Of a stretch of DNA of 64,000 nucleotides, positions 1-64,000 are shown in pieces. The DNA comes from Gammaproteobacteria bacterium 45_16_T64. Its GTDB lineage: Bacteria > Pseudomonadota > Gammaproteobacteria > Pseudomonadales > Ketobacteraceae. The notes under the pieces were generated by a model. The model did not search any database. It was given only the letters and a program-made list of their open reading frames with translations, and was not told the origin of the DNA. Location of the stretch: positions 45,024 to 109,023 of the forward strand of contig MABD01000002.1 of NCBI GenBank assembly GCA_002162955.1, read 5' to 3'. A program made the position numbers and the translations under genes. How positions within the stretch are numbered: the stretch's first letter is position 1; each line of letters begins with the position of its first letter.

Positions 1-909
1 CCCATTCTCATCTTCCATCAAATAGGTTCTATTACCATGTAAAACTCCCGGTTTACCTACACATAACGGAGCTGCATGCTCACCAGTTTCGACGCCATGC
101 CCACCAGCCTCAACGCCGTAAAGTTCTACCGAATCATCTTCTAGGAATGGGTGAAATAAACCAATAGCATTCGACCCCCCTCCTACACAGGCGACCAAAG
201 CATCCGGTAAACCACCTGTTTGCTCCTGACACTGCCGTTTTGCTTCCCGACCAATTACGCACTGAAAATCCCTAACTAGCTTTGGGTAAGGATGCGGTCC
301 GGCCACAGTTCCAATGATATAAAAAGTGTCGTCTACATTCGTCACCCAGTCTCGCATAGCCTCATTCATTGCATCTTTGAGCGTTTTTGTACCTGAACTT
401 ACTGAGTTAACCTTGGCACCAAGCAAGCGCATCCTATAGACGTTAAGTGCTTGACGCTGAATATCCTCAGCACCCATGAATATTTCGCAATCCATACCTA
501 AACGCGCAGCTACAGTAGCCGTGGCAACACCATGCTGCCCAGCTCCAGTCTCTGCAATTATCCGCGATTTGCCCGTGTGTTTAGCTAGCAATGCTTGCCC
601 AATGGTATTGTTTACCTTATGGGCCCCAGTATGATTAAGGTCTTCCCGTTTAAGGTAAATTTTTGCTCCACCCAACTTATCAGACCAACGCTCGGCATAA
701 TATAAAGGAGAAGGACGGCCCACATAATCCGCCAAGTCCTTATCAAACTCGGCTATAAAATCAGCGTCACTAGACAGCCTATCATAAAGTGCCTCTAGAT
801 CTTCCAGCGCCGCCATGAGCGTTTCGGACACAAATCGACCGCCATAAGGGCCAAAATTACCTAGTGCGTCCGGGGTATCCAAGTATGGTTTCTTAGGTGT
901 CTTAGACAC
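1..909 (-). CDS. trpB: Tryptophan synthase beta chain (3' end outside window)
   Basis: Cytoplasmic PLP enzyme that condenses indole with serine in the last step of tryptophan synthesis, normally as an alpha2-beta2 complex with TrpA. The 303 visible residues of about 400 carry the family's N-terminal [11 protein letters not shown] segment, the PLP-lysine motif HTGAHKVNN and the glycine-rich phosphate loop VGGGSNAIG. The reading frame starts with GTG at 909; the next in-frame ATG would remove the conserved GPYGGRFV segment. The GTG lies inside the end of trpF (8-base overlap), so the two are probably translationally coupled. The C-terminus and presumably trpA lie to the left of the window. Confidence 0.96.
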
Positions 910-1519
910 GATGAACTCCTTCTATAAATGCTCTAATTAAACGATGATCTTTCTTTCCCTTACTCTCTTCCACTCCGCCACTAACGTCTACCGCCCAGGG
1001 CTGCACAGTGGAAACCGCCTGAGCGATATTTGACGGGTTTAGTCCGCCAGCAAGAATAATCGGCTTTGATAAGTTTTTTGGAACTTTCGACCAATCAAAC
1101 GCCTTACCTGTCCCTCCAGGCAAAACAACATCATAGGTATCCAGTAAAATCCCTTGAGCAGAATGGTAGTGAGCGATTGCAGCTTCTACATCAAGACCTG
1201 GCTTCATAGCCAATGCCTTAATATAAGGTCGGCTGTATTGCACGCAATCAACCTCAACTTCACCACCATGAAACTGTAGCAAATCCAACGGCACAGCATC
1301 CAGCACATCCCCGACTTGTTCGGGGCTCGCATCCACGAACAAACCGACCGTAGTCACGAATGGCGGTAATTTTTCAATTATTAGCGCTGCCTCAGCTGGG
1401 GTAACATAGCGCGGGCTTTTTTTATAGAAAACAAAGCCTAGAGCATCTGCGCCGCATTCAGCCGCGACTAGAGCATCTTCCAGCCGAGTAATGCCGCAAA
1501 TTTTTGTCCGAATAAACAC
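902..1519 (-). CDS. trpF: Phosphoribosylanthranilate isomerase
   Basis: Isomerises N-(5-phosphoribosyl)anthranilate to CdRP, the third step of the tryptophan branch. It is 205 residues, normal for a monofunctional TrpF TIM barrel. The catalytic cysteine sits in KICGIT near residue 8, and the general-acid aspartate in AVDVSGGVE near the C-terminus. LAGGLNP is the phosphate-binding strand and loop. The start is GTG at 1519, because the barrel's first strand begins immediately after it. It overlaps trpB by 8 bases and lies downstream of truA in the same direction, the order found in Pseudomonas-like genomes. Confidence 0.95.
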
Positions 1520-1633
1520 GTGTACTACCTACCAAAAAAGATAAAATACTAAGCGCGACATTCTAACAGATCTTCCGCTTTTGTTGTGCCTTTTTAGATG
1601 CAAGCTTTGCACGCAGCTCACCCTGCCTAGAAA

Positions 1634-2464
1634 TTAAGTTCTCTGATTTAACTTTTGGGGTAAATACACATCATCTGACATAGGCATAAAGGGGATTTCA
1701 GGGGTTGTATAGGGTATGTTAAATTCAGCGGGGTACTCAACCTTCATGAAGTACAAGCCATAGGGGTGTGCGGTATTCCCACCTTTTGTTCTATCTTTAG
1801 CCTCCAATACTTCTTGAGCCCATTCTACCGGCCGACGCCCTGCCCCAATAGCCATCAACACCCCGGCGACGTTTCTTACCATATTTTGCAAAAAAGCATT
1901 GGCTTGAATGTCCATAACCACTAAAGCTCCCTTGCGAAACAATCGAATCATCTGAATCTCACGTGTCGCCGTCTTCGCCTGACAACCTGCAGCTCTAAAC
2001 GAAGTGTAATCAAACTTCCCGATCAACAGATTGGCTGCTTGCTGCATTTTCTCCACATCAAGCTCACGGTAATCCCAGGTAACATATTTATTTGCCAACC
2101 CAGGCTTCACTGCGCAATTATAGATCACATATCGATAACGCCGAGACAACGCACTAAAACGAGCATGAAAGGAATCATTCACGGGAACAGCCCAATGAAC
2201 GGTTATGTCTGACGGCATATTAGTATTTGCCCCAAACACCCAAGCCTTCTCAGACCTATCCGCTTCAGTGTCAAAGTGAACCACCTGCCCTACACCATGA
2301 ACACCACTATCGGTTCTACCTGCGCACACAACGACAACATCAGAATTTGCCACTTTGCTCAGAGCCTCATCCAGCTTCTGCTGCACTGTATTGGTATCAT
2401 GCCCCTGTCGCTGCCATCCATGATAACGACTACCATCATACTCAACCCCAACTGCAATACGCAT
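1634..2464 (-). CDS. truA: tRNA pseudouridine(38-40) synthase
   Basis: Converts uridines 38-40 of tRNA anticodon stems to pseudouridine. The catalytic aspartate is in the motif CAGRTDSGVHG near residue 55, and the start region RIAVGVEYDGSRYHGW is typical of TruA. The frame is open to 2485, but the ATG at 2464 begins exactly at the conserved strand, so I place the start there (276 residues, family-typical). It sits downstream of fimV behind a strong hairpin, so it probably has its own promoter or relies on read-through. trpF follows after about 110 bases. Confidence 0.95.
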   Translation of the reverse strand: MRIAVGVEYDGSRYHGWQRQGHDTNTVQQKLDEALSKVANSDVVVVCAGRTDSGVHGVGQVVHFDTEADRSEKAWVFGANTNMPSDITVHWAVPVNDSFHARFSALSRRYRYVIYNCAVKPGLANKYVTWDYRELDVEKMQQAANLLIGKFDYTSFRAAGCQAKTATREIQMIRLFRKGALVVMDIQANAFLQNMVRNVAGVLMAIGAGRRPVEWAQEVLEAKDRTKGGNTAHPYGLYFMKVEYPAEFNIPYTTPEIPFMPMSDDVYLPQKLNQRT

Positions 2465-2485
2465 CAATCGACCCCACACAAACAA

Positions 2486-2512
2486 AAAAAGAGGGCTATT
2501 AGCCCTCTTTTT
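2486..2512 (-). terminator. Intrinsic terminator between fimV and truA
   Basis: Twelve-base perfect arms (AAAAAGAGGGCT, 2486-2497, and its complement, 2501-2512) are separated by three bases. The A and T runs make it usable in either direction. It lies just after the fimV stop codon. Confidence 0.85.
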
Positions 2513-2533
2513 GATCCGACAAGCAAGAAGTAT

Positions 2534-5524
2534 TTAGTCGAGTTTCGCCAGCAGATCCTTTGCATCATCCTGCTGCTCACCCGTCCCCTCAATCATCACT
2601 TCATCAAGAATGTCTTTTGCACCATCCCTATCACCCATATCGATATAAGCTCTAGCCAAATCTAGCTTAGTGGATATCTCGTCCGCATCCGTGAGAAAAT
2701 CCAAATCATCCCCCCCCGCCTGATTCGCAGCCTCCACCTCAGGGATAGGAGGAGCCACCGCTGGAACTTCAATGGCAGGCTCATCAACCGCCACCTCAGG
2801 AGTAATGATAACGGTCGCGTCATCATCAACGCCTGCTTCTGCATCCACCTCTACATCAATATCCAAATCAAAGTCACCATCAAGATCCAACTCATCAGCA
2901 AGCATCGCTGCCGTATCTGAATCTAACACCAAATCATCAGGCTCACTGGACTCATCCACTGGCTCTTCAGCAGGGCTTAATTCAGTATCAATATCTAAAT
3001 CAAATTCCAGGCCATCACTTTCTTCAACGGCTTCAATCTCGACATCATCGGTCGTATCTATAAGGCCTAAATCAACATCCAAACTCTCATCTGCTTCGGC
3101 AAAATCACTGATTGGCTCAATATCCACATCCAAACCTAGATCAGCATCAAAATCCAAAGACTCCTCATCATCTGACGCATCTAAATCTAACCCTAGCTCT
3201 GCATCCAGATCCGGCAGATCCAAAGTCAATTCATCCTCTTCAGAATCCAGAGCATCTTCAGACGTCACGCTCTCCTCGGCAGAAAAATCCAAGTCAAAAT
3301 CCAGCGACGTATCCTCAACCTCAACCGCCTCAGCTTCTTGACCAAGAAAAGAGTCTTCCACTGCTTCGACAGTATCATCCTCACTCAGATCCATATCAAA
3401 ATCTAACGTCCCTATATCTTCACTAAGCTCCGCTTCCGACACAGATGCGTCCAAATCCATGCTTGAACCCAAGTCATCAGCAGGCATAACCAACGTTTCT
3501 TCTGCCACATCATCTTCAATATTTAACTTACTGCGCAATTCAGCAGCCATCGCTAAGTGATCATGATTGCCTACGTTTTGCAGTACCGCATCGTGACGTT
3601 TAAAGGCTTCAACATCTCCAGCCTCAACCGCTACCTCCAGCAATTTTGCTCTGATATCCGGGCGATCGGGCTCCGTCTCAGCCGCTTTTTCTAACATATC
3701 TATTGCTTGCGGAAAGCGACCATAGGCAATGTATATATCAGCTTCACCAATAACATCAGCCGTCTGAGGGACCGTTTCTTCGTCTAGCACATCCTCTTCA
3801 ATTTCAGTTGACTCTACTACATCTTCTTCCTCCAAAGAGCTAAAGGCTTCGCTATCACTTCCACCAATCCCTTCCAGGTTAAAATCGTCAACCAATGAAT
3901 CAGCTAGCTGATCATCCTCATCTTTTTTCTTTCGACCCGCTAACATGGCCCCAACAATAAGTAGAAGTATAAGACCTCCACCAGCGGCCATATAGATCGG
4001 GTTATTTAATAGCGTTGTTAAGAAATCATCCTGTTGAGGCTTCTCCTTGACGACGGGCTGCGAGGTTACTTCAACTGGCGTTTGAACCGTTTCCTCAACC
4101 ACGATCGGCTGCTGGCCATCAATACCAAGCTCGCCAGTAGCAGCGACCTCCTCTGTAGCCGTGTCTTCGTAGTTAAAGTCAACCGGCGGCTCTTCAGTAG
4201 CCTCTACAACTTCTTTTTGCTCAGGCACCAACTCGTCCTGAATTTCGGCTTCAGGGCTCACCCCCTCATCTACAACCATCTCAGGTTCTGAACCAGCCAG
4301 AGAAACCGCAGCAAGCTGCTGCTCCTTCACTACGGCCATTTCTTTTTCTATTTCCTTCAACCTCAGTTGAAGAGCCATTATTTGGTCATCTTTAAGGCTA
4401 ATAACTTGATCGCTCGTATCAAGTTGTTCTTTTAAGTCCGAATTGCGAACTTTCAAATCTTCAGTTTCCAAACGAAACTGATCGACCTGCTCTTCGGCTA
4501 TCTCAAGTTTGCCTTCCAATGCAGCACTACCGTCTGCACCAGCCCCCCCCTGACCGCTTGCTGATTCGCCAACTTCAGACGCAGATACTAATTTAAGGTG
4601 GGCCCCAGTAGACACAGGCTCGTCTGATAGGTTGTCTACCGCGCGCCCTGATGTATCAATCTGAGGGGCTTCGGCGATTTTGCTAGTACTTCCAGCAGCC
4701 CGATCTTTCCACTCTCTATTCTGCTGTGCCACTTGGGCAATTGCTTCACGGGAAGTAAGCTCTCTTACCTCTTGCTCAGACGGCCCTCTTAAGACCTTCC
4801 CTTTCTTTAATAAATTAATATTGCCATTGATGAACGCATCGGGGTTTAATCGTTGAATGGCCACCATGGTTTGCTGGATGCTAACAGAGGAGGATGGTCT
4901 TAACTGACGAGCAATCCCCCAAAGGCTATCAGAACTTTTGGTTGGCCCGTACACACTACCTTCTGAGCTCGCGCCTTCCACTGCTGGTGAAGGCGCGACT
5001 GGAGCTTTTGCTACTGGCTGACTAACTGTCGTGACTGGCGCTGGGGTTACCACACGAGGCGGCGGCGTCACTTCAACCGGAGCCGAAACAGTCGGAGCCT
5101 TCAGAATTGGCTCATCTCTCGTCGCGCTAAATACAGGAGGGTCCAATAATAGGGTGTACTCTCTTAATAACCTACCGGCAGGCCAATTGACTTCTATTAG
5201 GAAATTAATGAAGGGCTCACGTATCGGCTTACGTGATTTGAGCTTAATATAGGAACTACCATCAGTATTGACTATTACTTCAAATCTTACATCGGTAAGC
5301 GAATGAAACCGCTCAACACCTGCGTCCTTAAAGTCAGCGGCACTTGCAAGGTTAACGAGGATTTCTTCGGGTCGTAACTCCCTTACTTGCACAAGCTCTA
5401 TCTTTGCATTGAGCGGCTCGCTCAACGCCGAATCCAAGTCTATACCTCCCAAACCAAGGGCATTCGCCAATCCCGGAACCATTACACCGACACCAATCAA
5501 CGCTGCGGTTAGCTTTCGAATCAT
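2534..5524 (-). CDS. fimV: FimV-type polar hub / LysM inner-membrane protein
   Basis: Large acidic membrane protein of the FimV/HubP family, known to organise cell-pole components, type IV pili and motility. It is 996 residues from ATG 5524, which has AAAGGA seven bases upstream; a TTG six bases earlier is less likely. Order: signal peptide (1-25); FimV N-terminal domain with LNAKIELVQV and ADFKDAGVER; a proline-rich stretch; LysM-like domain (about 190-250); coiled coil (about 335-400); one membrane helix near 515-535 followed by GRKKK; TPR-like segment with ADIYIAYGRFPQAIDML; a very acidic repetitive stretch of DLDLD type; and the conserved FimV C-terminal domain DLARAYIDMGDRDGAKDIL. It lies between asd and truA as in Pseudomonas. 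Confidence 0.93.
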   Translation of the reverse strand: MIRKLTAALIGVGVMVPGLANALGLGGIDLDSALSEPLNAKIELVQVRELRPEEILVNLASAADFKDAGVERFHSLTDVRFEVIVNTDGSSYIKLKSRKPIREPFINFLIEVNWPAGRLLREYTLLLDPPVFSATRDEPILKAPTVSAPVEVTPPPRVVTPAPVTTVSQPVAKAPVAPSPAVEGASSEGSVYGPTKSSDSLWGIARQLRPSSSVSIQQTMVAIQRLNPDAFINGNINLLKKGKVLRGPSEQEVRELTSREAIAQVAQQNREWKDRAAGSTSKIAEAPQIDTSGRAVDNLSDEPVSTGAHLKLVSASEVGESASGQGGAGADGSAALEGKLEIAEEQVDQFRLETEDLKVRNSDLKEQLDTSDQVISLKDDQIMALQLRLKEIEKEMAVVKEQQLAAVSLAGSEPEMVVDEGVSPEAEIQDELVPEQKEVVEATEEPPVDFNYEDTATEEVAATGELGIDGQQPIVVEETVQTPVEVTSQPVVKEKPQQDDFLTTLLNNPIYMAAGGGLILLLIVGAMLAGRKKKDEDDQLADSLVDDFNLEGIGGSDSEAFSSLEEEDVVESTEIEEDVLDEETVPQTADVIGEADIYIAYGRFPQAIDMLEKAAETEPDRPDIRAKLLEVAVEAGDVEAFKRHDAVLQNVGNHDHLAMAAELRSKLNIEDDVAEETLVMPADDLGSSMDLDASVSEAELSEDIGTLDFDMDLSEDDTVEAVEDSFLGQEAEAVEVEDTSLDFDLDFSAEESVTSEDALDSEEDELTLDLPDLDAELGLDLDASDDEESLDFDADLGLDVDIEPISDFAEADESLDVDLGLIDTTDDVEIEAVEESDGLEFDLDIDTELSPAEEPVDESSEPDDLVLDSDTAAMLADELDLDGDFDLDIDVEVDAEAGVDDDATVIITPEVAVDEPAIEVPAVAPPIPEVEAANQAGGDDLDFLTDADEISTKLDLARAYIDMGDRDGAKDILDEVMIEGTGEQQDDAKDLLAKLD

Positions 5525-5614
5525 TGTCAAATCCTTTCAATTACTTGGGAGACATATCGCCCCAAAATTCGAGGCATTTAATTTATTATTTTGGGGCTTA
5601 CATAAGAAAAGAAC

Positions 5615-5643
5615 GGAAGCTACCCCTAATAAGGATAGCTTCC
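5615..5643. repeat. 8-bp inverted repeat between asd and fimV
   Basis: GGAAGCTA (5615-5622) and TAGCTTCC (5636-5643) are separated by 13 bases in the 205-base asd-fimV gap. There is no T-run on the minus strand, so a terminator after asd is only weakly supported. A leader hairpin of fimV is equally possible. Confidence 0.35.
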
Positions 5644-5735
5644 AAATCTTCAATGTCAGGGATAATTCTGAAGTTTCTTGAACTGGTTGGCACCAGTATC
5701 TAGAACTGACCTGACGTTGTTGCTCTAAGTATCAA

Positions 5736-6758
5736 TTATAAATAGTCTTTTATCAACACTTCGGCGATTTGAACACTGTTAGTTGCAGCGCCTTTTCGCA
5801 CATTATCCGCAACAACCCACATATTTATGCCACGAGGATGTGATATATCTTCCCTGATCCTGCCAACATAGGTTGGGTTGTTGCCAGAGGCATCAGTCAC
5901 CGCTGTCGGGTAACCGCCATCATTGCGATCATCGATAACTTCGATACCCTCTGATGCGGTCAATAGTTCGGTTACTTTTTCCGCGGAGATTTTATCTTTA
6001 GTTTCTACATGTACCGCTTCTGAGTGCCCATAGAAAACAGGGATGCGGACACAAGTGGGGTTAACTTCAATACTCTCATCAGCAAAGATTTTTTTGGTTT
6101 CCCATACCATCTTCATCTCTTCCTTGGTATAGCCATTTTCAAGGAACACATCAATGTGAGGCAACGCGTTAAAAGCAATCTGCTTTGGATACACATTGGC
6201 TTCAATTGGCTGACCACTCAATAAGTTTCGCGATTGAACCGCCAACTCTTCAATGGCTTCCTTACCAGTGCCAGATACCGCTTGATAGGTCGAGACGTTA
6301 ATTCGCTCGATCCCCACCTCATCAAGAATCGGCTTTAGTGCTACCAGCATCTGAATCGTCGAACAGTTAGGGTTGGCTATGATGCCTCTGGTCTTGTATT
6401 CAGCAATCTTTTCAGGATTCACCTCTGGTACAACCAGTGGGATATCATCGTCATATCTAAAGTGAGAAGTGTTATCGATAACGATACAACCAGCCTCGGC
6501 TGCTTTAGGCGCAAATTCTTCAGAGATGCTACCACCCGCTGAAAACAGCCCTATTTGTACCTTACTGAAGTCAAAATCCGCCAAGTCTTGGACTTTGTAT
6601 GACTTCCCATTGAACTGAATGGTTTTGCCGGCAGACCGCGCGCTCGCGAGCGGATAAAGATTGCCAACTGGAAAGTTTCTTTCTTCTAGCACGGCCATCA
6701 TTGTCTCACCCACCGCTCCGGTGGCACCTACAACCGCGATATCATATGTCTTGCTCAT
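5736..6758 (-). CDS. asd: Aspartate-semialdehyde dehydrogenase
   Basis: NADPH-dependent reduction of aspartyl phosphate to aspartate semialdehyde, the branch point to lysine/diaminopimelate, threonine and methionine. It has 340 residues. The N-terminal Rossmann motif is VVGATGAVG, the catalytic cysteine is in NPNCSTIQM near residue 131, and the substrate-binding HFRYDDDIPLVVPEVN segment is present. The sequence is closer to the shorter Asd of Pseudomonas and Bacillus type than to the 367-residue enterobacterial form. It lies 30 bases downstream of leuB and is probably co-transcribed with it. Confidence 0.94.
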   Translation of the reverse strand: MSKTYDIAVVGATGAVGETMMAVLEERNFPVGNLYPLASARSAGKTIQFNGKSYKVQDLADFDFSKVQIGLFSAGGSISEEFAPKAAEAGCIVIDNTSHFRYDDDIPLVVPEVNPEKIAEYKTRGIIANPNCSTIQMLVALKPILDEVGIERINVSTYQAVSGTGKEAIEELAVQSRNLLSGQPIEANVYPKQIAFNALPHIDVFLENGYTKEEMKMVWETKKIFADESIEVNPTCVRIPVFYGHSEAVHVETKDKISAEKVTELLTASEGIEVIDDRNDGGYPTAVTDASGNNPTYVGRIREDISHPRGINMWVVADNVRKGAATNSVQIAEVLIKDYL

Positions 6759-6788
6759 TTTTTATTCCTACTTCAATTCTTCAAAATT

Positions 6789-7868
6789 CTATGCTTGTAG
6801 TACTTTCAGTACCGCATTACCCATTTCACTGGTGGACGCTCTTTGCATTCCATCAGTATATATATCAGCCGTTCGATACCCTTGATCCAGCACAGCACTT
6901 ACCGCTGCTTCGATACGATCAGCCGTTTTGCCCTGATCAAACGAATAACGCAACATCATTGCCACTGACAATATAGTTGCCAATGGATTAGCAATTCCCT
7001 GTCCTGCAATATCAGGAGCAGAGCCATGGCAGGGCTCATACATGCCCTTCCCAGCCTTATTTAGGGAGGCTGAAGGTAGCATTCCAATGGAACCCGTTAA
7101 CATTGCAGCAGCATCGGACAATATGTCACCAAACATATTACCGGTAACCATCACATCAAATTGCTTAGGTGCTCGAATCAACTGCATGGCAGCATTGTCC
7201 ACGTACATGTGGCTCAATTCGACCTCTGGATATTCTTTGGCTAGATCATCCATGATTTCACGCCATAATTCTGTTACTTCAAGCACATTTGCCTTATCAA
7301 CAGAACAAACTCGCTTATCTCTCTTCATTGCAAGTTCAAATGCTAAACGCCCAATCCTTATTATCTCTGACTCAGAGTACACATAGGTGTTGTATCCCTG
7401 TCGCTCTCCATTGTCTAACGTTCGCACTCCACGCGGCTGACCAAAATAAATACCTCCCGTTAGCTCCCTAACAATAAGGATATCAAGACCAGACACCAAT
7501 TCAGGCTTCAAGCTACTGGCATCTGCTAATTGAGGATATAGCATTGCAGGACGCAAATTTCCGAAAAGCTCAAGCTCAGAACGAATGCCTAACAACCCCC
7601 GCTCAGGGCGAATAGACATATCGAGTGCCTCCCATTTTGGGCCACCCACTGCACCTAACAAGATAGCATCTGCATTTTTCGCCTTCACCATAGTTTCTTC
7701 TGGCAGCGGTGAGCCGGTAGCATCGATAGCCACCCCACCAAGCAGAGCCTGATCCACGGCTATATCCAAAGAATCTTGCTGGCTTACGCATTCCAACACT
7801 TTAACAGCCTCAGCAATAATCTCTGGGCCGATACCATCACCTGGCAACACTAGTACATTCTTAGTCAT
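6789..7868 (-). CDS. leuB: 3-isopropylmalate dehydrogenase
   Basis: NAD-dependent oxidative decarboxylation of 3-isopropylmalate in leucine synthesis. It has 359 residues and begins with the family signature [13 protein letters not shown]. The substrate arginines are in [21 protein letters not shown]. The conserved tyrosine segment [11 protein letters not shown] and the metal-aspartate segment [20 protein letters not shown] are present. It is the third gene of leuC-leuD-leuB, all on the minus strand with short gaps, and asd follows. Confidence 0.96.
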
Positions 7869-7919
7869 TTATTTATTCTCTTAAAATTACACTCACACAA
7901 TCAGCAATAGCGCGCTCGA

Positions 7920-8567
7920 TTACTTAATCGCATTAAATACCCAAGGTGCTTCTTTTTCGTAGGTTGATTCAAATGCTTTGATAGCATCCGCATCCTCTAA
8001 AGTAATACCTATATCATCCAAACCTTGTAGTAGACAATGCTTCCTAAAAGGGTCCACATCAAACGCAATAGATTCGCCATCCGGACAGTTAATCACCTGG
8101 TTTTCCAGGTCAATTTCCAACGAATAGCCAGAATCAGCGTGTACACTCTCGAATAAGCTATCCACCTTCTCTTCACTTAAGACGATAGGTAACAGGCCAT
8201 TCTTGAAACTGTTATTGAAGAATATATCTGCAAAACTCGGTGCAATGATCGCCTTAAAACCAAAGTCTTCAAGCGCCCATGGTGCATGCTCCCGACTAGA
8301 CCCACAACCAAAATTCTTACGCGCCACCATCACCGACACGCCTTTATAGCGCTCCTGATTAAGCACAAATTCAGGGTTAAGGGGTCTTTGACTACAGTCT
8401 TGCTCAGGAAGCCCTTCATCAAGATAGCGCCATTCATCAAACAAGTTGGGACCAAACCCTGTTCGTTTAATAGACTTCAAGAACTGCTTAGGAATTATCT
8501 GATCCGTATCGATATTCGCACGATCTAACGGAGCCACAATTCCGGTATATTTCTGATACTTTTCCAT
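7920..8567 (-). CDS. leuD: 3-isopropylmalate dehydratase small subunit
   Basis: Swivelling-domain subunit of isopropylmalate isomerase, partner of LeuC. It has 215 residues, the usual length. Motifs: [15 protein letters not shown] near the N-terminus and [13 protein letters not shown] near residue 100, which forms the substrate-recognition loop. Ten bases separate it from the end of leuC, so the two subunits are made from one message. Confidence 0.96.
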
Positions 8568-8576
8568 TTCTAGCCC

Positions 8577-9995
8577 CTACGCTTTTGCGTCTAATAACTC
8601 ACGAACATCCACAAAACGGCCCGATACCGCAGCAGCAGCAGCCATCGCAGGGCTTACCAAATGTGTTCGTCCACCATAACCTTGTCGCCCTTCGAAATTC
8701 CTATTCGACGTAGACGCACAATGCTCCCCATCACCCAATTTATCGGCATTCATCGCCAAGCACATTGAGCATCCCGGTTCACGCCACTCAAAGCCAGCAT
8801 CAACAAATACCTTATCCAATCCTTCTTCTTCAGCTTGCAGCTTAACTAAGCCAGAACCAGGTACAACAATGGCTTGGATCACTTTGCTATCGACTCTTCG
8901 CCCCTTCGCAACTTCCGCAGCGGAACGTAGATCCTCAATTCTAGAATTAGTACACGACCCAATAAACACACGATCCGGAACAACATCACCCATCGTCATC
9001 CCTGGCTTAAGGTCCATATATTCATAAGCTCTACGCATACCGTCAGCCTTGACAGGGTCGCTTTCTGACTCAGGATCGGGCAAAGGTGCATCGATCGGAA
9101 CCACCATCTCTGGCGACGTACCCCAACTAACCTGAGGTATTATGGTCGCTCCCTCAAGCTCAACAATTGTGTCAAATTCTGCGTCAGCATCACTTCGGTA
9201 TTCTTTCCATTTGGCTACTGCCACATCCCACATTTCGCCCTTAGGAGCAAACGTTCGCCCCCTAAAATAGTCGATAGTGGTATCATCGACGGATACCATT
9301 CCTGCTCGCGCACCACCCTCAATAGCCATGTTACACACTGTCATGCGGCCCTCTATAGACAAAGCCTCAATCGCCTCGCCCGCAAACTCAATTGCGTAAC
9401 CAGTTCCTCCAGCGGTGCCTATCTTGGCTATGATTGCAAGTACGATATCTTTCGCAGTCACACCAGCGCCAACCTTACCGTTCACACGAACAAGCATGTT
9501 TTTCATCTTCTTTTGAAGCAAACACTGAGTAGCCAATACATGCTCAACTTCTGACGTACCAATACCGTGCGCCAAAGACCCGAAAGCTCCGTGAGTTGCC
9601 GTATGGGAGTCTCCACAAACAATTGTCATACCCGGTAATGCGGCCCCTTGCTCTGGGCCAACAACATGCAGAATACCTTGACGAACATCGTTCATCTTGT
9701 ATTCCAATATTCCGAATTCATCGCAATTATCATCTAGTGCCTGCACTTGAATACGCGCTACTGGATCTTCTATACCGACACTTCTATCAGTGGTTGGCAC
9801 ATTATGATCAGGTGTGGCGATATTGGTATCCAGTCTCCAAGGCTTACGATTTGCCAATCGCAAACCTTCGAAAGCCTGGGGAGATGTCACCTCATGGATC
9901 AAATGTCGATCAATGTAGATTAATGCTGTTCCGTCAGCTCTCTCTTTAACCAAGTGGGTTTCCCATAATTTATCGTATAACGTCTTACCCGCCAT
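8577..9995 (-). CDS. leuC: 3-isopropylmalate dehydratase large subunit
   Basis: Aconitase-superfamily subunit carrying a [4Fe-4S] cluster; it isomerises 2- to 3-isopropylmalate with LeuD. It has 472 residues. The cluster cysteines are visible in [13 protein letters not shown] (near 350) and in [10 protein letters not shown] (near 410). The substrate loop [13 protein letters not shown] is intact. It is the first gene of the leu operon. Its promoter must lie in the 165-base region shared with the divergent LysR gene, which holds a long palindrome. Confidence 0.97.
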
Positions 9996-10050
9996 GGGCT
10001 TATCCTCAATCTATAAAGCAAACAATCACAAGGAACACGGGGCCCCTCTC

Positions 10051-10075
10051 TCAACAGATAGAATTCTATCGTTGA
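10051..10075. promoter_or_regulatory. Long palindrome in leuC / LysR divergent promoter region
   Basis: GATAGAATTCTATC (10057-10070) is a perfect 14-base palindrome. It is extended by TCAAC on the left (10051-10055) and GTTGA on the right (10071-10075), with one unpaired base at 10056. It lies about 55 bases from leuC and 85 bases from the LysR start. This fits an operator for the divergent regulator, but no binding evidence is available here. Confidence 0.55.
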
Positions 10076-10160
10076 CCATTGCATAACTCCAATTTATATT
10101 TCTTATATGATGGATAACCATTTGGAATATCAGACGTTCACTTAACGGCAAACACTACCT

Positions 10161-11045
10161 ATGGACACTTCAGCTCTCAAAGCTTTTGTTTTTGTTGCGG
10201 AATACCAGTCGTTCACAATTGCAGCCGAAAAGCTCTTTATCACCCAACCCGCTATCAGCAAACGAATTTCAGGACTGGAGAGCACACTGCACTGCCAGCT
10301 TTTTGACCGAATTGGACGGCAGGTCATCCTCACTGAAGCAGGCAACGCACTGTTACCACGGGCTAACAGCATCCTCCGAGAGATAGAAGAGACACGCAGA
10401 GCCATGAGTAATTTATCAGGGGAAGTGTCGGGCTCATTGTCAGTGGGGACATCTCACCATATCGGCCTACACCGCCTCCCTATTGTGCTTAGGCAATTTA
10501 CGACACAACACCCTAATGTTGAAATGGATCTAAAGTTTATCGATTCAGAACAAGCCTATGAATTGATCATGCAAGGAAAACTAGAACTTGGAATTGTAAC
10601 GTTACCTCTAACCGACCCAGCGCCATTAAGAGCTATACAGATATGGGAGGACCCATTATCTATCGTGGTCAGTGAGGAACACCCACTTCTAAACAAGGCC
10701 GAACTAAATCTACAAGACTTATCATCTTTTACCGCAATATTGCCCAGCGAAACCACCTTTACGCGCCGCCTTGTCGAAGCGCTTTTTGATGATCAGGGCT
10801 TAAAAGTGAACGTTTCTATCTCGACCAATTATCTGGAGACCATCAAAATGATGGTCTCCATTGGACTCGGGTGGAGCGTATTGCCTACCGCAATGATTGA
10901 TCAGGGTGTAAGACAGTTAAATATTGAAGGGTTTAACGTAAAAAGAAACCTCGGCGTTGTCCACCATCCGGGGCACTCGCTGTCAAACGCCGCAAGAGCG
11001 ATGCTTACGATGCTAGAAGAGCATGGAACCTTCGCGAAGAAATAA
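10161..11045 (+). CDS. LysR-family transcriptional regulator next to leuCDB
   Basis: 294-residue LysR-type regulator. The N-terminal winged HTH spans about residues 1-60 (AAEKLFITQPAISKRISGLE). The C-terminal periplasmic-binding-like effector domain spans about 90-290 (GSLSVGTSHHIGLHRLPIVL onward). It is divergent from leuC with a palindrome between them, the usual geometry for a regulator that controls its neighbour and itself. Control of leucine biosynthesis is therefore inferred; the effector could be a leucine intermediate such as 2-isopropylmalate, as for LeuR-like regulators, but nothing in the sequence proves this. Confidence 0.88.
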   Translation: MDTSALKAFVFVAEYQSFTIAAEKLFITQPAISKRISGLESTLHCQLFDRIGRQVILTEAGNALLPRANSILREIEETRRAMSNLSGEVSGSLSVGTSHHIGLHRLPIVLRQFTTQHPNVEMDLKFIDSEQAYELIMQGKLELGIVTLPLTDPAPLRAIQIWEDPLSIVVSEEHPLLNKAELNLQDLSSFTAILPSETTFTRRLVEALFDDQGLKVNVSISTNYLETIKMMVSIGLGWSVLPTAMIDQGVRQLNIEGFNVKRNLGVVHHPGHSLSNAARAMLTMLEEHGTFAKK

Positions 11046-11136
11046 CGCTAGTAACACTTTGTTGTAGATAACCGCTTTTCAGCCTACGTCTTTCTCGTTT
11101 AGTATGACTGCCCGTCCACTATTGCGAGCCACACCT

Positions 11137-11958
11137 ATGCATTGGAAAAATAAAATTGTCTTGATCACAGGAGCAGCCTCCGGTATCGGGCTTGCTCTCT
11201 CAAAAGAAATGATTCGCCGAGGTGCAATGGTTTGGATGACAGACATTAGCGCAGACATTCATGAAAGGGCAAAAAATCTAGGCGACAACGCTACCTCCGA
11301 AATATTGGATGTTAGTTGCATTAAGGGGTTTCAGGCTTTCATTTCTAAAATAACCTCCACCCACAAGCAGATAGATTACCTTTTCAATAATGCCGGTATA
11401 GGTTACGGCTGCGATGCCGGCGAACTAACCCACGAGCATTACGACCATTACATCGATATTAACATTCGCGGCGTTACCAACGGTATATCCCTTGTGTATC
11501 CCATTATGATTAAGCAAGGCTTTGGAACCATTGTAAACACCGCATCAGTAGGAGGGCTAATACCCTCATCTCTGATGGCGCCCTATGCAATGACGAAACA
11601 TGCTGTAGTTGGCCTATCCATTAGCCTCAGAGAAGAGGCAAAGCATAAAGGGGTCAACGTAAATACACTATGTCCAGGTTCTGTAAATACACCCATTTTT
11701 GACTCAACAAGCCCCAATTCGTTACCGAGAGTAAGATCCACAAAACTAAGGGAGTACACCCGAGAAAAAGACGTATCCATTAGCCCTGAGTTGTTTGCTT
11801 TTAATGCACTTAACGATATAGAGAAAAACAAAAGTCTGATCATCTACCCAAAAATGTTCCGGTTTATCGTATGGCTGTACAAGAATTTCCCGCGCATATA
11901 TTCCTTAATAACTAACCAAAACTTAAAACAAGAATTCAACCGGGTAAAACAAGAGTAG
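11137..11958 (+). CDS. Short-chain dehydrogenase/reductase
   Basis: Classical SDR oxidoreductase of unknown substrate, 273 residues from the ATG at 11137. The frame is open from an ATG at 11104, but neither start has a clear ribosome-binding site, and the later one places the first strand at the usual distance. Motifs: cofactor loop TGAASGIG, the NNAG segment in LFNNAGIG, catalytic serine region NTASVGG, and YAMTK holding the Tyr and Lys. The C-terminal tail after residue 230 is hydrophobic and basic. It runs towards the hybrid kinase gene (convergent, 27-base gap), so no operon partner is evident. Confidence 0.85.
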   Translation: MHWKNKIVLITGAASGIGLALSKEMIRRGAMVWMTDISADIHERAKNLGDNATSEILDVSCIKGFQAFISKITSTHKQIDYLFNNAGIGYGCDAGELTHEHYDHYIDINIRGVTNGISLVYPIMIKQGFGTIVNTASVGGLIPSSLMAPYAMTKHAVVGLSISLREEAKHKGVNVNTLCPGSVNTPIFDSTSPNSLPRVRSTKLREYTREKDVSISPELFAFNALNDIEKNKSLIIYPKMFRFIVWLYKNFPRIYSLITNQNLKQEFNRVKQE

Positions 11959-11985
11959 AACGAGCTGTCAATCACTCCGTGTATT

Positions 11986-14853
11986 TTAAGAAAAGTTCTG
12001 AACCTGTTCACATGCACTTAATACTGGTGGTAAAGCGAAGTATAAACTGGGTAACATATCATCCACATCTTGCTGAGCCATCAACTTCTGCTCCACTGCG
12101 AATGCCGCCGACTGAAGCTCAGTGGCACCTAACGAACCCGCCAATCCTTTTAATCCATGTACCATCCGAACCGCATCATCAGGGTCGGCACTCAACAGCG
12201 TCTGCGTAAATTTTTGCTGGAAATTTTCGTATTCTTGACTAAATGACTGTGCAACATACTGATATAACTGTTTCTTCCCTCCCAACATCTTTAACGCTGC
12301 ATCAATATTCACCCCCGGCAACATTTCTGGGAATTCATCGTAACTCTTGTGTTCACTAAGTACTTCCAGCGGACATTCAGGCTCAAGCAATACGGGCTCA
12401 CCAAAACGTTCGCCAAATAGATCTTCAAGAGCATCAATATGCAAGGGCTTTGTCAAGTATCCATTCGACCCCAACCCAATGCATCGCTGTTTTTCTTCTA
12501 ATGTCGCGTTAGCAGTCAATGCCACTATAAAGAGTTTATCAAACCTCGTATCCTCACGAAGCCGAGTGACCGCCTCGTATCCATCCATTACTGGCATCAT
12601 CATATCCATCAACACCAAGTCGAAAGTCGACTCCCCTTCTCTATCTATTGATGCTTCTATCTTCGTAAGTGCATCACGACCATTGATCGCACTGACCACC
12701 TCAATTTCATAGCTCTGTAACAATTTCACCAATAGTACAATATTGCTTTCATTATCATCTACCACCAAACATTGTTTACCTCGATAGGATTTTATTTTCT
12801 TTTTGTCAGCCTCCTCTTTAGCATTCAGCAAATTGACCCCGGCAAGCACCTGACTCAATGAATAGCGAAGCTCAATGCTCGACATCGGCTTTTGCAAACA
12901 CGCTCTAACCCCCATACTCCTAAAGAGATCAACATCGCTTACCATAGTATGATCGATCAAAAGGATAAGGTTCTTTGCAATCAGGTTATCTCTTAACACC
13001 TCAACTAATTCAGAACAAGGCTTATGACTATTCTTCCATTCAACAATAGCAAAGGCATAATGCACTTCCGAGTACTGGCCCAATATTACCAACGCATCAT
13101 CACTGGTGGGATAATATGTTGTTTCCACATTAATACTATCAAGATTCGCGTGCACGAACCCAGCAATAGATGGACTTGATTCAATCAACAGAACCTCTTT
13201 TCCAGATAACTCTGCACAAGCATTACCAACAGGCACAGCATCCTCAACGCACAGAGGTATCGTAAACGTAAAGACAGAACCTTCCCCCAGCACACTGTGA
13301 ACAACAAGATCCCCACCCATTAGTTGCACTATTTGTTTGGATATCGTTAGCCCAAGCCCTGTCCCTCCGAATTTTCGTGTCGTAGTGTTATCCTCTTGAG
13401 AAAAGGATTTAAAGATTCCAGAAATATTTTTCTCTGATATACCTACCCCCGTGTCTTTAACAGAAATTTCGACTGTTCCTTCTTTTGGACTTTGAGATTT
13501 CCATAGAACACTAATCGTGATCGATCCGTGTCTAACAAATTTAACAGCATTACCTGTCAGATTTGTCAGCACCTGGTTGACCCTCAACGGATCTCCAATT
13601 AGACCTTCAGGCAAATCAGGAGACACCTGAATTAATAGATCTATGTTTTTTTCTGATATTTTTAGAGAAAACAAGGATCGGACTTTCATAACCTCGTCAT
13701 ACAAATTGAACGGTATATTCTCTAACTCCAATTTCTCTTCTTCAATCTTTGAAAAATCCAGTACATCATTAACCAATGAACACAAACTTTGCGCTGCCAT
13801 ATCGACTCTATCCACCGATTCACTCTGCTCACTCGATAGCGTTGTTTGTTGAAGCAGATGGGTAAAGCCGACGATTGCATTAATCGGTGTTCTTATTTCA
13901 TGAGACATGTTGGCCAAAAAACGTCCTTTGGCATGGGTAGACTTTTCAGCAACTTCTGCCGCAAGAGATAACGCCTCGAGTTGCGACCTCCTAACAACAT
14001 GGGTGGCGAGAAAAATGGCTAGCCCACAGATGCATAAGAGAGCTGATCCACCTATTACTAACCCATTAAGAATGGTTCTTGATACAGAAGAAAAATCGTT
14101 CAATATAGAAACAAAAATAGGATCGCCGGAGACATCTTTGAGCACTGGAAAATCCACCAGCAGCAGATGTCCATTGTGAACATCAAGGCTCCACCCTTCA
14201 GATTGATACAAACCGTTGCTTCCGTCGTGCAATTTTGCCGGCATCCCAAGCACCCGATGAATTTTCGACAATGCGAATACAGGGTCCACAGTAACGACCA
14301 AATACCCCTTTATTGCCAAACCACCAATAGGAAAAAAAATGCTATACAATAATTGTCCATCCCCGTCCTTCCAGAACAGTGGCAACGTTTGATACCGTTC
14401 ACTATTTCTTCGAGACAACAATGCATGACGAACAACACCAGACAGCACTGACTCTGAATCATCCCCCTCCCTTACGCTAAATATTTTATCCAGACGAAGA
14501 TCAAACACACTAATCGACAGGAGCTTGATCTCACCTGAGGTAACTGAACGCTGTCTAAATTGATCACGTAGCAAAACCAATAGCTCTTCTCTTTGATCTA
14601 GTTCTTTTGCGCGAATCATGGCGGGTAGTTTGTTCGTCTTCTTTAATCCACTCGCTATCTTCTCAGCATTAGTCAATAGGTCGCTCAGAATGTCGTCGAC
14701 AACAAACCCCACCGTTCGCCCCAACAAGTCAGCATGCGTAGCTTCAACCACTTGCCTAAATTCCACCACCCCCCGCCAAACTATACCCACAAGCATCAGC
14801 AGTAGCATCACTGAAATAACCGGCAAACGAAGGCGATCTAATGACCTATTCAT
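11986..14853 (-). CDS. Hybrid sensor histidine kinase with pseudo-receiver, receiver and HPt
   Basis: 955-residue inner-membrane phosphorelay kinase. Membrane helices near 11-28 and 262-285 bracket an extracytoplasmic sensor of about 230 residues. Then follow HisKA (phospho-histidine H318 in FLANMSHEIRTP), HATPase (TGVGISEKN, GGTGLGL), a first receiver near 575-690, a second receiver near 705-830 (CLVVDDN, LVLMDMMMPVMDG, LTKP), and an HPt with MVHGLKGLAGSLGA. The first receiver lacks the acidic pair (LIESSPS) and has Glu in place of the phospho-Asp (AIVEWK), so it looks inactive. ATG 14853 is preferred over an upstream TTG at 14880. It begins 10 bases after an exported rhodanese gene, suggesting co-expression. 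Confidence 0.9.
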   Translation of the reverse strand: MNRSLDRLRLPVISVMLLLMLVGIVWRGVVEFRQVVEATHADLLGRTVGFVVDDILSDLLTNAEKIASGLKKTNKLPAMIRAKELDQREELLVLLRDQFRQRSVTSGEIKLLSISVFDLRLDKIFSVREGDDSESVLSGVVRHALLSRRNSERYQTLPLFWKDGDGQLLYSIFFPIGGLAIKGYLVVTVDPVFALSKIHRVLGMPAKLHDGSNGLYQSEGWSLDVHNGHLLLVDFPVLKDVSGDPIFVSILNDFSSVSRTILNGLVIGGSALLCICGLAIFLATHVVRRSQLEALSLAAEVAEKSTHAKGRFLANMSHEIRTPINAIVGFTHLLQQTTLSSEQSESVDRVDMAAQSLCSLVNDVLDFSKIEEEKLELENIPFNLYDEVMKVRSLFSLKISEKNIDLLIQVSPDLPEGLIGDPLRVNQVLTNLTGNAVKFVRHGSITISVLWKSQSPKEGTVEISVKDTGVGISEKNISGIFKSFSQEDNTTTRKFGGTGLGLTISKQIVQLMGGDLVVHSVLGEGSVFTFTIPLCVEDAVPVGNACAELSGKEVLLIESSPSIAGFVHANLDSINVETTYYPTSDDALVILGQYSEVHYAFAIVEWKNSHKPCSELVEVLRDNLIAKNLILLIDHTMVSDVDLFRSMGVRACLQKPMSSIELRYSLSQVLAGVNLLNAKEEADKKKIKSYRGKQCLVVDDNESNIVLLVKLLQSYEIEVVSAINGRDALTKIEASIDREGESTFDLVLMDMMMPVMDGYEAVTRLREDTRFDKLFIVALTANATLEEKQRCIGLGSNGYLTKPLHIDALEDLFGERFGEPVLLEPECPLEVLSEHKSYDEFPEMLPGVNIDAALKMLGGKKQLYQYVAQSFSQEYENFQQKFTQTLLSADPDDAVRMVHGLKGLAGSLGATELQSAAFAVEQKLMAQQDVDDMLPSLYFALPPVLSACEQVQNFS

Positions 14854-14863
14854 CGATCTGTCT

Positions 14864-15301
14864 TCATTTTCCAACCACAATCGGAAACTTCAACTGAGTC
14901 CATTCATCCCAGCCTTTTCTATACCAAAAAACACTGCTAAATCCAGACTCAAGAGCAATAGACACTGCAATAGAAGAACGCTTACAATTAATCCCGTTAC
15001 AGTAAAAAACGACCGTAGTTCTCTTATTCTCAAGAACTTTATCTAGGGATACCGAGCTCGTATCAGTATCAGGTAGATTAATTGCCCCTTCAATATGCCC
15101 ATTCTCATAGTCGGTAATCTTTCGACTATCGATAACCACTAAATCAACATACCTTTCCGCCAAGTCCAATACCCCAGCAGCATCTACCGTTTCCGCTCCT
15201 GCAATAACTTCCGGGGCCAACCATTTATCTTCGGCTATAACATTCGATGACAATAGTAGCGCACAACAAAACAGGAGGATTTTCAGTAAGAGTCCTTGCA
15301 T
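14864..15301 (-). CDS. Exported rhodanese-domain protein
   Basis: 145 residues with a cleavable signal peptide (hydrophobic 3-22, cleavage likely after VIAE or nearby), so periplasmic. The rest is a single rhodanese domain: DLVVIDSRK and GHIEGAINLPD are the usual entry motifs, and the active-site loop is FYCNGINCKRSS. That loop is longer than the canonical six-residue loop and holds two cysteines, so sulfurtransferase activity is plausible but not assured. It lies immediately upstream of the hybrid kinase (10-base gap, same strand). A role in sensing or sulfur handling linked to that kinase is an inference. Confidence 0.85.
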   Translation of the reverse strand: MQGLLLKILLFCCALLLSSNVIAEDKWLAPEVIAGAETVDAAGVLDLAERYVDLVVIDSRKITDYENGHIEGAINLPDTDTSSVSLDKVLENKRTTVVFYCNGINCKRSSIAVSIALESGFSSVFWYRKGWDEWTQLKFPIVVGK

Positions 15302-15452
15302 TTCATACCACCCAATAAATCATTGCTATCTTTTGAGTATAGAAACTCACGCAAATAGTGGTATTTTTTTGATCTAAAATGGGCGCAGGAGCATAACGTG
15401 TACAGCCTACCTTCTAAGCTATTGAATTCATCACGATTTTTAAAACATATCG

Positions 15453-18269
15453 CTAATCACGTACAGCTGCCGCGACCTCCTCCAGCGTACTAATCAATTT
15501 AGCCACCTCAATTGGCTTCGTTAAGAACTCGTTCATTCCAGACTCAAGCCCCTTCTTACGATGTTCACTCATAACGTGAGCGGTTAATGCCACGATCGGC
15601 ACCTTCTCAATATCTAACCTATTTTCCAGCTGCCGAATACACTTAGTCGCCTCAAATCCATCTATTTTCGGCATATCACAATCCATTAGAATACAATCAA
15701 TGTCTTGGTGTCTTTCCTTATAGGTAGCAATTACCTGAGCACCGTCGTCCACTGTGATCGTGGTGATGTTCATCTTACCTAACATTCCCTCAACAACCAT
15801 TTGATTCACTTTATTGTCCTCTGCCACCAAAACAGAAAAACCCGCTAAATCAGGGCAAACAAGTTCCAACACCGCATTTTCATTAGGACTTGAAGCTGTT
15901 GCGGACAACGCCCGGCTGAGCTTACCATGTAATTCTGATGCGCCAATGGGTTTTTCAATACACAACGAAATACCGGAATTATCTAACTCATCTTTACTTG
16001 GCGGTATTCTCATACAGGTAATTAGAGCAACCAATAAATCTTGGCAATGTGGGATTTCGTGGATTTTCTTCGACAGAGCCACACCATCACCATCTGGCAG
16101 GCGCCAATCCATAAGTACAATGTCAAAAATTGAGGCGCCATCAATATGCTGATTTACCATCGCGATACACTCAGCGGAGTTCTGGGCGATATACGACTCC
16201 ATCCCCCAGGCTTGGGTATATTGATAAGCAACATTACAGAATACTGGGTTATCTTCGACGATCAGGATTTTCTTTCCTTTCAAGATATCCTTCGGTAGAT
16301 GAGAAACGAGTCGCTGCCTATCACATCGAGCAAAGTCCACAGTAAACCAAAATGTAGAGCCTTTATTTTCCGTACTTATTACGCCAATATCTCCACCCAT
16401 AAGGTTGGCTAACTCCTTGCTTATAGACAAACCAAGTCCAGTGCCACCATACTGCCGACTCACCGAATTATCAGACTGAGTGTAATCAGTAAACAGTCCT
16501 TTCTGAGCATCCAGCGAAAGTCCAATGCCGCTATCAACAATTTCAAATCTGATTTTGACTCCACCCTCCTCAAACTTGCTTCTACCTGATTCGTACAACC
16601 TCAGTACTACAGAGCCTTGTTCGGTAAATTTGAATGCATTGCCCAGGAGGTTCAGTATGACCTGTCTTATCCTGTTAGGGTCGCCATGCAACTGCAACGG
16701 AGTATCAGGTTTGATGTCGCTTATCAATTCAATGCCTTTGACATCGGCTTTTAACGCAAATAGCGCCATACATTCATTGATGATTTGCTCGACGTCAAAA
16801 CTGACGCATTCAATCTCCATTTTCCCTGCTTCAATTTTGGAAAAGTCCAAGATATCATTGATAACATTCATTAGTGAGTGTCCGGAGTTTTGTATTACCT
16901 CTACATAATTCGCTTGCTTTTGGTTGAGTTGTTCCGATTTTAGTAAGTCAGCCATTCCCAACACGCCATTCATTGGGGTTCGTATTTCATGGCTCATCTT
17001 CGCGAGGAAATCAGATTTGGCTCTATTCTCGGCCTGTGCTGTAGCCACTTCCTTAATTATCTGTATTTGCTTTTCCTTAAGGCCATTGATTAGGTCTGCA
17101 AGACCTAACGAGAGCAAGATCATTTCGCAGGCAGATGCCATCTTTAAAATAACAGGGTATGGAATGTAAAACGAAATCAAATCCAGCACGCTCACAACCC
17201 CTAGAATGGTTGAAAACAAATACAACGCCCAGGCAGTGACAAAATAACGCGCGGGACGAAACCCTTGTTTGAGACGCATAATCCCGAATGACATTAATGC
17301 CGAACAGGCGATAAAAGTCAGTATCAACATAACAATGGAACTGACTCTGATTGGGATTATCGGAGAAAGCACCATGCCAATAAGCGCCAGGAACACTAAT
17401 GACAACGACAGTCGCTGACTGCGAGGACTCTCTTTTCTTAAGTTAAGATATTCGCTACTAAATAACAGCGCTGATATAACAATGGAATACAAGAAAACAA
17501 CAACAGACAGGCTATTCCAACGGACTGAATCCGGCCATAAGTATTTGAAACTATAACCGTCAATTGTCGCCCAAAATAGTCCAGAGGTTACAATCACACA
17601 AACATAGTACAAGTATGCGCGAGTACGCATAGACACAAATAAAAACAGATTATATCCACCCAAACCCAGCAACACACCATAATATAAACCTAAGGCTACA
17701 TTGTTATTTTCCAACCGCTCCTTCATCGCATGGCCGTCACTAATATAGAGAGGGGCCGCAATACTACTTGTAGATTCAATGCGTAGATAATAAGTGGATG
17801 TACTATTTGCAGGAATGAAAAATTCAAAAAATGTTCCCCGCAACTTCAGGCGCCTCTGCTCGAACGGGATCATATCACCTTGCGCTTCTTCCTGAATATG
17901 CCCCCCTCCGCTATAACTGTCTGGCACCTGATAGAAGATAACGCTATCTAATGGGTTATACCCTACCTCCAAATTTAGCGACTGAGATCGGTCCAAATGA
18001 TTACTCAACGAAAAACGCAACCAAACGGTGCCAGACAGATAACCAAAATTAATACCCTGCCCCTCCTGAAACACCTCGGGGTTGCTTACAATCTCTTGAA
18101 TAGAGTCCTCGCTAGTGAGGTCAATGTAGGAATCAACAGTATCAGATATATCAAGGCGAACACCCTTATCGACAAATAGGGCTTGTACATCCATAGAAAA
18201 AACTAGGGCCAGAACACATATTGACCACTGAAAGCATAACCCTGCCCTAGCCGTTTTGGTATTTACCAT
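15453..18269 (-). CDS. 7TMR-DISM hybrid histidine kinase with two receivers
   Basis: 938-residue sensor kinase. Signal peptide (about 1-30), 7TMR-DISM extracellular beta-sandwich (about 35-190; GTVWLRFSL, TYYLRIES), seven membrane helices (about 193-395), short coiled linker, HisKA with H427 (FLAKMSHEIRTPMNG), HATPase (DSGIGLS, GGTGLGL), then two receivers near 675-800 and 815-935. Both receivers keep the phospho-aspartate (IVLMDWRLPDGDG, CILMDCDMPKIDG) and the conserved Lys-Pro. There is no HPt, so it needs a separate phosphotransfer protein. It is paralogous in layout to the kinase at 19220-21553. DISM sensors are thought to bind small carbohydrates or related ligands; the ligand here is unknown. 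Confidence 0.92.
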   Translation of the reverse strand: MVNTKTARAGLCFQWSICVLALVFSMDVQALFVDKGVRLDISDTVDSYIDLTSEDSIQEIVSNPEVFQEGQGINFGYLSGTVWLRFSLSNHLDRSQSLNLEVGYNPLDSVIFYQVPDSYSGGGHIQEEAQGDMIPFEQRRLKLRGTFFEFFIPANSTSTYYLRIESTSSIAAPLYISDGHAMKERLENNNVALGLYYGVLLGLGGYNLFLFVSMRTRAYLYYVCVIVTSGLFWATIDGYSFKYLWPDSVRWNSLSVVVFLYSIVISALLFSSEYLNLRKESPRSQRLSLSLVFLALIGMVLSPIIPIRVSSIVMLILTFIACSALMSFGIMRLKQGFRPARYFVTAWALYLFSTILGVVSVLDLISFYIPYPVILKMASACEMILLSLGLADLINGLKEKQIQIIKEVATAQAENRAKSDFLAKMSHEIRTPMNGVLGMADLLKSEQLNQKQANYVEVIQNSGHSLMNVINDILDFSKIEAGKMEIECVSFDVEQIINECMALFALKADVKGIELISDIKPDTPLQLHGDPNRIRQVILNLLGNAFKFTEQGSVVLRLYESGRSKFEEGGVKIRFEIVDSGIGLSLDAQKGLFTDYTQSDNSVSRQYGGTGLGLSISKELANLMGGDIGVISTENKGSTFWFTVDFARCDRQRLVSHLPKDILKGKKILIVEDNPVFCNVAYQYTQAWGMESYIAQNSAECIAMVNQHIDGASIFDIVLMDWRLPDGDGVALSKKIHEIPHCQDLLVALITCMRIPPSKDELDNSGISLCIEKPIGASELHGKLSRALSATASSPNENAVLELVCPDLAGFSVLVAEDNKVNQMVVEGMLGKMNITTITVDDGAQVIATYKERHQDIDCILMDCDMPKIDGFEATKCIRQLENRLDIEKVPIVALTAHVMSEHRKKGLESGMNEFLTKPIEVAKLISTLEEVAAAVRD

Positions 18270-18539
18270 CTGATCTTTTGCGCTTCATGTAGACAAAGAT
18301 AGGTTAAGATTAGCCCAAAAGCAGCCACAACGCAGAGATAGCAGGGCCTATACACGCCAAACAGCACAACCATTATCGGAGACAATATATCTGGAATTCA
18401 GTACTAATAATATTAGAAAATAAGCTAAACCTCTGTCAAATAGAGATATATTGACCATTAGCAGTTGAGCATATATGATTTCAGCAATTAAACGTCCATT
18501 CGAAAAGCAAAAAAACAAACAATAATAAGAAGGTGCCAC

Positions 18540-18653
18540 ATGACTCTAAAGATCACAAAAATTGCGTTCCTCATCATTGCATCTATCACTTTGCAAGCCT
18601 GTACCACCTGCGATCTCGCCGCCCTTTTCGGTAGTGATATTTGCAATTTATAG
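18540..18653 (+). CDS. 37-residue small lipoprotein
   Basis: ATG 18540 is preceded by AAGAAGG at the right distance. The product is a hydrophobic N-terminus followed by the lipobox LQAC (Cys21) and a 16-residue tail with further cysteines at 24 and 35. A good terminator hairpin follows within 20 bases, which supports a real, separately transcribed gene. It is entericidin-like in size and build but I see no specific similarity. It lies between the start of one DISM kinase (divergent) and the unknown gene at 18718 (convergent). Confidence 0.6.
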   Translation: MTLKITKIAFLIIASITLQACTTCDLAALFGSDICNL

Positions 18654-18670
18654 GTCATAAAGACAAAATG

Positions 18671-18702
18671 AAGGGGTTGGTTTCATAACGCAGCCCCTTT
18701 TT
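18671..18702 (+). terminator. Terminator after the small lipoprotein gene
   Basis: AAGGGGTTG (18671-18679) pairs with CAGCCCCTT (18691-18699), with one G-T pair and an 11-base loop, followed by TTTTC. It starts 17 bases after the stop of the small lipoprotein. Confidence 0.7.
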
Positions 18703-18717
18703 CGCCAGAGGAATAGA

Positions 18718-19068
18718 TTAGCTACCCTCATCCATAGCAGAGATATGCCCTGCAAAGTAGGCCTTATAGTCATCCTCTGACAATCCCGTAATATCTAGAA
18801 ATACTTCATCATCTTCAGGCACTGCAATTAGATTACCCTCTCCAAATGTAACAATTTCTTCCGCTTCATTCATCAAGATAAAGGTTTTATCCAAAGTAAT
18901 AAATACCACCCCAGCATCCTCTTCACCACCGATACTTTTGATCCAACCTGCTAGAGCTTTAGCTCCACCTATGTTGTTGAATACTCCAGATACTGCGCGG
19001 GTCGAAGGATCTCCTCTCTCCAATTTTGTAGTACCAACTTTATCTCCGTCGTGAGTAAGAATATACAT
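18718..19068 (-). CDS. Hypothetical 116-residue acidic protein
   Basis: Not recognised. The frame is open to 19098, but ATG 19068 has AGGA nine bases upstream and begins a compact protein (YILTHDGDKVG...). It is acidic, without signal peptide or membrane helix, and reads as a small alpha/beta cytoplasmic protein with VVFITLDKTFILM as a central strand pair. It lies 151 bases downstream of the DISM kinase at 19220-21553 on the same strand and may be co-transcribed with it. No function is proposed. Confidence 0.65.
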   Translation of the reverse strand: MYILTHDGDKVGTTKLERGDPSTRAVSGVFNNIGGAKALAGWIKSIGGEEDAGVVFITLDKTFILMNEAEEIVTFGEGNLIAVPEDDEVFLDITGLSEDDYKAYFAGHISAMDEGS

Positions 19069-19219
19069 AATCAATTTCCTGTTAATTGTTAAGTTCACTC
19101 AATAAAACCCGCTGAGCGAAAAGTTTGCGTAATGACTAAAATCCATAGGAGTAATTCACGTCACAGTCTGCCATACAACCCAACAAATCGCACCATACCC
19201 ATCCTGGTACTTTTTCTCA

Positions 19220-21553
19220 TTAAAAATCCACATATTTTGACAAACATTCTCTAAGTACATTTAACTTAACTGGTTTTTCAAGAAAGTCATTCATTTTAAT
19301 GTCACTACAACGAGCCCTATCAACATCCATAACATTAGCGGTAACGGCAACAATTGGAATGTCCTTATAACCCCCAGTCGATTGTCGAATTACAGACGTA
19401 CAGCTAAAACCATCCATAATTGGCATCTGTAAGTCCATCAAAATAAGAGAAGGAACATTCTCTTCTAGGATTGAAATTGCCTCTTCACCATGATTCGCAA
19501 CGAGTGTGCTGAACCCTAATTTTTCCAGCATTTTGACGATAACTTTCTGGTTGACGAGGTTATCCTCAACTACCAAGATAGGTAGATCACTCGACAGCAA
19601 TAACCCTATCTCTTTGATCTTCTCTTGCACTCCCAGCTCCAGAGGAAACGTTAAGGTAAAACAACTCCCTCTGTCTTTTTCCGACACGACTACCAGAGAA
19701 CCGTTAAGTGACTCTGCTAATCGCCGACAAATTGACAACCCAATTCCCATTCCTCCGTGGCGCCGAGTAAACCCCCCTTCCATTTGCACAAAAGGATCAA
19801 ATATAAGCTCATGCTTCTCTTTAGGTATACCGGGGCCGCTATCAGAAACAGCGCATCGGATCTGTGCACTCCCTTCTTTATAACCCACTGAAATTGCTAA
19901 CCCAACTTCACCAGCTTCAGTAAACTTAACAGCATTATCCAGTAGCTTGGTGAGAACAACCGTCAGTTTATGCCTATCGGTAATTATCCAGGCGGGCACA
20001 TCTTCATCAACTTTGTGCTCAAACGTCAATCCACGATCCTTACACAAAGAGCCATAGTAATGCACCAACTTGTCCATCGCCGCGCCGACCTTAGCGCTTT
20101 GTCGTTCCAGTTTAAGCTGACCTGACTGAATCTCAGTATGAATTAGAATATCATCCACGAGAGACATCATATCTTGCGCGCCGGAGCGAATAATATCGAA
20201 GGGATTATCCAAACCACCGTATTCTTTTTCATTTACCACTTCAATTCCGCCTAGAATGGCATTCATCGGCGTTCGTAATTCATGGCTTATGGAGGCGATA
20301 AAATCATTCCTTAACCGCAGATTTGATTCATATGACGCGATGGATTCTTTCTGAGCCGAAATTTTTTCCTTCTTGAGGACGTTGATTCTATCCGCAAGGC
20401 CAAGGGACAATAGAATGACTTCAATCGCGGACCCAATTTGCACACTACGCTCGATAAACCATAGAGACGGGAGTATTCCCGCAATCTTTAGACAAAAAAT
20501 GGTTAGCGAAATTAGCAAAGTGCTCCACGCTAAGAGAAAAAATCTAGCAGGCCTATAGCCAGATTGCCAGCTCACGATACCCGCCGCAATACCCGCAAGG
20601 CAGGCGGGAAACCCAAAACCAATAACAGAGAATATTCCTATTGAATAATTACCCGAAAAACTCACCAGAATCGTCAATATCATACAAAATATATAGACCT
20701 TCATCAGTCGATCGAACCATAGAAGATACTCGGCTGAATGAAGAAAAGATCTTACAAATTGGGCCATAAAAATAGCCCAAAAGCTTGTCAGTACAATAGT
20801 CGACTGGTTTCCAAGAGTAGGGTGATTTGGCCATAAATACTGAAAGGAAAAACCATAATATGAAAACAACCAGAACGAAAACCCGAATATATAGGTTACA
20901 TAATATAGGTAGGTTTTATCCCGTACCGACACATAGAGAAAAAGATTATAAAAGGCCATCACCACCATAATGCCAAAATAGATCCCTAGACCGACACTTC
21001 TCTCACCGTGTTTCAACGTAAACTCTGTCGAACTCCAAAGAATCATTGGACACGGCTCATGAAGACCATCGGTATTTGCAAGCCGAATATACACTTGCCT
21101 ATGACTGCCTTTGGGTACAACAAGCGGAAACAGGAAGTTTCTATACTCGATGGGCCGTGTTCCGAATTCGCGCCTGTCTCCTGTCTTAACCAGAGACATC
21201 ACCCTCTCCCCCTCCATGACATAAAAATCAATAAAGTCCTGCAAAGGAAACGCTATTTCGAATAACCAAGGGTCAACACCATCGAAATCAGACCGAAAGT
21301 CTACGCGGATCCAATACACACTACTCGAGAAAGCAAAATTCATCGTATCGTCTTGATTCTTAACCCATTGCCCCTCTAATTGAGGAGAGACAATGTCTGC
21401 AATCTCCAAGCTCCCGCCGGGATCTTCAAGGTAATCTGCAAAAACGCCAAGATCATAGCGTTGTATTGAGGAGTTCAATTCAACGCCTACCGCTTTCACG
21501 CTGAAAGGGACAAGTAACAATGCAAAAAGGAGATAAGTTGTAATTCTACCCAT
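19220..21553 (-). CDS. 7TMR-DISM hybrid histidine kinase with one receiver
   Basis: 777 residues: signal peptide (1-21), DISM extracellular domain (about 30-180; YWIRVDFRSD, RQVYIRLAN), seven membrane helices (about 186-390), HisKA with H424 (FIASISHELRTPMNA), HATPase (DSGPGIPKEK, GGMGIGLSICRR), and a C-terminal receiver near 655-775 (ILVVEDN, LILMDLQMPIMDG, LEKP). The same architecture occurs in the kinase at 15453-18269, minus one receiver. It ends without an HPt. Upstream (21554-21738) is a divergent region shared with the PepSY operon. Confidence 0.92.
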   Translation of the reverse strand: MGRITTYLLFALLLVPFSVKAVGVELNSSIQRYDLGVFADYLEDPGGSLEIADIVSPQLEGQWVKNQDDTMNFAFSSSVYWIRVDFRSDFDGVDPWLFEIAFPLQDFIDFYVMEGERVMSLVKTGDRREFGTRPIEYRNFLFPLVVPKGSHRQVYIRLANTDGLHEPCPMILWSSTEFTLKHGERSVGLGIYFGIMVVMAFYNLFLYVSVRDKTYLYYVTYIFGFSFWLFSYYGFSFQYLWPNHPTLGNQSTIVLTSFWAIFMAQFVRSFLHSAEYLLWFDRLMKVYIFCMILTILVSFSGNYSIGIFSVIGFGFPACLAGIAAGIVSWQSGYRPARFFLLAWSTLLISLTIFCLKIAGILPSLWFIERSVQIGSAIEVILLSLGLADRINVLKKEKISAQKESIASYESNLRLRNDFIASISHELRTPMNAILGGIEVVNEKEYGGLDNPFDIIRSGAQDMMSLVDDILIHTEIQSGQLKLERQSAKVGAAMDKLVHYYGSLCKDRGLTFEHKVDEDVPAWIITDRHKLTVVLTKLLDNAVKFTEAGEVGLAISVGYKEGSAQIRCAVSDSGPGIPKEKHELIFDPFVQMEGGFTRRHGGMGIGLSICRRLAESLNGSLVVVSEKDRGSCFTLTFPLELGVQEKIKEIGLLLSSDLPILVVEDNLVNQKVIVKMLEKLGFSTLVANHGEEAISILEENVPSLILMDLQMPIMDGFSCTSVIRQSTGGYKDIPIVAVTANVMDVDRARCSDIKMNDFLEKPVKLNVLRECLSKYVDF

Positions 21554-21738
21554 TAAGAGACAACCCTACCTTCTCACCAAGTTATTGAATAACTAGATTA
21601 TAGTGTAGATTGTACAAAACACGCCCAGCCTATAATCCCATGAAACAAGACACACCTCAACTCATTGATAATACTAGCAATTAGCTCCTCCCAAACTCCA
21701 CCAACATTAGGTAAACGCTCAAACTAACCTAGTAACTT

Positions 21739-21766
21739 ATTAAGCTTCTGTTAATCTACTTAGTTT
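21739..21766 (+). promoter_or_regulatory. PmrA/QseB-like triple repeat upstream of the PepSY operon
   Basis: ATTAAG (21739), GTTAAT (21750) and TAGTTT (21761) lie at exact 11-base steps separated by CTTCT and CTACT. The known PmrA/QseB-type box is two TTAA half-sites with five-base spacing, bound by an OmpR-family dimer. The repeat sits 39 bases before the GTG of the first gene. The 11-mer GTTAATCTACT recurs upstream of the mipA-like gene at 24876. Confidence 0.55.
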
Positions 21767-21804
21767 ATACTCCAAGTCATCAGCAGCTTGCCTTAGTCAA
21801 TTTA

Positions 21805-22251
21805 GTGAAAACAACTATTAATTTATTACTCTTCATTTTTATCTGCCTATTATCAGCACTCAGTTACGCTGAAGAAGAGTCGCAGAACACAGCCCCTCCA
21901 GAAAGCAGCTGGATTAACGACACCGTTGAGCCCCAAACAAAACGCGTGGAGCGTTTTGTTATGCCTATGACCAATTGGTTAGAGGAGAAATTACAAGACT
22001 CCTCCGTCATGAATCCAGCCCGTGGGAACAAATCTGCCCCACCTAAAGAGGCCTCAGAAAAATCCCTCACCCTGCGAGATGCAATAAAGAAAGCACTATC
22101 TACTCACAAAGGGACCGTGCTAAGTGCAGATCGTATAGAGAAAAATGGCAATCTATCCTATCGGATAAAAATTCTATCCCGTAATGGCGTCATTAGAATG
22201 GTCGATATTTCCAGTGATCAAGACAAACATACGATCAAGGCAAGTCCATGA
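21805..22251 (+). CDS. PepSY-domain periplasmic protein
   Basis: 148 residues from a GTG start. The signal peptide ends near ALSYAEE (residue 22), followed by a disordered linker, then a C-terminal PepSY domain of about 65 residues (LRDAIKKALSTHKGTVLSAD and SYRIKILSRNGVIRMVDI). Small PepSY proteins are often encoded with PhoPQ-like systems and are thought to modulate the kinase from the periplasm. The stop codon overlaps the next gene's start (ATGA), which supports that partnership here. Confidence 0.85.
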   Translation: MKTTINLLLFIFICLLSALSYAEEESQNTAPPESSWINDTVEPQTKRVERFVMPMTNWLEEKLQDSSVMNPARGNKSAPPKEASEKSLTLRDAIKKALSTHKGTVLSADRIEKNGNLSYRIKILSRNGVIRMVDISSDQDKHTIKASP

Positions 22252-22919
22252 AAATACTCATTATCGAAGATGACGAAGTGTTGCTCGAGCAACTAAAGAA
22301 CAAGCTTAAGAAAGCGAACTATCAAGTGGACTCAAGTAGCTCAGGGGAAGAAGGCTTGTATCGAGCCCAGGAATACCCCTATGACTTGGCCATTGTAGAC
22401 ATAGGTTTACCCCGCATGTCAGGTATCGAAGTCATTCAGAAGCTAAGACAAGAAAATTACAACAAACCCATTCTAATTCTAACGGCAAGAAGTAGCTGGC
22501 AGGACAAAGTCTATGGATTAAAAGCTGGTGCAGACGACTACCTCGTAAAACCCTTCCAATTTGAGGAACTCAACGCACGCATAGAAGCGCTATTACGACG
22601 CTCCGGCGGCTATTCAAATTCTAAATTATCTCAAGGGCCTTATGTATTGGATATGGAAACCCAAGAAGTAAGGGCTAACGATACCTCGATCACCCTAACG
22701 GCTTTTGAATATAAATTGATTCAGTACTTTATGCTTAACCCCAATAAAGTCACATCGAAAAGCACACTCAGCGACTATTTATACGAAGAGGATATAGACC
22801 GAGATAGCAATGTAATCGAAGTGCTTGTAGCTCGCATTCGCCAAAAACTGGATCCAGACAACACCCATAAACCAATTGAAACTTTACGCGGTCGTGGTTA
22901 TCGCTTCAAGAGCTTCTAG
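22248..22919 (+). CDS. OmpR/PhoP-family response regulator
   Basis: 223 residues: receiver (1-118) with acidic pair EDD, phospho-aspartate D51 in AIVDIGLP, Thr in LTAR and Lys in VKPF, then a winged-helix DNA-binding domain (about 130-222; ITLTAFEYKLIQYFML, VARIRQKLD, LRGRGYRF). It is closest in feel to the PhoP/QseB/CarR group. It overlaps the PepSY gene by four bases and lies one base before the kinase gene. The likely binding sites are the TTAA direct repeats at 21739 and 24876. Confidence 0.95.
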   Translation: MKILIIEDDEVLLEQLKNKLKKANYQVDSSSSGEEGLYRAQEYPYDLAIVDIGLPRMSGIEVIQKLRQENYNKPILILTARSSWQDKVYGLKAGADDYLVKPFQFEELNARIEALLRRSGGYSNSKLSQGPYVLDMETQEVRANDTSITLTAFEYKLIQYFMLNPNKVTSKSTLSDYLYEEDIDRDSNVIEVLVARIRQKLDPDNTHKPIETLRGRGYRFKSF

Positions 22920-22920
22920 A

Positions 22921-24264
22921 ATGACAACAACGGCCTCCTTAAAAAAGCGTTTCTTCAGCCACACTGCACTAATTGTAGTGCTAGTTATGCTTATGAGTGC
23001 AACGGTGGTCTACATGAGTTTTGTAAAAGAACTCGAAAAATCAGCTCAAGACAAACTACGCCTTCATATCTACACCCTACTATCCGTATCTCAATTTAAC
23101 CAAGGGGCGCTAACAGTACCTCCAATTTTACATAACGCACGCTTTAACACCGAAAATTCAGGGTTGTGGGCAATGGTAGTCAATAGTAACAAGCAACAGG
23201 TATGGCACTCACTTTCCGTTATCGACCCCGTAATCACATCGCCCCCTACCCTTGCCACAGGTCAATGGCTTTTGGATAAACAACACTTTGGTGGTACTCC
23301 TTATTTGACCATCTCATACAAAGTAGCTTGGGAAGAATATGGTGCTCAACATGAGTATACTTTTGTGGTTGCAGAAGATGAGTCTGTTATCAAAGCGGAT
23401 TTATATCGATTCCAAATTTCGTTGGCATTAGGTTTTCTAATTATCACTGCCGCTGTATTAATTGGGCAGCATCTAGCGCTTAAGCAAGCATTTAAACCAA
23501 TAAAGAAATTAGAAGATGAAATAAATGACATGGAGATAGGTTCCCTAACGGTGTTATCTACGGACTACCCTAAGGAGTTAAAAGGCGTCACGCATAATGT
23601 AAACTCCCTAATAGATAAAGAACACCGCCAACGCGAGCGCTACCGATCCAGCATGGCTGACCTAGCCCATAGCTTAAAAACCCCAATGACGATCATACGC
23701 AGTGAGATATCCGACCTACCTGAAAACAGATCTATTCTCGACGCGATTTTTCGTATAGATAACAGTATTGAGTATCAACTTCGTCGGGCCGTAATTTCTA
23801 GCCACACCATAGTTAACCAAGGAACCAACATAGAAACAGTATTGGGGCTAGTCGTTGACGCAATGGACAAAATATACCGTGATAAATCCGTAGAATTCAC
23901 TACAAATGTCGATTCCGACGCATCCTTTCGAGGAGACGAGAATGACCTAATGGAGATACTTGGAAATCTACTCGATAACGCTTATAAACACACCCAATCC
24001 GCGGTACAACTCAATGTCAACTACTCTGACTGCCAGCTCATCATTACCGTTGAAGATGACGGTCCAGGTATTAGTGAAGCAGCAACACAGGTAATATTTA
24101 CTCGCGGTGAACGACTAGACTGCCAAGGATTAGGGCAAGGCATCGGCTTAGCAGTTGTCTATGACATCGTTACTAGCTACAACGGATCTATAAGCGCAAA
24201 TCACTCACCCTTAGGCGGCGCTATATTCACCATCACTTTTTCACAGCAAGGATCAATATCATGA
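22921..24264 (+). CDS. PhoQ-like sensor histidine kinase
   Basis: 447 residues from ATG 22921, one base after the regulator's stop; the frame is also open upstream but only inside that gene. Helices near 14-34 and 164-184 enclose a periplasmic sensor of about 130 residues. H250 is in the PhoQ-type H box DLAHSLKTPM, and the HATPase carries NLLDNAYKH, EDDGPGIS and GQGIGLAV. This is a classical non-hybrid kinase, presumably partnered with the upstream regulator and modulated by the PepSY protein. Its stop overlaps the next lipoprotein gene (ATGA). Confidence 0.93.
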   Translation: MTTTASLKKRFFSHTALIVVLVMLMSATVVYMSFVKELEKSAQDKLRLHIYTLLSVSQFNQGALTVPPILHNARFNTENSGLWAMVVNSNKQQVWHSLSVIDPVITSPPTLATGQWLLDKQHFGGTPYLTISYKVAWEEYGAQHEYTFVVAEDESVIKADLYRFQISLALGFLIITAAVLIGQHLALKQAFKPIKKLEDEINDMEIGSLTVLSTDYPKELKGVTHNVNSLIDKEHRQRERYRSSMADLAHSLKTPMTIIRSEISDLPENRSILDAIFRIDNSIEYQLRRAVISSHTIVNQGTNIETVLGLVVDAMDKIYRDKSVEFTTNVDSDASFRGDENDLMEILGNLLDNAYKHTQSAVQLNVNYSDCQLIITVEDDGPGISEAATQVIFTRGERLDCQGLGQGIGLAVVYDIVTSYNGSISANHSPLGGAIFTITFSQQGSIS

Positions 24265-24560
24265 AGCGGTTTAGCCTACTAATATTGTGTGTGTGTTTAT
24301 GGAGTTGCTCAACAGTCTCCATCCGAACAGACGGCGCAAGAGAAGCAACCCGCACCCCCGATTACGACAAGCGCCACACCTATTGGTGGTGGGGTTTTAA
24401 AGGTGAGCATTGGATCAATGTCAGAGAAGTCTGTAACGGAAAGGGTGTAGAACAGATCCAAGCGGTACACTCAATTATCGATTCAGCAGGCATCCTTTTT
24501 ACACTTGGGATTTACGCCCCTAGAACCGCGCGCATCTGGTGCAAAGAGTCGACACAATGA
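24261..24560 (+). CDS. Bor-like lipoprotein 1
   Basis: 99 residues with a lipoprotein signal ending in the lipobox LWSC (Cys16). The body shows the Bor family layout, including GVEQIQAVHSIIDS in the middle and TLGIYAPRTARIWC at the end, very like the end of phage lambda Bor. Bor/Iss proteins are outer-membrane lipoproteins linked in E. coli to serum resistance; here the gene is chromosomal and translationally coupled (ATGA) to a two-component system, with no phage genes nearby. Function in this host is unknown. Confidence 0.8.
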   Translation: MKRFSLLILCVCLWSCSTVSIRTDGAREATRTPDYDKRHTYWWWGFKGEHWINVREVCNGKGVEQIQAVHSIIDSAGILFTLGIYAPRTARIWCKESTQ

Positions 24561-24859
24561 AAAACACTATCCTCGTCATATTCGTTCTACTCTCCAGCGG
24601 GTGCAGCACTATGCACTTCGTTAACGGCCCCAAAATGGATGAGACTGTTGTCCGTGAAAAATGGCACCACCTTGCATTTAATGGCCTGATTGAAATAAGT
24701 CCGCCATTAGACGTCACCTACAATTGCGCCAATCAACAATGGGATACAGTCACCGTCAAACGCACCTTTCTAAACGGCCTCGCAAGCGTATCATCCCCCT
24801 ACTTTTCGATATACTCACCTTGGGCAATTATTTACGAATGTAGAGAATCCATCGATTAA
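24557..24859 (+). CDS. Bor-like lipoprotein 2
   Basis: 100 residues from ATG 24557, which overlaps the previous stop (ATGA). Lipobox LSSGC (Cys16). The C-terminal half (VKRTFLNGLASVSSPYFSIYSPWAII in segments, then YEC) follows the same pattern as Bor: a conserved cysteine in the middle, TFLNGL, then a hydrophobic stretch and a final cysteine. It is diverged from its neighbour and is likely an old tandem duplication within the operon. Its overlap with the previous gene implies equal dosage of both lipoproteins. Confidence 0.75.
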   Translation: MKNTILVIFVLLSSGCSTMHFVNGPKMDETVVREKWHHLAFNGLIEISPPLDVTYNCANQQWDTVTVKRTFLNGLASVSSPYFSIYSPWAIIYECRESID

Positions 24860-24875
24860 TGTACCAATAACTGCC

Positions 24876-24892
24876 GTTAATCTACTGTTAAG
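24876..24892 (+). promoter_or_regulatory. PmrA/QseB-like box upstream of the mipA-like gene
   Basis: GTTAAT, CTACT, GTTAAG: two TTAA half-sites with an 11-base period, the same arrangement and the same core 11-mer as at 21750. It lies 80 bases before the outer-membrane gene. A -10-like TAGTATACT follows about 40 bases downstream. This suggests the regulator at 22248 also controls this gene. Confidence 0.6.
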
Positions 24893-24971
24893 GTTCCCGC
24901 AAGATTAGATTAAGTTCGCCTTAGTATACTGGTTTCAACACTTACCAAGGAATCAAACAAAGGATACTAAG

Positions 24972-25778
24972 ATGAATATACAACGCGCCAAAACAATGAA
25001 GTTAATCGCGACAATCTCTGCTGTTTTAGCTCCAACATTAACTATTGCTACAGAAGACAGAGTGAGTGATGCGATCGGGCCAGGAGACAGCAAGAGTAAA
25101 TGGGTAGTCGGTGGCACAATCGGCGCCATCGAAAACCCGTTTTTGAATGAGGACTCAACAGAGGGATTTGTTATCCCTAACATTGAATATAGAGGAGAAC
25201 GATTTTTTGCGAAAGATGGCGAGTTAGGCCTTACCCTCTTACGTAACAATGGTGTAAGTACCGGTATTTTACTCACCGGAAAAGGCTCGTTCCTCTCAGA
25301 TGATGACAACTATGACAATAACGAGAAACTAGCAGGCATTGAAGAACGTGACCCCACGCTCAATGCTGGGTTTTACGTCATGCACTCGAGCAATATAGGG
25401 CGCCTCAAAATAGCCGCGTTAGATGAGATAACTGGCGAGCATGCGGGCATGTCCTTTGATGCCCACTACGTTTTTGATATCCCATTAAATCGTTGGAATA
25501 TCAACCCGATGATCGGTGTCAATTGGATGAGCGCGCAAGAAGTAGATCATTTCTTTGGGGTAAGTGAATCTGAAGCTACCACTGACAGAACAGCCTATGA
25601 AGGCGATGCCGCTACCAATGTGTACGCAGGAGTGAGAGGTCGATACGAAATCACTAACCATTGGGATCTGAATCTAAATGCACACTATATCAAATTAGGT
25701 GATGGAATCACTGATAGCTCGATCATCGAAAAAGATGAGATTTTTGTCAGTAGCATCGGCGTGAATTACAATTTTTAA
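24972..25778 (+). CDS. MipA/OmpV-family outer-membrane protein
   Basis: 268 residues with a signal peptide ending near TIATED (residue 28) and a predicted beta-barrel with alternating strands to a terminal Phe (GVNYNF), the usual signal for outer-membrane insertion. The family-typical turn HFFGVSESEA followed by an aromatic (AYEGDAA) is present. ATG 24972 has AAAGGA upstream. MipA/OmpV proteins are often regulated by PhoP/QseB-like systems and involved in envelope stress or as scaffold; the shared repeat upstream places it in the same regulon as the preceding operon. Confidence 0.88.
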   Translation: MNIQRAKTMKLIATISAVLAPTLTIATEDRVSDAIGPGDSKSKWVVGGTIGAIENPFLNEDSTEGFVIPNIEYRGERFFAKDGELGLTLLRNNGVSTGILLTGKGSFLSDDDNYDNNEKLAGIEERDPTLNAGFYVMHSSNIGRLKIAALDEITGEHAGMSFDAHYVFDIPLNRWNINPMIGVNWMSAQEVDHFFGVSESEATTDRTAYEGDAATNVYAGVRGRYEITNHWDLNLNAHYIKLGDGITDSSIIEKDEIFVSSIGVNYNF

Positions 25779-25807
25779 TCGTTACAAATAACATCTTTAC
25801 TCAAAAT

Positions 25808-25851
25808 TAGGCATAGCAACAAACAAGCGTATTTTACTGTTGCTATGCCTA
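25808..25851. terminator. Bidirectional hairpin between convergent genes
   Basis: TAGGCATAGCAACA (25808-25821) and its perfect complement (25838-25851) form a 14-bp stem with a 16-base loop, followed by TTTCCC. It ends the mipA-like gene and may also serve the opposing gene at 25861. Confidence 0.7.
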
Positions 25852-25860
25852 TTTCCCTAT

Positions 25861-26253
25861 CTACATCCCATGCCTTCGCATAAATTTATCCCTGTAATCA
25901 TCCAATTCCCAGCCCTGCTTTGACAATCGCATTGAAGCTCGCCTAGGCACAACGTAACACCATGCGTTAACTGTTCTATTATAGGCTGCTTTAACTCTCA
26001 CGAGCTGTCGACGATATAGGTCACCTTCAAAACGATCTATAATTTTTAGATCCCTGGCGGTAATACCCAGACATAGCTTTCCTTCGGTCAAGCCACCAGA
26101 TTCTTGCACAACACCAGGGTAGTCCTCTCCCTTAACCAAATAGCGAGCATAACCTTCCAGCTCTGCTTTTTGTAACATGAGCTGCTTTCCGGTTACTGCC
26201 TCAAGTATTCTCGGCTCCATCAAGGTGCCGTAACAAAACAAATGATCGGACAT
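25861..26253 (-). CDS. Gamma-glutamylcyclotransferase-like (AIG2/GGCT) protein
   Basis: 130 residues. It starts with the family's substrate-loop motif FCYGTLM, and the likely catalytic glutamate is in DRFEGDLYRR. The compact barrel size fits the AIG2-like branch. Members act on gamma-glutamyl amines or glutathione-derived peptides, but many are uncharacterised, so the substrate is open. It stands alone between the mipA-like gene (convergent) and the sulfide operon. Confidence 0.8.
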   Translation of the reverse strand: MSDHLFCYGTLMEPRILEAVTGKQLMLQKAELEGYARYLVKGEDYPGVVQESGGLTEGKLCLGITARDLKIIDRFEGDLYRRQLVRVKAAYNRTVNAWCYVVPRRASMRLSKQGWELDDYRDKFMRRHGM

Positions 26254-26342
26254 TTCTACTTCCTATTTATCTAAACCTAACGTGACTTTGTCAATATTGT
26301 ATACAAACAAATGGGCATCGACGGCAATGGAGCACTTTTTTA

Positions 26343-26375
26343 TCACCCTGTGACCATTGTATCACTATAGGGTGA
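26343..26375. repeat. 7-bp inverted repeat upstream of the GGCT-like gene
   Basis: TCACCCT (26343-26349) and AGGGTGA (26369-26375) with a 19-base spacer lie in the 166-base gap between the sulfide operon's end and the GGCT-like gene. It could be an operator or part of a terminator; there is no T-run on the minus strand. Confidence 0.3.
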
Positions 26376-26419
26376 CCTCAGTTATCCCCAATAAATTCAC
26401 ATACTTGATCTGACCGGCC

Positions 26420-26848
26420 TTAGCCTATTCTTCCTTCTACCCTATCGACTATCCACATACCCAATAACATCGCACAAACAAACAACACTGCGTCCGAATC
26501 GCCATAACTCAGAGATGAAATTGCAGGCCCCGGGCACCACCCACCGACACCCCAACCAATGCCAAATACTATCGCTCCGACAATGAGTCTTTTATCTATC
26601 GTATTTTTTCTCGGACACAAAAATGATTCCGCTAACAAAGGTGTATGGAGTATCGTAGACATTGCGAATCCCACACTGGTTACCCCGAGCGCCATCACCA
26701 TTACAATCATCAATGACCCATTCCAGTCTCCCGCCACGTTAAGGAAACCAATCACATTTTGACTCTCAACCATTCCCGACACAGCCAACCCTGTACCAAA
26801 AAGACAACCCGATATCAGCGCCACAACACTACGCATTACGGAATTCAT
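26420..26848 (-). CDS. YeeE/YedE-type membrane protein (DUF6691-like)
   Basis: 142 residues with about four membrane helices. The motif GCLFGTGLAVSGM near the N-terminus and GWGVGGWCPGPAI near residue 105 are the conserved glycine/cysteine signatures of the YeeE/PmpB half-transporters, which move thiosulfate or related sulfur species. The Cys in WCPGPA is the expected sulfur relay residue. Its start overlaps the preceding YeeE gene (ATGA), so the two are probably obligate partners. Confidence 0.87.
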   Translation of the reverse strand: MNSVMRSVVALISGCLFGTGLAVSGMVESQNVIGFLNVAGDWNGSLMIVMVMALGVTSVGFAMSTILHTPLLAESFLCPRKNTIDKRLIVGAIVFGIGWGVGGWCPGPAISSLSYGDSDAVLFVCAMLLGMWIVDRVEGRIG

Positions 26849-27279
26849 GATGCATCACTCAACAAACCCAGCGTGGTCGCGGTCAATATGCCGGAGGACA
26901 TAAAGCATGCCGTCGCAACAATCGAGCGCTTAGAAAGACGCGCAACACCACAAACGGCATGCCCGCTAGTACAACCAGACCCTATTTTGCTGCCCACACC
27001 GACCAACACGCCGGAAACCAACACAATAATGGGCGATCTATTTAGCGACTCATAGTCACTCCCCAACCCTAGCATCCCTAATAGCAAAGGTCCCATTATC
27101 AACCCTCCGATAAAACACCAGCGCCAAATGTTGGCTGAAATCTCATTTTCAAGTGCTACCGCCTGCCAAGTAATTCCGCTAATTCCCGCAACCCGGCCGA
27201 GAAAGACATAGAGCGTTACCGCAGCCACGCCGATAAACAAGCCACCTACTATCGAATCCGTAATTACTATCAAATCCAT
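26845..27279 (-). CDS. YeeE/YedE-type membrane protein
   Basis: 144 residues from ATG 27279, two bases after the stop of the persulfide dioxygenase gene; an alternative upstream start would overlap that gene. About four membrane helices. GSGCTSGHAVCGVARLSKRS is the family signature with two cysteines. It pairs with the DUF6691 gene that follows. Such two-gene YeeE units accompany BigR-controlled sulfide detoxification operons. Confidence 0.88.
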   Translation of the reverse strand: MDLIVITDSIVGGLFIGVAAVTLYVFLGRVAGISGITWQAVALENEISANIWRWCFIGGLIMGPLLLGMLGLGSDYESLNRSPIIVLVSGVLVGVGSKIGSGCTSGHAVCGVARLSKRSIVATACFMSSGILTATTLGLLSDAS

Positions 27280-27281
27280 AG

Positions 27282-27977
27282 TTACTCCCGCCCACAACGT
27301 TGGTTTGCAGGCACTGCGATATCTATCTTTCCAGGCTGCGATAGATTCAAATCCCTCATATACGAAACAAATGCCTCCTTACTATCAATAGTGATCCGTG
27401 GATTACAGTGTTTTTCCTCGTCAATCGTTGAGGTGGAAGACCCGTTATAATCATGGCCAGGATAAACAATCGTTGCCGGCTCAAGTAACATCACTTTCTG
27501 ATGAAGACTGTCATATAAATTAGCTGCACAACCGTTTTGAAAATCAGTGCGGCCGGTACCTCGAATTAGTAGCGTGTCCCCGGTAAATACTCGTTTTTCA
27601 ACGCCGTCATCAATATAAAAACAATACGAGTCATCAGTATGGCCAGGAGTATACATAACCATTACAGTTAACCTTCCCAACGTTATTTTCATTCCATCTT
27701 CTAACGCAGAATCCGCGCAATGTACCTGCTCACGATTCCCTAGATAGGTTGTGCAGCCAGTCAATTCTCTAAGCCGACCCAGCGCCGTAATATGATCAGC
27801 ATGCACATGGGTATCCAGCGCAAATTTTAGTTCAACACCCAACTCTGCGACCAACCGTAGGTATTTTTCTACATCGTCACGCACAGGGTCAATGATAGCG
27901 GCAACCCCACTATCCCTGTCCGCAATAAGGTAGGTAAACGAATACGTTTCGTGATGAAATAACTGCCGAAGCAACAT
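27282..27977 (-). CDS. Persulfide dioxygenase (ETHE1/Blh-type metallo-beta-lactamase fold)
   Basis: 231 residues. Iron-binding motif DTHVHADH near residue 56, then YTPGHTDDSYCF, FTGDTLLIRGTGRTDFQ and VYPGHDYNG, in the order expected for ETHE1-like enzymes that oxidise glutathione persulfide to sulfite. The RGTGRTDFQ segment distinguishes it from glyoxalase II. There is no fused rhodanese domain. Cytoplasmic. It sits between the TauE exporter and the YeeE pair in a BigR-type operon, which fits sulfide detoxification. Confidence 0.9.
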   Translation of the reverse strand: MLLRQLFHHETYSFTYLIADRDSGVAAIIDPVRDDVEKYLRLVAELGVELKFALDTHVHADHITALGRLRELTGCTTYLGNREQVHCADSALEDGMKITLGRLTVMVMYTPGHTDDSYCFYIDDGVEKRVFTGDTLLIRGTGRTDFQNGCAANLYDSLHQKVMLLEPATIVYPGHDYNGSSTSTIDEEKHCNPRITIDSKEAFVSYMRDLNLSQPGKIDIAVPANQRCGRE

Positions 27978-27986
27978 AATATCCCC

Positions 27987-28802
27987 CTATAAAAATAGTT
28001 GTGTGCACACAGTAAATATCGCCATGAGAATCATCAATATCGAAAAAATTCTTTGCAGATTTGGACCAGCCACCCATTTAGCGACGAAGCCCCCGATGGT
28101 CATACCAATCACCCCACCCAAGGCCACATCTTTAAACAGGAGAAGGTCCATGCTGGGATGGTTCAAAACAAACCCCAAGAAACCCGTCGTACTGATTAGC
28201 GCGATAATCACCAGCGAGGTAGCAATTGCTTGTTCAATGGTGAATGCCATCAAGAACATCAAGATCGGTACAACGACAAATCCCCCACCCACGCCAAACA
28301 AACCCGATAACATGCCAGTCGCACTTGCGCCTATGATCATCCAGAAAAAACAAGACACGCTAAACGGACGCTTTTCACTACTGGGAGCCGGACACTGTGC
28401 GACTGACATTTTTCCAAGGGATATTGCCCTCACCCCACCCTGATCTCCTGGATTCCGATTGGCTGACACCCACATATTCCAAGCAACCACTACCACTAGC
28501 CCGCTAAACCACAGCATCAGGGATTTGCCGGAAACATGCTCGTTCATCATATTTCCAAGTGGCGCGAAGGCCGCCCCAACCATGGAATACGCAAGAGCCG
28601 GTCGCCATTGGATGGTATTATTCTTGATACGAATTACTGTGCCATATAACGCACTTACCGCAACAGCACCAAGTGATATGCCAATCGCTTTTTGTGGCTC
28701 CAACTTTAACAACCCGACTAGCAACGGCACTGAGAAAACCGAGCCTCCGGCCCCGGTAAGCCCAAGCACTAAACCAATAAGAACGCCAATCAGTAATATC
28801 AT
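27987..28802 (-). CDS. TauE/SafE-family permease
   Basis: 271 residues with about eight membrane helices in two repeats. The repeat signatures LVLGLTGAGGSVFSVP (N-terminal) and GMLSGLFGVGGGFVVVP (middle) are diagnostic. The family exports small organosulfur or sulfite/sulfonate anions, so sulfite export after persulfide oxidation is a reasonable inference. It lies 18 bases after the ArsR-type regulator and 9 bases before the dioxygenase. Confidence 0.9.
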   Translation of the reverse strand: MILLIGVLIGLVLGLTGAGGSVFSVPLLVGLLKLEPQKAIGISLGAVAVSALYGTVIRIKNNTIQWRPALAYSMVGAAFAPLGNMMNEHVSGKSLMLWFSGLVVVVAWNMWVSANRNPGDQGGVRAISLGKMSVAQCPAPSSEKRPFSVSCFFWMIIGASATGMLSGLFGVGGGFVVVPILMFLMAFTIEQAIATSLVIIALISTTGFLGFVLNHPSMDLLLFKDVALGGVIGMTIGGFVAKWVAGPNLQRIFSILMILMAIFTVCTQLFL

Positions 28803-28820
28803 TGAATGCCTTAACCTATG

Positions 28821-29126
28821 CTATTCCGGACAATATATATTTTTGAGTACCATGATAACTTTCGTCGCTGCATCACCCTGAATACGGTAATAAATTGTTT
28901 GCGAGTCGCGCCGTATCGATACCAAATTCGCGTTACGCAAAGAAGACAAGTGTTGAGACAGCGCAGACTGCGACAAAGGAACAATTTCATTCAATTGGCT
29001 AACTGACATCTCCCCCTCTTGTAAAGAACATAAAATCATAAGGCGCTTCTCATTACTCATCGCCTTTAGTAACGCCGCTGCCCTCGATGCATTTTCCGCC
29101 AACCCGTCTAGCTCAGTATTAGTCAT
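28821..29126 (-). CDS. ArsR-family persulfide sensor (BigR/SqrR/YgaV type)
   Basis: 101-residue winged-helix repressor with recognition helix SQSALSQHLSSL. Two cysteines are placed as in BigR/SqrR: Cys33 in RLMILCSL and one near the end in NIYCPE. In that group a disulfide or tetrasulfide between them releases DNA when sulfide rises. It is the first gene of the operon and presumably autoregulated. The start codon and its GGAG ribosome-binding site lie inside a perfect 14-bp inverted repeat (29115-29150). Confidence 0.9.
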   Translation of the reverse strand: MTNTELDGLAENASRAAALLKAMSNEKRLMILCSLQEGEMSVSQLNEIVPLSQSALSQHLSSLRNANLVSIRRDSQTIYYRIQGDAATKVIMVLKNIYCPE

Positions 29127-29150
29127 AAATATCTCCTTATGACTAATACT
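29115..29150 (-). promoter_or_regulatory. 14-bp perfect inverted repeat spanning the arsR-type start codon
   Basis: AGTATTAGTCATAA (29115-29128) and TTATGACTAATACT (29137-29150) are exact complements with an eight-base loop. In the message the loop holds the GGAG ribosome-binding site and the 3' arm holds the ATG, so the RNA could hide the start. As DNA it contains the same ATTAG...CTAAT core as the upstream operator candidate and could be a second repressor site. Confidence 0.65.
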
Positions 29151-29165
29151 ACGTCACGCCCCGAT

Positions 29166-29185
29166 ATATTAGCAATCACTAATGT
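29166..29185 (-). promoter_or_regulatory. Candidate BigR-type operator
   Basis: ATATTAG (29166-29172), CAATCA, CTAATGT (29179-29185): an inverted repeat about 40 bases before the ArsR-type gene. Further CTAAT copies lie at 29194 and 29206. On the minus strand TAATAT within it resembles a -10 element, so binding would block RNA polymerase. Confidence 0.5.
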
Positions 29186-29214
29186 AGAAACTTCTAATAT
29201 TAAAACTAATACGA

Positions 29215-30138
29215 TTAGACCACCAACGTTACGCTATCTGTACTCAGCAGGTTCATTGAGTCATCCATGACAGACTGCCCCAATTCAGCCCCGTATACGC
29301 GAGACCAAACATTTTTGGCAGGCTTACAATCATAAGAAAACACCACACCCGTCTTTTCTTCCAGTTCAGCAGAAGTCATTATCCAAGCCGCAGCATGACC
29401 AGAGCGTTCCGCTGTACTGGTATCAGGCAGCGCTTTCGCCAACCAGGGTAAGATATTGACCCATAGAAACTGAACCAGCAATGGTGCTGATCTTGCCAAC
29501 CCCGTTCCCGCCATCAACCCAGGATCTAGACAAAAAAAGGACACCTTCGTGCCAGACACCCTGCGGGAAAATTCAATGGTTGTTACCATATTTAGGAATT
29601 TCGACGTGGCATACCGATCCATACCCAGCCGTCGAGAGGAGTCACCTTTGCTTCCACCATTACCACTTCCCTTCGCGCACTGCTCAATCGATTCAAACCG
29701 AGCCCCTCGAAAACCAAACAACCTGGCAGTAATACTCTTGGGGTTATGCGTTCCACTACCAATAAAAAGCACCCGCCCCAGGTGCATGTACGGGAGCAAC
29801 CCTTGGGTCAGTTTCAACGCGGCCAAATGATTCACGACAAAGGTCTCTTCAAGCTCGTCATCAGTAAATCGAGTATCACCAACAATCTGCACGCCCGCAT
29901 TATTAATAAGGCCAGCAATACTCCCCCGCCAAGACGCGATAAAATCATCAACACTGCGCATAGAGCATAGATCTAATGGCATCACTGAACAGTTCACCCC
30001 ACACGTGTCCGCCAAAATCTTCCCCCTAACAACATCCCTGACAGCAAAGACAACCTGGTTCTCCTTATCTTTAGCCAGCGACTTTGCGATTGAAAGCCCA
30101 AGTCCACTTGTAGCACCCGTAATAATATACGTTTTCAT
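29215..30138 (-). CDS. Short-chain dehydrogenase (protochlorophyllide reductase / RDH-like)
   Basis: 307 residues, extended SDR. Motifs: cofactor loop GATSGLGLSIA, LINNAGVQ, catalytic YATSK near residue 197, and PGLMAGTGLAR after it. The layout is like retinol dehydrogenase or light-dependent protochlorophyllide reductase-like SDRs, but photosynthesis genes are absent, so the substrate is unknown. It is divergent from a TetR regulator with a 101-base gap carrying a TAGTTAACTA palindrome, so it is likely that regulator's target. Confidence 0.85.
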   Translation of the reverse strand: MKTYIITGATSGLGLSIAKSLAKDKENQVVFAVRDVVRGKILADTCGVNCSVMPLDLCSMRSVDDFIASWRGSIAGLINNAGVQIVGDTRFTDDELEETFVVNHLAALKLTQGLLPYMHLGRVLFIGSGTHNPKSITARLFGFRGARFESIEQCAKGSGNGGSKGDSSRRLGMDRYATSKFLNMVTTIEFSRRVSGTKVSFFCLDPGLMAGTGLARSAPLLVQFLWVNILPWLAKALPDTSTAERSGHAAAWIMTSAELEEKTGVVFSYDCKPAKNVWSRVYGAELGQSVMDDSMNLLSTDSVTLVV

Positions 30139-30209
30139 ATTCCTAACTCCCTAATTAAACTGTCTTGCTACCCAACCATCTAACGTCTGTTACTATGTTA
30201 ATGGTAAAT

Positions 30210-30219
30210 TAGTTAACTA
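30210..30219. promoter_or_regulatory. Palindrome in SDR/TetR divergent region
   Basis: TAGTTAACTA is a perfect 10-base palindrome 21 bases before the TetR start, with partly symmetric A/T flanks. It is placed as an operator for the TetR-type repressor would be. Confidence 0.4.
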
Positions 30220-30239
30220 TTTGAGAGTATTCGCATTCC

Positions 30240-30866
30240 ATGCTACCCAAGAAAGAGCGCTTCAAACCCCGCAAATCACCGGCCCAAAGCCGATCCACAC
30301 ATACCGTAGATGCAATATTTGAAGCGACTATTCAGGTTTTACTGAGCCAAGGTCCAAGCAAACTAACGACGACTAAGATTGCTGACCGCGCAGGCGTGTC
30401 TGTCGGTACTCTCTATCAGTATTTTGGTGACAAGCAGAGCTTAATATCATCAGTGTTAGAAAAACACTTAGTAGAAGTGACTGAGTTTGTAGAAGCGGCC
30501 TGTGATGAAAACCGACATAAAACACTAGAGGTCATGACCACCAACCTCATCAAGGCATTCTTTAACGCCAAGTTCTCACACCCTGAGGCGTCAAAGGCAC
30601 TCTATGCGGTAGCCTCAGAAGTTGAAGGTGGGCAAATGGTAACAACACTCATGCAACGCTCCCAAGCATCCATTTGCGGATTACTTTCCAGCGCAAGTGA
30701 TGCACACTTTGAGGACCCAATAACCGCAACATTTACGGTTTCAACGGCAATGGTAGGCCCAGTGCAGGCCTTATTGGCGATAGATGCACCACAACAATAC
30801 CAAGATAAAATATGTTCCCATCTATGCAAAATGTCATATAGCTATTTGAGAGAGATTTCTACATAG
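30240..30866 (+). CDS. TetR-family transcriptional regulator
   Basis: 208 residues. N-terminal HTH near 36-80 with TTTKIADRAGVSVGTLYQYFGDKQ, the standard TetR signature. The C-terminal ligand domain is not specific. It is divergent from the SDR gene and probably represses it and itself; the ligand is unknown. The 275 bases downstream (30867-31141) show no gene. Confidence 0.88.
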   Translation: MLPKKERFKPRKSPAQSRSTHTVDAIFEATIQVLLSQGPSKLTTTKIADRAGVSVGTLYQYFGDKQSLISSVLEKHLVEVTEFVEAACDENRHKTLEVMTTNLIKAFFNAKFSHPEASKALYAVASEVEGGQMVTTLMQRSQASICGLLSSASDAHFEDPITATFTVSTAMVGPVQALLAIDAPQQYQDKICSHLCKMSYSYLREIST

Positions 30867-31141
30867 CAACTATAAAACGTCTAGAAGCTTCTCAACAAAA
30901 TCAGGAGAGGGTGAATCATCGAAAATTAGAGGTACAGATAAGAAAGGACAGAAGGAAACCCATCGCCAACGGTAAGAACTGATCTTGCGGGAGAAATTCT
31001 CCTCCGTCCTTCCCAATACAACCACTAGGATGTGGCAACACCGAGTATCAAGTGTGGATACTCCAGCTGTCTAAATGTAAGTTGACTAATTTACATGGCG
31101 GTTTGACTTAATTATTCAGCGAACAAAGTACCGTGTTCACT

Positions 31142-31822
31142 CTACGCTACTTTTGAGTCTTCTATGGCCGTTTTAAAGACTGGCAAATTGTACTGTCGAA
31201 CAAAATCGACCCCTCTCATTTCCCCTCTCACTGTCAACTGCCAATAGTAATGATTGAAATTACGATTCAAATCGGCTCCCCGTAATTTTTCAGGGGTATC
31301 AATACTCAATGCCAAGCATGATTCGTTAGCGTCAAGGATAACTGTTGGTTCTATGGATTTTGACCAAATGGTATCATTATGGGTGGTCTCATCCGACCCT
31401 ACTCTCGAAGTATAAAAGTGCATGCAACACAATGATGCTCTAAATTTTGTATTCGGCTGAGCTTGGATTATTTTCGAAAACAAAGGACCTTTAATCTTCC
31501 CTCCAATTTGGCCGCCGACAATTCCCGGGTAGGGAGACATTTCGAAAACAACCTGTCCAAAACGCGCCTCACCTATTACCGGCGACAACGCTCTGTAAAA
31601 AAGTATGACAGCTACCAATGGAAATATTAACACCAACACCCCAGCAGGGTTTCTTTCCTCTATTACCAGAGAAATTAACGGCAGTGTAAGCGCTGTGGGA
31701 AACGCCCAACCTATTGCCATAATCCAACGAACAAGCATCCCTCCTTGAACACTGGATCTAATCTTCTTATTGGCCCAGCCATGATATGACTTCCAATCTG
31801 ATGTAATCGCACTACTTTGCAT
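31142..31822 (-). CDS. Membrane protein with DUF3592-like layout
   Basis: 226 residues. Two adjacent hydrophobic helices (about 33-52 and 58-76), followed by a beta-rich soluble domain of about 150 residues. The final segment HYYWQLTVRGEMRGVDFVRQ followed by YNLPVF resembles the ends of DUF3592-type proteins. Function unknown. It lies 66 bases after the MFS gene start, in the same direction as MFS-aroC-prmB and downstream of them, and may be the last gene of that transcript. Confidence 0.65.
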   Translation of the reverse strand: MQSSAITSDWKSYHGWANKKIRSSVQGGMLVRWIMAIGWAFPTALTLPLISLVIEERNPAGVLVLIFPLVAVILFYRALSPVIGEARFGQVVFEMSPYPGIVGGQIGGKIKGPLFSKIIQAQPNTKFRASLCCMHFYTSRVGSDETTHNDTIWSKSIEPTVILDANESCLALSIDTPEKLRGADLNRNFNHYYWQLTVRGEMRGVDFVRQYNLPVFKTAIEDSKVA

Positions 31823-31888
31823 AAATACGTTCTTCCTTAACGTTAAATCTATAAAATATAGTTTTGAATAATCACACTCTCAAAAAAT

Positions 31889-33076
31889 TCAAACCACAGC
31901 TTTAGGTAACTTAAACCACGCTAATATCGCGCCAAGCCCACAGGCAAGTGAAGCAATATAGAATGAAGATTCCCCACCAAAGTCCTCCCACATAATACCC
32001 GCCAGAAAGGAACCCACCGCTCCGCCCCCACCAAAACTCAACGCACTATAAAAAGCTTGGGCTTGACCTGAAGATCTCGCACTAAAGTGATGTTGAACCC
32101 AGTGAATGGCCACCGCATGAAAAACACCAAATGTAGCTGCATGGCAAATTTGAGAAAACACCACCAGCACCACTTGCTCAGGGTACAGTGCTGTTAGCAA
32201 CCAACGCAGAGCACCTAGCGCTAAACTAAATGCCAGCAAAAATGCCGACGAATAGCGATCCATCAATTTATGCATCACCATAAAAATGAGAATTTCCGCG
32301 ATCACCCCAATAGCCCACAACCATCCAATAGCCACCTTGCTATATCCACTTTCTTCCATAAATATCGAATAGAACGAGTAATAAGGTCCGTGAGATACCT
32401 GCATTAAAAAACACACTATAAAAAAGACGATCACTGGACCGCGATTAAGTTGATGTAAAAAACTCGTCTCTTCTTTTTTCTTAATAGGTACTGCTGGAGG
32501 CTCAGCAACAAACAAACTACTCAACCAAATAAGCGCCATCATTGTAACCAAATAATAGGGCAGCATCCCTACAGACGAAACATCAAACACCCAGCCAAAC
32601 CCAACCACAGTGAACACAAACCCTATTGAGCCCCAGACACGAATGCGACTATATTCATGCTGACGATCTTGCAACGAATTTAACGTCACCACCTCAAATT
32701 GCGGGAGTATGGCATTCCAAAAAAACGTAAATGACGCCACTAAGAAGGCATAACCCCAGAAATCGGGTTGAAAGAATATCGTGGAAAAAAACACCGTCGT
32801 TAAGGCTGCTCCCCAACGAATAATGCGCACTCTGCGCCCCGTTTTATCTGCGAGGTACCCCCAGATATTTGGAGCAATGATCTTAGTCCCCATCAAGATA
32901 GCCATCAACTGACCAATCTCTATTGGGCTGAACCCTTCATCCTTTAGGTACAATCCCCAATAAGGCAGCAGTGCCCCCAACAAGCTAAAGTAGAAAAAAT
33001 AAAAGCCCGACAAGCTCCAATAAGGAACCGCTGCCGGGCTAGTCTCATTTATGGTTTTACTGCCAACATCTGTCAT
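31889..33076 (-). CDS. MFS transporter (HcaT / phenylpropionate-permease type)
   Basis: 395 residues, twelve membrane helices, starting with YWSLSGFYFFYFSLLGALLP as in the MFS_1-like/HcaT branch. The loop 2-3 signature is degenerate but present as GYLADKTGRRVRI. Substrate unknown: the branch name comes from 3-phenylpropionate transport in E. coli. It lies 15 bases downstream of aroC; the order prmB-aroC-MFS is also seen in Pseudomonas, so the position is ancestral rather than functional evidence. Confidence 0.87.
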   Translation of the reverse strand: MTDVGSKTINETSPAAVPYWSLSGFYFFYFSLLGALLPYWGLYLKDEGFSPIEIGQLMAILMGTKIIAPNIWGYLADKTGRRVRIIRWGAALTTVFFSTIFFQPDFWGYAFLVASFTFFWNAILPQFEVVTLNSLQDRQHEYSRIRVWGSIGFVFTVVGFGWVFDVSSVGMLPYYLVTMMALIWLSSLFVAEPPAVPIKKKEETSFLHQLNRGPVIVFFIVCFLMQVSHGPYYSFYSIFMEESGYSKVAIGWLWAIGVIAEILIFMVMHKLMDRYSSAFLLAFSLALGALRWLLTALYPEQVVLVVFSQICHAATFGVFHAVAIHWVQHHFSARSSGQAQAFYSALSFGGGGAVGSFLAGIMWEDFGGESSFYIASLACGLGAILAWFKLPKAVV

Positions 33077-33091
33077 CTATTAAAAAGGGTT

Positions 33092-34192
33092 CTATTCAAC
33101 AGACGCTGGGATTACAGGCGTGTCAGTTGTTACACCTGCATTCTGCGCGCGATGGCGCATCAAGTGATCCATCACCACCAAAGCCATCATTGCTTCAGCT
33201 ATTGGGGTAGCCCTCACACCAACACACGGGTCATGCCGCCCTTTAGTCACGACTTCGACTACTTCTCCCTGCTTATTGATACTCTTTCCCGGTAATAGCA
33301 TGCTAGATGTTGGCTTTAGTGCTATGTGGGCAATCAAATCTTGACCAGAGGAAATCCCACCGAGTATCCCGCCTGCATGATTACTCAAAAAGCCTTCTGG
33401 TGTCATCTCATCACGATGCTGCTCACCCTGTTGACTGACGCACTCGAATCCATCACCAATCTCTACGCCTTTTACGGCATTAATACTCATCAAGGCATGC
33501 GCAAGCTCCGCATCAAGGCGATCAAATATAGGCTCCCCTAGCCCAGGAATCATTCCAGAGGCCACAACCGTGACTTTTGCCCCAACAGAACTCCCCGCTT
33601 TACGTAATTTGTTAATCAACTCTTCCATTTCAGGTACCACTGAAGCGTCAGGGGAGAAAAATGGATTTGTCGATACCACATCCCAATCAATAGTCTTTGG
33701 TTTAATCGGGCCAATTTGTGAAACGTACCCGCGCACATCGATACCCTGAGTTTCTTTGAGATACTTTTTTGCAATAGCGCCAGCGGCAACTCGCATCGCG
33801 GTTTCACGCGCGGAAGAGCGGCCTCCTCCACGGTAGTCTCGAATACCGTATTTATGCTCATAGGTATAATCAGCATGCCCTGGTCGGAAGGTATTCATGA
33901 TCTCTGAATAGTCTTTGGATTTCTGATTAGTATTTTTGATCAATAGGCCAATAGGCGTTCCTGTAGTCTTACCTTCAAACACTCCCGATAGAATTTGCAC
34001 CTGATCAGGCTCTTTCCGCTGCGTGGAATACTTAGATGTACCGGGTTTTCGGCGATCCAAATCCGTTTGTAAATCAGCTTCACACAGATCCATGCCTGGA
34101 GGGCAACCATCAACAATACATCCAAGGGCTTCACCATGGCTTTCACCAAAGGTCGTGATGCGAAATAACTGACCAAAACTATTGCCTGCCAT
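33092..34192 (-). CDS. aroC: Chorismate synthase
   Basis: FMN-dependent anti-1,4-elimination of phosphate from EPSP to give chorismate, the last common step of aromatic synthesis. It has 366 residues. The three family signatures are intact: [18 protein letters not shown] near the N-terminus, the [19 protein letters not shown] region near 125, and [17 protein letters not shown] near 325. The MFS gene follows by 15 bases and prmB lies 88 bases upstream. Confidence 0.97.
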
Positions 34193-34280
34193 AATGTTTT
34201 CTTAGCCTTAACCGATATCAAAAATAGGAATAAATACACAGCCGGGCATTATACCCAGGTGTACCGACTCTACCAAGCCT

Positions 34281-35246
34281 CTACTCGACCAAGTCGGCCT
34301 GATAATGATCAATTTGTTCTTTAGTTAGCAAGAATACACCATGGCCACCCCTTTCAAACTCTAACCAGGTAAAAGGCACGTTGGCATAGGTTTCTTCTAA
34401 TGCCTCCCAAGAGTTCCCTACTTCAATCACTGCAATACCGCCTGGATTCAAATGCCTAGATAGATTAGCCAGCATGATACGTACTAAATCCAATCCATCT
34501 GCGCCTGCTTCCAGCGCCATGCGGGGCTCATGATGGTATTCATCAGGCAAAGCGTCCATATCTGGCTGATCGACATAAGGAGGGTTACTGATAATGATGT
34601 CGTAGCTGCGGCCTTCTAACGCTTCAAATAGATCTGAATAGACCAAATTCACTTGCCCATCCATGCCATGGAGCTCAATATTTTTCTCCGCCACATCGAG
34701 GGCGTCTTCGCTCAAGTCCGTACAATCGACCATTGCCTCTGGAAACGCCATTCCTGCCGCAATACCAATACACCCGCTGCCTGTACACATATCGAGAATA
34801 CTCTCGACATTCTCAGGCTCAACCCAAGGTTCAAATTGATTTTCGATCAACTCACCAATCGGCGAACGCGGAATTAACACTCGCTGATCCACCAAAAATG
34901 GCACACCACAGAACCAAGATGTCCCTGTTATATAGGCTGTTGGCCTTCGATCAATCAACCTCTCACGGATAAGCGCTATTACTTCGCGCTTTTCCGTAGT
35001 GGTAAGTCTATTGTCTTTTACACCTGGATCTACATCCATTGGCAAATGCAGGGCATGTAACACCAGGGCTACCGCTTCATCCCACGGATCATCATAACCG
35101 TGACCCAATGCAACCTCGGCCTGGTGGAACCGACTCACGGTCCAACGAAGAAAATCGCTTATGGTGTGAAGGTCGCTCAACAACTCCTGGTCATCATCCA
35201 GCTGATCCACCACTCGTTGCATACCCGTTATTTGAGAAGATTCCAC
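34281..35246 (-). CDS. prmB: 50S ribosomal protein L3 N5-glutamine methyltransferase
   Basis: SAM-dependent methyltransferase modifying a glutamine of ribosomal protein L3. It has 321 residues from GTG 35246 (AGGG upstream); an ATG at 35222 is the alternative. N-terminal helical domain, then the SAM loop DMCTGSGCIGIAAGMAFPEA and the glutamine-binding motif ISNPPYVDQPD. PrmB is favoured over PrmC (release-factor methylase) because of its N-terminal region (SDFLRWTVSRFHQAEVALGH) and adjacency to aroC. Confidence 0.92.
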   Translation of the reverse strand: MESSQITGMQRVVDQLDDDQELLSDLHTISDFLRWTVSRFHQAEVALGHGYDDPWDEAVALVLHALHLPMDVDPGVKDNRLTTTEKREVIALIRERLIDRRPTAYITGTSWFCGVPFLVDQRVLIPRSPIGELIENQFEPWVEPENVESILDMCTGSGCIGIAAGMAFPEAMVDCTDLSEDALDVAEKNIELHGMDGQVNLVYSDLFEALEGRSYDIIISNPPYVDQPDMDALPDEYHHEPRMALEAGADGLDLVRIMLANLSRHLNPGGIAVIEVGNSWEALEETYANVPFTWLEFERGGHGVFLLTKEQIDHYQADLVE

Positions 35247-35334
35247 ACCATCACCCTATTATGTTCGCTAAAAAAGATACTTATAGCGGAATAATAACAG
35301 TGTTTCAGCAAATCATTGAGAACCTAGGCAAAAA

Positions 35335-35502
35335 TTACCTTTTCAGGCGTCGCATTCGCGTACGCGCCTTAATCTGACAACGGCAACGTTTATGCTTCAA
35401 TCCTACCGCCGAAAGGGTTGGCGTATATTGATTATCAGACGGAAATGGGGGAATAACTGAAACAGACAAACAGAGTTCACGTTGACTCACTACGTCGGTC
35501 AT
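35335..35502 (-). CDS. Possible 55-residue basic small protein
   Basis: ATG 35502 has AGGA eight bases upstream. The product has a neutral N-terminus (MTDVVSQREL) and a very basic end (KHKRCRCQIKARTRMRRLKR). No similarity recognised. It occupies part of an otherwise empty 596-base gap upstream of prmB on the same strand. Chance ORFs of this size occur, so support is only the ribosome-binding site and composition. Confidence 0.3.
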   Translation of the reverse strand: MTDVVSQRELCLSVSVIPPFPSDNQYTPTLSAVGLKHKRCRCQIKARTRMRRLKR

Positions 35503-35656
35503 GTCTACATCCTGGCGGCTGAGGAAAAGGAAAATGGATAATAGCGAAACATGATCACTTTTCGAACGATTATTTTGATCTTATAGCAAGATGCTTATTC
35601 CTTTCTTAATCCCCGCAGATAAAACCGCTCAACTTCCAAAGAATTACCCGTCTCAA

Positions 35657-35684
35657 TTGCATGACTGGGCGGTCGCTCTATAAT
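35657..35684 (+). promoter_or_regulatory. Sigma70-like promoter ahead of the ethylmalonyl-CoA operon
   Basis: TTGCAT (35657-35662), a 16-base spacer and a consensus TATAAT (35679-35684). It would give a leader of roughly 150 bases before the first ATG. Confidence 0.45.
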
Positions 35685-35750
35685 CTATGCATATGCTTCT
35701 TCGGAAGCTAAAATATGCGGCCGCAATTCTACATCTTCATTTTTTTGACT

Positions 35751-35768
35751 GATTATCGAAGGATAATC
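35751..35768 (+). promoter_or_regulatory. GATTATC inverted repeat in operon leader
   Basis: GATTATC, GAAG, GATAATC: seven-base perfect arms with a four-base loop, 75 bases before the first gene and downstream of the putative promoter. It could be a repressor site or a leader hairpin. Confidence 0.4.
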
Positions 35769-35842
35769 TTAAAAGAAACACTGCGACGATTTGGGCAATA
35801 CGATTCGGCGGCGCGATATAGACACTCTATTTAATTACGAAA

Positions 35843-37294
35843 ATGGGTAACTTGATGAAACTGACACTAACTGATGCTGAAACTCAGCCAATTCTATCTA
35901 CATTGGCTGATTCCAACGCTAACTTCACTGCAACCTACCCTGGAGATTCTTCTGATCGCCAGCAGGTCCACACAGTGTACGGCGGAGCGAATCTTTTTAA
36001 GGCGGGTTCGGCACAAAAGCTTGGTGGTATTGCGTTACGTAACTTAGACACGTTTGCACCAAATTTCTGCGCGCTTGCAAAAGTAGTGGGCTTTCCTAAT
36101 GCACATATATTACCGTCCTCAGAGGCAGAAATTGCAATTCTAGGCACCGCTTGTGCCGAAGATACCGCCGCAATGAAAGACATCAATCCGGCCGCATGGT
36201 TAGCCTACACAGTATATGAACGCATCGTAGCAAAACTGAAGAACGAGCCTATTGAAGACAATAGAATAGATTTTGAAGATGGCTACGGAAACCGTCCAGA
36301 CGAAGAAGAAGATGCAGATGCTGTGCGCTGTGCTGAAGAAGTCGCGAAAGGCATTGAAGAAGGTAATCTACCTCCTTTTATTGGTATCCGAATCAAGACC
36401 TTCACTGAAGAATGCCGCGAACGCTCTGTACGTACTCTCGATTTGTTTTTAACACGTTTAGCAGAAGTTAACGGTGCCAAACTACCGAACAACTTTATTA
36501 TCACTCTGCCTAAAGTGACTCACCCTGAGCAAGTGACGGCGTTAGCCAACCTGCTTGATGTGATTGAAGAAAAGTGTGGATACGAAAAAAACTCAATCCA
36601 ACTAGAAATCATGATCGAGACAACACAATCAATCATTGACCCCGCTGGCGACAATCAAGTCTATAAGTTAGTTCAAGCCGCCAATGGCCGTTGTCGTTCT
36701 GCAATATTCGGAACCTATGATTACACCGCAACCTGTAACATCACTGCTGCTTACCAAACTCATACACATCCTTCGTGTGATTTTGCACGCCATGTTATCC
36801 AGGTATCATTAGCGGGTACCGGTATCACTATCTGTGACGGCGCAACCACATCGATGCCTATCGGCCCACACAGAGCGACGCCAGACGCTCCTCTCTCCAA
36901 TGAGCAAGTATTGGAAAATACACGCGTAGTACACGGTGCATGGAAGCTGCATTTTGATAATGTACGTCACTCATTAGAGCATGCATATTATCAAGGCTGG
37001 GACCTTAACCCTGCACAACTTCCTATTCGTTATGCCGCTGTTTATAGCTACTTCCTTGAAGGCCTACCTGATGCCTCTAAGCGACTTTCTGCTTTCATCA
37101 ACAAGGCTGCTCAAGCCACTTTAGTAGGCAACACCTTTGACGACGCCGCAACTGGCCAGGGCCTGTTGAATTTCTTCTTGCGTGGTATCGCCTGCGGTGC
37201 AATCACTGAAGAAGAAGCAACAGCAACGGGCATCACTATGGACGAGTTACGTTCACGTTCATTCGTTCATATTGTTGCAAACCGCACTAAATAA
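35843..37294 (+). CDS. HpcH/HpaI-type CoA-ester lyase (DUF6986-like), ethylmalonyl-CoA operon
   Basis: 483 residues, longer than the 300-350 of typical malyl-CoA lyases. It has the HpcH/HpaI barrel: metal site DFEDGYGNRPDEEE, then IGIRIKTFTEE, and LEIMIETTQSIID supplying the second acidic ligand. First gene of an operon with the other ethylmalonyl-CoA enzymes, so it probably cleaves methylmalyl-CoA to glyoxylate and propionyl-CoA (and perhaps malyl-CoA). The start could be ATG 35843 or the ATG at 35855; neither has a strong ribosome-binding site. It is 18 bases from the dehydrogenase gene. Confidence 0.75.
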   Translation: MGNLMKLTLTDAETQPILSTLADSNANFTATYPGDSSDRQQVHTVYGGANLFKAGSAQKLGGIALRNLDTFAPNFCALAKVVGFPNAHILPSSEAEIAILGTACAEDTAAMKDINPAAWLAYTVYERIVAKLKNEPIEDNRIDFEDGYGNRPDEEEDADAVRCAEEVAKGIEEGNLPPFIGIRIKTFTEECRERSVRTLDLFLTRLAEVNGAKLPNNFIITLPKVTHPEQVTALANLLDVIEEKCGYEKNSIQLEIMIETTQSIIDPAGDNQVYKLVQAANGRCRSAIFGTYDYTATCNITAAYQTHTHPSCDFARHVIQVSLAGTGITICDGATTSMPIGPHRATPDAPLSNEQVLENTRVVHGAWKLHFDNVRHSLEHAYYQGWDLNPAQLPIRYAAVYSYFLEGLPDASKRLSAFINKAAQATLVGNTFDDAATGQGLLNFFLRGIACGAITEEEATATGITMDELRSRSFVHIVANRTK

Positions 37295-37312
37295 ACTGCT
37301 GGGGAATAAATA

Positions 37313-38983
37313 ATGGCATCACCTATTGAACAAGCAACGGCATTACTCGCGATTGCCAACAGCACACTTAACAGTGCGCTAAGTTTCCTAAAATCGCAGA
37401 CTGTCGTGGATGGTAAGGTTTCTACAGAAAAGCTAGATGATCATCAATTGGTTGCCTATGACGCGGCCTATTGTGCCGCTGAAATTTCGGCGGCTAACGT
37501 AATGGTCGGTTACTACCAAACCATTCTTGCTGACAAAGGTGATGCTGGTGCTAAAACTGAAGAGCTTATCACTCTTCAGTTTGCCGCCGAAACATTGCAA
37601 AATTGCCGTTCAAGAATCAGCACTCGTCGCGCAGGTTTTGGGTTTGATCGTGCGAGTCTAGCGTCAACTATCGACTCTGATGATATTGATGAATTTATCA
37701 ATGAGCATCTCTGCGCCGAGAAAATGGCCGAACTTGCTAAGCTAGTGCTCTCTCACGACGGGCACGTCGGCGACTATATGCTTGATGAAGAAAAGCACAT
37801 GATGCGTGATAGCTTTAAACAATTTGCCGAAGATATCGTTATGCCTTTGGCAGAAGAAATACACACGAAAGACCTTATCATTCCAGATGAAATCCTGAAG
37901 CCTCTAGTAGAACTCGGATGCTTCGGACTATCTGTCCCTATGCAATATGGTGGTATTCAACCTGATGACCAGGAAGATAATCTCGGAATGATCGTAGTAA
38001 CTGAAGAGTTGTCACGCGGCTCTCTCGGTGGTGCCGGGAGTTTAATTACTCGCCCAGAGATATTGTCTCGCGCCCTTCTCAAAGGCGGCACTGAAGAACA
38101 AAAACAACATTGGCTACCAAAACTAGCACAAGCAGAACCACTGTGCGCCGTTGCCGTTACCGAGCCAAACTTCGGTTCGGATGTTGCCAAAATGAGCCTA
38201 AAGGCAACACAAACAGAGGGTGGCTGGATTCTTAACGGTGAAAAGACCTGGTGTACTTTTGCCGGTAAAGCAGGCGTACTAATGACGCTTGCCCGAACCA
38301 ACTCTGACCCCAAAGCGGGCCACCGCGGACTAAGCATGTTCTTGGTGGAAAAAGACGCCACCGATGGCCATGAGTTTAACTATGTCCAAGAGCAAGGTGG
38401 AAAACTCACCGGTAAGGCGATTCCAACAATCGGCTATCGCGGCATGCATTCATACACTGTATTTTACGATAACGTCTTTGTTCCAGATAGCCACGTTATT
38501 GGTGGCGAAGATGGCATCGGAAAAGGATTCTATTATGCGATGGCAGGGTTCGCCGGCGGAAGAATTCAAACGGCAGCACGCGCCACGGGCGTAATGCAAG
38601 CAGCGTTTGAAAAAGGCCTGTCTTATGCTCAAGAACGTGTGGTATTTGACAAGCCAATCGCAGAATACCAACTCACCTTATTTAAAATTGCTCGCATGGC
38701 TATGTTACTGTCAGTATCACGACAATTTACCTATCACGTTGCGCGCTTAATGGATGAAGGCAAAGGCCAGATGGAAGCCAGCCTGGTTAAGTTGTACTCC
38801 TGTAAATCCTCTGAATGGCTCTGTCGTGAAGCAATGCAAATCCATGGTGGCATGGGTTATGCGGAAGAAAGTGCAGTAAGCCGTTTCTATATAGACTCCC
38901 GTGTACTCTCTATCTTTGAAGGTGCAGAAGAAACTCTTGCGATCAAAGTGATTGCAAGAGCGCTAGTGGAAGGCGCCGAATAA
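37313..38983 (+). CDS. mcd: (2S)-Methylsuccinyl-CoA dehydrogenase
   Basis: FAD-dependent oxidation of methylsuccinyl-CoA to mesaconyl-CoA. It is 556 residues: about 150 N-terminal residues of helical extension precede an ordinary acyl-CoA dehydrogenase core. That extension and length are diagnostic of Mcd. Core motifs: PMQYGG, VTEPNFGSD, GEKTWCTFAGKAG, RGLSMFLVEKD, and the C-terminal IHGGMGYAEESAVSRFYID with FEGAEET. GGGGA precedes the ATG. Its neighbours (lyase, MaoC hydratase, MeaA-like mutase) make the assignment firm. Confidence 0.9.
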   Translation: MASPIEQATALLAIANSTLNSALSFLKSQTVVDGKVSTEKLDDHQLVAYDAAYCAAEISAANVMVGYYQTILADKGDAGAKTEELITLQFAAETLQNCRSRISTRRAGFGFDRASLASTIDSDDIDEFINEHLCAEKMAELAKLVLSHDGHVGDYMLDEEKHMMRDSFKQFAEDIVMPLAEEIHTKDLIIPDEILKPLVELGCFGLSVPMQYGGIQPDDQEDNLGMIVVTEELSRGSLGGAGSLITRPEILSRALLKGGTEEQKQHWLPKLAQAEPLCAVAVTEPNFGSDVAKMSLKATQTEGGWILNGEKTWCTFAGKAGVLMTLARTNSDPKAGHRGLSMFLVEKDATDGHEFNYVQEQGGKLTGKAIPTIGYRGMHSYTVFYDNVFVPDSHVIGGEDGIGKGFYYAMAGFAGGRIQTAARATGVMQAAFEKGLSYAQERVVFDKPIAEYQLTLFKIARMAMLLSVSRQFTYHVARLMDEGKGQMEASLVKLYSCKSSEWLCREAMQIHGGMGYAEESAVSRFYIDSRVLSIFEGAEETLAIKVIARALVEGAE

Positions 38984-39002
38984 CTCGCAACGTTCCATCG
39001 TT

Positions 39003-39036
39003 GGCGGTGAGGTATTCTCTAGCTCACCGCCCTTTT
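39003..39036 (+). terminator. Hairpin terminator inside the ethylmalonyl-CoA operon
   Basis: GGCGGTGAG (39003-39011) and CTCACCGCC (39023-39031) form a perfect nine-base GC-rich stem with an 11-base loop, followed by CTTTTCTT. It sits in the 91-base gap between the dehydrogenase and hydratase genes. It may act as a partial terminator or as an mRNA-stabilising hairpin. Confidence 0.65.
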
Positions 39037-39074
39037 CTTCCAACCTAATCCTCTATTTACGGAACAAATACATC

Positions 39075-40262
39075 ATGACAATTACGTTCGAAGCCCAACA
39101 AGAACTCGCCCCAAATATTGAAGCCTCATTGAACAACGTACGGCACCCTCAATACGGTCGATTCTTAGAAGAATACGTACCGGGTCAAGTATTTGTTCAT
39201 CCACGAGGGTACACATTTACTCAAGCGCAGATAGACAATTTTTCTCGCACCTTTATGCAGTGCAATCCATTATATCTGGATTTGGAATATGCTAAATCCC
39301 ATGGGTTCTCCGGTATACCCGCGTCACCTCAAATGGTGTTTAACGTCATCCTATCGCTCGGCGTTCAAAACGATTCAGAAAAAGTCATCGCCAACCTAGG
39401 TTATTACGACGCACAGTTTCTTGCTCCGGTATATTCGGGCGATACGATCCGTGCCATGACCATGGTTACCGATCGCAAAGAGCGCGGCGAAGACAAGCCT
39501 GGCATTGCCACTATTCGTACACTGGGTGTTAATCAACATGACGAAGTGGTACTGCAATACGAGCGCAAACTCATGGTGGCTTATCGCGGTGATCGCCTAC
39601 CTACCACCCCTTTAGCCGAGGGTGAAACACCCACGTTCCCTTGGCAAGAAAGCGCCTCAGTTAATCTTCCTAGCGGTCTTGCAACAGCCCTACGCCATGT
39701 TCCTAAAAGCGTCACTGGGTGGAACACCTATGCAGAAGATTTCTCTGCGGGTGACATCATCGTTCACAACAATGGACGCACTATCACAGACGAGCACTTC
39801 AGCCTGACCTATCAAGTGGGCAACACTCACCCACTGCATTACGACCAGGTATTTAGCCAAAGCCTCAGCGGAAAAATGAGTGGCAATCCAATTGTTTATG
39901 GTGGATTGGTCTATGCTTGGCTCGAAGGCCTGGCTAGTCGAGACATTACCGAGAACACACTGTGGGAGCTTGGATTCACTGAAGGCTACCACACCCAACC
40001 TGCTATCGCTGGCGACACCGTTTCCGCAATTTCTCATGTGCTAAAAATTGAAGATGCGCCTGCAGAGCTCGCCGATGTTGCAAGCATCATCACCATCCAA
40101 TTTATCGGTGTCAAAAATATTACCGCTGCAGCAGCACTTGAAAAGCACGGAACAGACCTATTTATCAAAGAAAATAACAAAAAAGGTCTCGGCAAAGAAA
40201 AGATTACCGACAAAATATTCGAAATTGAACGCCGCCTTGTCATCAAGAAGCGTCAAGCTTAA
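39075..40262 (+). CDS. mch: Mesaconyl-C1-CoA hydratase (tandem MaoC domains)
   Basis: Hydrates mesaconyl-CoA to beta-methylmalyl-CoA. It is 395 residues with two hot-dog/MaoC domains: the first near 45-185 (NFSRTFMQCNPLYLD, HGFSGIPASPQMVF), the second near 225-370 (HNNGRTITDEHFSL, GNTHPLHYDQVF). The Rhodobacter and Methylobacterium enzyme is about 340-350 residues, so this one is slightly long. Position between Mcd and the mutase supports the assignment; a general enoyl-CoA hydratase is the alternative. Confidence 0.85.
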   Translation: MTITFEAQQELAPNIEASLNNVRHPQYGRFLEEYVPGQVFVHPRGYTFTQAQIDNFSRTFMQCNPLYLDLEYAKSHGFSGIPASPQMVFNVILSLGVQNDSEKVIANLGYYDAQFLAPVYSGDTIRAMTMVTDRKERGEDKPGIATIRTLGVNQHDEVVLQYERKLMVAYRGDRLPTTPLAEGETPTFPWQESASVNLPSGLATALRHVPKSVTGWNTYAEDFSAGDIIVHNNGRTITDEHFSLTYQVGNTHPLHYDQVFSQSLSGKMSGNPIVYGGLVYAWLEGLASRDITENTLWELGFTEGYHTQPAIAGDTVSAISHVLKIEDAPAELADVASIITIQFIGVKNITAAAALEKHGTDLFIKENNKKGLGKEKITDKIFEIERRLVIKKRQA

Positions 40263-40276
40263 TTAGGAATATACCC

Positions 40277-42292
40277 ATGACTGATACGCAAAAGCATCAA
40301 CTCACCGATAAAGATGGCAACGTTACCACTGATCGCCCGTGGATTTTTCGTACCTACGCCGGTCACACGAATGTACGTAAATCCAATGAGCTGTATCGCA
40401 ATAACTTAGCCAAAGGTCAGACCGGTTTGAGTATTGCTTTTGATCTCGCCACTCAATGTGGGTATAGCTCTGAAGAAGATATCGCAAAGCCAGAAATTGG
40501 TAAGGTTGGGGTTCCCATTAACACCCTTGATGATTTTGCGATTCTTTTCGATCAAATAGATATCAGTGAAGTAAACACATCAATGACCATTAACGGTACA
40601 TCGATGTGGCTGCTGTCTTTGTATGTGGCGCTTGCCGAAGAACGAGGCGTTCCTATTGAGGAGCTTCAAGGCACCACCCAAAATGACCTTATCAAAGAAT
40701 TTCTCGCGCGAGGAACTTACGTATTCCCACCCGAGGAATCTATCAAGTTAATCGTCGACATGTATGAGTTCTGTCTAACGAACGTTCCAAAGTGGAACCC
40801 TTCGAACGTATGCTCTTACCACTTGCAAGAAGCAGGCGCTACGCCCGTTAAAGAACTGGCATACTCTCTTGTCACCGCAATTACCGTACTTGATGCGATT
40901 AAAGAGCGCGATTGTTTCAGCGAAGAAGAATTCGAACGCTGTGTAGGGCGAGTATCTTTTTTTGTAAACGCTGGAATGCGCTTTATAGAAGAAATGTGCA
41001 AAATGCGCGCCTTCACCCAGCTATGGGATGAGATTTGCATTGAACGCTACAACGTCAAAAATCCAAAATTCAGACGCTTCCGTTATGGTATTCAAGTTAA
41101 CTCCCTTGGTCTCACCGAAGAGCAACCTGAAAATAACGCGTGGCGTATTCTGATTGAAACGTTAGGGGTTACCCTGAGTCGCGACGCACGCTGTAGAGCG
41201 CTGCAATTACCTGCATGGAATGAAGCCCTATCGCTACCTCGCCCTTGGGATCAGCAATGGTCTTTACGCTTACAGCAAATCCTTGCGTATGAAACTGACC
41301 TACTAGAATACCCTGATTTGTTTGATGGCTCCCCCGTCATCGAATCCAAAGTGAACGAACTCAAAGAACAGGCCAAAGAAGAAATAGACAAAATCCTTGA
41401 TGCTGGTGGTGGTGTTGAAGCGATTAAGAACGGTTATATGAAATCACAATTGGTCATCTCGCAAGCTGAGCGCATGAGCAAGATTAGCCTCGGTGAACAT
41501 ATCGTTGTCGGTAAGAATCGCTGGATGGAAGGAATCGATTCCCCACTTGTGACAGACAGTGACGGCGGCGTGTTTAAAGTTGATCCAGAGTCAGCAGCAG
41601 AAACGCTTAAGTCTCTAGCAGAAACAAAGGCCAACCGCGATGACGCAGAGGTGGAAAAATGCCTTAACACGTTACGTGAAACGGCCCAAAGTGGCGCCAA
41701 TTTGATGCAGGCTTCAATTGCCTGTGCCAAAGCACGCGTCACCACAGGTGAGTGGACTGGTACATTACGCGATGTCTTCGGAGAGTACCGCCCTCCCACC
41801 GGCGTTGAAGGCCAATCCCTTTCTATTGAAAACGAAACTCTGGAAACTGTTAGGAAAAAAGTCAGCACCTTTATGGAAAAAACCGGCCACCGTCCTCGCA
41901 TCGTAGTCGGCAAGCCCGGGCTGGACGGACACTCCAATGGCGCAGAGATGATATCTGTTGCTGCACGCCATGCAGGTTTCGATGTTATCTACTTCGGCAT
42001 ACGCCTTAGCGCAACAGACATAGTACAGTCAGCCATTGAAGAAGATGTTGATGTCATCGGTATCTCACTGCTATCAGGCTCACATAACGAGATTATCGAC
42101 CAGTTATTTGAAGAGCTAGAATCTGAGGGTGCAAAGAATGAAATCCCCGTCATCCTCGGCGGTATCATTCCCAAAAGTGATGCGCCTGCCCTCTTGGAAA
42201 AAGGGATTCGAGCAATATTCACTCCGAAAGACTACGATTTAATGGAAGTCATGAACAGAATCATGGATATTGTGTTAGAAGATAATGCATAA
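40277..42292 (+). CDS. meaA: Ethylmalonyl-CoA mutase (MeaA-type)
   Basis: Coenzyme-B12-dependent interconversion of (2R)-ethylmalonyl-CoA and methylsuccinyl-CoA. It is 671 residues in one chain: substrate barrel (about 20-500; WIFRTYAGHTNVRKSNELYR, AFDLATQCGY, TSMTINGTSMWLLSLY) and C-terminal cobalamin domain with GLDGHSNGAEMI (the DxHxxG motif) and GGIIPKSDAPALLEKG. The sequence resembles MeaA of Methylobacterium more than methylmalonyl-CoA mutase, which is about 710-750 residues. GGA precedes ATG 40277. It is followed by its G-protein chaperone gene. Confidence 0.9.
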   Translation: MTDTQKHQLTDKDGNVTTDRPWIFRTYAGHTNVRKSNELYRNNLAKGQTGLSIAFDLATQCGYSSEEDIAKPEIGKVGVPINTLDDFAILFDQIDISEVNTSMTINGTSMWLLSLYVALAEERGVPIEELQGTTQNDLIKEFLARGTYVFPPEESIKLIVDMYEFCLTNVPKWNPSNVCSYHLQEAGATPVKELAYSLVTAITVLDAIKERDCFSEEEFERCVGRVSFFVNAGMRFIEEMCKMRAFTQLWDEICIERYNVKNPKFRRFRYGIQVNSLGLTEEQPENNAWRILIETLGVTLSRDARCRALQLPAWNEALSLPRPWDQQWSLRLQQILAYETDLLEYPDLFDGSPVIESKVNELKEQAKEEIDKILDAGGGVEAIKNGYMKSQLVISQAERMSKISLGEHIVVGKNRWMEGIDSPLVTDSDGGVFKVDPESAAETLKSLAETKANRDDAEVEKCLNTLRETAQSGANLMQASIACAKARVTTGEWTGTLRDVFGEYRPPTGVEGQSLSIENETLETVRKKVSTFMEKTGHRPRIVVGKPGLDGHSNGAEMISVAARHAGFDVIYFGIRLSATDIVQSAIEEDVDVIGISLLSGSHNEIIDQLFEELESEGAKNEIPVILGGIIPKSDAPALLEKGIRAIFTPKDYDLMEVMNRIMDIVLEDNA

Positions 42293-42337
42293 CACAGATT
42301 ATTTCCCGACCATTAGAGAGTAGGAAGAACAAGAAGA

Positions 42338-43339
42338 GTGAAAGACATCTTAACTCACCCTTTAGAGCCCGATGTTTTACATCAGCTCACTCAAGCGGCA
42401 GCCTTAAAAAAGCTGCCACTTGCTAAGCTCATATCGCTTTTTGAAAATCGTAGTTCCGGCGCGGCTCAACAGCGCCACAACATCATCCGACACATCCTCG
42501 ATCATCCTGCCGATTTTACCGGCAAAGGTGCTGTCATCGGTTTTACCGGGACACCAGGGGCCGGCAAATCAAGTCTGATTGCAGAATTATGTAAAATCCT
42601 CACCGCTAACAACACACTGCGCGTTGCCGTGCTGGCCATTGACCCTTCAAGCCAACAATCCGGTGGCTCTATCCTAGGGGATCGAACCCGGATGCGCTCT
42701 GGAAACAAGAGCAAAAATCTTTTTTTTCGCTCCCAAGCCTCCAACCTAGAACTTGGTGGTGTTACCCACAACACATTTCAAGCAACGCGCTTGTTACGCC
42801 ACCTGTTTGATCTCATTATTATTGAAACAGTGGGCATAGGGCAAAGCGAAATAGACATCCAATATATGAGCGACCACACCTTTCTGTTAATGCAACCTCT
42901 TGCCGGTGATCAAATCCAGTTTATGAAGGCTGGAATCATGGAAATTCCCGACAGTTTTGTCGTTAACAAATGCGACGAAGAGCGTCTGGCTCGCACCAGC
43001 TACCATATGCTGAGAGCAAGCTTGAAGCAGTCCAAACTGATCGTTCTCAACGCCAAAGATGACTTTAAAAACGCTGCCAAAGATAATATTTTTCTCACAA
43101 GCGCGACCAAACAAAAAGGCACGCACGAACTTGCTGAATTCATCGAATCCCTACTTCCCACAAATAAAGCAGCAAGTAGAGACATTGATTGGTTCTACCT
43201 CGGAAAATCGATTGCGGATCAATACGGTAAGTTTGGCACATCAATCATGGACCAACATAAAGACGAAATCGCTTCCCGTACCACCTACGAAGAGAAGCTC
43301 GTCCTTACGTTAGCCGCCATTGTGCAACAGGTTAAATAA
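42338..43339 (+). CDS. meaB: MeaB-type GTPase, B12-mutase chaperone
   Basis: 333 residues from a GTG start. Walker A is GFTGTPGAGKSSLIAEL near residue 65, then AIDPSSQQSGGSILGDRTRM and the GTPase region IIIETVGIGQSEIDI. NKCDEE corresponds to the guanine-specificity motif (NKxD). MeaB/ArgK proteins load and protect coenzyme B12 in acyl-CoA mutases. It is the last gene of the ethylmalonyl-CoA operon and serves the mutase just upstream. Confidence 0.93.
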   Translation: MKDILTHPLEPDVLHQLTQAAALKKLPLAKLISLFENRSSGAAQQRHNIIRHILDHPADFTGKGAVIGFTGTPGAGKSSLIAELCKILTANNTLRVAVLAIDPSSQQSGGSILGDRTRMRSGNKSKNLFFRSQASNLELGGVTHNTFQATRLLRHLFDLIIIETVGIGQSEIDIQYMSDHTFLLMQPLAGDQIQFMKAGIMEIPDSFVVNKCDEERLARTSYHMLRASLKQSKLIVLNAKDDFKNAAKDNIFLTSATKQKGTHELAEFIESLLPTNKAASRDIDWFYLGKSIADQYGKFGTSIMDQHKDEIASRTTYEEKLVLTLAAIVQQVK

Positions 43340-43341
43340 CC

Positions 43342-43827
43342 TTAGAGCAGCTTACTATTAGCAGTCACTCGTTGAAGTGCTAACGCCTGCCGCACCTCTT
43401 TCGCACCACTGCTCCAGTCATAATCTAATTCACGCCAAAGCGGTTCCTCATAGTCCAACCCTATCGCGTCAAAGTAGTCTTTATTAGCCACGACAAATTG
43501 CGTTTTATAGGGCAGCACCACCCCGCCCAGCTTCGCTTTTACCTCAAGTGCCTCTTGGTGATCTCGACACCAAGAGTTCAGTAACACCGCACACCCTCTC
43601 GCATACCAAAAACCACCACAATCCAGTGCCAATGACCCATATTCACAAGAGAGTACCTGCCTAGCATGCTCCCAATCACGAAAACCATACTGTCGGGCAA
43701 TGAACAATTGACAATGTTTTAGTTGAAGTGGGCCGTTTGTGCTTAGCACAAGCGATGTAGACGGTACAAAACGCTGCTTGAGAAGCCGTTTGGCTTGAAT
43801 CTTGAGTTCTTCTACTGGTGTTAACAT
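43342..43827 (-). CDS. Hypothetical protein with N-terminal HCQ...YGFRDW helical motif
   Basis: 161 residues from ATG 43827 (AGGA eight bases upstream; an open extension to 43860 is less likely). The first 60 residues (LKIQAKRLLKQRF, LKHCQLFIARQYGFRDWEHA) resemble the short helical domain at the start of some glyoxalase-related and ankyrin-type proteins. The remainder (GFWYARGCAVLLNSWCRDHQ) is not recognised. It is convergent with meaB with two bases between stops. Function unknown. Confidence 0.6.
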   Translation of the reverse strand: MLTPVEELKIQAKRLLKQRFVPSTSLVLSTNGPLQLKHCQLFIARQYGFRDWEHARQVLSCEYGSLALDCGGFWYARGCAVLLNSWCRDHQEALEVKAKLGGVVLPYKTQFVVANKDYFDAIGLDYEEPLWRELDYDWSSGAKEVRQALALQRVTANSKLL

Positions 43828-44183
43828 GACAAATCCTAAATAGTTCTTTGTTTCCCGCATAACAAATATTCAGAATTTTAAGGCAAGCTACTTGGCTTAA
43901 TAGACAGGGTGAGATCCTCTTGGCGGGTAGGCGTCCCTAACACCTAATGGATCGCAGTATGCCAAAACCACTCTCCCCAGGCAATAGCTTATCGGCAGTT
44001 CCTCCGTTTAAGGGCAGCAATAAGGCTCATTTATACCTTTCACTAAGTGACTTATTCACGTGCCAAAATAAGCGTGCTCTGTAATAATTCTCTCACGGTT
44101 TAGGAAAACAGAATCACATACCGACCAGATACGAACTAGACACACATTACTCTTACATACAGACTACAAAAGGAAAGAACATC
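43828..44183. other. Intergenic region upstream of hcp
   Basis: About 356 bases with no convincing ORF, RNA gene or repeat. It must hold the hcp promoter; GGAAAG lies close before the hcp ATG as its ribosome-binding site. No sigma54-type promoter was recognised. Confidence 0.5.
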
Positions 44184-44666
44184 ATGGCTATTTACTTGGA
44201 ATTTGAAGGCATCGAAGGTAACGCAACGGCAACCGGTTACGAAAAGATGATAGATGTCTCAAGCTTCAACTGGGGTGTAGGACGTGCAATCACTCAAACA
44301 GCAGGCCGTATGGCAAACCGTGAAGCATCCCGCCCAAGCATCAGCGAAATCACTTTGACCAAAGCAACGGACAAATCAACTCCTCTGTTGATTCAAGAAT
44401 CTACTGTTGGAACTAAAGGCAAAAAAGTACTGATCCACTTCGTTACCACGGGTGGCGATCAGCTAGAAGAATTCCTCACTTATACATTAGAAGACACGCT
44501 CATTAGCAGCTTCTCAATTGGTGCATCAAGCGATGGCGAGCCGGGTGAAACTATCTCACTAAGCTTCTCTCAGTTTGAGGTAGCCTTCACCGAAGCAGGC
44601 GAAACTAACGCTCGTAGCGGTAAAGGTCGATTTGGCTACGATATCGCTCTTGCTAAGAAGTCATAA
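44184..44666 (+). CDS. hcp: Hcp-family type VI secretion tube protein (orphan)
   Basis: 160 residues, Hcp1 fold: AIYLEFEGIEGNATATGYEKMIDVSS at the start in family form, SEITLTKATDKSTPLLIQES in the middle, and the beta-strand SFSQFEVAFTEA near the end. Hcp forms hexameric rings that stack into the T6SS tube and can carry effectors. Here it stands alone: no tss, VgrG or effector gene lies nearby, so it is an orphan copy presumably serving a cluster elsewhere. A strong terminator follows. Confidence 0.9.
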   Translation: MAIYLEFEGIEGNATATGYEKMIDVSSFNWGVGRAITQTAGRMANREASRPSISEITLTKATDKSTPLLIQESTVGTKGKKVLIHFVTTGGDQLEEFLTYTLEDTLISSFSIGASSDGEPGETISLSFSQFEVAFTEAGETNARSGKGRFGYDIALAKKS

Positions 44667-44682
44667 GCGATCATACATCTCT

Positions 44683-44719
44683 AAAAAGGGCCATCAGAAT
44701 ATTCTGATGGCCCTTTTTT
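44683..44719 (+). terminator. Terminator after hcp
   Basis: Eighteen-base complementary arms (44683-44700 and 44701-44718, core AGGGCCATCAGAAT) with an A-run before and six T after. It is 16 bases after the hcp stop. Together with the isolated gene it indicates a monocistronic, highly expressed hcp. Confidence 0.9.
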
Positions 44720-44763
44720 ATGACAGCGCCCTCGATTAAGACGATACCAGCAGGCATGTTAAC

Positions 44764-45141
44764 TCACTCTAACGATTGGCACTTATATATTTTTCCTGGG
44801 GTACTTTTACCCGTCGACGCTTTTCCGGCCGAAACACCGCTAGCTCCAACAAACACATCCCCCACAGCCAACTGTTCTTTCTCTTTTATAACATGGGTAC
44901 CGCCCTTTCGAACTGCCCTTTTCTGAAACCAAGGTGTACATACATCACCCGAATTAACCCTAATTGTTTTGCATGTAATTTCCTCGACCAAAATACAAGT
45001 AGATTCATCAACAGAGTCTACGAAAACCACTTTCCACATCAACTCTTGCTCTTGCATATTCGTACAAGCAAACAAACTAGAAAATAATAGAAAGTATGCA
45101 CTGAATTTTATAGATCTACATTGGTTGAACATCGTTATCAA
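44764..45141 (-). CDS. Small lipoprotein of unknown function
   Basis: 125 residues. Hydrophobic N-terminus ending in the lipobox LFAC (about residue 26). The mature part has several cysteines (DESTCILVEEITCK, GDVCTPW) and a glycine/serine-rich tail. It reads as an envelope lipoprotein; no family recognised. The start may be M1 or M4. Convergent to hcp. Confidence 0.55.
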   Translation of the reverse strand: MITMFNQCRSIKFSAYFLLFSSLFACTNMQEQELMWKVVFVDSVDESTCILVEEITCKTIRVNSGDVCTPWFQKRAVRKGGTHVIKEKEQLAVGDVFVGASGVSAGKASTGKSTPGKIYKCQSLE

Positions 45142-45425
45142 ATCCTATAATTCACAAGGTAAGTTCATATCGCAAAACATTCTGCTTACATAATATTAGC
45201 AATAATTGCTAACACTGATCTCAACACTTTCATTGATGCCTATTCATTACTAATGTACACCCAAGAACTAACGTAATAGCTACGACTTATCGATTTAAAA
45301 TCAACACCTTAGGTAGCACCAAAGGTTTGTATAGCACCTACAAGGCGCACCATTACCCCTTTGATATCGACAAGCACTACTTTACACTGTCTACTCACTA
45401 CAATAATAAGAGGCTGTAGCAAGCA

Positions 45426-48400
45426 GTGGTTGATAAGAAACAGATAACTTTTGCCGTATTACTGATGACAGCGATCGCTGTTTTTTTCTGGACGCAATCT
45501 CGCTTTCCTGCGCTAGATACCAAAGCACAGATGGGGCAACGAACCAGCATCAGTGCCATCGCGTTTGATGTTATCTTACCTGTCGTAGAAAACGCTCCAT
45601 TTATAGAACGCGTAGGCAAGTCAGCAGTCAACTGGGGGTACACTAACTGGAAAGGCATGACATTCGGCCTGATCTTTGCTGCCGCTTTTCTTACGTTATT
45701 ACGACTACTTCCGACGCTACCACCTTCTCGCTTTCACTTTATAAACGCCTTGAAGGGTCTCGCGATTGGCGTCCCTTTGGGGGTTTGCGCTAATTGCTCC
45801 ACTCCCATCGCCCATGGCATGGTTCAGGCGGGTTCTCGTGTTGAAACAGCGCTTGCCACGTTGACTAGCTCCCCAACTCTCAATATTTTTGTGTTAACGA
45901 TGAGTTTCTCATTATTGCCCACTCATTTAGCCCTTATAAAATTATTTGGGGTACTGGTATTTGTTCTCTTGGTTCTGCCGTATCTGGTTAAGATGTCGAT
46001 TACACAATCCACCGACAACAACTCAAAAGCAGGTACCTTACAAAAGTCATTATCTGACAACGCTACAAACACATTAACTCTTAACAGCTTGCCTGCAGGA
46101 AGCTGCGAACTACCCACAGACAATTGGGGCTCAGCACTGCGAAGAGTAACGCAGAAATTTACAACTAATCTTAGGGTAATTGTTCAAGCCACTCTCCCCC
46201 TTATGGTGTTGGCGGGAATCCTCGGCGCGATCGCGATTGAAAGCGTACCCTTTAGCCTTTTTCAAAACGCAACTAACAGCGCCCTTGCTTTGCTTGGCAT
46301 TAGCGTTATTGGAGCCTTTCTACCGGTACCCATCGCATTCGATATCATTATTGTGACAACATTATTAGCCATTGGATTTCCGGTTGGGTTGAGCATGGCG
46401 CTACTATTTTCTCTTGGAATATTCAGTATCTATCCCGCTATGGTAATTGCTCGGCAAGTCTCCCCAAGACTTAGTGCTAACGTATTTGTAGTGGTAGTTA
46501 TTTTCTCATCCATCCTAGGTTTTTTTGCAGAAACACTCCACAAATCAATCATTAGCTCAACCAAGGCATCCATAAGTGACATTGTCGACAATAACGTCAA
46601 GATATCTCCACACACAATCATTACCGAGATTGCAGCTAAGGAATGCTTAGCACTAAGCCATTTACCCACACAAATCCGCTGCCAAAAAGATGCCCTACTC
46701 ATCATCGATGCTAGTGAACATTTAAGCACCACAGAACAACCAGCCCTCCCACTGAATTGCAACAATATTACCGAGCCAAATGAGCAGATGCAGTGCTATT
46801 CCTTACTCAGTATGCAGCATGCAATACATAGCAAAGATATTCAAAAATGTAATTACATCCAATTAGAGAATATAAAGCAGGACTGCTCAAAAACAATCGT
46901 CCTTAAAAAAATAGCGTCTATCTACGGGATTGAAACGGCTCGTATGAGCATCGAGTCTACCCCTCGACCAGATAACATCAGCCCCCTTCCTACCGCTGAC
47001 GAAGTCACCTCCACAGAGCTCCCCGCATGGCAGTTAATTCATCATCAAGAGGGGATATCCATTTTCAGCACCCCCCTTGCCAAACGCTCACAGCATGCTT
47101 CTGCGGCTAAACAGCTCCCTGTTTTTGCGAGCATAGAGGCCTCAACTATAGGCATTCGGCTACCGTCAGATTTCACTTTATCTGATTTCTACGAGCCCTT
47201 TTCCTATGGTAGAGGCGTAGCATCTGGAGACATCAACAATGATAACTACCCAGATTTGGTATTCGCCACAGCTTCTGGCCCCAGAATATTCCTAAATCTT
47301 GGCGGTAATTTCCAAGAAATCCACCTGCCACTTACCAAACGGAATCAACTCAATACATTCTTAGTGAGTTTTGTGGACATTAATAACGACGGATGGCTAG
47401 ACTTGTTTTTTACCACTTATGGTGGGAGGAATTTTTTAGTACAAAGCCAAAGTGACTTACTCACAAAAGGACCGACAATCACTTTACCCAACGTTGACGC
47501 AAACCTCACTCTGTCGGCAGGGTTTTCTGACAAAGACAACGACGGAGATCTCGATGTTTTCCTTGGCAATTGGACATCTGGTGCTGAGAACAGCTTTTCA
47601 ACTACACGCTCTCAAAACGCCTGGCTCATCAATGATGGTACCCCGTTTCGCCTACTTCCAGACAATGAAGTCAACGGTGAGACGTTATCTGTTTTATTTT
47701 CAGATTTCACTAGTGACAATATTTCTGATCTAGCCCTGGCCAACGACAACCAAGGTCCTGATCTCTATTTCACTGGCGACAGCTCTGGTAAATTTTCACG
47801 ACTCCCACCTAACGCTCACATCCCCGTTACGTCGCTGACAACCATGAGTATTGATACTGCCGATATCAATAACGACCTGTTGCTCGACATATTTACTACC
47901 GACATGTCATTTGGTAAGAGTGAAGTCGATTCATATTGCAGCAATATATCCACAGCAAATGAGCGCTCGATCTGTTTGAACAATCTTACCGGCTGGCATG
48001 CAATTAAGGAATTTAACCCCGAGCATTGCAAGACGTACAATACAAGTACCGCCCAACAGCAATGCATAATTGGATTCATCATAAGCCTGGCAAAAACATC
48101 CAAAGATTCTTCCATCTGCAACAAAATACCCCATGCCGAGACGGCAAAAAAACACCTTTGCTATGAGATTTCACAAAAACTTCAGGCGCCGACTTATTCT
48201 CTAAGCAATTACACACCCCAAGAACAAAGTAACAAGTTACTCTTGGCTCAAGCCAACGGCCAGTTTGTCGACGCCACACAAACCATGCAAGCAGACGCTA
48301 GCTTTTGGAGTTGGAACTCGAAAATCGCGGATCTCGACAACGACCAATGGCAAGATATATTTGTAGGCAATGGCTTTGGCTTTGGAGACACACAAAACGA

Positions 48401-48869
48401 AATACACAGCAATGTATTATATCAAAACCAATCTGGCAGGACGTTCATCAACGCTACTGAGCAGTTCGGCTTAACCCAGTTTCTTAACACCCCAAGCTAC
48501 ACCTATGCCGATATCGATCTGGACGGTGATATCGACATCATCGCAACCACCATAATGGGACAACCCCAGGTTTACCTGAACCACTCCGAACACAAAAGTA
48601 TTACATTTAGATTAATAGACCATACGAAAAACCGTTCCTGTATTGGATGTAAACTTATCATTACCTATGGAGACAATGAGAAACAACTACGAGAATTAAA
48701 GCTAAGCGGAGGTTTCCTTTCATTCGACGACCCTGTAATGTTTTTCGGTTTACAAAAACACACAGTCATTAAACACGTAAAAATCATCTGGAGCGATGGC
48801 ACTATTAGCTCAATCAACAAAGCGCTAACCGCCAGTAATCATTACAAAATAGAACGTTCCACCCTCTAA
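45426..48869 (+). CDS. Permease (ArsP/DUF318-like) fused to Cys-repeat, FG-GAP and ASPIC/UnbV domains
   Basis: 1147 residues from GTG 45426 (start uncertain; a later ATG at residue 14 is possible). Residues 1-375 are a multi-helix permease with the metal-type motif GVCANCSTPIAHG (Cys121, Cys124) and a second repeat half (LMVLAGILGAIAIE, GAFLPVPIAFDII), as in ArsP/SO_0444-type metal or metalloid exporters. About 405-490 holds three Cys-x11-Cys pairs. From about 595, FG-GAP/VCBS repeats (GDINNDNYPDL, DINNDGWLDL, DKDNDGDLDV, DIDLDGDIDI) bind calcium in related proteins. Another three Cys pairs interrupt the propeller near 835-920. The end matches ASPIC/UnbV. The fusion suggests metal export with an exported sensory, adhesive or scavenging head. 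Confidence 0.8.
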   Translation: MVDKKQITFAVLLMTAIAVFFWTQSRFPALDTKAQMGQRTSISAIAFDVILPVVENAPFIERVGKSAVNWGYTNWKGMTFGLIFAAAFLTLLRLLPTLPPSRFHFINALKGLAIGVPLGVCANCSTPIAHGMVQAGSRVETALATLTSSPTLNIFVLTMSFSLLPTHLALIKLFGVLVFVLLVLPYLVKMSITQSTDNNSKAGTLQKSLSDNATNTLTLNSLPAGSCELPTDNWGSALRRVTQKFTTNLRVIVQATLPLMVLAGILGAIAIESVPFSLFQNATNSALALLGISVIGAFLPVPIAFDIIIVTTLLAIGFPVGLSMALLFSLGIFSIYPAMVIARQVSPRLSANVFVVVVIFSSILGFFAETLHKSIISSTKASISDIVDNNVKISPHTIITEIAAKECLALSHLPTQIRCQKDALLIIDASEHLSTTEQPALPLNCNNITEPNEQMQCYSLLSMQHAIHSKDIQKCNYIQLENIKQDCSKTIVLKKIASIYGIETARMSIESTPRPDNISPLPTADEVTSTELPAWQLIHHQEGISIFSTPLAKRSQHASAAKQLPVFASIEASTIGIRLPSDFTLSDFYEPFSYGRGVASGDINNDNYPDLVFATASGPRIFLNLGGNFQEIHLPLTKRNQLNTFLVSFVDINNDGWLDLFFTTYGGRNFLVQSQSDLLTKGPTITLPNVDANLTLSAGFSDKDNDGDLDVFLGNWTSGAENSFSTTRSQNAWLINDGTPFRLLPDNEVNGETLSVLFSDFTSDNISDLALANDNQGPDLYFTGDSSGKFSRLPPNAHIPVTSLTTMSIDTADINNDLLLDIFTTDMSFGKSEVDSYCSNISTANERSICLNNLTGWHAIKEFNPEHCKTYNTSTAQQQCIIGFIISLAKTSKDSSICNKIPHAETAKKHLCYEISQKLQAPTYSLSNYTPQEQSNKLLLAQANGQFVDATQTMQADASFWSWNSKIADLDNDQWQDIFVGNGFGFGDTQNEIHSNVLYQNQSGRTFINATEQFGLTQFLNTPSYTYADIDLDGDIDIIATTIMGQPQVYLNHSEHKSITFRLIDHTKNRSCIGCKLIITYGDNEKQLRELKLSGGFLSFDDPVMFFGLQKHTVIKHVKIIWSDGTISSINKALTASNHYKIERSTL

Positions 48870-49117
48870 CAACCGTGGGCACTGAAGTAAAAGACTCCCC
48901 AAATCTAAGAGGTTCATCGCATTTCTAGATCTTGATCCCTCCCATTGACTAACATACAATGTCAAATCCACTGTCGAGCAAGGCAAGTAACGGAATGTTA
49001 TTGATCTCCCGCCACCGCAATTAGATGACAGTAAGGGACTGCCCCCTAGCAGGGCAACCCCCTGATAACAATATAAAATTAGTATTAGACAATCGCCCAT
49101 TATCCGCGTTTGCCTAA

Positions 49118-50452
49118 ATGAGAGATGCCTATATGTTTCCAGCGATTCGATCTGCCTTTTCATTTAGAAGTAACCTTCGCTCTTTGTTCTATCGTAATTC
49201 AAGCAATTACTCCGCTATCGACGGACTACGCGCTATATCCATTTTACTGGTCATCTTATTTCATACATTCAAAATCGTTGGTGCTGGCTCCGGCATCGAG
49301 ACGACGCAACAAATCATTGATGACACACCTTTTTTTCTAAACTGGATTTGGAATGGCGACAAGAGTGTTGATATTTTCTTTATTATTAGCGGCTTTTTGA
49401 TTGCAGGGCTGCTTTTCAAAGAATACAAAAAAACCGCCACCATAAAGCTAAAGCGTTTCTATGTTCGCCGCTTCTTTCGGCTAACCCCAGTTTACCTACT
49501 TGCCTTAGCCCTTTATGGCCTCTCTGGCGCACCAAACGCTGAGAACATCTGGGCCAACCTTCTTTATGTCAATAATTTCCTACCCCTAGAGGAACAGGCC
49601 TTTCAGTGGGGCTGGACGCTTGCAGTTGAAGAGCAATTCTATTTACTGTTCCCGTTGTTCCTCTTGACCGTATTCCTTCCCAGCAAAAAACCCATGCGCT
49701 GGCTCATTGCCTTGTTCTTATTGTCATTTGTCATTCGCCTGTGCTTTGTATACTTTGACAAACGTATATGGCACACCAGCATGAGCGACTTTTACTTTGA
49801 CATTGAGACCTTTAGATATATTTTCAGCGCAATGTATGACAATTTATACACCCGGTACGGTGCCTTTCTATGCGGTATAGGCGCCGCCTACATCCACCAC
49901 TATCATCACGACAAAGCCATCTCATTTTTTGCTAACACACGATTAAGTTTAGCCATTTCTGCCGCCAGCTTGGGGGTTATCAGCATAATATTGCTAATCC
50001 CTATTTTTGACCCGCAAGCGCAATTCAACCCGACATTTACCAGTATCTATCTAGCCGTGCATCGGAATATATTTAGTTTGTGCTTAGGCTGGGTAATTCT
50101 TAGCGCTATTTACTCCAAAGATATTATCGCCATAGCGATCAATAAGTTCTTGAGCATGCGCCTCTGGTTCCCAGTCGCCCAGCTAAGCTACTCTACATAT
50201 CTCGTACACTACGCTATAGTACAGCTAGTTCTGTACTCACTGATGGCCAACCTCAAATACTATCAAGTGGACATATCTGTCATCAAGATTTCGTGGTTAT
50301 TCGGCGGTTTCTTCATTGCATCACTGGTATCTCTTCTGGTTGCGGTTGTCGCCTATTTACTGATAGAAAAGCCCGCTCTGAATTTAAGAAATAGCTTTGA
50401 TAACAGAAAAACAAGCCAAGCGCTGCCTGAGAAGTACAGCCAAGCATCTTGA
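49118..50452 (+). CDS. Acyltransferase-3 family membrane protein
   Basis: 444 residues with about ten membrane helices. The N-terminal signature IDGLRAISILLVILFHTF carries the family's Arg and catalytic His. RRFFRLTPVYLLALAL and WTLAVEEQFYLLFPLFLL are further typical segments. These enzymes O-acylate cell-surface sugars, peptidoglycan or lipopolysaccharide. No glycan cluster surrounds it, so the acceptor is unknown. A weak hairpin (50479-50497) follows. Confidence 0.88.
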   Translation: MRDAYMFPAIRSAFSFRSNLRSLFYRNSSNYSAIDGLRAISILLVILFHTFKIVGAGSGIETTQQIIDDTPFFLNWIWNGDKSVDIFFIISGFLIAGLLFKEYKKTATIKLKRFYVRRFFRLTPVYLLALALYGLSGAPNAENIWANLLYVNNFLPLEEQAFQWGWTLAVEEQFYLLFPLFLLTVFLPSKKPMRWLIALFLLSFVIRLCFVYFDKRIWHTSMSDFYFDIETFRYIFSAMYDNLYTRYGAFLCGIGAAYIHHYHHDKAISFFANTRLSLAISAASLGVISIILLIPIFDPQAQFNPTFTSIYLAVHRNIFSLCLGWVILSAIYSKDIIAIAINKFLSMRLWFPVAQLSYSTYLVHYAIVQLVLYSLMANLKYYQVDISVIKISWLFGGFFIASLVSLLVAVVAYLLIEKPALNLRNSFDNRKTSQALPEKYSQAS

Positions 50453-50564
50453 TATAAGTAACTAGCTACGGCATAGATGCCCATCATCCAGATGGGCAAG
50501 CTGGAGAGCTTGAATATTGGCGTCTATCCTTAGATAACTCAAGATATCTAGGTAGTTCGCTCAC

Positions 50565-51350
50565 ATGAACCCTTACACGTTACGCACCCTATTCCTCTGC
50601 TCAGCACTACTTCCACCCCCAGCCCTCGCAGACACCCCCACATCGCTCTCCATCGGGTATGCAGAAGCATGCCCTCACATGTGTCCCTACGATGAAAACA
50701 AAGGTTTCACTACAGACATCGCCAAGGCAGTGTTAGAAATGCAGGGGTGGAACGTTCGCTTCGTGGCCCTACCCTGGGCCAGAGTCGTTGCCAACACCAA
50801 CACCGGACAGCTCAACGCCGCTATTTCTACTGGCAAAAATGAATCCCCACTATTGATCTATCCAACCGAGGAGCTGGCAACACAAGAAGATTGTTTTTAC
50901 GGGGCTGCGGGCGACATGTGGAAACCGGAAGGAGCACATTCCTTCAAAATACGTAAAACTATTGTGTTTAGTGGCTGGGTTCTGGAAGCACCTTATCGAG
51001 AAGCACTAGGGGATCAGCTCTATGACTCAATATTTGAGAAATTCTCTATCGACAAAGATTATCACGACCGCTCAGTAAATCTGGTCATCAGAAAACGCAT
51101 GCACGCTTTCTGGAGCGACTCCACTGTCTTTTCCTATTACCAGTCAAAAAAAACACTCGAACAGACAAACCAAATAAAACAGCTTGGCTGCGTGCACCAA
51201 CAAAACCTCTATATTGGGTTTAGCCCTGCACACAGTAAGCTAAGCAACAAACTCGCAGCAGACTTTGACCTTGGCATGAAGGCCATTCGTAAATCCGGCC
51301 AACTCACAGCCATCCTTAAAAAATACGGTCTATCAGATTGGCGTAAATAG
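50565..51350 (+). CDS. Periplasmic solute-binding-like protein (PBP/bacterial extracellular family 3)
   Basis: 261 residues with signal peptide cut after PALADTP or nearby (residue 22). A PBPb-like fold is suggested by SIGYAEACPHMCPYDENKGFTTD in segments, ALPWARVVANTNTGQLNAAI, and a C-terminal KAIRKSGQLTAILKKYGLSDW. No ABC permease or ATPase genes are nearby, so it may be a stand-alone sensor or adaptor. Cysteines in EACPHMC may form a disulfide. Terminator follows. Confidence 0.75.
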   Translation: MNPYTLRTLFLCSALLPPPALADTPTSLSIGYAEACPHMCPYDENKGFTTDIAKAVLEMQGWNVRFVALPWARVVANTNTGQLNAAISTGKNESPLLIYPTEELATQEDCFYGAAGDMWKPEGAHSFKIRKTIVFSGWVLEAPYREALGDQLYDSIFEKFSIDKDYHDRSVNLVIRKRMHAFWSDSTVFSYYQSKKTLEQTNQIKQLGCVHQQNLYIGFSPAHSKLSNKLAADFDLGMKAIRKSGQLTAILKKYGLSDWRK

Positions 51351-51401
51351 AGCAGCAGATACGTACCCAGGTTAGCTCACAAAGTTTTTGATCTATCAAA
51401 A

Positions 51402-51428
51402 AAAACGCCCCTCAATGAGGGGCGTTTT
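51402..51428. terminator. Bidirectional terminator
   Basis: AAAACGCCCCTC (51402-51413) and GAGGGGCGTTTT (51417-51428), loop AAT. It separates the solute-binding gene from the convergent Cys-rich lipoprotein gene. Confidence 0.88.
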
Positions 51429-51452
51429 CTATTCTAGACTAACTGCATCTAT

Positions 51453-54137
51453 TTAATCTACTGGCCAGCAGACCGGTCCGATACCGTTATAACCTTCGTC
51501 ACACTGCTCGTAACAAAGTAGCCCGTCCTTCTCCATTCCATCGAGACAAGAGTGAATTGGTGAACCTACACCTCGTCCATAAGATAGCGATTGGTTTGTC
51601 CAACATACAGGGCCGATACCGTGATAACCATCATTACACTCTGGGTAACATAGGCCTGCATCATTTTCTTTACCTGATCCACAATCCTTTGGAATGGTAC
51701 CAACACCACGACCGTATGATGCATCGATCAACCAACATACAGGTCCTACACCGTTGTATCCGCTGTCACAGTACTTGTAGCACAAGCCAGCATCATTTTC
51801 TTTGCCGCTTGGGCAAGCACCCGTCCAAATATTACTTGGGATAGTACCTACGCCTCGACCATAAGATAACGAACGCGTGCTCCAGCAAACCGGGCCAATA
51901 CCGTTATAACCGTCATTACATTCTGGATAACAAAGCCCTGCGTCATTCTCTTTACCTGATCCACAACTTGTTGGAATCGTACCAACACCACGACCATATG
52001 ATGCATCTTCCTTCCAACATACTGGGCCAACACCGTTATAGCCATCGTTACATGGGGTATAACAAAGACCAGCATCGTATTCTTGGCTAGAAGAACACGT
52101 TAGCGGTGTACCAACACCACGTCCGTAAGCAACTTTAGGTGGATCAACAATTTCATTGTCACACGCGTCACTTACTTTAGTTAGCGAACCTGCAACATTC
52201 AGGTGAGCGTTAGTGCCGCCCACTGCGGTGATGTTATCTGGAATCAGTGCCAAACAAGCGAATGAAGGTAGTTCGATATTCGCTATCGGCTTGGCAATTT
52301 CTTGCAAAACCTGACCGAAAGACGTTGAAATAAGATCGTTAGCAACCTCATTCACACCATTGGTAATCCAGCTACCGCCACCTATTCTAATGCCTGTAAC
52401 AATAACTTCAGGTACTGCCGGGAAGCTAATATCAAGCGTATTATCTTCAGCAACACCAATACCCAGAGCAACCTTAGCATTTACGCGAACACCTAGATCA
52501 CTCGTATATTCGGTTGAGCCATTTTTCTTCGACTCCGCCAACAGCTCTAAGCCATAAACAGATAGAGTAATAGACGCCGCACCAGATGCATCATCAATTT
52601 CTACTGTAGCTGGTGTTTGGTTATTAACAAGAAGACGGTTAACAATGGTTTCTCCACCGAGATTATCATCTCGAGGAATACCAAATTGTAAGTTAGTTCC
52701 AGCCATGTTCATCTGCGTCAATCCAACAGAATGTGCAGAAGCAAGTGTCTGGTTAATTACGTTGGTATTAATTGATACGGCAAAATCTGCTGCACCAAGG
52801 TCCGCTGCAGGAAGAGCATCTGAGGTATATAGGGTACCTGTTAGAGGCTGAGGGATATCCAAATCAGGATTGACTGGAATAACACTACCTGCCATAGACG
52901 CCGACAGCATCGCTTCTGTGGTACTAATGCTCGCTAGGTTAAGCGCCATCGCCATATCGTAATCTGAAATACCGTCGTTTATCCGAATCGTATAGCTTTC
53001 TTTAATAAGGCCAGCCAATAGATCAGGTATTGCTTTGTTTAATAAGCCTTCAATCGCATTTCCGATAACGCCATCAAACAAGTTCAAAATTCCAGTAGTA
53101 AGGCCAGACAATATTGCTTGGAATACCACTCCAACATCATCAATCACAATAGCGCCAACATTGAACGCTAGGTTAGACAATTCAACGGTTGGCATTCTAT
53201 CCTCTACACCCAACGCCACATCGCCTGATAGGTCGACAGGACCAACGTTAGCACCAATATTAATAACAGTTGGTGGTAAGAATCCGTTATGCATACGCAA
53301 TGTTAGTTGAATATGTACTGTATTAATGGTGCCATCGAAACCGATGTTATTACCATCGGCAAGGTCTAAACCGAAGCTCTTAGCTGACATGGTAATGTTA
53401 CGAACGAACCCATCTGCGCCGTAAGTTTCACCAAATAGCCCCTGCCAAGTTGCATCGTACAACATCGATCCTGCAACCAATGAGTTGAGATCCAAACCAT
53501 TAAGTGCGTTAACAATTTGGTCCATCGCAACATCTAGACCATTCTGAGTAACCTTTACAGTCAGTGAAGGATCGTAATCCAACCCTAAGCTTGCGTATTG
53601 AGTCGTACTTTCATGACCCAAAGTATCGGTAGCTACATAATCGTAAATATCCGCCTGAGCAACCTCAGCAGTGAAGGAGCCATCATCCGCAACCACCACT
53701 TCGGTTCCGTTAACGGTCAGTGATGTCACGCCCATTTCGTCATTTGCTAGCCCGTCGATAGTCGCAAGACCGTCGATGGTTGCCCCTAAGATGACAACTT
53801 CTGGACCTTCAGTATCATAGATAAACTTAACTTGAGGACCTGAAGGAGGGTCTACCTGGAAAGTGTTATAACCTTCGATGAAATATGCAGAAAAGTCTGC
53901 TCCATCCCCGATGGCTTCTGTAGCACCTAGCGTAAAGTGTGATTCAACATTAAATCCATTTAACGTCATAGAAGGCAACGCATCTTGTTGCTTGGTATAT
54001 GTCACTTTAAACGTCGCAGGAGGCGACGTATGCACAGAGTCTTTCACTGGTTCAGCGATTTTGTAATCACTTCCACAGGCCATAAGACCAAGGCACAGCA
54101 AGGCGATTACTGCACGATGAATGAGCTTTAGGGGCAT
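51453..54137 (-). CDS. Large lipoprotein with five C-terminal Cys-rich tandem repeats
   Basis: 894 residues from ATG 54137 (AAGGAACC upstream; the frame is open to 54260). Lipobox LMAC (Cys21). An Ig-like segment follows near 110-185 (DTEGPEVVILGA, VTSLTVNGTEV). The middle (about 190-660) is a long beta-rich region with amphipathic helices, such as VFQAILSGLTTGILNLFDG and AVSINTNVINQTLASAHSVG, and a pattern reminiscent of BPI/LBP-type (TULIP) lipid-binding proteins; this is a guess. Residues about 669-894 are five repeats of about 45 residues with four cysteines each. Outer-membrane or surface location is likely. Confidence 0.7.
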   Translation of the reverse strand: MPLKLIHRAVIALLCLGLMACGSDYKIAEPVKDSVHTSPPATFKVTYTKQQDALPSMTLNGFNVESHFTLGATEAIGDGADFSAYFIEGYNTFQVDPPSGPQVKFIYDTEGPEVVILGATIDGLATIDGLANDEMGVTSLTVNGTEVVVADDGSFTAEVAQADIYDYVATDTLGHESTTQYASLGLDYDPSLTVKVTQNGLDVAMDQIVNALNGLDLNSLVAGSMLYDATWQGLFGETYGADGFVRNITMSAKSFGLDLADGNNIGFDGTINTVHIQLTLRMHNGFLPPTVINIGANVGPVDLSGDVALGVEDRMPTVELSNLAFNVGAIVIDDVGVVFQAILSGLTTGILNLFDGVIGNAIEGLLNKAIPDLLAGLIKESYTIRINDGISDYDMAMALNLASISTTEAMLSASMAGSVIPVNPDLDIPQPLTGTLYTSDALPAADLGAADFAVSINTNVINQTLASAHSVGLTQMNMAGTNLQFGIPRDDNLGGETIVNRLLVNNQTPATVEIDDASGAASITLSVYGLELLAESKKNGSTEYTSDLGVRVNAKVALGIGVAEDNTLDISFPAVPEVIVTGIRIGGGSWITNGVNEVANDLISTSFGQVLQEIAKPIANIELPSFACLALIPDNITAVGGTNAHLNVAGSLTKVSDACDNEIVDPPKVAYGRGVGTPLTCSSSQEYDAGLCYTPCNDGYNGVGPVCWKEDASYGRGVGTIPTSCGSGKENDAGLCYPECNDGYNGIGPVCWSTRSLSYGRGVGTIPSNIWTGACPSGKENDAGLCYKYCDSGYNGVGPVCWLIDASYGRGVGTIPKDCGSGKENDAGLCYPECNDGYHGIGPVCWTNQSLSYGRGVGSPIHSCLDGMEKDGLLCYEQCDEGYNGIGPVCWPVD
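51456..52133 (-). repeat. Five tandem ~45-residue Cys-rich repeats within the lipoprotein gene
   Basis: Each unit begins SYGRGVGTIP (AYGRGVGTPL in the first), then one Cys, SGKENDAGLCY, a Cys, DGYNG and GPVCW. The linkers between units alternate (KEDA, STRSL, LIDA, TNQSL), showing that two-unit blocks were duplicated. The third unit carries a four-residue insertion before its first cysteine. Confidence 0.9.
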
Positions 54138-54572
54138 AGCAGGTTCCTTTATTTTTATTTTCAAGTAGGACTCCACGGTCATTATGGAGTCCCAGGAGGC
54201 TAGAAAATACCACAGGGCATCAATATAGACAATTTGTGGTACGGTCCTACCAAAAAGCACACTCAGTAACCAATCTACACATTTTATAGGGCTAAAAGTA
54301 CAATATTTCGCCCCAACTAATACAAATGGGTTATTTTTATATACTCATAAGTCATGAAATTGTGTGATTTTCCTCGAAATTAACCCATGGATAGCTACAT
54401 ACAAGTTGCTTTTCGCAACATGATTGCATAATTGATGCATATTAACGTTTGTAACCCGATACTCTCGAGCAACACCCATCGTCCACTTTTGGGTATAATC
54501 CCCACACTATCTATCAGATAAATTGACGCTTTTAATTTTGTTGCGTTTTGTAAACGCGAATTGATAGGGTGT
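54138..54572. other. Gene-free region between the Cys-rich lipoprotein and LysR genes
   Basis: 435 bases, A/T-rich, with no supported ORF. It must contain the promoter of the lipoprotein gene (minus strand). No terminator or notable repeat recognised downstream of the LysR gene. Confidence 0.5.
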
Positions 54573-55475
54573 TTATTTGACAGAATTCGCCTCAATCAAG
54601 GCCTGATAGAACTCCCCTATCGCTGGAGTTTCACCCTGCTTTCTCCAAATCGCATGTGTCGTTGAATCGGCAAAGGACCCGGGCAAAGGGTGTGCTTTCA
54701 AACCTTTAATCATTGGGTGGGCTTCTATTACTGACACAGGCACAACACCAACTCCCATTCCAGCAACAGCACATGCCATCAAGTTATGATAAGAGTTAAT
54801 CTCTAAAATTCGTGACGTCACACCTGCTTCCGCGATCCAGTCCAGTAATCGCTTACGATATGCACACCGCAAACTGAATGCCAACACAGGCATTTCTGGG
54901 GCAAAATCACTTGGATTAGTGATGTCTGGAATATCCAACCCCGTCACCGCAACTAGAGTCTCCTTGAACACAGGTTTGCTTACAAGTCGTTCATCGCGCA
55001 GTGGGTCAGCGACCAACGCAAGATCAACTCGACCGGCAAGCACCTCCTCAATCAGTACACCAGAAGGGCCTGTTGTGAGATTGATATCAACATGGGGAAA
55101 TTGATTGTGAAACCCCATGAGTGGCTCACTGAGCCTAGCGGCGGCAACTGCCTCCATCGCTCCTATTTTTAATCGCCCCTTAGGTTCATTGTCTCCAAAT
55201 TCAGCAATTGCTTTATTGGCCAGTGAGAGTATTTGATCTGCATACTCTAACAAAAGACGACCAGAGGCAGATATCTGCATTCTTTTCTTGTCCCTGATAA
55301 ACAGTGACTTTCCTAACTCATTTTCCAGCTTTTGTATTCGAGACGTCACGTTTGAAGGCACACGATTGAGCTTTTCAGCCGCTTTGGTAACCCCTCCTTC
55401 TTCCACAACCGACTTAAACACCCGTAGATCCGATAGTTCCACAACTTGTTCCTCATTTGAGAACAACCAATTCAT
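54573..55475 (-). CDS. LysR-family regulator divergent from an EamA exporter
   Basis: 300 residues. HTH near 16-75 (KSVVEEGGVTKAAEKLNRVP, TSRIQKLENELG) and a PBP-type effector domain (LKIGAMEAVAAARLSEPLMG onward). Similar in layout to regulators controlling amino-acid or metabolite exporters. It is divergent from the EamA gene by 97 bases with an ATTCATTA palindrome between, so it probably controls that exporter. Confidence 0.88.
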   Translation of the reverse strand: MNWLFSNEEQVVELSDLRVFKSVVEEGGVTKAAEKLNRVPSNVTSRIQKLENELGKSLFIRDKKRMQISASGRLLLEYADQILSLANKAIAEFGDNEPKGRLKIGAMEAVAAARLSEPLMGFHNQFPHVDINLTTGPSGVLIEEVLAGRVDLALVADPLRDERLVSKPVFKETLVAVTGLDIPDITNPSDFAPEMPVLAFSLRCAYRKRLLDWIAEAGVTSRILEINSYHNLMACAVAGMGVGVVPVSVIEAHPMIKGLKAHPLPGSFADSTTHAIWRKQGETPAIGEFYQALIEANSVK

Positions 55476-55479
55476 AATT

Positions 55480-55496
55480 ATTCATTATTAATGAAT
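55480..55496. promoter_or_regulatory. Palindrome in LysR/EamA divergent region
   Basis: ATTCATTA, T, TAATGAAT: perfect eight-base arms around one base, immediately upstream of the LysR start codon. Probably the LysR autoregulatory operator. Confidence 0.5.
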
Positions 55497-55572
55497 CGTG
55501 AATTCAAGTAAAGTCTGCGGCATGATCAAGTCTTGCACGAAACACACCTTGTAGTCAGTTAAAAGGACCAAC

Positions 55573-56493
55573 ATGAACACACCATCAATGCAGTTGCACA
55601 CCAAAGGCTACCTATGCGGGTTAGGGGCTGTGATTATTTGGACCGGATTTATTGTGGTATCTCGGATGGGCGGCATCAGTGCATTATTTGCTAACGACAT
55701 CATTGCCATTCGATATGCAACATGTGCTGTATTGCTATTGCCACTTTGGTGGTTCAAGTATCGAGTTAACCTACTAGACCCCAAAATACTATTGATTAGC
55801 ACCATTGGCGGTATCGGTTATGCCAGCTGTGCTTTTAGAGGGTTTAGTTTAGCACCAGCCTCTCATGCTGCAGTACTTCTACCCGGTTTAATGCCGCTAT
55901 TCATCACACTGCTATCGACACTACTCTTAAAGGAAAAACCCAGCCTTCTAAAATGGTTCGGTATTATCATAATCACTATCGGGGCTCTGACCTTACTCAC
56001 ACAGGGTACAGGTGCAGATAGTGACGTTGGCGCTGGGCAAGCATGGCTCATCGCCGCAACCATCTGCTGGTCCCTTTTTTCTGTTCTGGTAAAACGCTGG
56101 AACATTTCCCCATGGGAAGCGGTAATCAGCGTAGCAATCATCTCAAGTATTATATATTTGCCCACTTATGCCTTGTTTTTATCCAGCAATATAGCCGAGA
56201 CTCCTTGGCAAGATATCGCGATTCAGGTGGTGTACCAGGGCTTTTTGGCAACCATCGTACAGCTCGTTCTTTATGTTAGGGCAATGCATATCATTGGGGC
56301 GTCTTCGATGGGGACTCTGATGGCTCTAGTACCCATGCTTGCAGGTATTGCAGCGGTGTTTCTGCTGGACGAACCCTTCGGTGCCCCGCTAGCGATCGGG
56401 ATTTTATTGGTAAGCGCCGGATCAATTGCAACACAACGAACTAATAATAAGCAAACCATCCCCTCAGTACCCCCAGCACCATCAAGGAGTTAG
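55573..56493 (+). CDS. EamA-family (DMT) transporter
   Basis: 306 residues, ten membrane helices in two EamA repeats (LCGLGAVIIWTGFIVVSR start of repeat one; AWLIAATICWSLFSVLVKRW start of repeat two). DMT exporters move amino acids, purines or other metabolites. Divergent LysR regulator and a tautomerase gene three bases downstream suggest a small module handling an unknown metabolite. Confidence 0.88.
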   Translation: MNTPSMQLHTKGYLCGLGAVIIWTGFIVVSRMGGISALFANDIIAIRYATCAVLLLPLWWFKYRVNLLDPKILLISTIGGIGYASCAFRGFSLAPASHAAVLLPGLMPLFITLLSTLLLKEKPSLLKWFGIIIITIGALTLLTQGTGADSDVGAGQAWLIAATICWSLFSVLVKRWNISPWEAVISVAIISSIIYLPTYALFLSSNIAETPWQDIAIQVVYQGFLATIVQLVLYVRAMHIIGASSMGTLMALVPMLAGIAAVFLLDEPFGAPLAIGILLVSAGSIATQRTNNKQTIPSVPPAPSRS

Positions 56494-56496
56494 ACA

Positions 56497-56697
56497 ATGC
56501 CATACGTGAACATCAAGATAACCGACGAAAATGTTACCGCTGAACAGAAAGCACAATTAATCAAAGGCGCTACCCAATTATTGGTGGATGTATTAGATAA
56601 AAACCCTCAAACCACTGTCGTGGTTATCGATGAAGTTAACACCGATAACTGGGGGATAGCCGGTGAAACGGTAACGACCCTACGCGCTAAAACCTAA
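56497..56697 (+). CDS. 4-oxalocrotonate tautomerase-like protein
   Basis: 66 residues. The family's catalytic proline follows the initiator Met (MPYVNIKIT), and the length matches the 60-70-residue hexameric tautomerases. 4-OT enzymes isomerise 2-hydroxymuconate and similar ketoacids, but no aromatic meta-cleavage genes are present. It lies three bases after the EamA exporter and overlaps the opposing hydrolase gene by 18 bases at the 3' ends. Confidence 0.85.
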   Translation: MPYVNIKITDENVTAEQKAQLIKGATQLLVDVLDKNPQTTVVVIDEVNTDNWGIAGETVTTLRAKT

Positions 56698-57570
56698 GAA
56701 ATCATTAATTGCGTTAGCAACAGGTTGATAGGTGTCTGATTCTAAATGCAGATGATGATTACCAGCAAATGTTGCTAACGTAATATCTGGGACAGCATCA
56801 AGGCGAGACTTTAACGGACCTGCGCTAGGAAAAAATCCTGTTTCTGCCCCTATTAGCAACGTCCTTGCACCGATGCGCTTTAAATAGGCCATCACCATAT
56901 CCTCGGTGAGCCTAATAGCCGACCCCATCTTGAGTCGAGGGTCGCTTGTCCACGTCATCCCACCTGGAACACCGATCAAGCCTCGCTCACACAAATGTGT
57001 CGCTGCCGCCACGCTGACTTTACCCACAACACCACGCCTAGCCGCAACAGCATCCGATAATAAAGGGTAAACCGGCATCTTGATCTTATGCGCACGCTTC
57101 ATATCTTTCACTGCCGCAGCCAGCACTTCTGGAGCCTGCTCTGATGGGGATGTATGCGTACCTAACCCTTCAATAAGTACCAATTGTGTAATTCTCTCAG
57201 GGCTGATTGCTGCGGCATAGGTCGCGACACCCGCCCCCATGGAATGTCCCATCAGAATAAATTGATCAAACCCCAACGCATCCGCCACCGCGAAAATATC
57301 ATCTACATTATCGATAAGGTGATAACGAACACCCTTAGGACGATGTCCAGATTTGCCATGTCCTGCCATGTCGATGGCATAAACGTCAGCGTTCAAAGCC
57401 GGTGCCAGCAAATTGTAGGTCGCACAATTATCTAACCACCCATGAAGTGCCAATATTGGTAACCCCCTCTTCCTCTTGGTTTGCCAATGCTTGCCTTGAA
57501 ACGTCAATCCGTTAGGGGTTTGTACACTAAACTCCTCAAAAACCGAGGCGCTTTCCATATTCTCACTCAT
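56680..57570 (-). CDS. Alpha/beta-hydrolase
   Basis: 296 residues. The nucleophile elbow is GHSMGAGVA (serine near 113), the oxyanion-side motif is ILALHGWLDN, and the catalytic His lies near the C-terminus in FAGNHHLHLESD. General serine hydrolase; substrate unknown. Its 3' end overlaps the tautomerase gene by 18 bases on the opposite strand. Confidence 0.85.
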   Translation of the reverse strand: MSENMESASVFEEFSVQTPNGLTFQGKHWQTKRKRGLPILALHGWLDNCATYNLLAPALNADVYAIDMAGHGKSGHRPKGVRYHLIDNVDDIFAVADALGFDQFILMGHSMGAGVATYAAAISPERITQLVLIEGLGTHTSPSEQAPEVLAAAVKDMKRAHKIKMPVYPLLSDAVAARRGVVGKVSVAAATHLCERGLIGVPGGMTWTSDPRLKMGSAIRLTEDMVMAYLKRIGARTLLIGAETGFFPSAGPLKSRLDAVPDITLATFAGNHHLHLESDTYQPVANAINDFLGFSA

Positions 57571-57759
57571 ACTAAATTACTCGCCTAAACTATCGTTCTA
57601 GCAATATACGCTAAGGCTACTAGCAAGCCAATCTTCCGGCTACCTTAGTCCTGCGTTTGGCAATTTCAACCACGTCACCGACAAATTACGCCTTTTATCA
57701 GAGCTTGTGCTTGCCGTATACTTAGCGCCCACTTTAGCATGCAGTAGAGGCTTCGTTTC

Positions 57760-58539
57760 ATGCGCACCGTTGATGATTTCGCATTAAATACCCAAATCCT
57801 AAAGCGCTTTTATACCAAGAATATATCTCTAAGCCCTCACTCAGAAAATTTACGTGAGATATTCGAGAACAACCACAAATTAGTCATAGCGCTAAACCAT
57901 GGTCCAATATTGGCTCCCGGCGCAGTCAACGTTGCCATTGCTGACTTATACCTCAAACACGGTGGCGCTAACCGCACCCCTATGGGAATCATTTGGAAGC
58001 ACTTCTATAAGGTGCCCGTCATCAAAAAAATGGTGGCTTATATCACACAAGTAGAAGAAGCGTTTAACCTCGATGAATTTATCGATCAATTCGTAGAAAA
58101 AGACTATAACGACTTAATGGTAATGCCAGAAGGTGAGAACTGTTGTTTTGGTGATGCAATTACAATTCAGCCTTTTTTGAGTCCTCGCTTTATCGAAATA
58201 GCCGTTCGGGCAGAGGTACCAATACTCATAGCCGTTCACCATGGAACCCACGTTTTGGCGTCGCCACTTGAAGTATCATCCAAATATAACCGCTGGTTCA
58301 AAAAGGTCATGCCGAACAACAGTTATCAGCGTCTAAAAGATACTCAGACGATCAGCCTTCCAAAATTTGGAGCTGGAAAGATTGATATTGAGTGCAGTTT
58401 CAAACTCTACCACCCTACCCTCAACCACCTCAATCTCGCGAAAAACAAAGAAGACCGAATGCAGCAGCTTTGGCATGAATCCGACATCATTCGCGCACAT
58501 ATGCAATCAATGATGGATGAAATCCAGCAGAGCAAGTAA
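57760..58539 (+). CDS. PlsC-like acyltransferase with altered motif I
   Basis: 259 residues. Lysophospholipid acyltransferase-like fold: motif I region ALNHGPILAPG and motif III region VMPEGENC. Motif I is normally NHxxxxD; here NHGPILAP lacks the aspartate, so classical catalytic chemistry may not operate. Substrate unknown. No signal peptide; no membrane helix certain. It may act on acyl-CoA, given the acyl-CoA synthetase two genes away. Confidence 0.55.
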   Translation: MRTVDDFALNTQILKRFYTKNISLSPHSENLREIFENNHKLVIALNHGPILAPGAVNVAIADLYLKHGGANRTPMGIIWKHFYKVPVIKKMVAYITQVEEAFNLDEFIDQFVEKDYNDLMVMPEGENCCFGDAITIQPFLSPRFIEIAVRAEVPILIAVHHGTHVLASPLEVSSKYNRWFKKVMPNNSYQRLKDTQTISLPKFGAGKIDIECSFKLYHPTLNHLNLAKNKEDRMQQLWHESDIIRAHMQSMMDEIQQSK

Positions 58540-58608
58540 TTACCCTGGTGCTTTCTAGAAGAAAAGCGACATTAGTAGGCACCAAGCAATTAACGTAAGG
58601 GCACTTCG

Positions 58609-59493
58609 TTAATCCAGAAATATTGGCGTCACTTGATAACCCCTCTGCCTTAGCAGAGCAATAACGCCTTTTTCACCGGGTAAATGTAGTGCCCCTACAG
58701 CGATCAGCGCCTCCCCCCTCGACAGCACAGGCTTCATACGCTCGACCATTTTTTCATTACGAACATCGATCAATGCTGCCATTAACTTTTCAGCTCCGTC
58801 GTATGCCAAGTTTGCTGATTGTAATTCCGAAAACGCTAACAAACCTGACAAATCACCCTCCAGATAAAAGCGCTTCATTGTTCTCATCGCCGCATCTATT
58901 TCAGGCACCTGTTTTAGCGATGCTGTCAAAAAACCAATTTGCTCATCTATTGTCATCTTTTCAAAAACACTCATTTGTTCACCGGGTGTTTCCAAGCCAA
59001 TAACACGCTTACCCTCAAGCATATAAAGATCATTAAGCTTTTTGTCCAATACCACTGCTTCACCGGGCGGAGGATAATTCAATAACAAAGAAGCTGCCCA
59101 GGGTTTAAACCGATTGAGATCAACAAGACCATAGCCTCGGTCTCGTAAAGCTGAGATCACTTGCGCATAAAGATCAGCACCAATAATAGAACGCAGGGTT
59201 TGCCCCCTTGCCAACTCAAACGCCTGCTGAACGTGCATCATATTAACGACATCAAGCTTAAGCTCCAAAGCCAGCGTCGAAGTACTGCGAATAACGGAAT
59301 CTAGGCGAGCAGGAATACGAACAACATCTTCGTCAGACACATGCATTGTGCCAAGTAAATAACTGGTTTGTTGCAAAGACTTGATTTTCCACAAGCGACT
59401 TTTATATTGAACATCGCCATAGGAAAAAGAACTTAGAACAACAAGTGAGAAAAAAACTACCCATATAATCCTTTTAGATTTCCCACTTGCCAT
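58609..59493 (-). CDS. TraB/GumN-family protein
   Basis: 294 residues with a signal peptide ending near SSFSYGD (residue 27). TraB/GumN family: the first conserved motif SYLLGTMHV, then TLALELKLD, and the C-terminal VGALHLPGEKGVIALLRQRG with the second His. Members include TiKi-like proteases of eukaryotes and bacterial periplasmic proteins of unknown role; metal-dependent peptidase activity is possible. Confidence 0.85.
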   Translation of the reverse strand: MASGKSKRIIWVVFFSLVVLSSFSYGDVQYKSRLWKIKSLQQTSYLLGTMHVSDEDVVRIPARLDSVIRSTSTLALELKLDVVNMMHVQQAFELARGQTLRSIIGADLYAQVISALRDRGYGLVDLNRFKPWAASLLLNYPPPGEAVVLDKKLNDLYMLEGKRVIGLETPGEQMSVFEKMTIDEQIGFLTASLKQVPEIDAAMRTMKRFYLEGDLSGLLAFSELQSANLAYDGAEKLMAALIDVRNEKMVERMKPVLSRGEALIAVGALHLPGEKGVIALLRQRGYQVTPIFLD

Positions 59494-59535
59494 TCATTTA
59501 CCTAAACTACGTCATTCAGAATTACAGTAGGCAAT

Positions 59536-61248
59536 CTATTGCTCCCACTGAACCTCTATTTTTGCATCAAACCACGTTTCGAAATTATCTTGATAGTGAG
59601 CTTCCAATACATTGCGCTTAATTTTCAACGTTGGCGTCATAAAGCCATTTTCTACCGTCCAATCATCTTTTACCACAACGGCGGTACGTAATTTTTCATG
59701 AGGATCAACGACCTTATTCACCGCCCGCAGAATACCTTCAATGTTCTGCTGGATTTCATCACGAGATTTCCCTGCCGCAAGATGCTCTCTATCCGCCTCA
59801 GACAGCATCAATAATGCCATAGGTTGTGGCATACCAGCACCAACCACACATATCTGTTCAATATTAGAGCACGCCAGCATCTTTCCTTCTATTGGAAACG
59901 GTGCAACATACTTACCCTTACTTGTTTTGAATATTTCTTTAATTCTACCCGTTATTTTAAGACTGCCATCGGCATCAATATGCCCCACATCACCAGTATG
60001 GATATACCCTTCATCATCAAGTGTTTCAGCCGTTTTCTCCGGCTCTTTATAATAACCAATCATTGTCGCGGGGCTTTTTACCAAGACCTCGTTACCATCC
60101 CCAAGAATAACATCCACACCCGGATTAGGTTGACCAACAAACCCTACTCTTGATTTGCCAGAGCGAGTACTATGGGAGTACCCCATATTTTCTGTCATAC
60201 CATACACTTCTAGAATCTCTAACCCTAACTTTCCATACCATTCCAATAAACTATTAGGGATGGGCGCTGCACCACTAAGGCAAAAACGCGTATCTACGAG
60301 CCCTAATTGCGTCTTGATCTTTTTCTTTACTATTCCCGACAAAATAGGGACTTTCAGCAAACGATTCAGCTTCTTTTCTGGCATTTTTGCGAATACACCA
60401 GACTGAAACTTTGCCCATATCCGAGGTACAGCAAAGAAGATAGTAGGTCGAGCACGCTGTAGGTCATAGGCAAACGTATCAAGAGACTCTGCGAAATAAA
60501 CTCTCACACCCTGATAAATCGTCACCAATTCAACACACATCCTTTCGGCTACATGAGAAAGAGGCAAGTAGGAAAGAATACGATCGTTAGAGGTCACTTC
60601 ATATATATTTGACGCTTCACTTGCACCTGCAGCCAGGCTAGCAAAGTTATGCATAACCCCTTTGGGCATGCCTGTTGTTCCTGAGGTATAGATGATCGTT
60701 GCTAGCTCTTCATGAGTTCGCGTTGGATTCTCGGTTACCGGTGCGCTATTAGCAATAACATCGTTCCAGGTATCATAATCTGTTGTTGGACTCAAAGGAT
60801 AAGAAAGGCACGTCACATCAGATGGAATTCCCGACTTCATGTCATCCCACCCGTCCAACTTACCCACGAATAAGATTTTTGTATTACTATGCTCAATAAT
60901 CTGTTGAATCGTTTCAGGAGCCAACGTTGGATACAACGGTACTGATACACCGCCTGCCATCCAAATTGCCAAGTCGCTCATTATCCAATGTGCACAGTTC
61001 TTAGACAATATACCAACCGGAGTGCCTTCTTCTACTCCGATAGACTTCAGGTACCCTGCCATTCGACGTATCTGATTGCCGATCTCACCCCAGGTATAGT
61101 CAATAATTTCACCGTCACCAACAGGCTGAGTGAAGCAAATCTTGTTGGGGTGATTTCTTTCCCAATAGTAGAAACGCTCGAGTGGTAATGGGGTGCCTGT
61201 TTTCACCACGGTAGAACCTTTTACGTTGATATCAGCAGAAGCAGTCAT
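59536..61248 (-). CDS. Long-chain fatty-acid-CoA ligase (AMP-binding)
   Basis: 570 residues. AMP-binding signature IIYTSGTTGMPKGVMHNF, acyl pocket region LPLSHVAERM, YGMTENMGYSH, HTGDVGHID, and KITGRIKEIFKTSKGKYVAP. The layout matches FadD15/LC-FACS-type bacterial enzymes that activate long-chain fatty acids to CoA esters at the membrane. It lies upstream of the TraB gene in the same direction, 42 bases apart. Confidence 0.9.
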   Translation of the reverse strand: MTASADINVKGSTVVKTGTPLPLERFYYWERNHPNKICFTQPVGDGEIIDYTWGEIGNQIRRMAGYLKSIGVEEGTPVGILSKNCAHWIMSDLAIWMAGGVSVPLYPTLAPETIQQIIEHSNTKILFVGKLDGWDDMKSGIPSDVTCLSYPLSPTTDYDTWNDVIANSAPVTENPTRTHEELATIIYTSGTTGMPKGVMHNFASLAAGASEASNIYEVTSNDRILSYLPLSHVAERMCVELVTIYQGVRVYFAESLDTFAYDLQRARPTIFFAVPRIWAKFQSGVFAKMPEKKLNRLLKVPILSGIVKKKIKTQLGLVDTRFCLSGAAPIPNSLLEWYGKLGLEILEVYGMTENMGYSHSTRSGKSRVGFVGQPNPGVDVILGDGNEVLVKSPATMIGYYKEPEKTAETLDDEGYIHTGDVGHIDADGSLKITGRIKEIFKTSKGKYVAPFPIEGKMLACSNIEQICVVGAGMPQPMALLMLSEADREHLAAGKSRDEIQQNIEGILRAVNKVVDPHEKLRTAVVVKDDWTVENGFMTPTLKIKRNVLEAHYQDNFETWFDAKIEVQWEQ

Positions 61249-61297
61249 TGGTTAAATACTCCATCTTTAAGTTATTATCCTAGCCCATAAATAGAAA

Positions 61298-61317
61298 AGA
61301 CCCAGCAATGAGGGTCT
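61298..61317 (-). terminator. Minus-strand terminator between sixA and the acyl-CoA ligase
   Basis: GGGTCT/AGACCC arms (61312-61317 and 61298-61303) with an eight-base loop. On the minus strand the stem is followed by TTTTCTAT. It probably ends the gpsA-sixA operon. Confidence 0.55.
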
Positions 61318-61464
61318 ATTTAGCACGAACTATGAAGCAACAAGAAAATAAAGGCAAGGTTATTTACGGACACCTAAACTTAGATAAATAGCTGATATTG
61401 AACAACTTACAACCAGATCAAGATAACAAATACATCTAACCTTACTGCGTTTTACTATAAGGCT

Positions 61465-61950
61465 TTATATTGAACAATGCCTAGTCCAAACAATATCAGC
61501 CTGTCCAATCCCCACCACAGGCATATCTACGCAGGTGATACTTGCCGTCCCCATTGCCACACTATCGTAATAATTGCCACTCGCCAACCTTCCAATGAGC
61601 GCACTTACAAGAGGTTGATGACTGACCATAAGTACCACTTTACTGGGCTCAAACCCCGCCACAACATTAATGACATTATCAGGCGAATCATTCGGTGTAA
61701 TTTTGTCACAGGTAATTACACTACCTGTATAGTCTAGGTGCTTAATCACATTATTTGCCGTTTCTTGGGCACGTAAATATGGACTAACCAACACCGCGCC
61801 GATAGCAAGGTGTGCTCCAATTTGTTCTTTCAAGTACTCAGCGGCCTCAATCGATTGCTTATGACCCCGCTCACTCAGTGGGCGCAAGCTATCGCTAGGT
61901 GCTTTCATTAAAGCGTCTCCATGACGCATCACATACAAACGAAATGACAT
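61465..61950 (-). CDS. sixA: SixA-type phosphohistidine phosphatase
   Basis: 161 residues, histidine-phosphatase fold. RHG motif in YVMRHGDALM near residue 8 with the phospho-accepting His, RPLSERGHKQS next, and a second His in MVSHQPLVSAL. SixA removes phosphate from HPt domains and nitrogen-PTS proteins. It lies five bases after the DUF4389 gene and downstream of gpsA, an order conserved in related bacteria. It is notable given the phosphorelay kinases elsewhere in this window. Confidence 0.9.
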   Translation of the reverse strand: MSFRLYVMRHGDALMKAPSDSLRPLSERGHKQSIEAAEYLKEQIGAHLAIGAVLVSPYLRAQETANNVIKHLDYTGSVITCDKITPNDSPDNVINVVAGFEPSKVVLMVSHQPLVSALIGRLASGNYYDSVAMGTASITCVDMPVVGIGQADIVWTRHCSI

Positions 61951-61955
61951 AATAA

Positions 61956-62225
61956 CTACCTATCGATATTATCTTCTGATGCTGGCCAATCACTGAATGG
62001 GTATGGCTTTTTATGCCCAGACCAGGCCAGATACTTAATTATCTCAGCAACATAAGAACTCAATGCTTCGGCAAACCGTTTGAGCTCACCATGGGGCTCT
62101 CCAATCAACAGTTGATGAGAGCACTGAATTATCATAATTAATAAAACCACTATATCCAGTAAACGATAGACTACGTAAAAACCTATAGAATATACAAGTC
62201 GTAACACATAAGGATCTCTATCCAC
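61956..62225 (-). CDS. DUF4389 membrane protein
   Basis: 89 residues from a GTG start. One long or two short membrane helices (about 10-35), then LLIGEPHGELKRFAEALSSY and KPYPFSDWP, the conserved DUF4389 pattern. Function unknown; the gene is often found next to gpsA and sixA, as here. Confidence 0.85.
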   Translation of the reverse strand: MDRDPYVLRLVYSIGFYVVYRLLDIVVLLIMIIQCSHQLLIGEPHGELKRFAEALSSYVAEIIKYLAWSGHKKPYPFSDWPASEDNIDR

Positions 62226-62254
62226 GTCTATTCCTCTGCTCTGCTCGCCGTTAG

Positions 62255-63286
62255 TTACTTACTGTGGGGGCCAGGCAACACAAACTCCACATCGCTATTA
62301 TGCTCGCCCAGCATGAGGTTCTTAACAACATCGATAAGCTCCCCACCCTCAAACAATATCTGATGCAACCCCTGGACAAGAGGCATATAGACCCCTAATT
62401 CATCAGATTTTTCTTTCACCACACGAATAGTATTCACTCCTTCCGCGGTTCCGCCCAAATTGTCCAGCACTTCCGTTAGCGACTGACCTTTCGCCAGCCC
62501 TAAGCCAACTTGGAAATTACGACTTAATGGGGATGTGCAGGTAACAAACAGATCACCAACACCGGCCAGCCCCAAGAAAGTATAGGGGTTCGCACCGAGT
62601 TCTGACGCAAATCGACTCATCTCCGCCAAGCTACGAGTAATTAACATACTCTTGGTGTTTTCTCCCATCCCCATTGCGGTTGCCATTCCAGCGGTAATCG
62701 CATAAATATTCTTTAATGCTCCTGCAAGCTCTACACCAAACACATCACTATTGCCGTACACACGAAAATATCGGCAGGACAGCATTTCCTGAACCCGGTT
62801 GCGTACAAACTCAGACTCACTCGCAACCACAGATCCTGTTAGCATTCGTGCAGCAACCTCTTTGGCAAGGTTAGGGCCACTGAGTACGCCTATATTTGTA
62901 CACTGAGTATTCGCCGCCAATACCTCGCTCATAAAACGAAAGCCGTCTTTTTGAATACCTTTTGTTGTGCTAATTAGGATTCGTGAATTATCTAGGTATT
63001 GTTCACATTGACGAATCACAGTAAGTACCGACTTGCTTGGAACGGCAACAAAAATGACTTCTGCTTCGGCCACAGCACTGATTAAATCAGTTGTCGCTTT
63101 AATATCTTCGTTTAGTTTATACCCAGGGAGATAACGTGTATTTTCGTGAATGCTGTTTATTTCATTCACTCTTTCATCATCTCGCATCCATAACGAAACT
63201 TCATTTCCATTATCCGCTAAGATATTCGCGATCGCCGTACCAAAGCTCCCGCCACCCAATACTGTAGCTCTACCTTTCCCACTCAT
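62255..63286 (-). CDS. gpsA: NAD(P)-dependent glycerol-3-phosphate dehydrogenase
   Basis: Makes sn-glycerol-3-phosphate from DHAP for phospholipid synthesis. It is 343 residues with NAD motif VLGGGSFGTAIANILADNG at the start, SGPNLAKEVA with the catalytic-lysine region, GALKNIYAITAGM, and AGVGDLFVTCTSPLSRNF. Complete. It is followed by DUF4389 and sixA (29 and 5 bases). Confidence 0.96.
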   Translation of the reverse strand: MSGKGRATVLGGGSFGTAIANILADNGNEVSLWMRDDERVNEINSIHENTRYLPGYKLNEDIKATTDLISAVAEAEVIFVAVPSKSVLTVIRQCEQYLDNSRILISTTKGIQKDGFRFMSEVLAANTQCTNIGVLSGPNLAKEVAARMLTGSVVASESEFVRNRVQEMLSCRYFRVYGNSDVFGVELAGALKNIYAITAGMATAMGMGENTKSMLITRSLAEMSRFASELGANPYTFLGLAGVGDLFVTCTSPLSRNFQVGLGLAKGQSLTEVLDNLGGTAEGVNTIRVVKEKSDELGVYMPLVQGLHQILFEGGELIDVVKNLMLGEHNSDVEFVLPGPHSK

Positions 63287-63340
63287 AAAGACTCACAACG
63301 TTACCCAACTCGAGCGGACAGTATACCAGTGAAAACAGGT

Positions 63341-63667
63341 CTAGGAAGGACTAAACCAACGACTTAGACCAAATTCAGAATGCAAAAAGCTCTTGGTGCC
63401 GCTAGGGCCTACTATTTCCAATTTCACTGGGCCATTGTGGGACTCGCTTACCAAGTGCATTCTCAAAAATGGGTTTACTTTTCGCTCCACCTCAATAAGT
63501 TGGCAAGCCAACCATGTTGCCTCATCGTTTCGACCAAAATCAAACAAATACCCTTCTTCTGTTTCTGAAACCTGCTTAATCAGATCGAGCACTAGGGAGA
63601 GAATTTGCTCCCTGGCCTCCCTGGCAGCCTCCTCGCTTAACGGGCGTTCAAATGGTGTCACATCCAT
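63341..63667 (-). CDS. Small conserved-looking hypothetical upstream of gpsA
   Basis: 108 residues. Helical N-terminus (EEAAREAREQILSLVLDLIK) and a beta-rich end (VKLEIVGPSGTKSFLHSE). No signal peptide or membrane helix. Function unknown; its position 54 bases upstream of gpsA on the same strand suggests co-transcription. Confidence 0.6.
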   Translation of the reverse strand: MDVTPFERPLSEEAAREAREQILSLVLDLIKQVSETEEGYLFDFGRNDEATWLACQLIEVERKVNPFLRMHLVSESHNGPVKLEIVGPSGTKSFLHSEFGLSRWFSPS

Positions 63668-64000
63668 AACATTCTCCCCAACTAGACTAGCTCAAAGCCA
63701 CTATTCTTACGTGATTCAATGTCTTAACATTTATAAGACAATAATTCGTTACTCTATATTCAGTTTAGCAACAGAACTCCAATGCAAAAACCATTGATAA
63801 GAATTTTTTGTGTTATCGATACAACAAGTACATATAACGCCATTTGTGACGATACTCTTTGATCGGCATAAAAAAAGGCGCCTAAAGGCCACTGCTGTCC
63901 CACAGTGAGTGACTAAATAAGAAAGCCTGAATCTAAATAGATATAATGTGAGTGCGAACAAACGTTATAGCTATAAGGATTCAGGCTTTGTCACATAATA
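63668..64000. other. Gene-free end of the window
   Basis: 333 bases without a supported gene. It holds the promoter of the gene at 63341 (minus strand) and an inverted repeat near the right end (63922-63989). A short minus-strand frame (63749-63961) lacks coding character. Confidence 0.5.
63922..63989. repeat. 12-bp inverted repeat near the right edge
   Basis: AAAGCCTGAATC (63922-63933) and its perfect complement GATTCAGGCTTT (63978-63989) lie 44 bases apart. GTGAC lies eight bases outside the left arm and its complement GTCAC directly outside the right arm. Could be a long-loop hairpin, a small mobile repeat, or the edge of an element continuing to the right. Confidence 0.4.

Follow-up and report, generated by a model that had tools for sequence, protein, structure and literature searches.

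The window analysed here, 64,000 nucleotides from Gammaproteobacteria bacterium 45_16_T64, encodes a member of a conserved family of fused transporters that spans several phyla and appears in databases as 'hypothetical', 'YraQ' or 'FG-GAP-like repeat-containing'. What is new about this family is the existence of split gene pairs, the even number of cysteines in its linker, a site unlike that of SO_0444, and T2SS or lasso genes as neighbours, clade by clade. The explanation that we favour, with a probability of about 0.4, is an ArsP_1 carrier of the elevator type with a periplasmic propeller, by which a small substrate, probably thiophilic (soft metal or metalloid), would be exported towards the propeller, itself predicted to bind calcium.

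The fused gene and its family

The original prediction described one frame of 1147 residues that joins a permease to an FG-GAP propeller and an ASPIC domain, and this frame is in place. The reading of 45426..48869 gave an open frame of 1149 codons with no stop inside, and its GTG start matches the MxDKKQ start of the near homologues (alignment A1). The one TAG counted at this place in the genome scan lies upstream of the GTG, since the scan match begins 12 bases 5' of it. The features of the gene are as follows.

45426..48869, + strand: fused permease-propeller gene, 1147 aa, GTG start
45726..46523, + strand: ArsP_1 permease domain, residues 101-366 (PF03773, E 1.7e-9, 37.7 bits, cut-off 32.3)
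45786..45797, + strand: Cys121-Ala-Asn123-Cys124, where the model interrupts its helices (104-118, then 122-134), at the tip of hairpin 1 (predicted)
46323..46343, + strand: Pro300-Val-Pro-Ile-Ala-Phe-Asp306, where the model interrupts its helices (286-298, then 305-315), at the tip of hairpin 2 (predicted)
46548..47105, + strand: helical linker, about residues 375-560, with cysteines 407/419, 445/457 and 475/487 as putative pairs (sequence and model)
47112..48584, + strand: CRTAC1-type FG-GAP propeller (residues 563-1053); its seven loops of the DxxxDxxxD type start at 602, 651, 702, 760, 813, 969 and 1029
47937..48161, + strand: helical insert of the propeller, with six cysteines (C838, C850, C868, C880, C898, C912)
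48639..48650, + strand: CIGC motif, residues 1072-1075, where the ASPIC domain begins
48642..48821, + strand: UnbV_ASPIC domain, residues 1073-1132 (PF07593, E 7.3e-12, 45.4 bits, cut-off 23.4)

The proposed kinship of the N-terminal permease with ArsP/SO_0444 holds at the level of Pfam, with ArsP_1 over its cut-off, and the FG-GAP and ASPIC matches whose absence would have counted against the proposal were both found over theirs: FG-GAP_3 matched six stretches of the protein (E 4.3e-30) and the FG-GAP profile scored 26.1 bits (cut-off 22.1). The fusion thus stands as drawn, with the propeller starting near residue 563 and not at 590, and the ASPIC domain covering 1073-1132. The putatively paired cysteines of the linker and of the propeller insert did not figure in the original prediction.

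An assembly error or a frameshift joining two genes had been named as the other way in which the proposal could fail. True split permease/propeller pairs do exist in some genomes, but the join is kept across homologues, loci and genomes of the same genus, and we reject an artefact as having a vanishingly small probability. A single frame of 800 aa or more runs through 72 of the best 80 loci (out of 233), of four genomes from this genus three have the fusion, and the genome itself carries it twice, the second copy (1288 aa) being on another contig.

The protein, which could have been a lone oddity, belongs to a family with members in five phyla: Pseudomonadota, Bacteroidota, Bdellovibrionota, Myxococcota and Planctomycetota. 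Among the 120 homologues listed, the window's protein included, ArsP_1 is present in 114 and stands together with FG-GAP and ASPIC in 113; in a second search with a Bacteroidota member as query, 117 of the 120 listed (query included) keep the join. The loci were found by two peptide patterns containing CxNC or Asp306, their gene models are the longest ORFs, and the phmmer seeds were taken from the loci themselves. Alignment A3 has 73 rows chosen from the 120 homologues listed, and A4 has the 54 of 82 rows that pass a motif rule ending in Asp306; all 54 of these permeases match ArsP_1 at E 0.001. The family tree is a quick tree of 82 rows, 21 of which, failing a motif rule, were cut at residue 400. 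In line with the original prediction, no description of a permease-propeller fusion was found in searches of an open-licence paper library.

Permease and propeller are adjoining genes in four relatives. Of the split propeller genes, the three that were read over their whole length begin as secreted proteins do, and the split partners L071, L077 and L085 have exactly six cysteines with a spacing similar to that of the insert.

Membrane part, candidate site and predicted exoplasmic cysteines

The whole membrane part falls within about residues 1-372; the hydrophobic segments lie between 1 and 373, with none later. The A4-based AF2 model of the permease alone (pLDDT 88.8, pTM 0.88) has helices from which seven membrane crossings and two hairpins were read. 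With its two broken hairpins the permease may resemble, in predicted fold, the elevator transporters of the IT superfamily (NaDC1/INDY, CNT, ArsB, TRAP QM and AbgT). A search of PDB sequences gave five weak matches to the permease (best E 0.066), and Foldseek with the permease alone gave no match at E<=0.001.

The Cys-Ala-Asn-Cys motif, already noted in the original prediction, is real and occupies residues 121-124. C, N and C stand at 121, 123 and 124 in 72/72 A3 rows having letters there. CxNC is also present in all 82 aligned locus members, split ones included, a count partly by construction, since the motif is part of the scan pattern matched by 76 of the 80 loci; it is found as well in all 38 loci carrying the other pattern. 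At residue 306, 78 of the 82 aligned locus members have D and four (L046, L050, L052, L107) have N, again partly by construction because the scan patterns contain CxNC or Asp306; of the 73 A3 rows, 69 have D there and four have N. The invariance of this residue in A4 is no evidence, because the motif rule of A4 ends in Asp306. The classical ArsP_1 permeases of related genomes have CSC in 24 of 24 rows (22 distinct) and YxCA[TS]ASTP in 20 of the 24 (one row is cut, three are without); repeat 2 of the fusion family reads PVPIAFD, the second-repeat cysteine being gone and Asp306 standing instead. We infer that CxNC and Asp306, at the predicted hairpin tips, may form a substrate site.

The propeller matches the CRTAC1 fold and, more distantly, integrin-like ones, and it is predicted to bind calcium. 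With CRTAC1/ASPIC-UnbV proteins (PDB 9etn) the fusion shares this fold and the FG-GAP and UnbV_ASPIC domains over cut-off. It differs from them in being tethered to a permease, in its six-Cys helical insert and in its Cys-rich linker, and with its ArsP_1 part it departs from their soluble, secreted state free of a membrane transporter. The linker has an even number of cysteines in 73/73 A3 rows and all six cysteines of the insert are invariant in the same 73. Cysteines of the predicted exoplasmic part were counted in the fused members, 74 in all when L003 and the window are added to the 72 loci. Eight were set aside, seven without the SIY motif and L044, which is under 900 aa; the number is even in 63 of the 66 counted and odd in L055, L059 and L096. 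Both cysteines of CIGC are present in 35 of the 73 A3 rows and neither in the other 38, and a DsbD-like thiol relay through this ASPIC CxxC was rejected because of those 38 members. Starts that resemble signal peptides in the split propellers, the even cysteine numbers and the topology read from the model together lead us to predict that the protein sits in the inner membrane with its propeller on the periplasmic side, in agreement with the exocytoplasmic propeller proposed at the outset.

Gene neighbourhoods

No metal-resistance family was seen among the 25 listed of 139 neighbour families, in a census of 146 proteins of 110-700 aa taken two genes each side of the loci outside one 30-locus clade. 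In that alphaproteobacterial clade, T2SS genes are found at 20 of the 30 loci, seven of the 20 resting on the prepilin peptidase alone, and the secreted protein c1 at 25 of the 30. A universal link to type II secretion was rejected, the markers being confined to this clade with the exception of L043. At L043 the GspH-like match lies within a run of pilin-like genes. Family c2, whose names include 'Peptidase S74' and 'Hemagluttinin motif', is weakened as a dedicated partner by its huge size (7940 of 7999 scored candidates at E<=0.001), and it had no match in the window's own genome.

Lasso-peptide genes stand beside the fusion in loci of Sphingomonadales and Bacteroidota. Among the best 80 of 233 loci, a lasso-type cassette is represented by a cyclase-like AsnB at eight, PqqD at seven, HprK-like proteins, which are below the Pfam and NCBIfam cut-offs, at seven, a sulfotransferase at 12 and a PF05118 hydroxylase at 10. 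Lasso-type precursor ORFs were found at seven of these loci by a rule set after seeing five peptides, the largest of 15 clusters; by that rule L054, L072 and L084 have none. L097 has a precursor-like ORF with PqqD and B2 over cut-off and a cyclase below it. One lasso B2 gene each was found in 11 of 25 genomes, hand-picked and rich in lasso-linked lineages, and in eight of the 11 it lies 0.1-13.5 kb from the fusion by hand-converted coordinates, four of which were also seen directly. The window's own genome gave no match to B2, and 35001-59000 of the window contains no precursor-like ORF by the same rule. The lasso cluster (precursor, B1, B2, cyclase) that is largely present in relatives is thus not seen at the window's locus.

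According to PMC10368454, the bsf lasso cluster of Bradymonas sediminis contains a kinase and a nucleotidyltransferase, with an FG-GAP repeat gene at its border, and the border genes are there presumed by the authors not to be involved. With an FG-GAP gene beside lasso genes, it is among the known systems closest to the fusion loci.

Proposed function of the fusion and competing explanations

In the favoured reading, the permease part would work as an elevator-type carrier in the inner membrane and bind a small, probably thiophilic substrate, a soft metal or metalloid, by CxNC and Asp306, one at each predicted hairpin tip. The substrate would be exported towards the propeller; export is preferred to import because of the kinship with SO_0444 and ArsP. 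The propeller may be a docking platform that hands the substrate to an exported partner or receives that partner, which is the weakest inference of the scheme. The partner could differ by lineage, with T2SS clients in the one alphaproteobacterial clade and lasso peptides in Sphingomonadales and Bacteroidota.

The same neighbourhoods could mean that the propeller itself receives or handles an exported lasso peptide or T2SS client, while the permease confers immunity or transports what goes along with it, be it a cofactor, a fragment or the metal of the peptide. The cassette genes, precursor ORFs and nearby B2 genes beside the fusion in relatives speak for it, as do the T2SS and c1 counts in the one clade, but none of these associations reaches beyond its own lineages, and the window's genome lacks a B2 or c2 match. 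This reading is also disfavoured because IT-type carriers are not known to move peptides of 15-17 residues, and we consider it somewhat unlikely. We give distinctly less credit to a class of transporter in which a periplasmic calcium propeller, covalently joined to an elevator carrier, would act as receptor for a heavily tailored ligand that the cell exports. In Sphingomonadales and Bacteroidota this ligand would be a lasso peptide, modified by hydroxylation, sulfation or phosphorylation and serving as a metallophore, with the CxNC carrier moving its metal; in other lineages it would be another exported binder, drawn from the repertoire of type II secretion or of surface proteins.

It is equally improbable that the permease has lost transport and merely anchors the calcium propeller as an adhesin or surface sensor. 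The loss of the second-repeat cysteine and the CRTAC1-like, distantly integrin-like propeller would suit an anchor, but an anchor would need neither the CxNC kept throughout A3 and the locus members nor a residue 306 that is D or N in all 82, and permease and propeller still adjoin in the four split cases. The original prediction likened the permease to SO_0444-like metal exporters, with which it shares Pfam PF03773, the two-repeat layout and a cysteine motif in the first repeat. The equivalog for SO_0444 Cu/Zn exporters, NF033936, is indeed the best NCBIfam match of the fused protein, though a weak one (32.5 bits, far below the cut-off of 300), and the profile kinship with the SaoE efflux transporter, over residues 109-372, is weak too (NF040736, 25 bits, cut-off 325). 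The fusion differs from SO_0444 in having CxNC for CSC, in having Asp306 and no cysteine in repeat 2, and in its long linker and propeller on the predicted exoplasmic side. With no metal gene among the neighbour families listed, and with a separate classical ArsP_1 permease (365-codon frame) in the genome, the likeness does not hold as stated. A plain Cu/Zn exporter was rejected on the equivalog score and on the CSC and second-repeat Cys motifs, and an ordinary pump of this type with a decorative outer domain is, to us, very unlikely.

The favoured carrier reading offers a testable candidate site (C121, N123, C124, D306) and a testable topology for the family. CRTAC1-like FG-GAP/ASPIC propellers, whose role in bacteria is unclear, are now tied to a defined membrane partner, and the lasso-peptide and T2SS neighbourhoods are two direct routes into function. 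Lasso-type clusters that also carry hydroxylase, sulfotransferase and kinase-like genes are added, and the carrier may have been overlooked as a part of them. In enediyne clusters, a membrane protein and an FG-GAP/ASPIC protein, UnbU and UnbV, are conserved together; these are separate proteins with another kind of product, unlike the fusion, and a search of the open-licence library found no paper on them. As to a possible PEP-CTERM link, the window's genome has 11 PEP-CTERM matches, none of them on the window's contig; a PEP-CTERM gene lies directly upstream of the paralogue in the same genome (L003, 7217-7948) and also upstream of the L044 copy.

A permease and a propeller in one frame

The original prediction of a single 1147-residue frame joining a permease to FG-GAP and ASPIC domains was borne out: a frame reading of the window finds 45426..48869 (+) open throughout (1147 codons, start GTG), and all profiles stand above the curated Pfam cut-offs. 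In a hydrophobicity scan the last hydrophobic segment lies near residue 373 and none passes beyond it. The Pfam domains are:

Residues 101-366, plus strand: ArsP_1 (permease)
Six stretches, plus strand: FG-GAP_3
Plus strand: FG-GAP
Residues 1073-1132, plus strand: UnbV_ASPIC

A homologue search covering 5.77 billion proteins listed 120 matches, the window protein included. Among the matches listed, ArsP_1 is present in 114 of the 120, the window protein counted, and all three domain types (ArsP_1, FG-GAP, ASPIC) in 113. The four ranking right after the window protein share 54-56% identity with it across the full length; the sole named one is annotated as a hypothetical protein. When a permease-only alignment was searched against one genome per species, 233 relatives were obtained and the best 80 loci (numbered L) were kept. 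The permease lies inside a frame of 800 aa or more in 72 of these best 80 (two of the 72 run off the contig), is a separate gene in seven, and is cut at the contig end in L070. In the own genome a further fusion, 1288 aa long, is encoded at L003 8099-11965, and a 365-codon frame holds one ArsP_1 permease of the classical kind. The possibility of an assembly or frameshift artefact was rejected, since the join is kept in those 113 listed homologues, 72 loci and own-genome second copy.

The nearest kin of the window copy are Gammaproteobacteria. The fusion occurs in 3/4 same-genus genomes, the one without it being 87% complete. The distribution is patchy, with 3/397 genomes of the window's phylum positive at E<=1e-30, own genome among the three. 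In L010 an ArsP_1-like stretch falls in a 768-aa frame (610-2916), roughly double the length of a usual permease. On one Chitinophagales contig (L084) a cut second fusion copy and a separate FG-GAP-type protein (2-2359 and 3070-5376) accompany a complete fusion.

Side of the membrane and likely substrate

Three lines agree that the propeller very probably lies outside the cytoplasm: split genes, cysteine parity and model topology. In L071, L077 and L085 the propeller gene begins at the base right after the end of the permease gene, and its product has a basic N-terminal end, then a hydrophobic stretch, and exactly the six cysteines of the helical insert inside the propeller. L083 is split likewise with a gap of 3, its propeller partner cut by the contig end. 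A propeller gene whose product begins in a similar way is found about 1.2 kb upstream of the L064 and L068 permeases, on the opposite strand. Counting against this pattern, no propeller gene was found on the 11.6-kb locus of the split permease L063. In a quick tree the split forms make two groups nested among the fused ones, which suggests that they may have arisen by later fission of a fused gene.

The number of cysteines in the linker (the helical stretch ~375-560) is 0, 6, 8, 14, 16 or 20, an even count for 73/73 rows of an alignment chosen from the listed homologues. C1072 and C1075 occur together, in 35 rows, or are missing together, in the other 38. On the loci, 66 of the 74 fused members could be counted (seven have no anchor motif and L044 is below the length limit); 63 are even and three odd (L055, L059, L096). 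In the predicted structure we read seven membrane crossings plus two hairpins for the permease, so that, given an N-terminus inside, the C-terminus would be outside.

We regard the protein as a propeller-tethered carrier. Its likeliest job would be export of a thiophilic substrate, because a soft or borderline metal, or a metalloid, would be a fitting ligand for the CxNC motif (Cys121-Ala-Asn123-Cys124) and Asp306 at two predicted hairpin tips, and because characterised relatives of the permease act on Cu and Zn (PMC3219624). In L046, L050, L052 and L107, which cluster together in the quick tree, Asn replaces Asp306. The domains are each known already; the conserved fusion, altered site and neighbourhoods appear new, no description having been found in searches of an open-licence library, in line with the earlier statement that no described system of this form is known.

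Neighbourhoods of the fusion

The neighbours are lineage-specific, and we infer from them that the outer part may act for an exported partner, a different one in each lineage. Thirty alphaproteobacterial loci (Rhodobacterales, Maricaulales and others) form a clade linked to type II secretion (T2SS), whose available flanks were searched by phmmer with seeds from L094, L104 and L075. At least one T2SS gene was found in 20/30, seven of the 20 via prepilin peptidase alone, and GspG or GspD in 13; Sel1 proteins occur in 24, the small secreted protein c1 in 25, the family c2 in 17 and at least one marker in 27. By phmmer, c1 and c2 are absent from all 50 other loci of the best 80. One c1 member is L094 15723-16193; Pfam gave no match in the two members scanned, nor NCBIfam in the one scanned. 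In L094 and L104, Pfam bears out GspD, GspG, GspH, T2SSK, prepilin peptidase and Sel1, with GspI and a GspJ-like pilin below cut-off. In all six Maricaulaceae loci (L081, L087, L094, L101, L103, L110) a GspK-like ORF ends at most 72 bases from the fusion start or overlaps it.

Matched by eye, the methylmalonyl-CoA mutase and MeaB genes upstream of the window fusion, and the gene for a 935-aa protein downstream, have counterparts beside the fusion in L034-L036. A T6SS Hcp gene and small genes intervene in the window. Side features of the two own-genome copies and of L044 are:

Window 44184-44666, plus strand: T6SS Hcp gene (PF05638, E 7.6e-35); no further T6SS genes noticed among ORFs of window 40000-54000
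Window 51453-54260, minus strand: the 935-aa protein, lipoprotein-like, with C-terminal repeated Cys-rich SYGRGVG...C...C units; its by-eye counterpart in L034-L036 is likewise downstream of the fusion
L003 7217-7948: PEP-CTERM protein directly upstream of the second fused copy
L044 2937-3725: PEP-CTERM gene placed likewise

Lasso peptide-type genes

A cyclase-like AsnB, PqqD, HprK-like protein, sulfotransferase and PF05118 hydroxylase are encoded beside the fusion in six Sphingomonadales loci and Owenweeksia (Bacteroidota). Against the NCBIfam lasso cut-offs, PqqD of L097 (93.5 vs 80) and the B2 proteins of L097 (83.4 vs 33) and L072 (89.4 vs 33) pass; the cyclases of L097 (414 vs 525) and L054 (197.6 vs 525) and PqqD of L054 (67.7 vs 80) fall below. 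Comparing small ORFs all against all yielded 15 clusters; the largest is a single conserved peptide, encoded in five loci between AsnB and PqqD. A precursor rule framed after seeing this peptide matched 11 times in 82 sources: the five known loci, L097, L059 and four others that look like chance. No precursor was found in L054. The lasso-type precursor ORFs are:

L045 15837-15968, minus strand
L049 15792-15947, minus strand
L051 15791-15922, minus strand
L053 15990-16163, minus strand
L058 18179-18322, minus strand
L097 5581-5733, minus strand
L059 5989-6156, minus strand

All seven have a leader motif with W and Pro, a putative core starting with Gly with Glu/Asp near position 8-9, and a C-terminal Ser; an HprK-like gene is nearby in six. 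The tails of L045 (RPVENAFYATS) and L097 (GPVENQFYNS) are alike across phyla.

B2 was searched in 25 genomes of our choice and found once per genome in 11: each of the six Sphingomonadales and five Bacteroidota chosen has it, and no match came from the remaining 14, among them the own genome. Its distance from the fusion is 0.1 to 13.5 kb in 8/11 (coordinates converted by hand); in the genomes of L096, L059 and L084 it is elsewhere. In 10 of the best 80 loci a PF05118 copy is found no farther than 7.5 kb from the fusion, the ten genomes concerned having one to four copies each; these loci include L095 (a Planctomycetota MAG) and L107 (a gammaproteobacterial MAG), in whose genomes B2 was not found. 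Two PF05118 matches occur in the own genome, both on contigs other than those of the window and the paralogue. The published lasso cluster bsf has an FG-GAP repeat protein at one border, presumed not involved (PMC10368454). The hydroxylase gene of L097 begins with a four-base overlap with the end of the fusion, and one protein of this locus (14930-16081) combines Sulfotransfer_4 and lasso B2 (Transglut_core3) domains.
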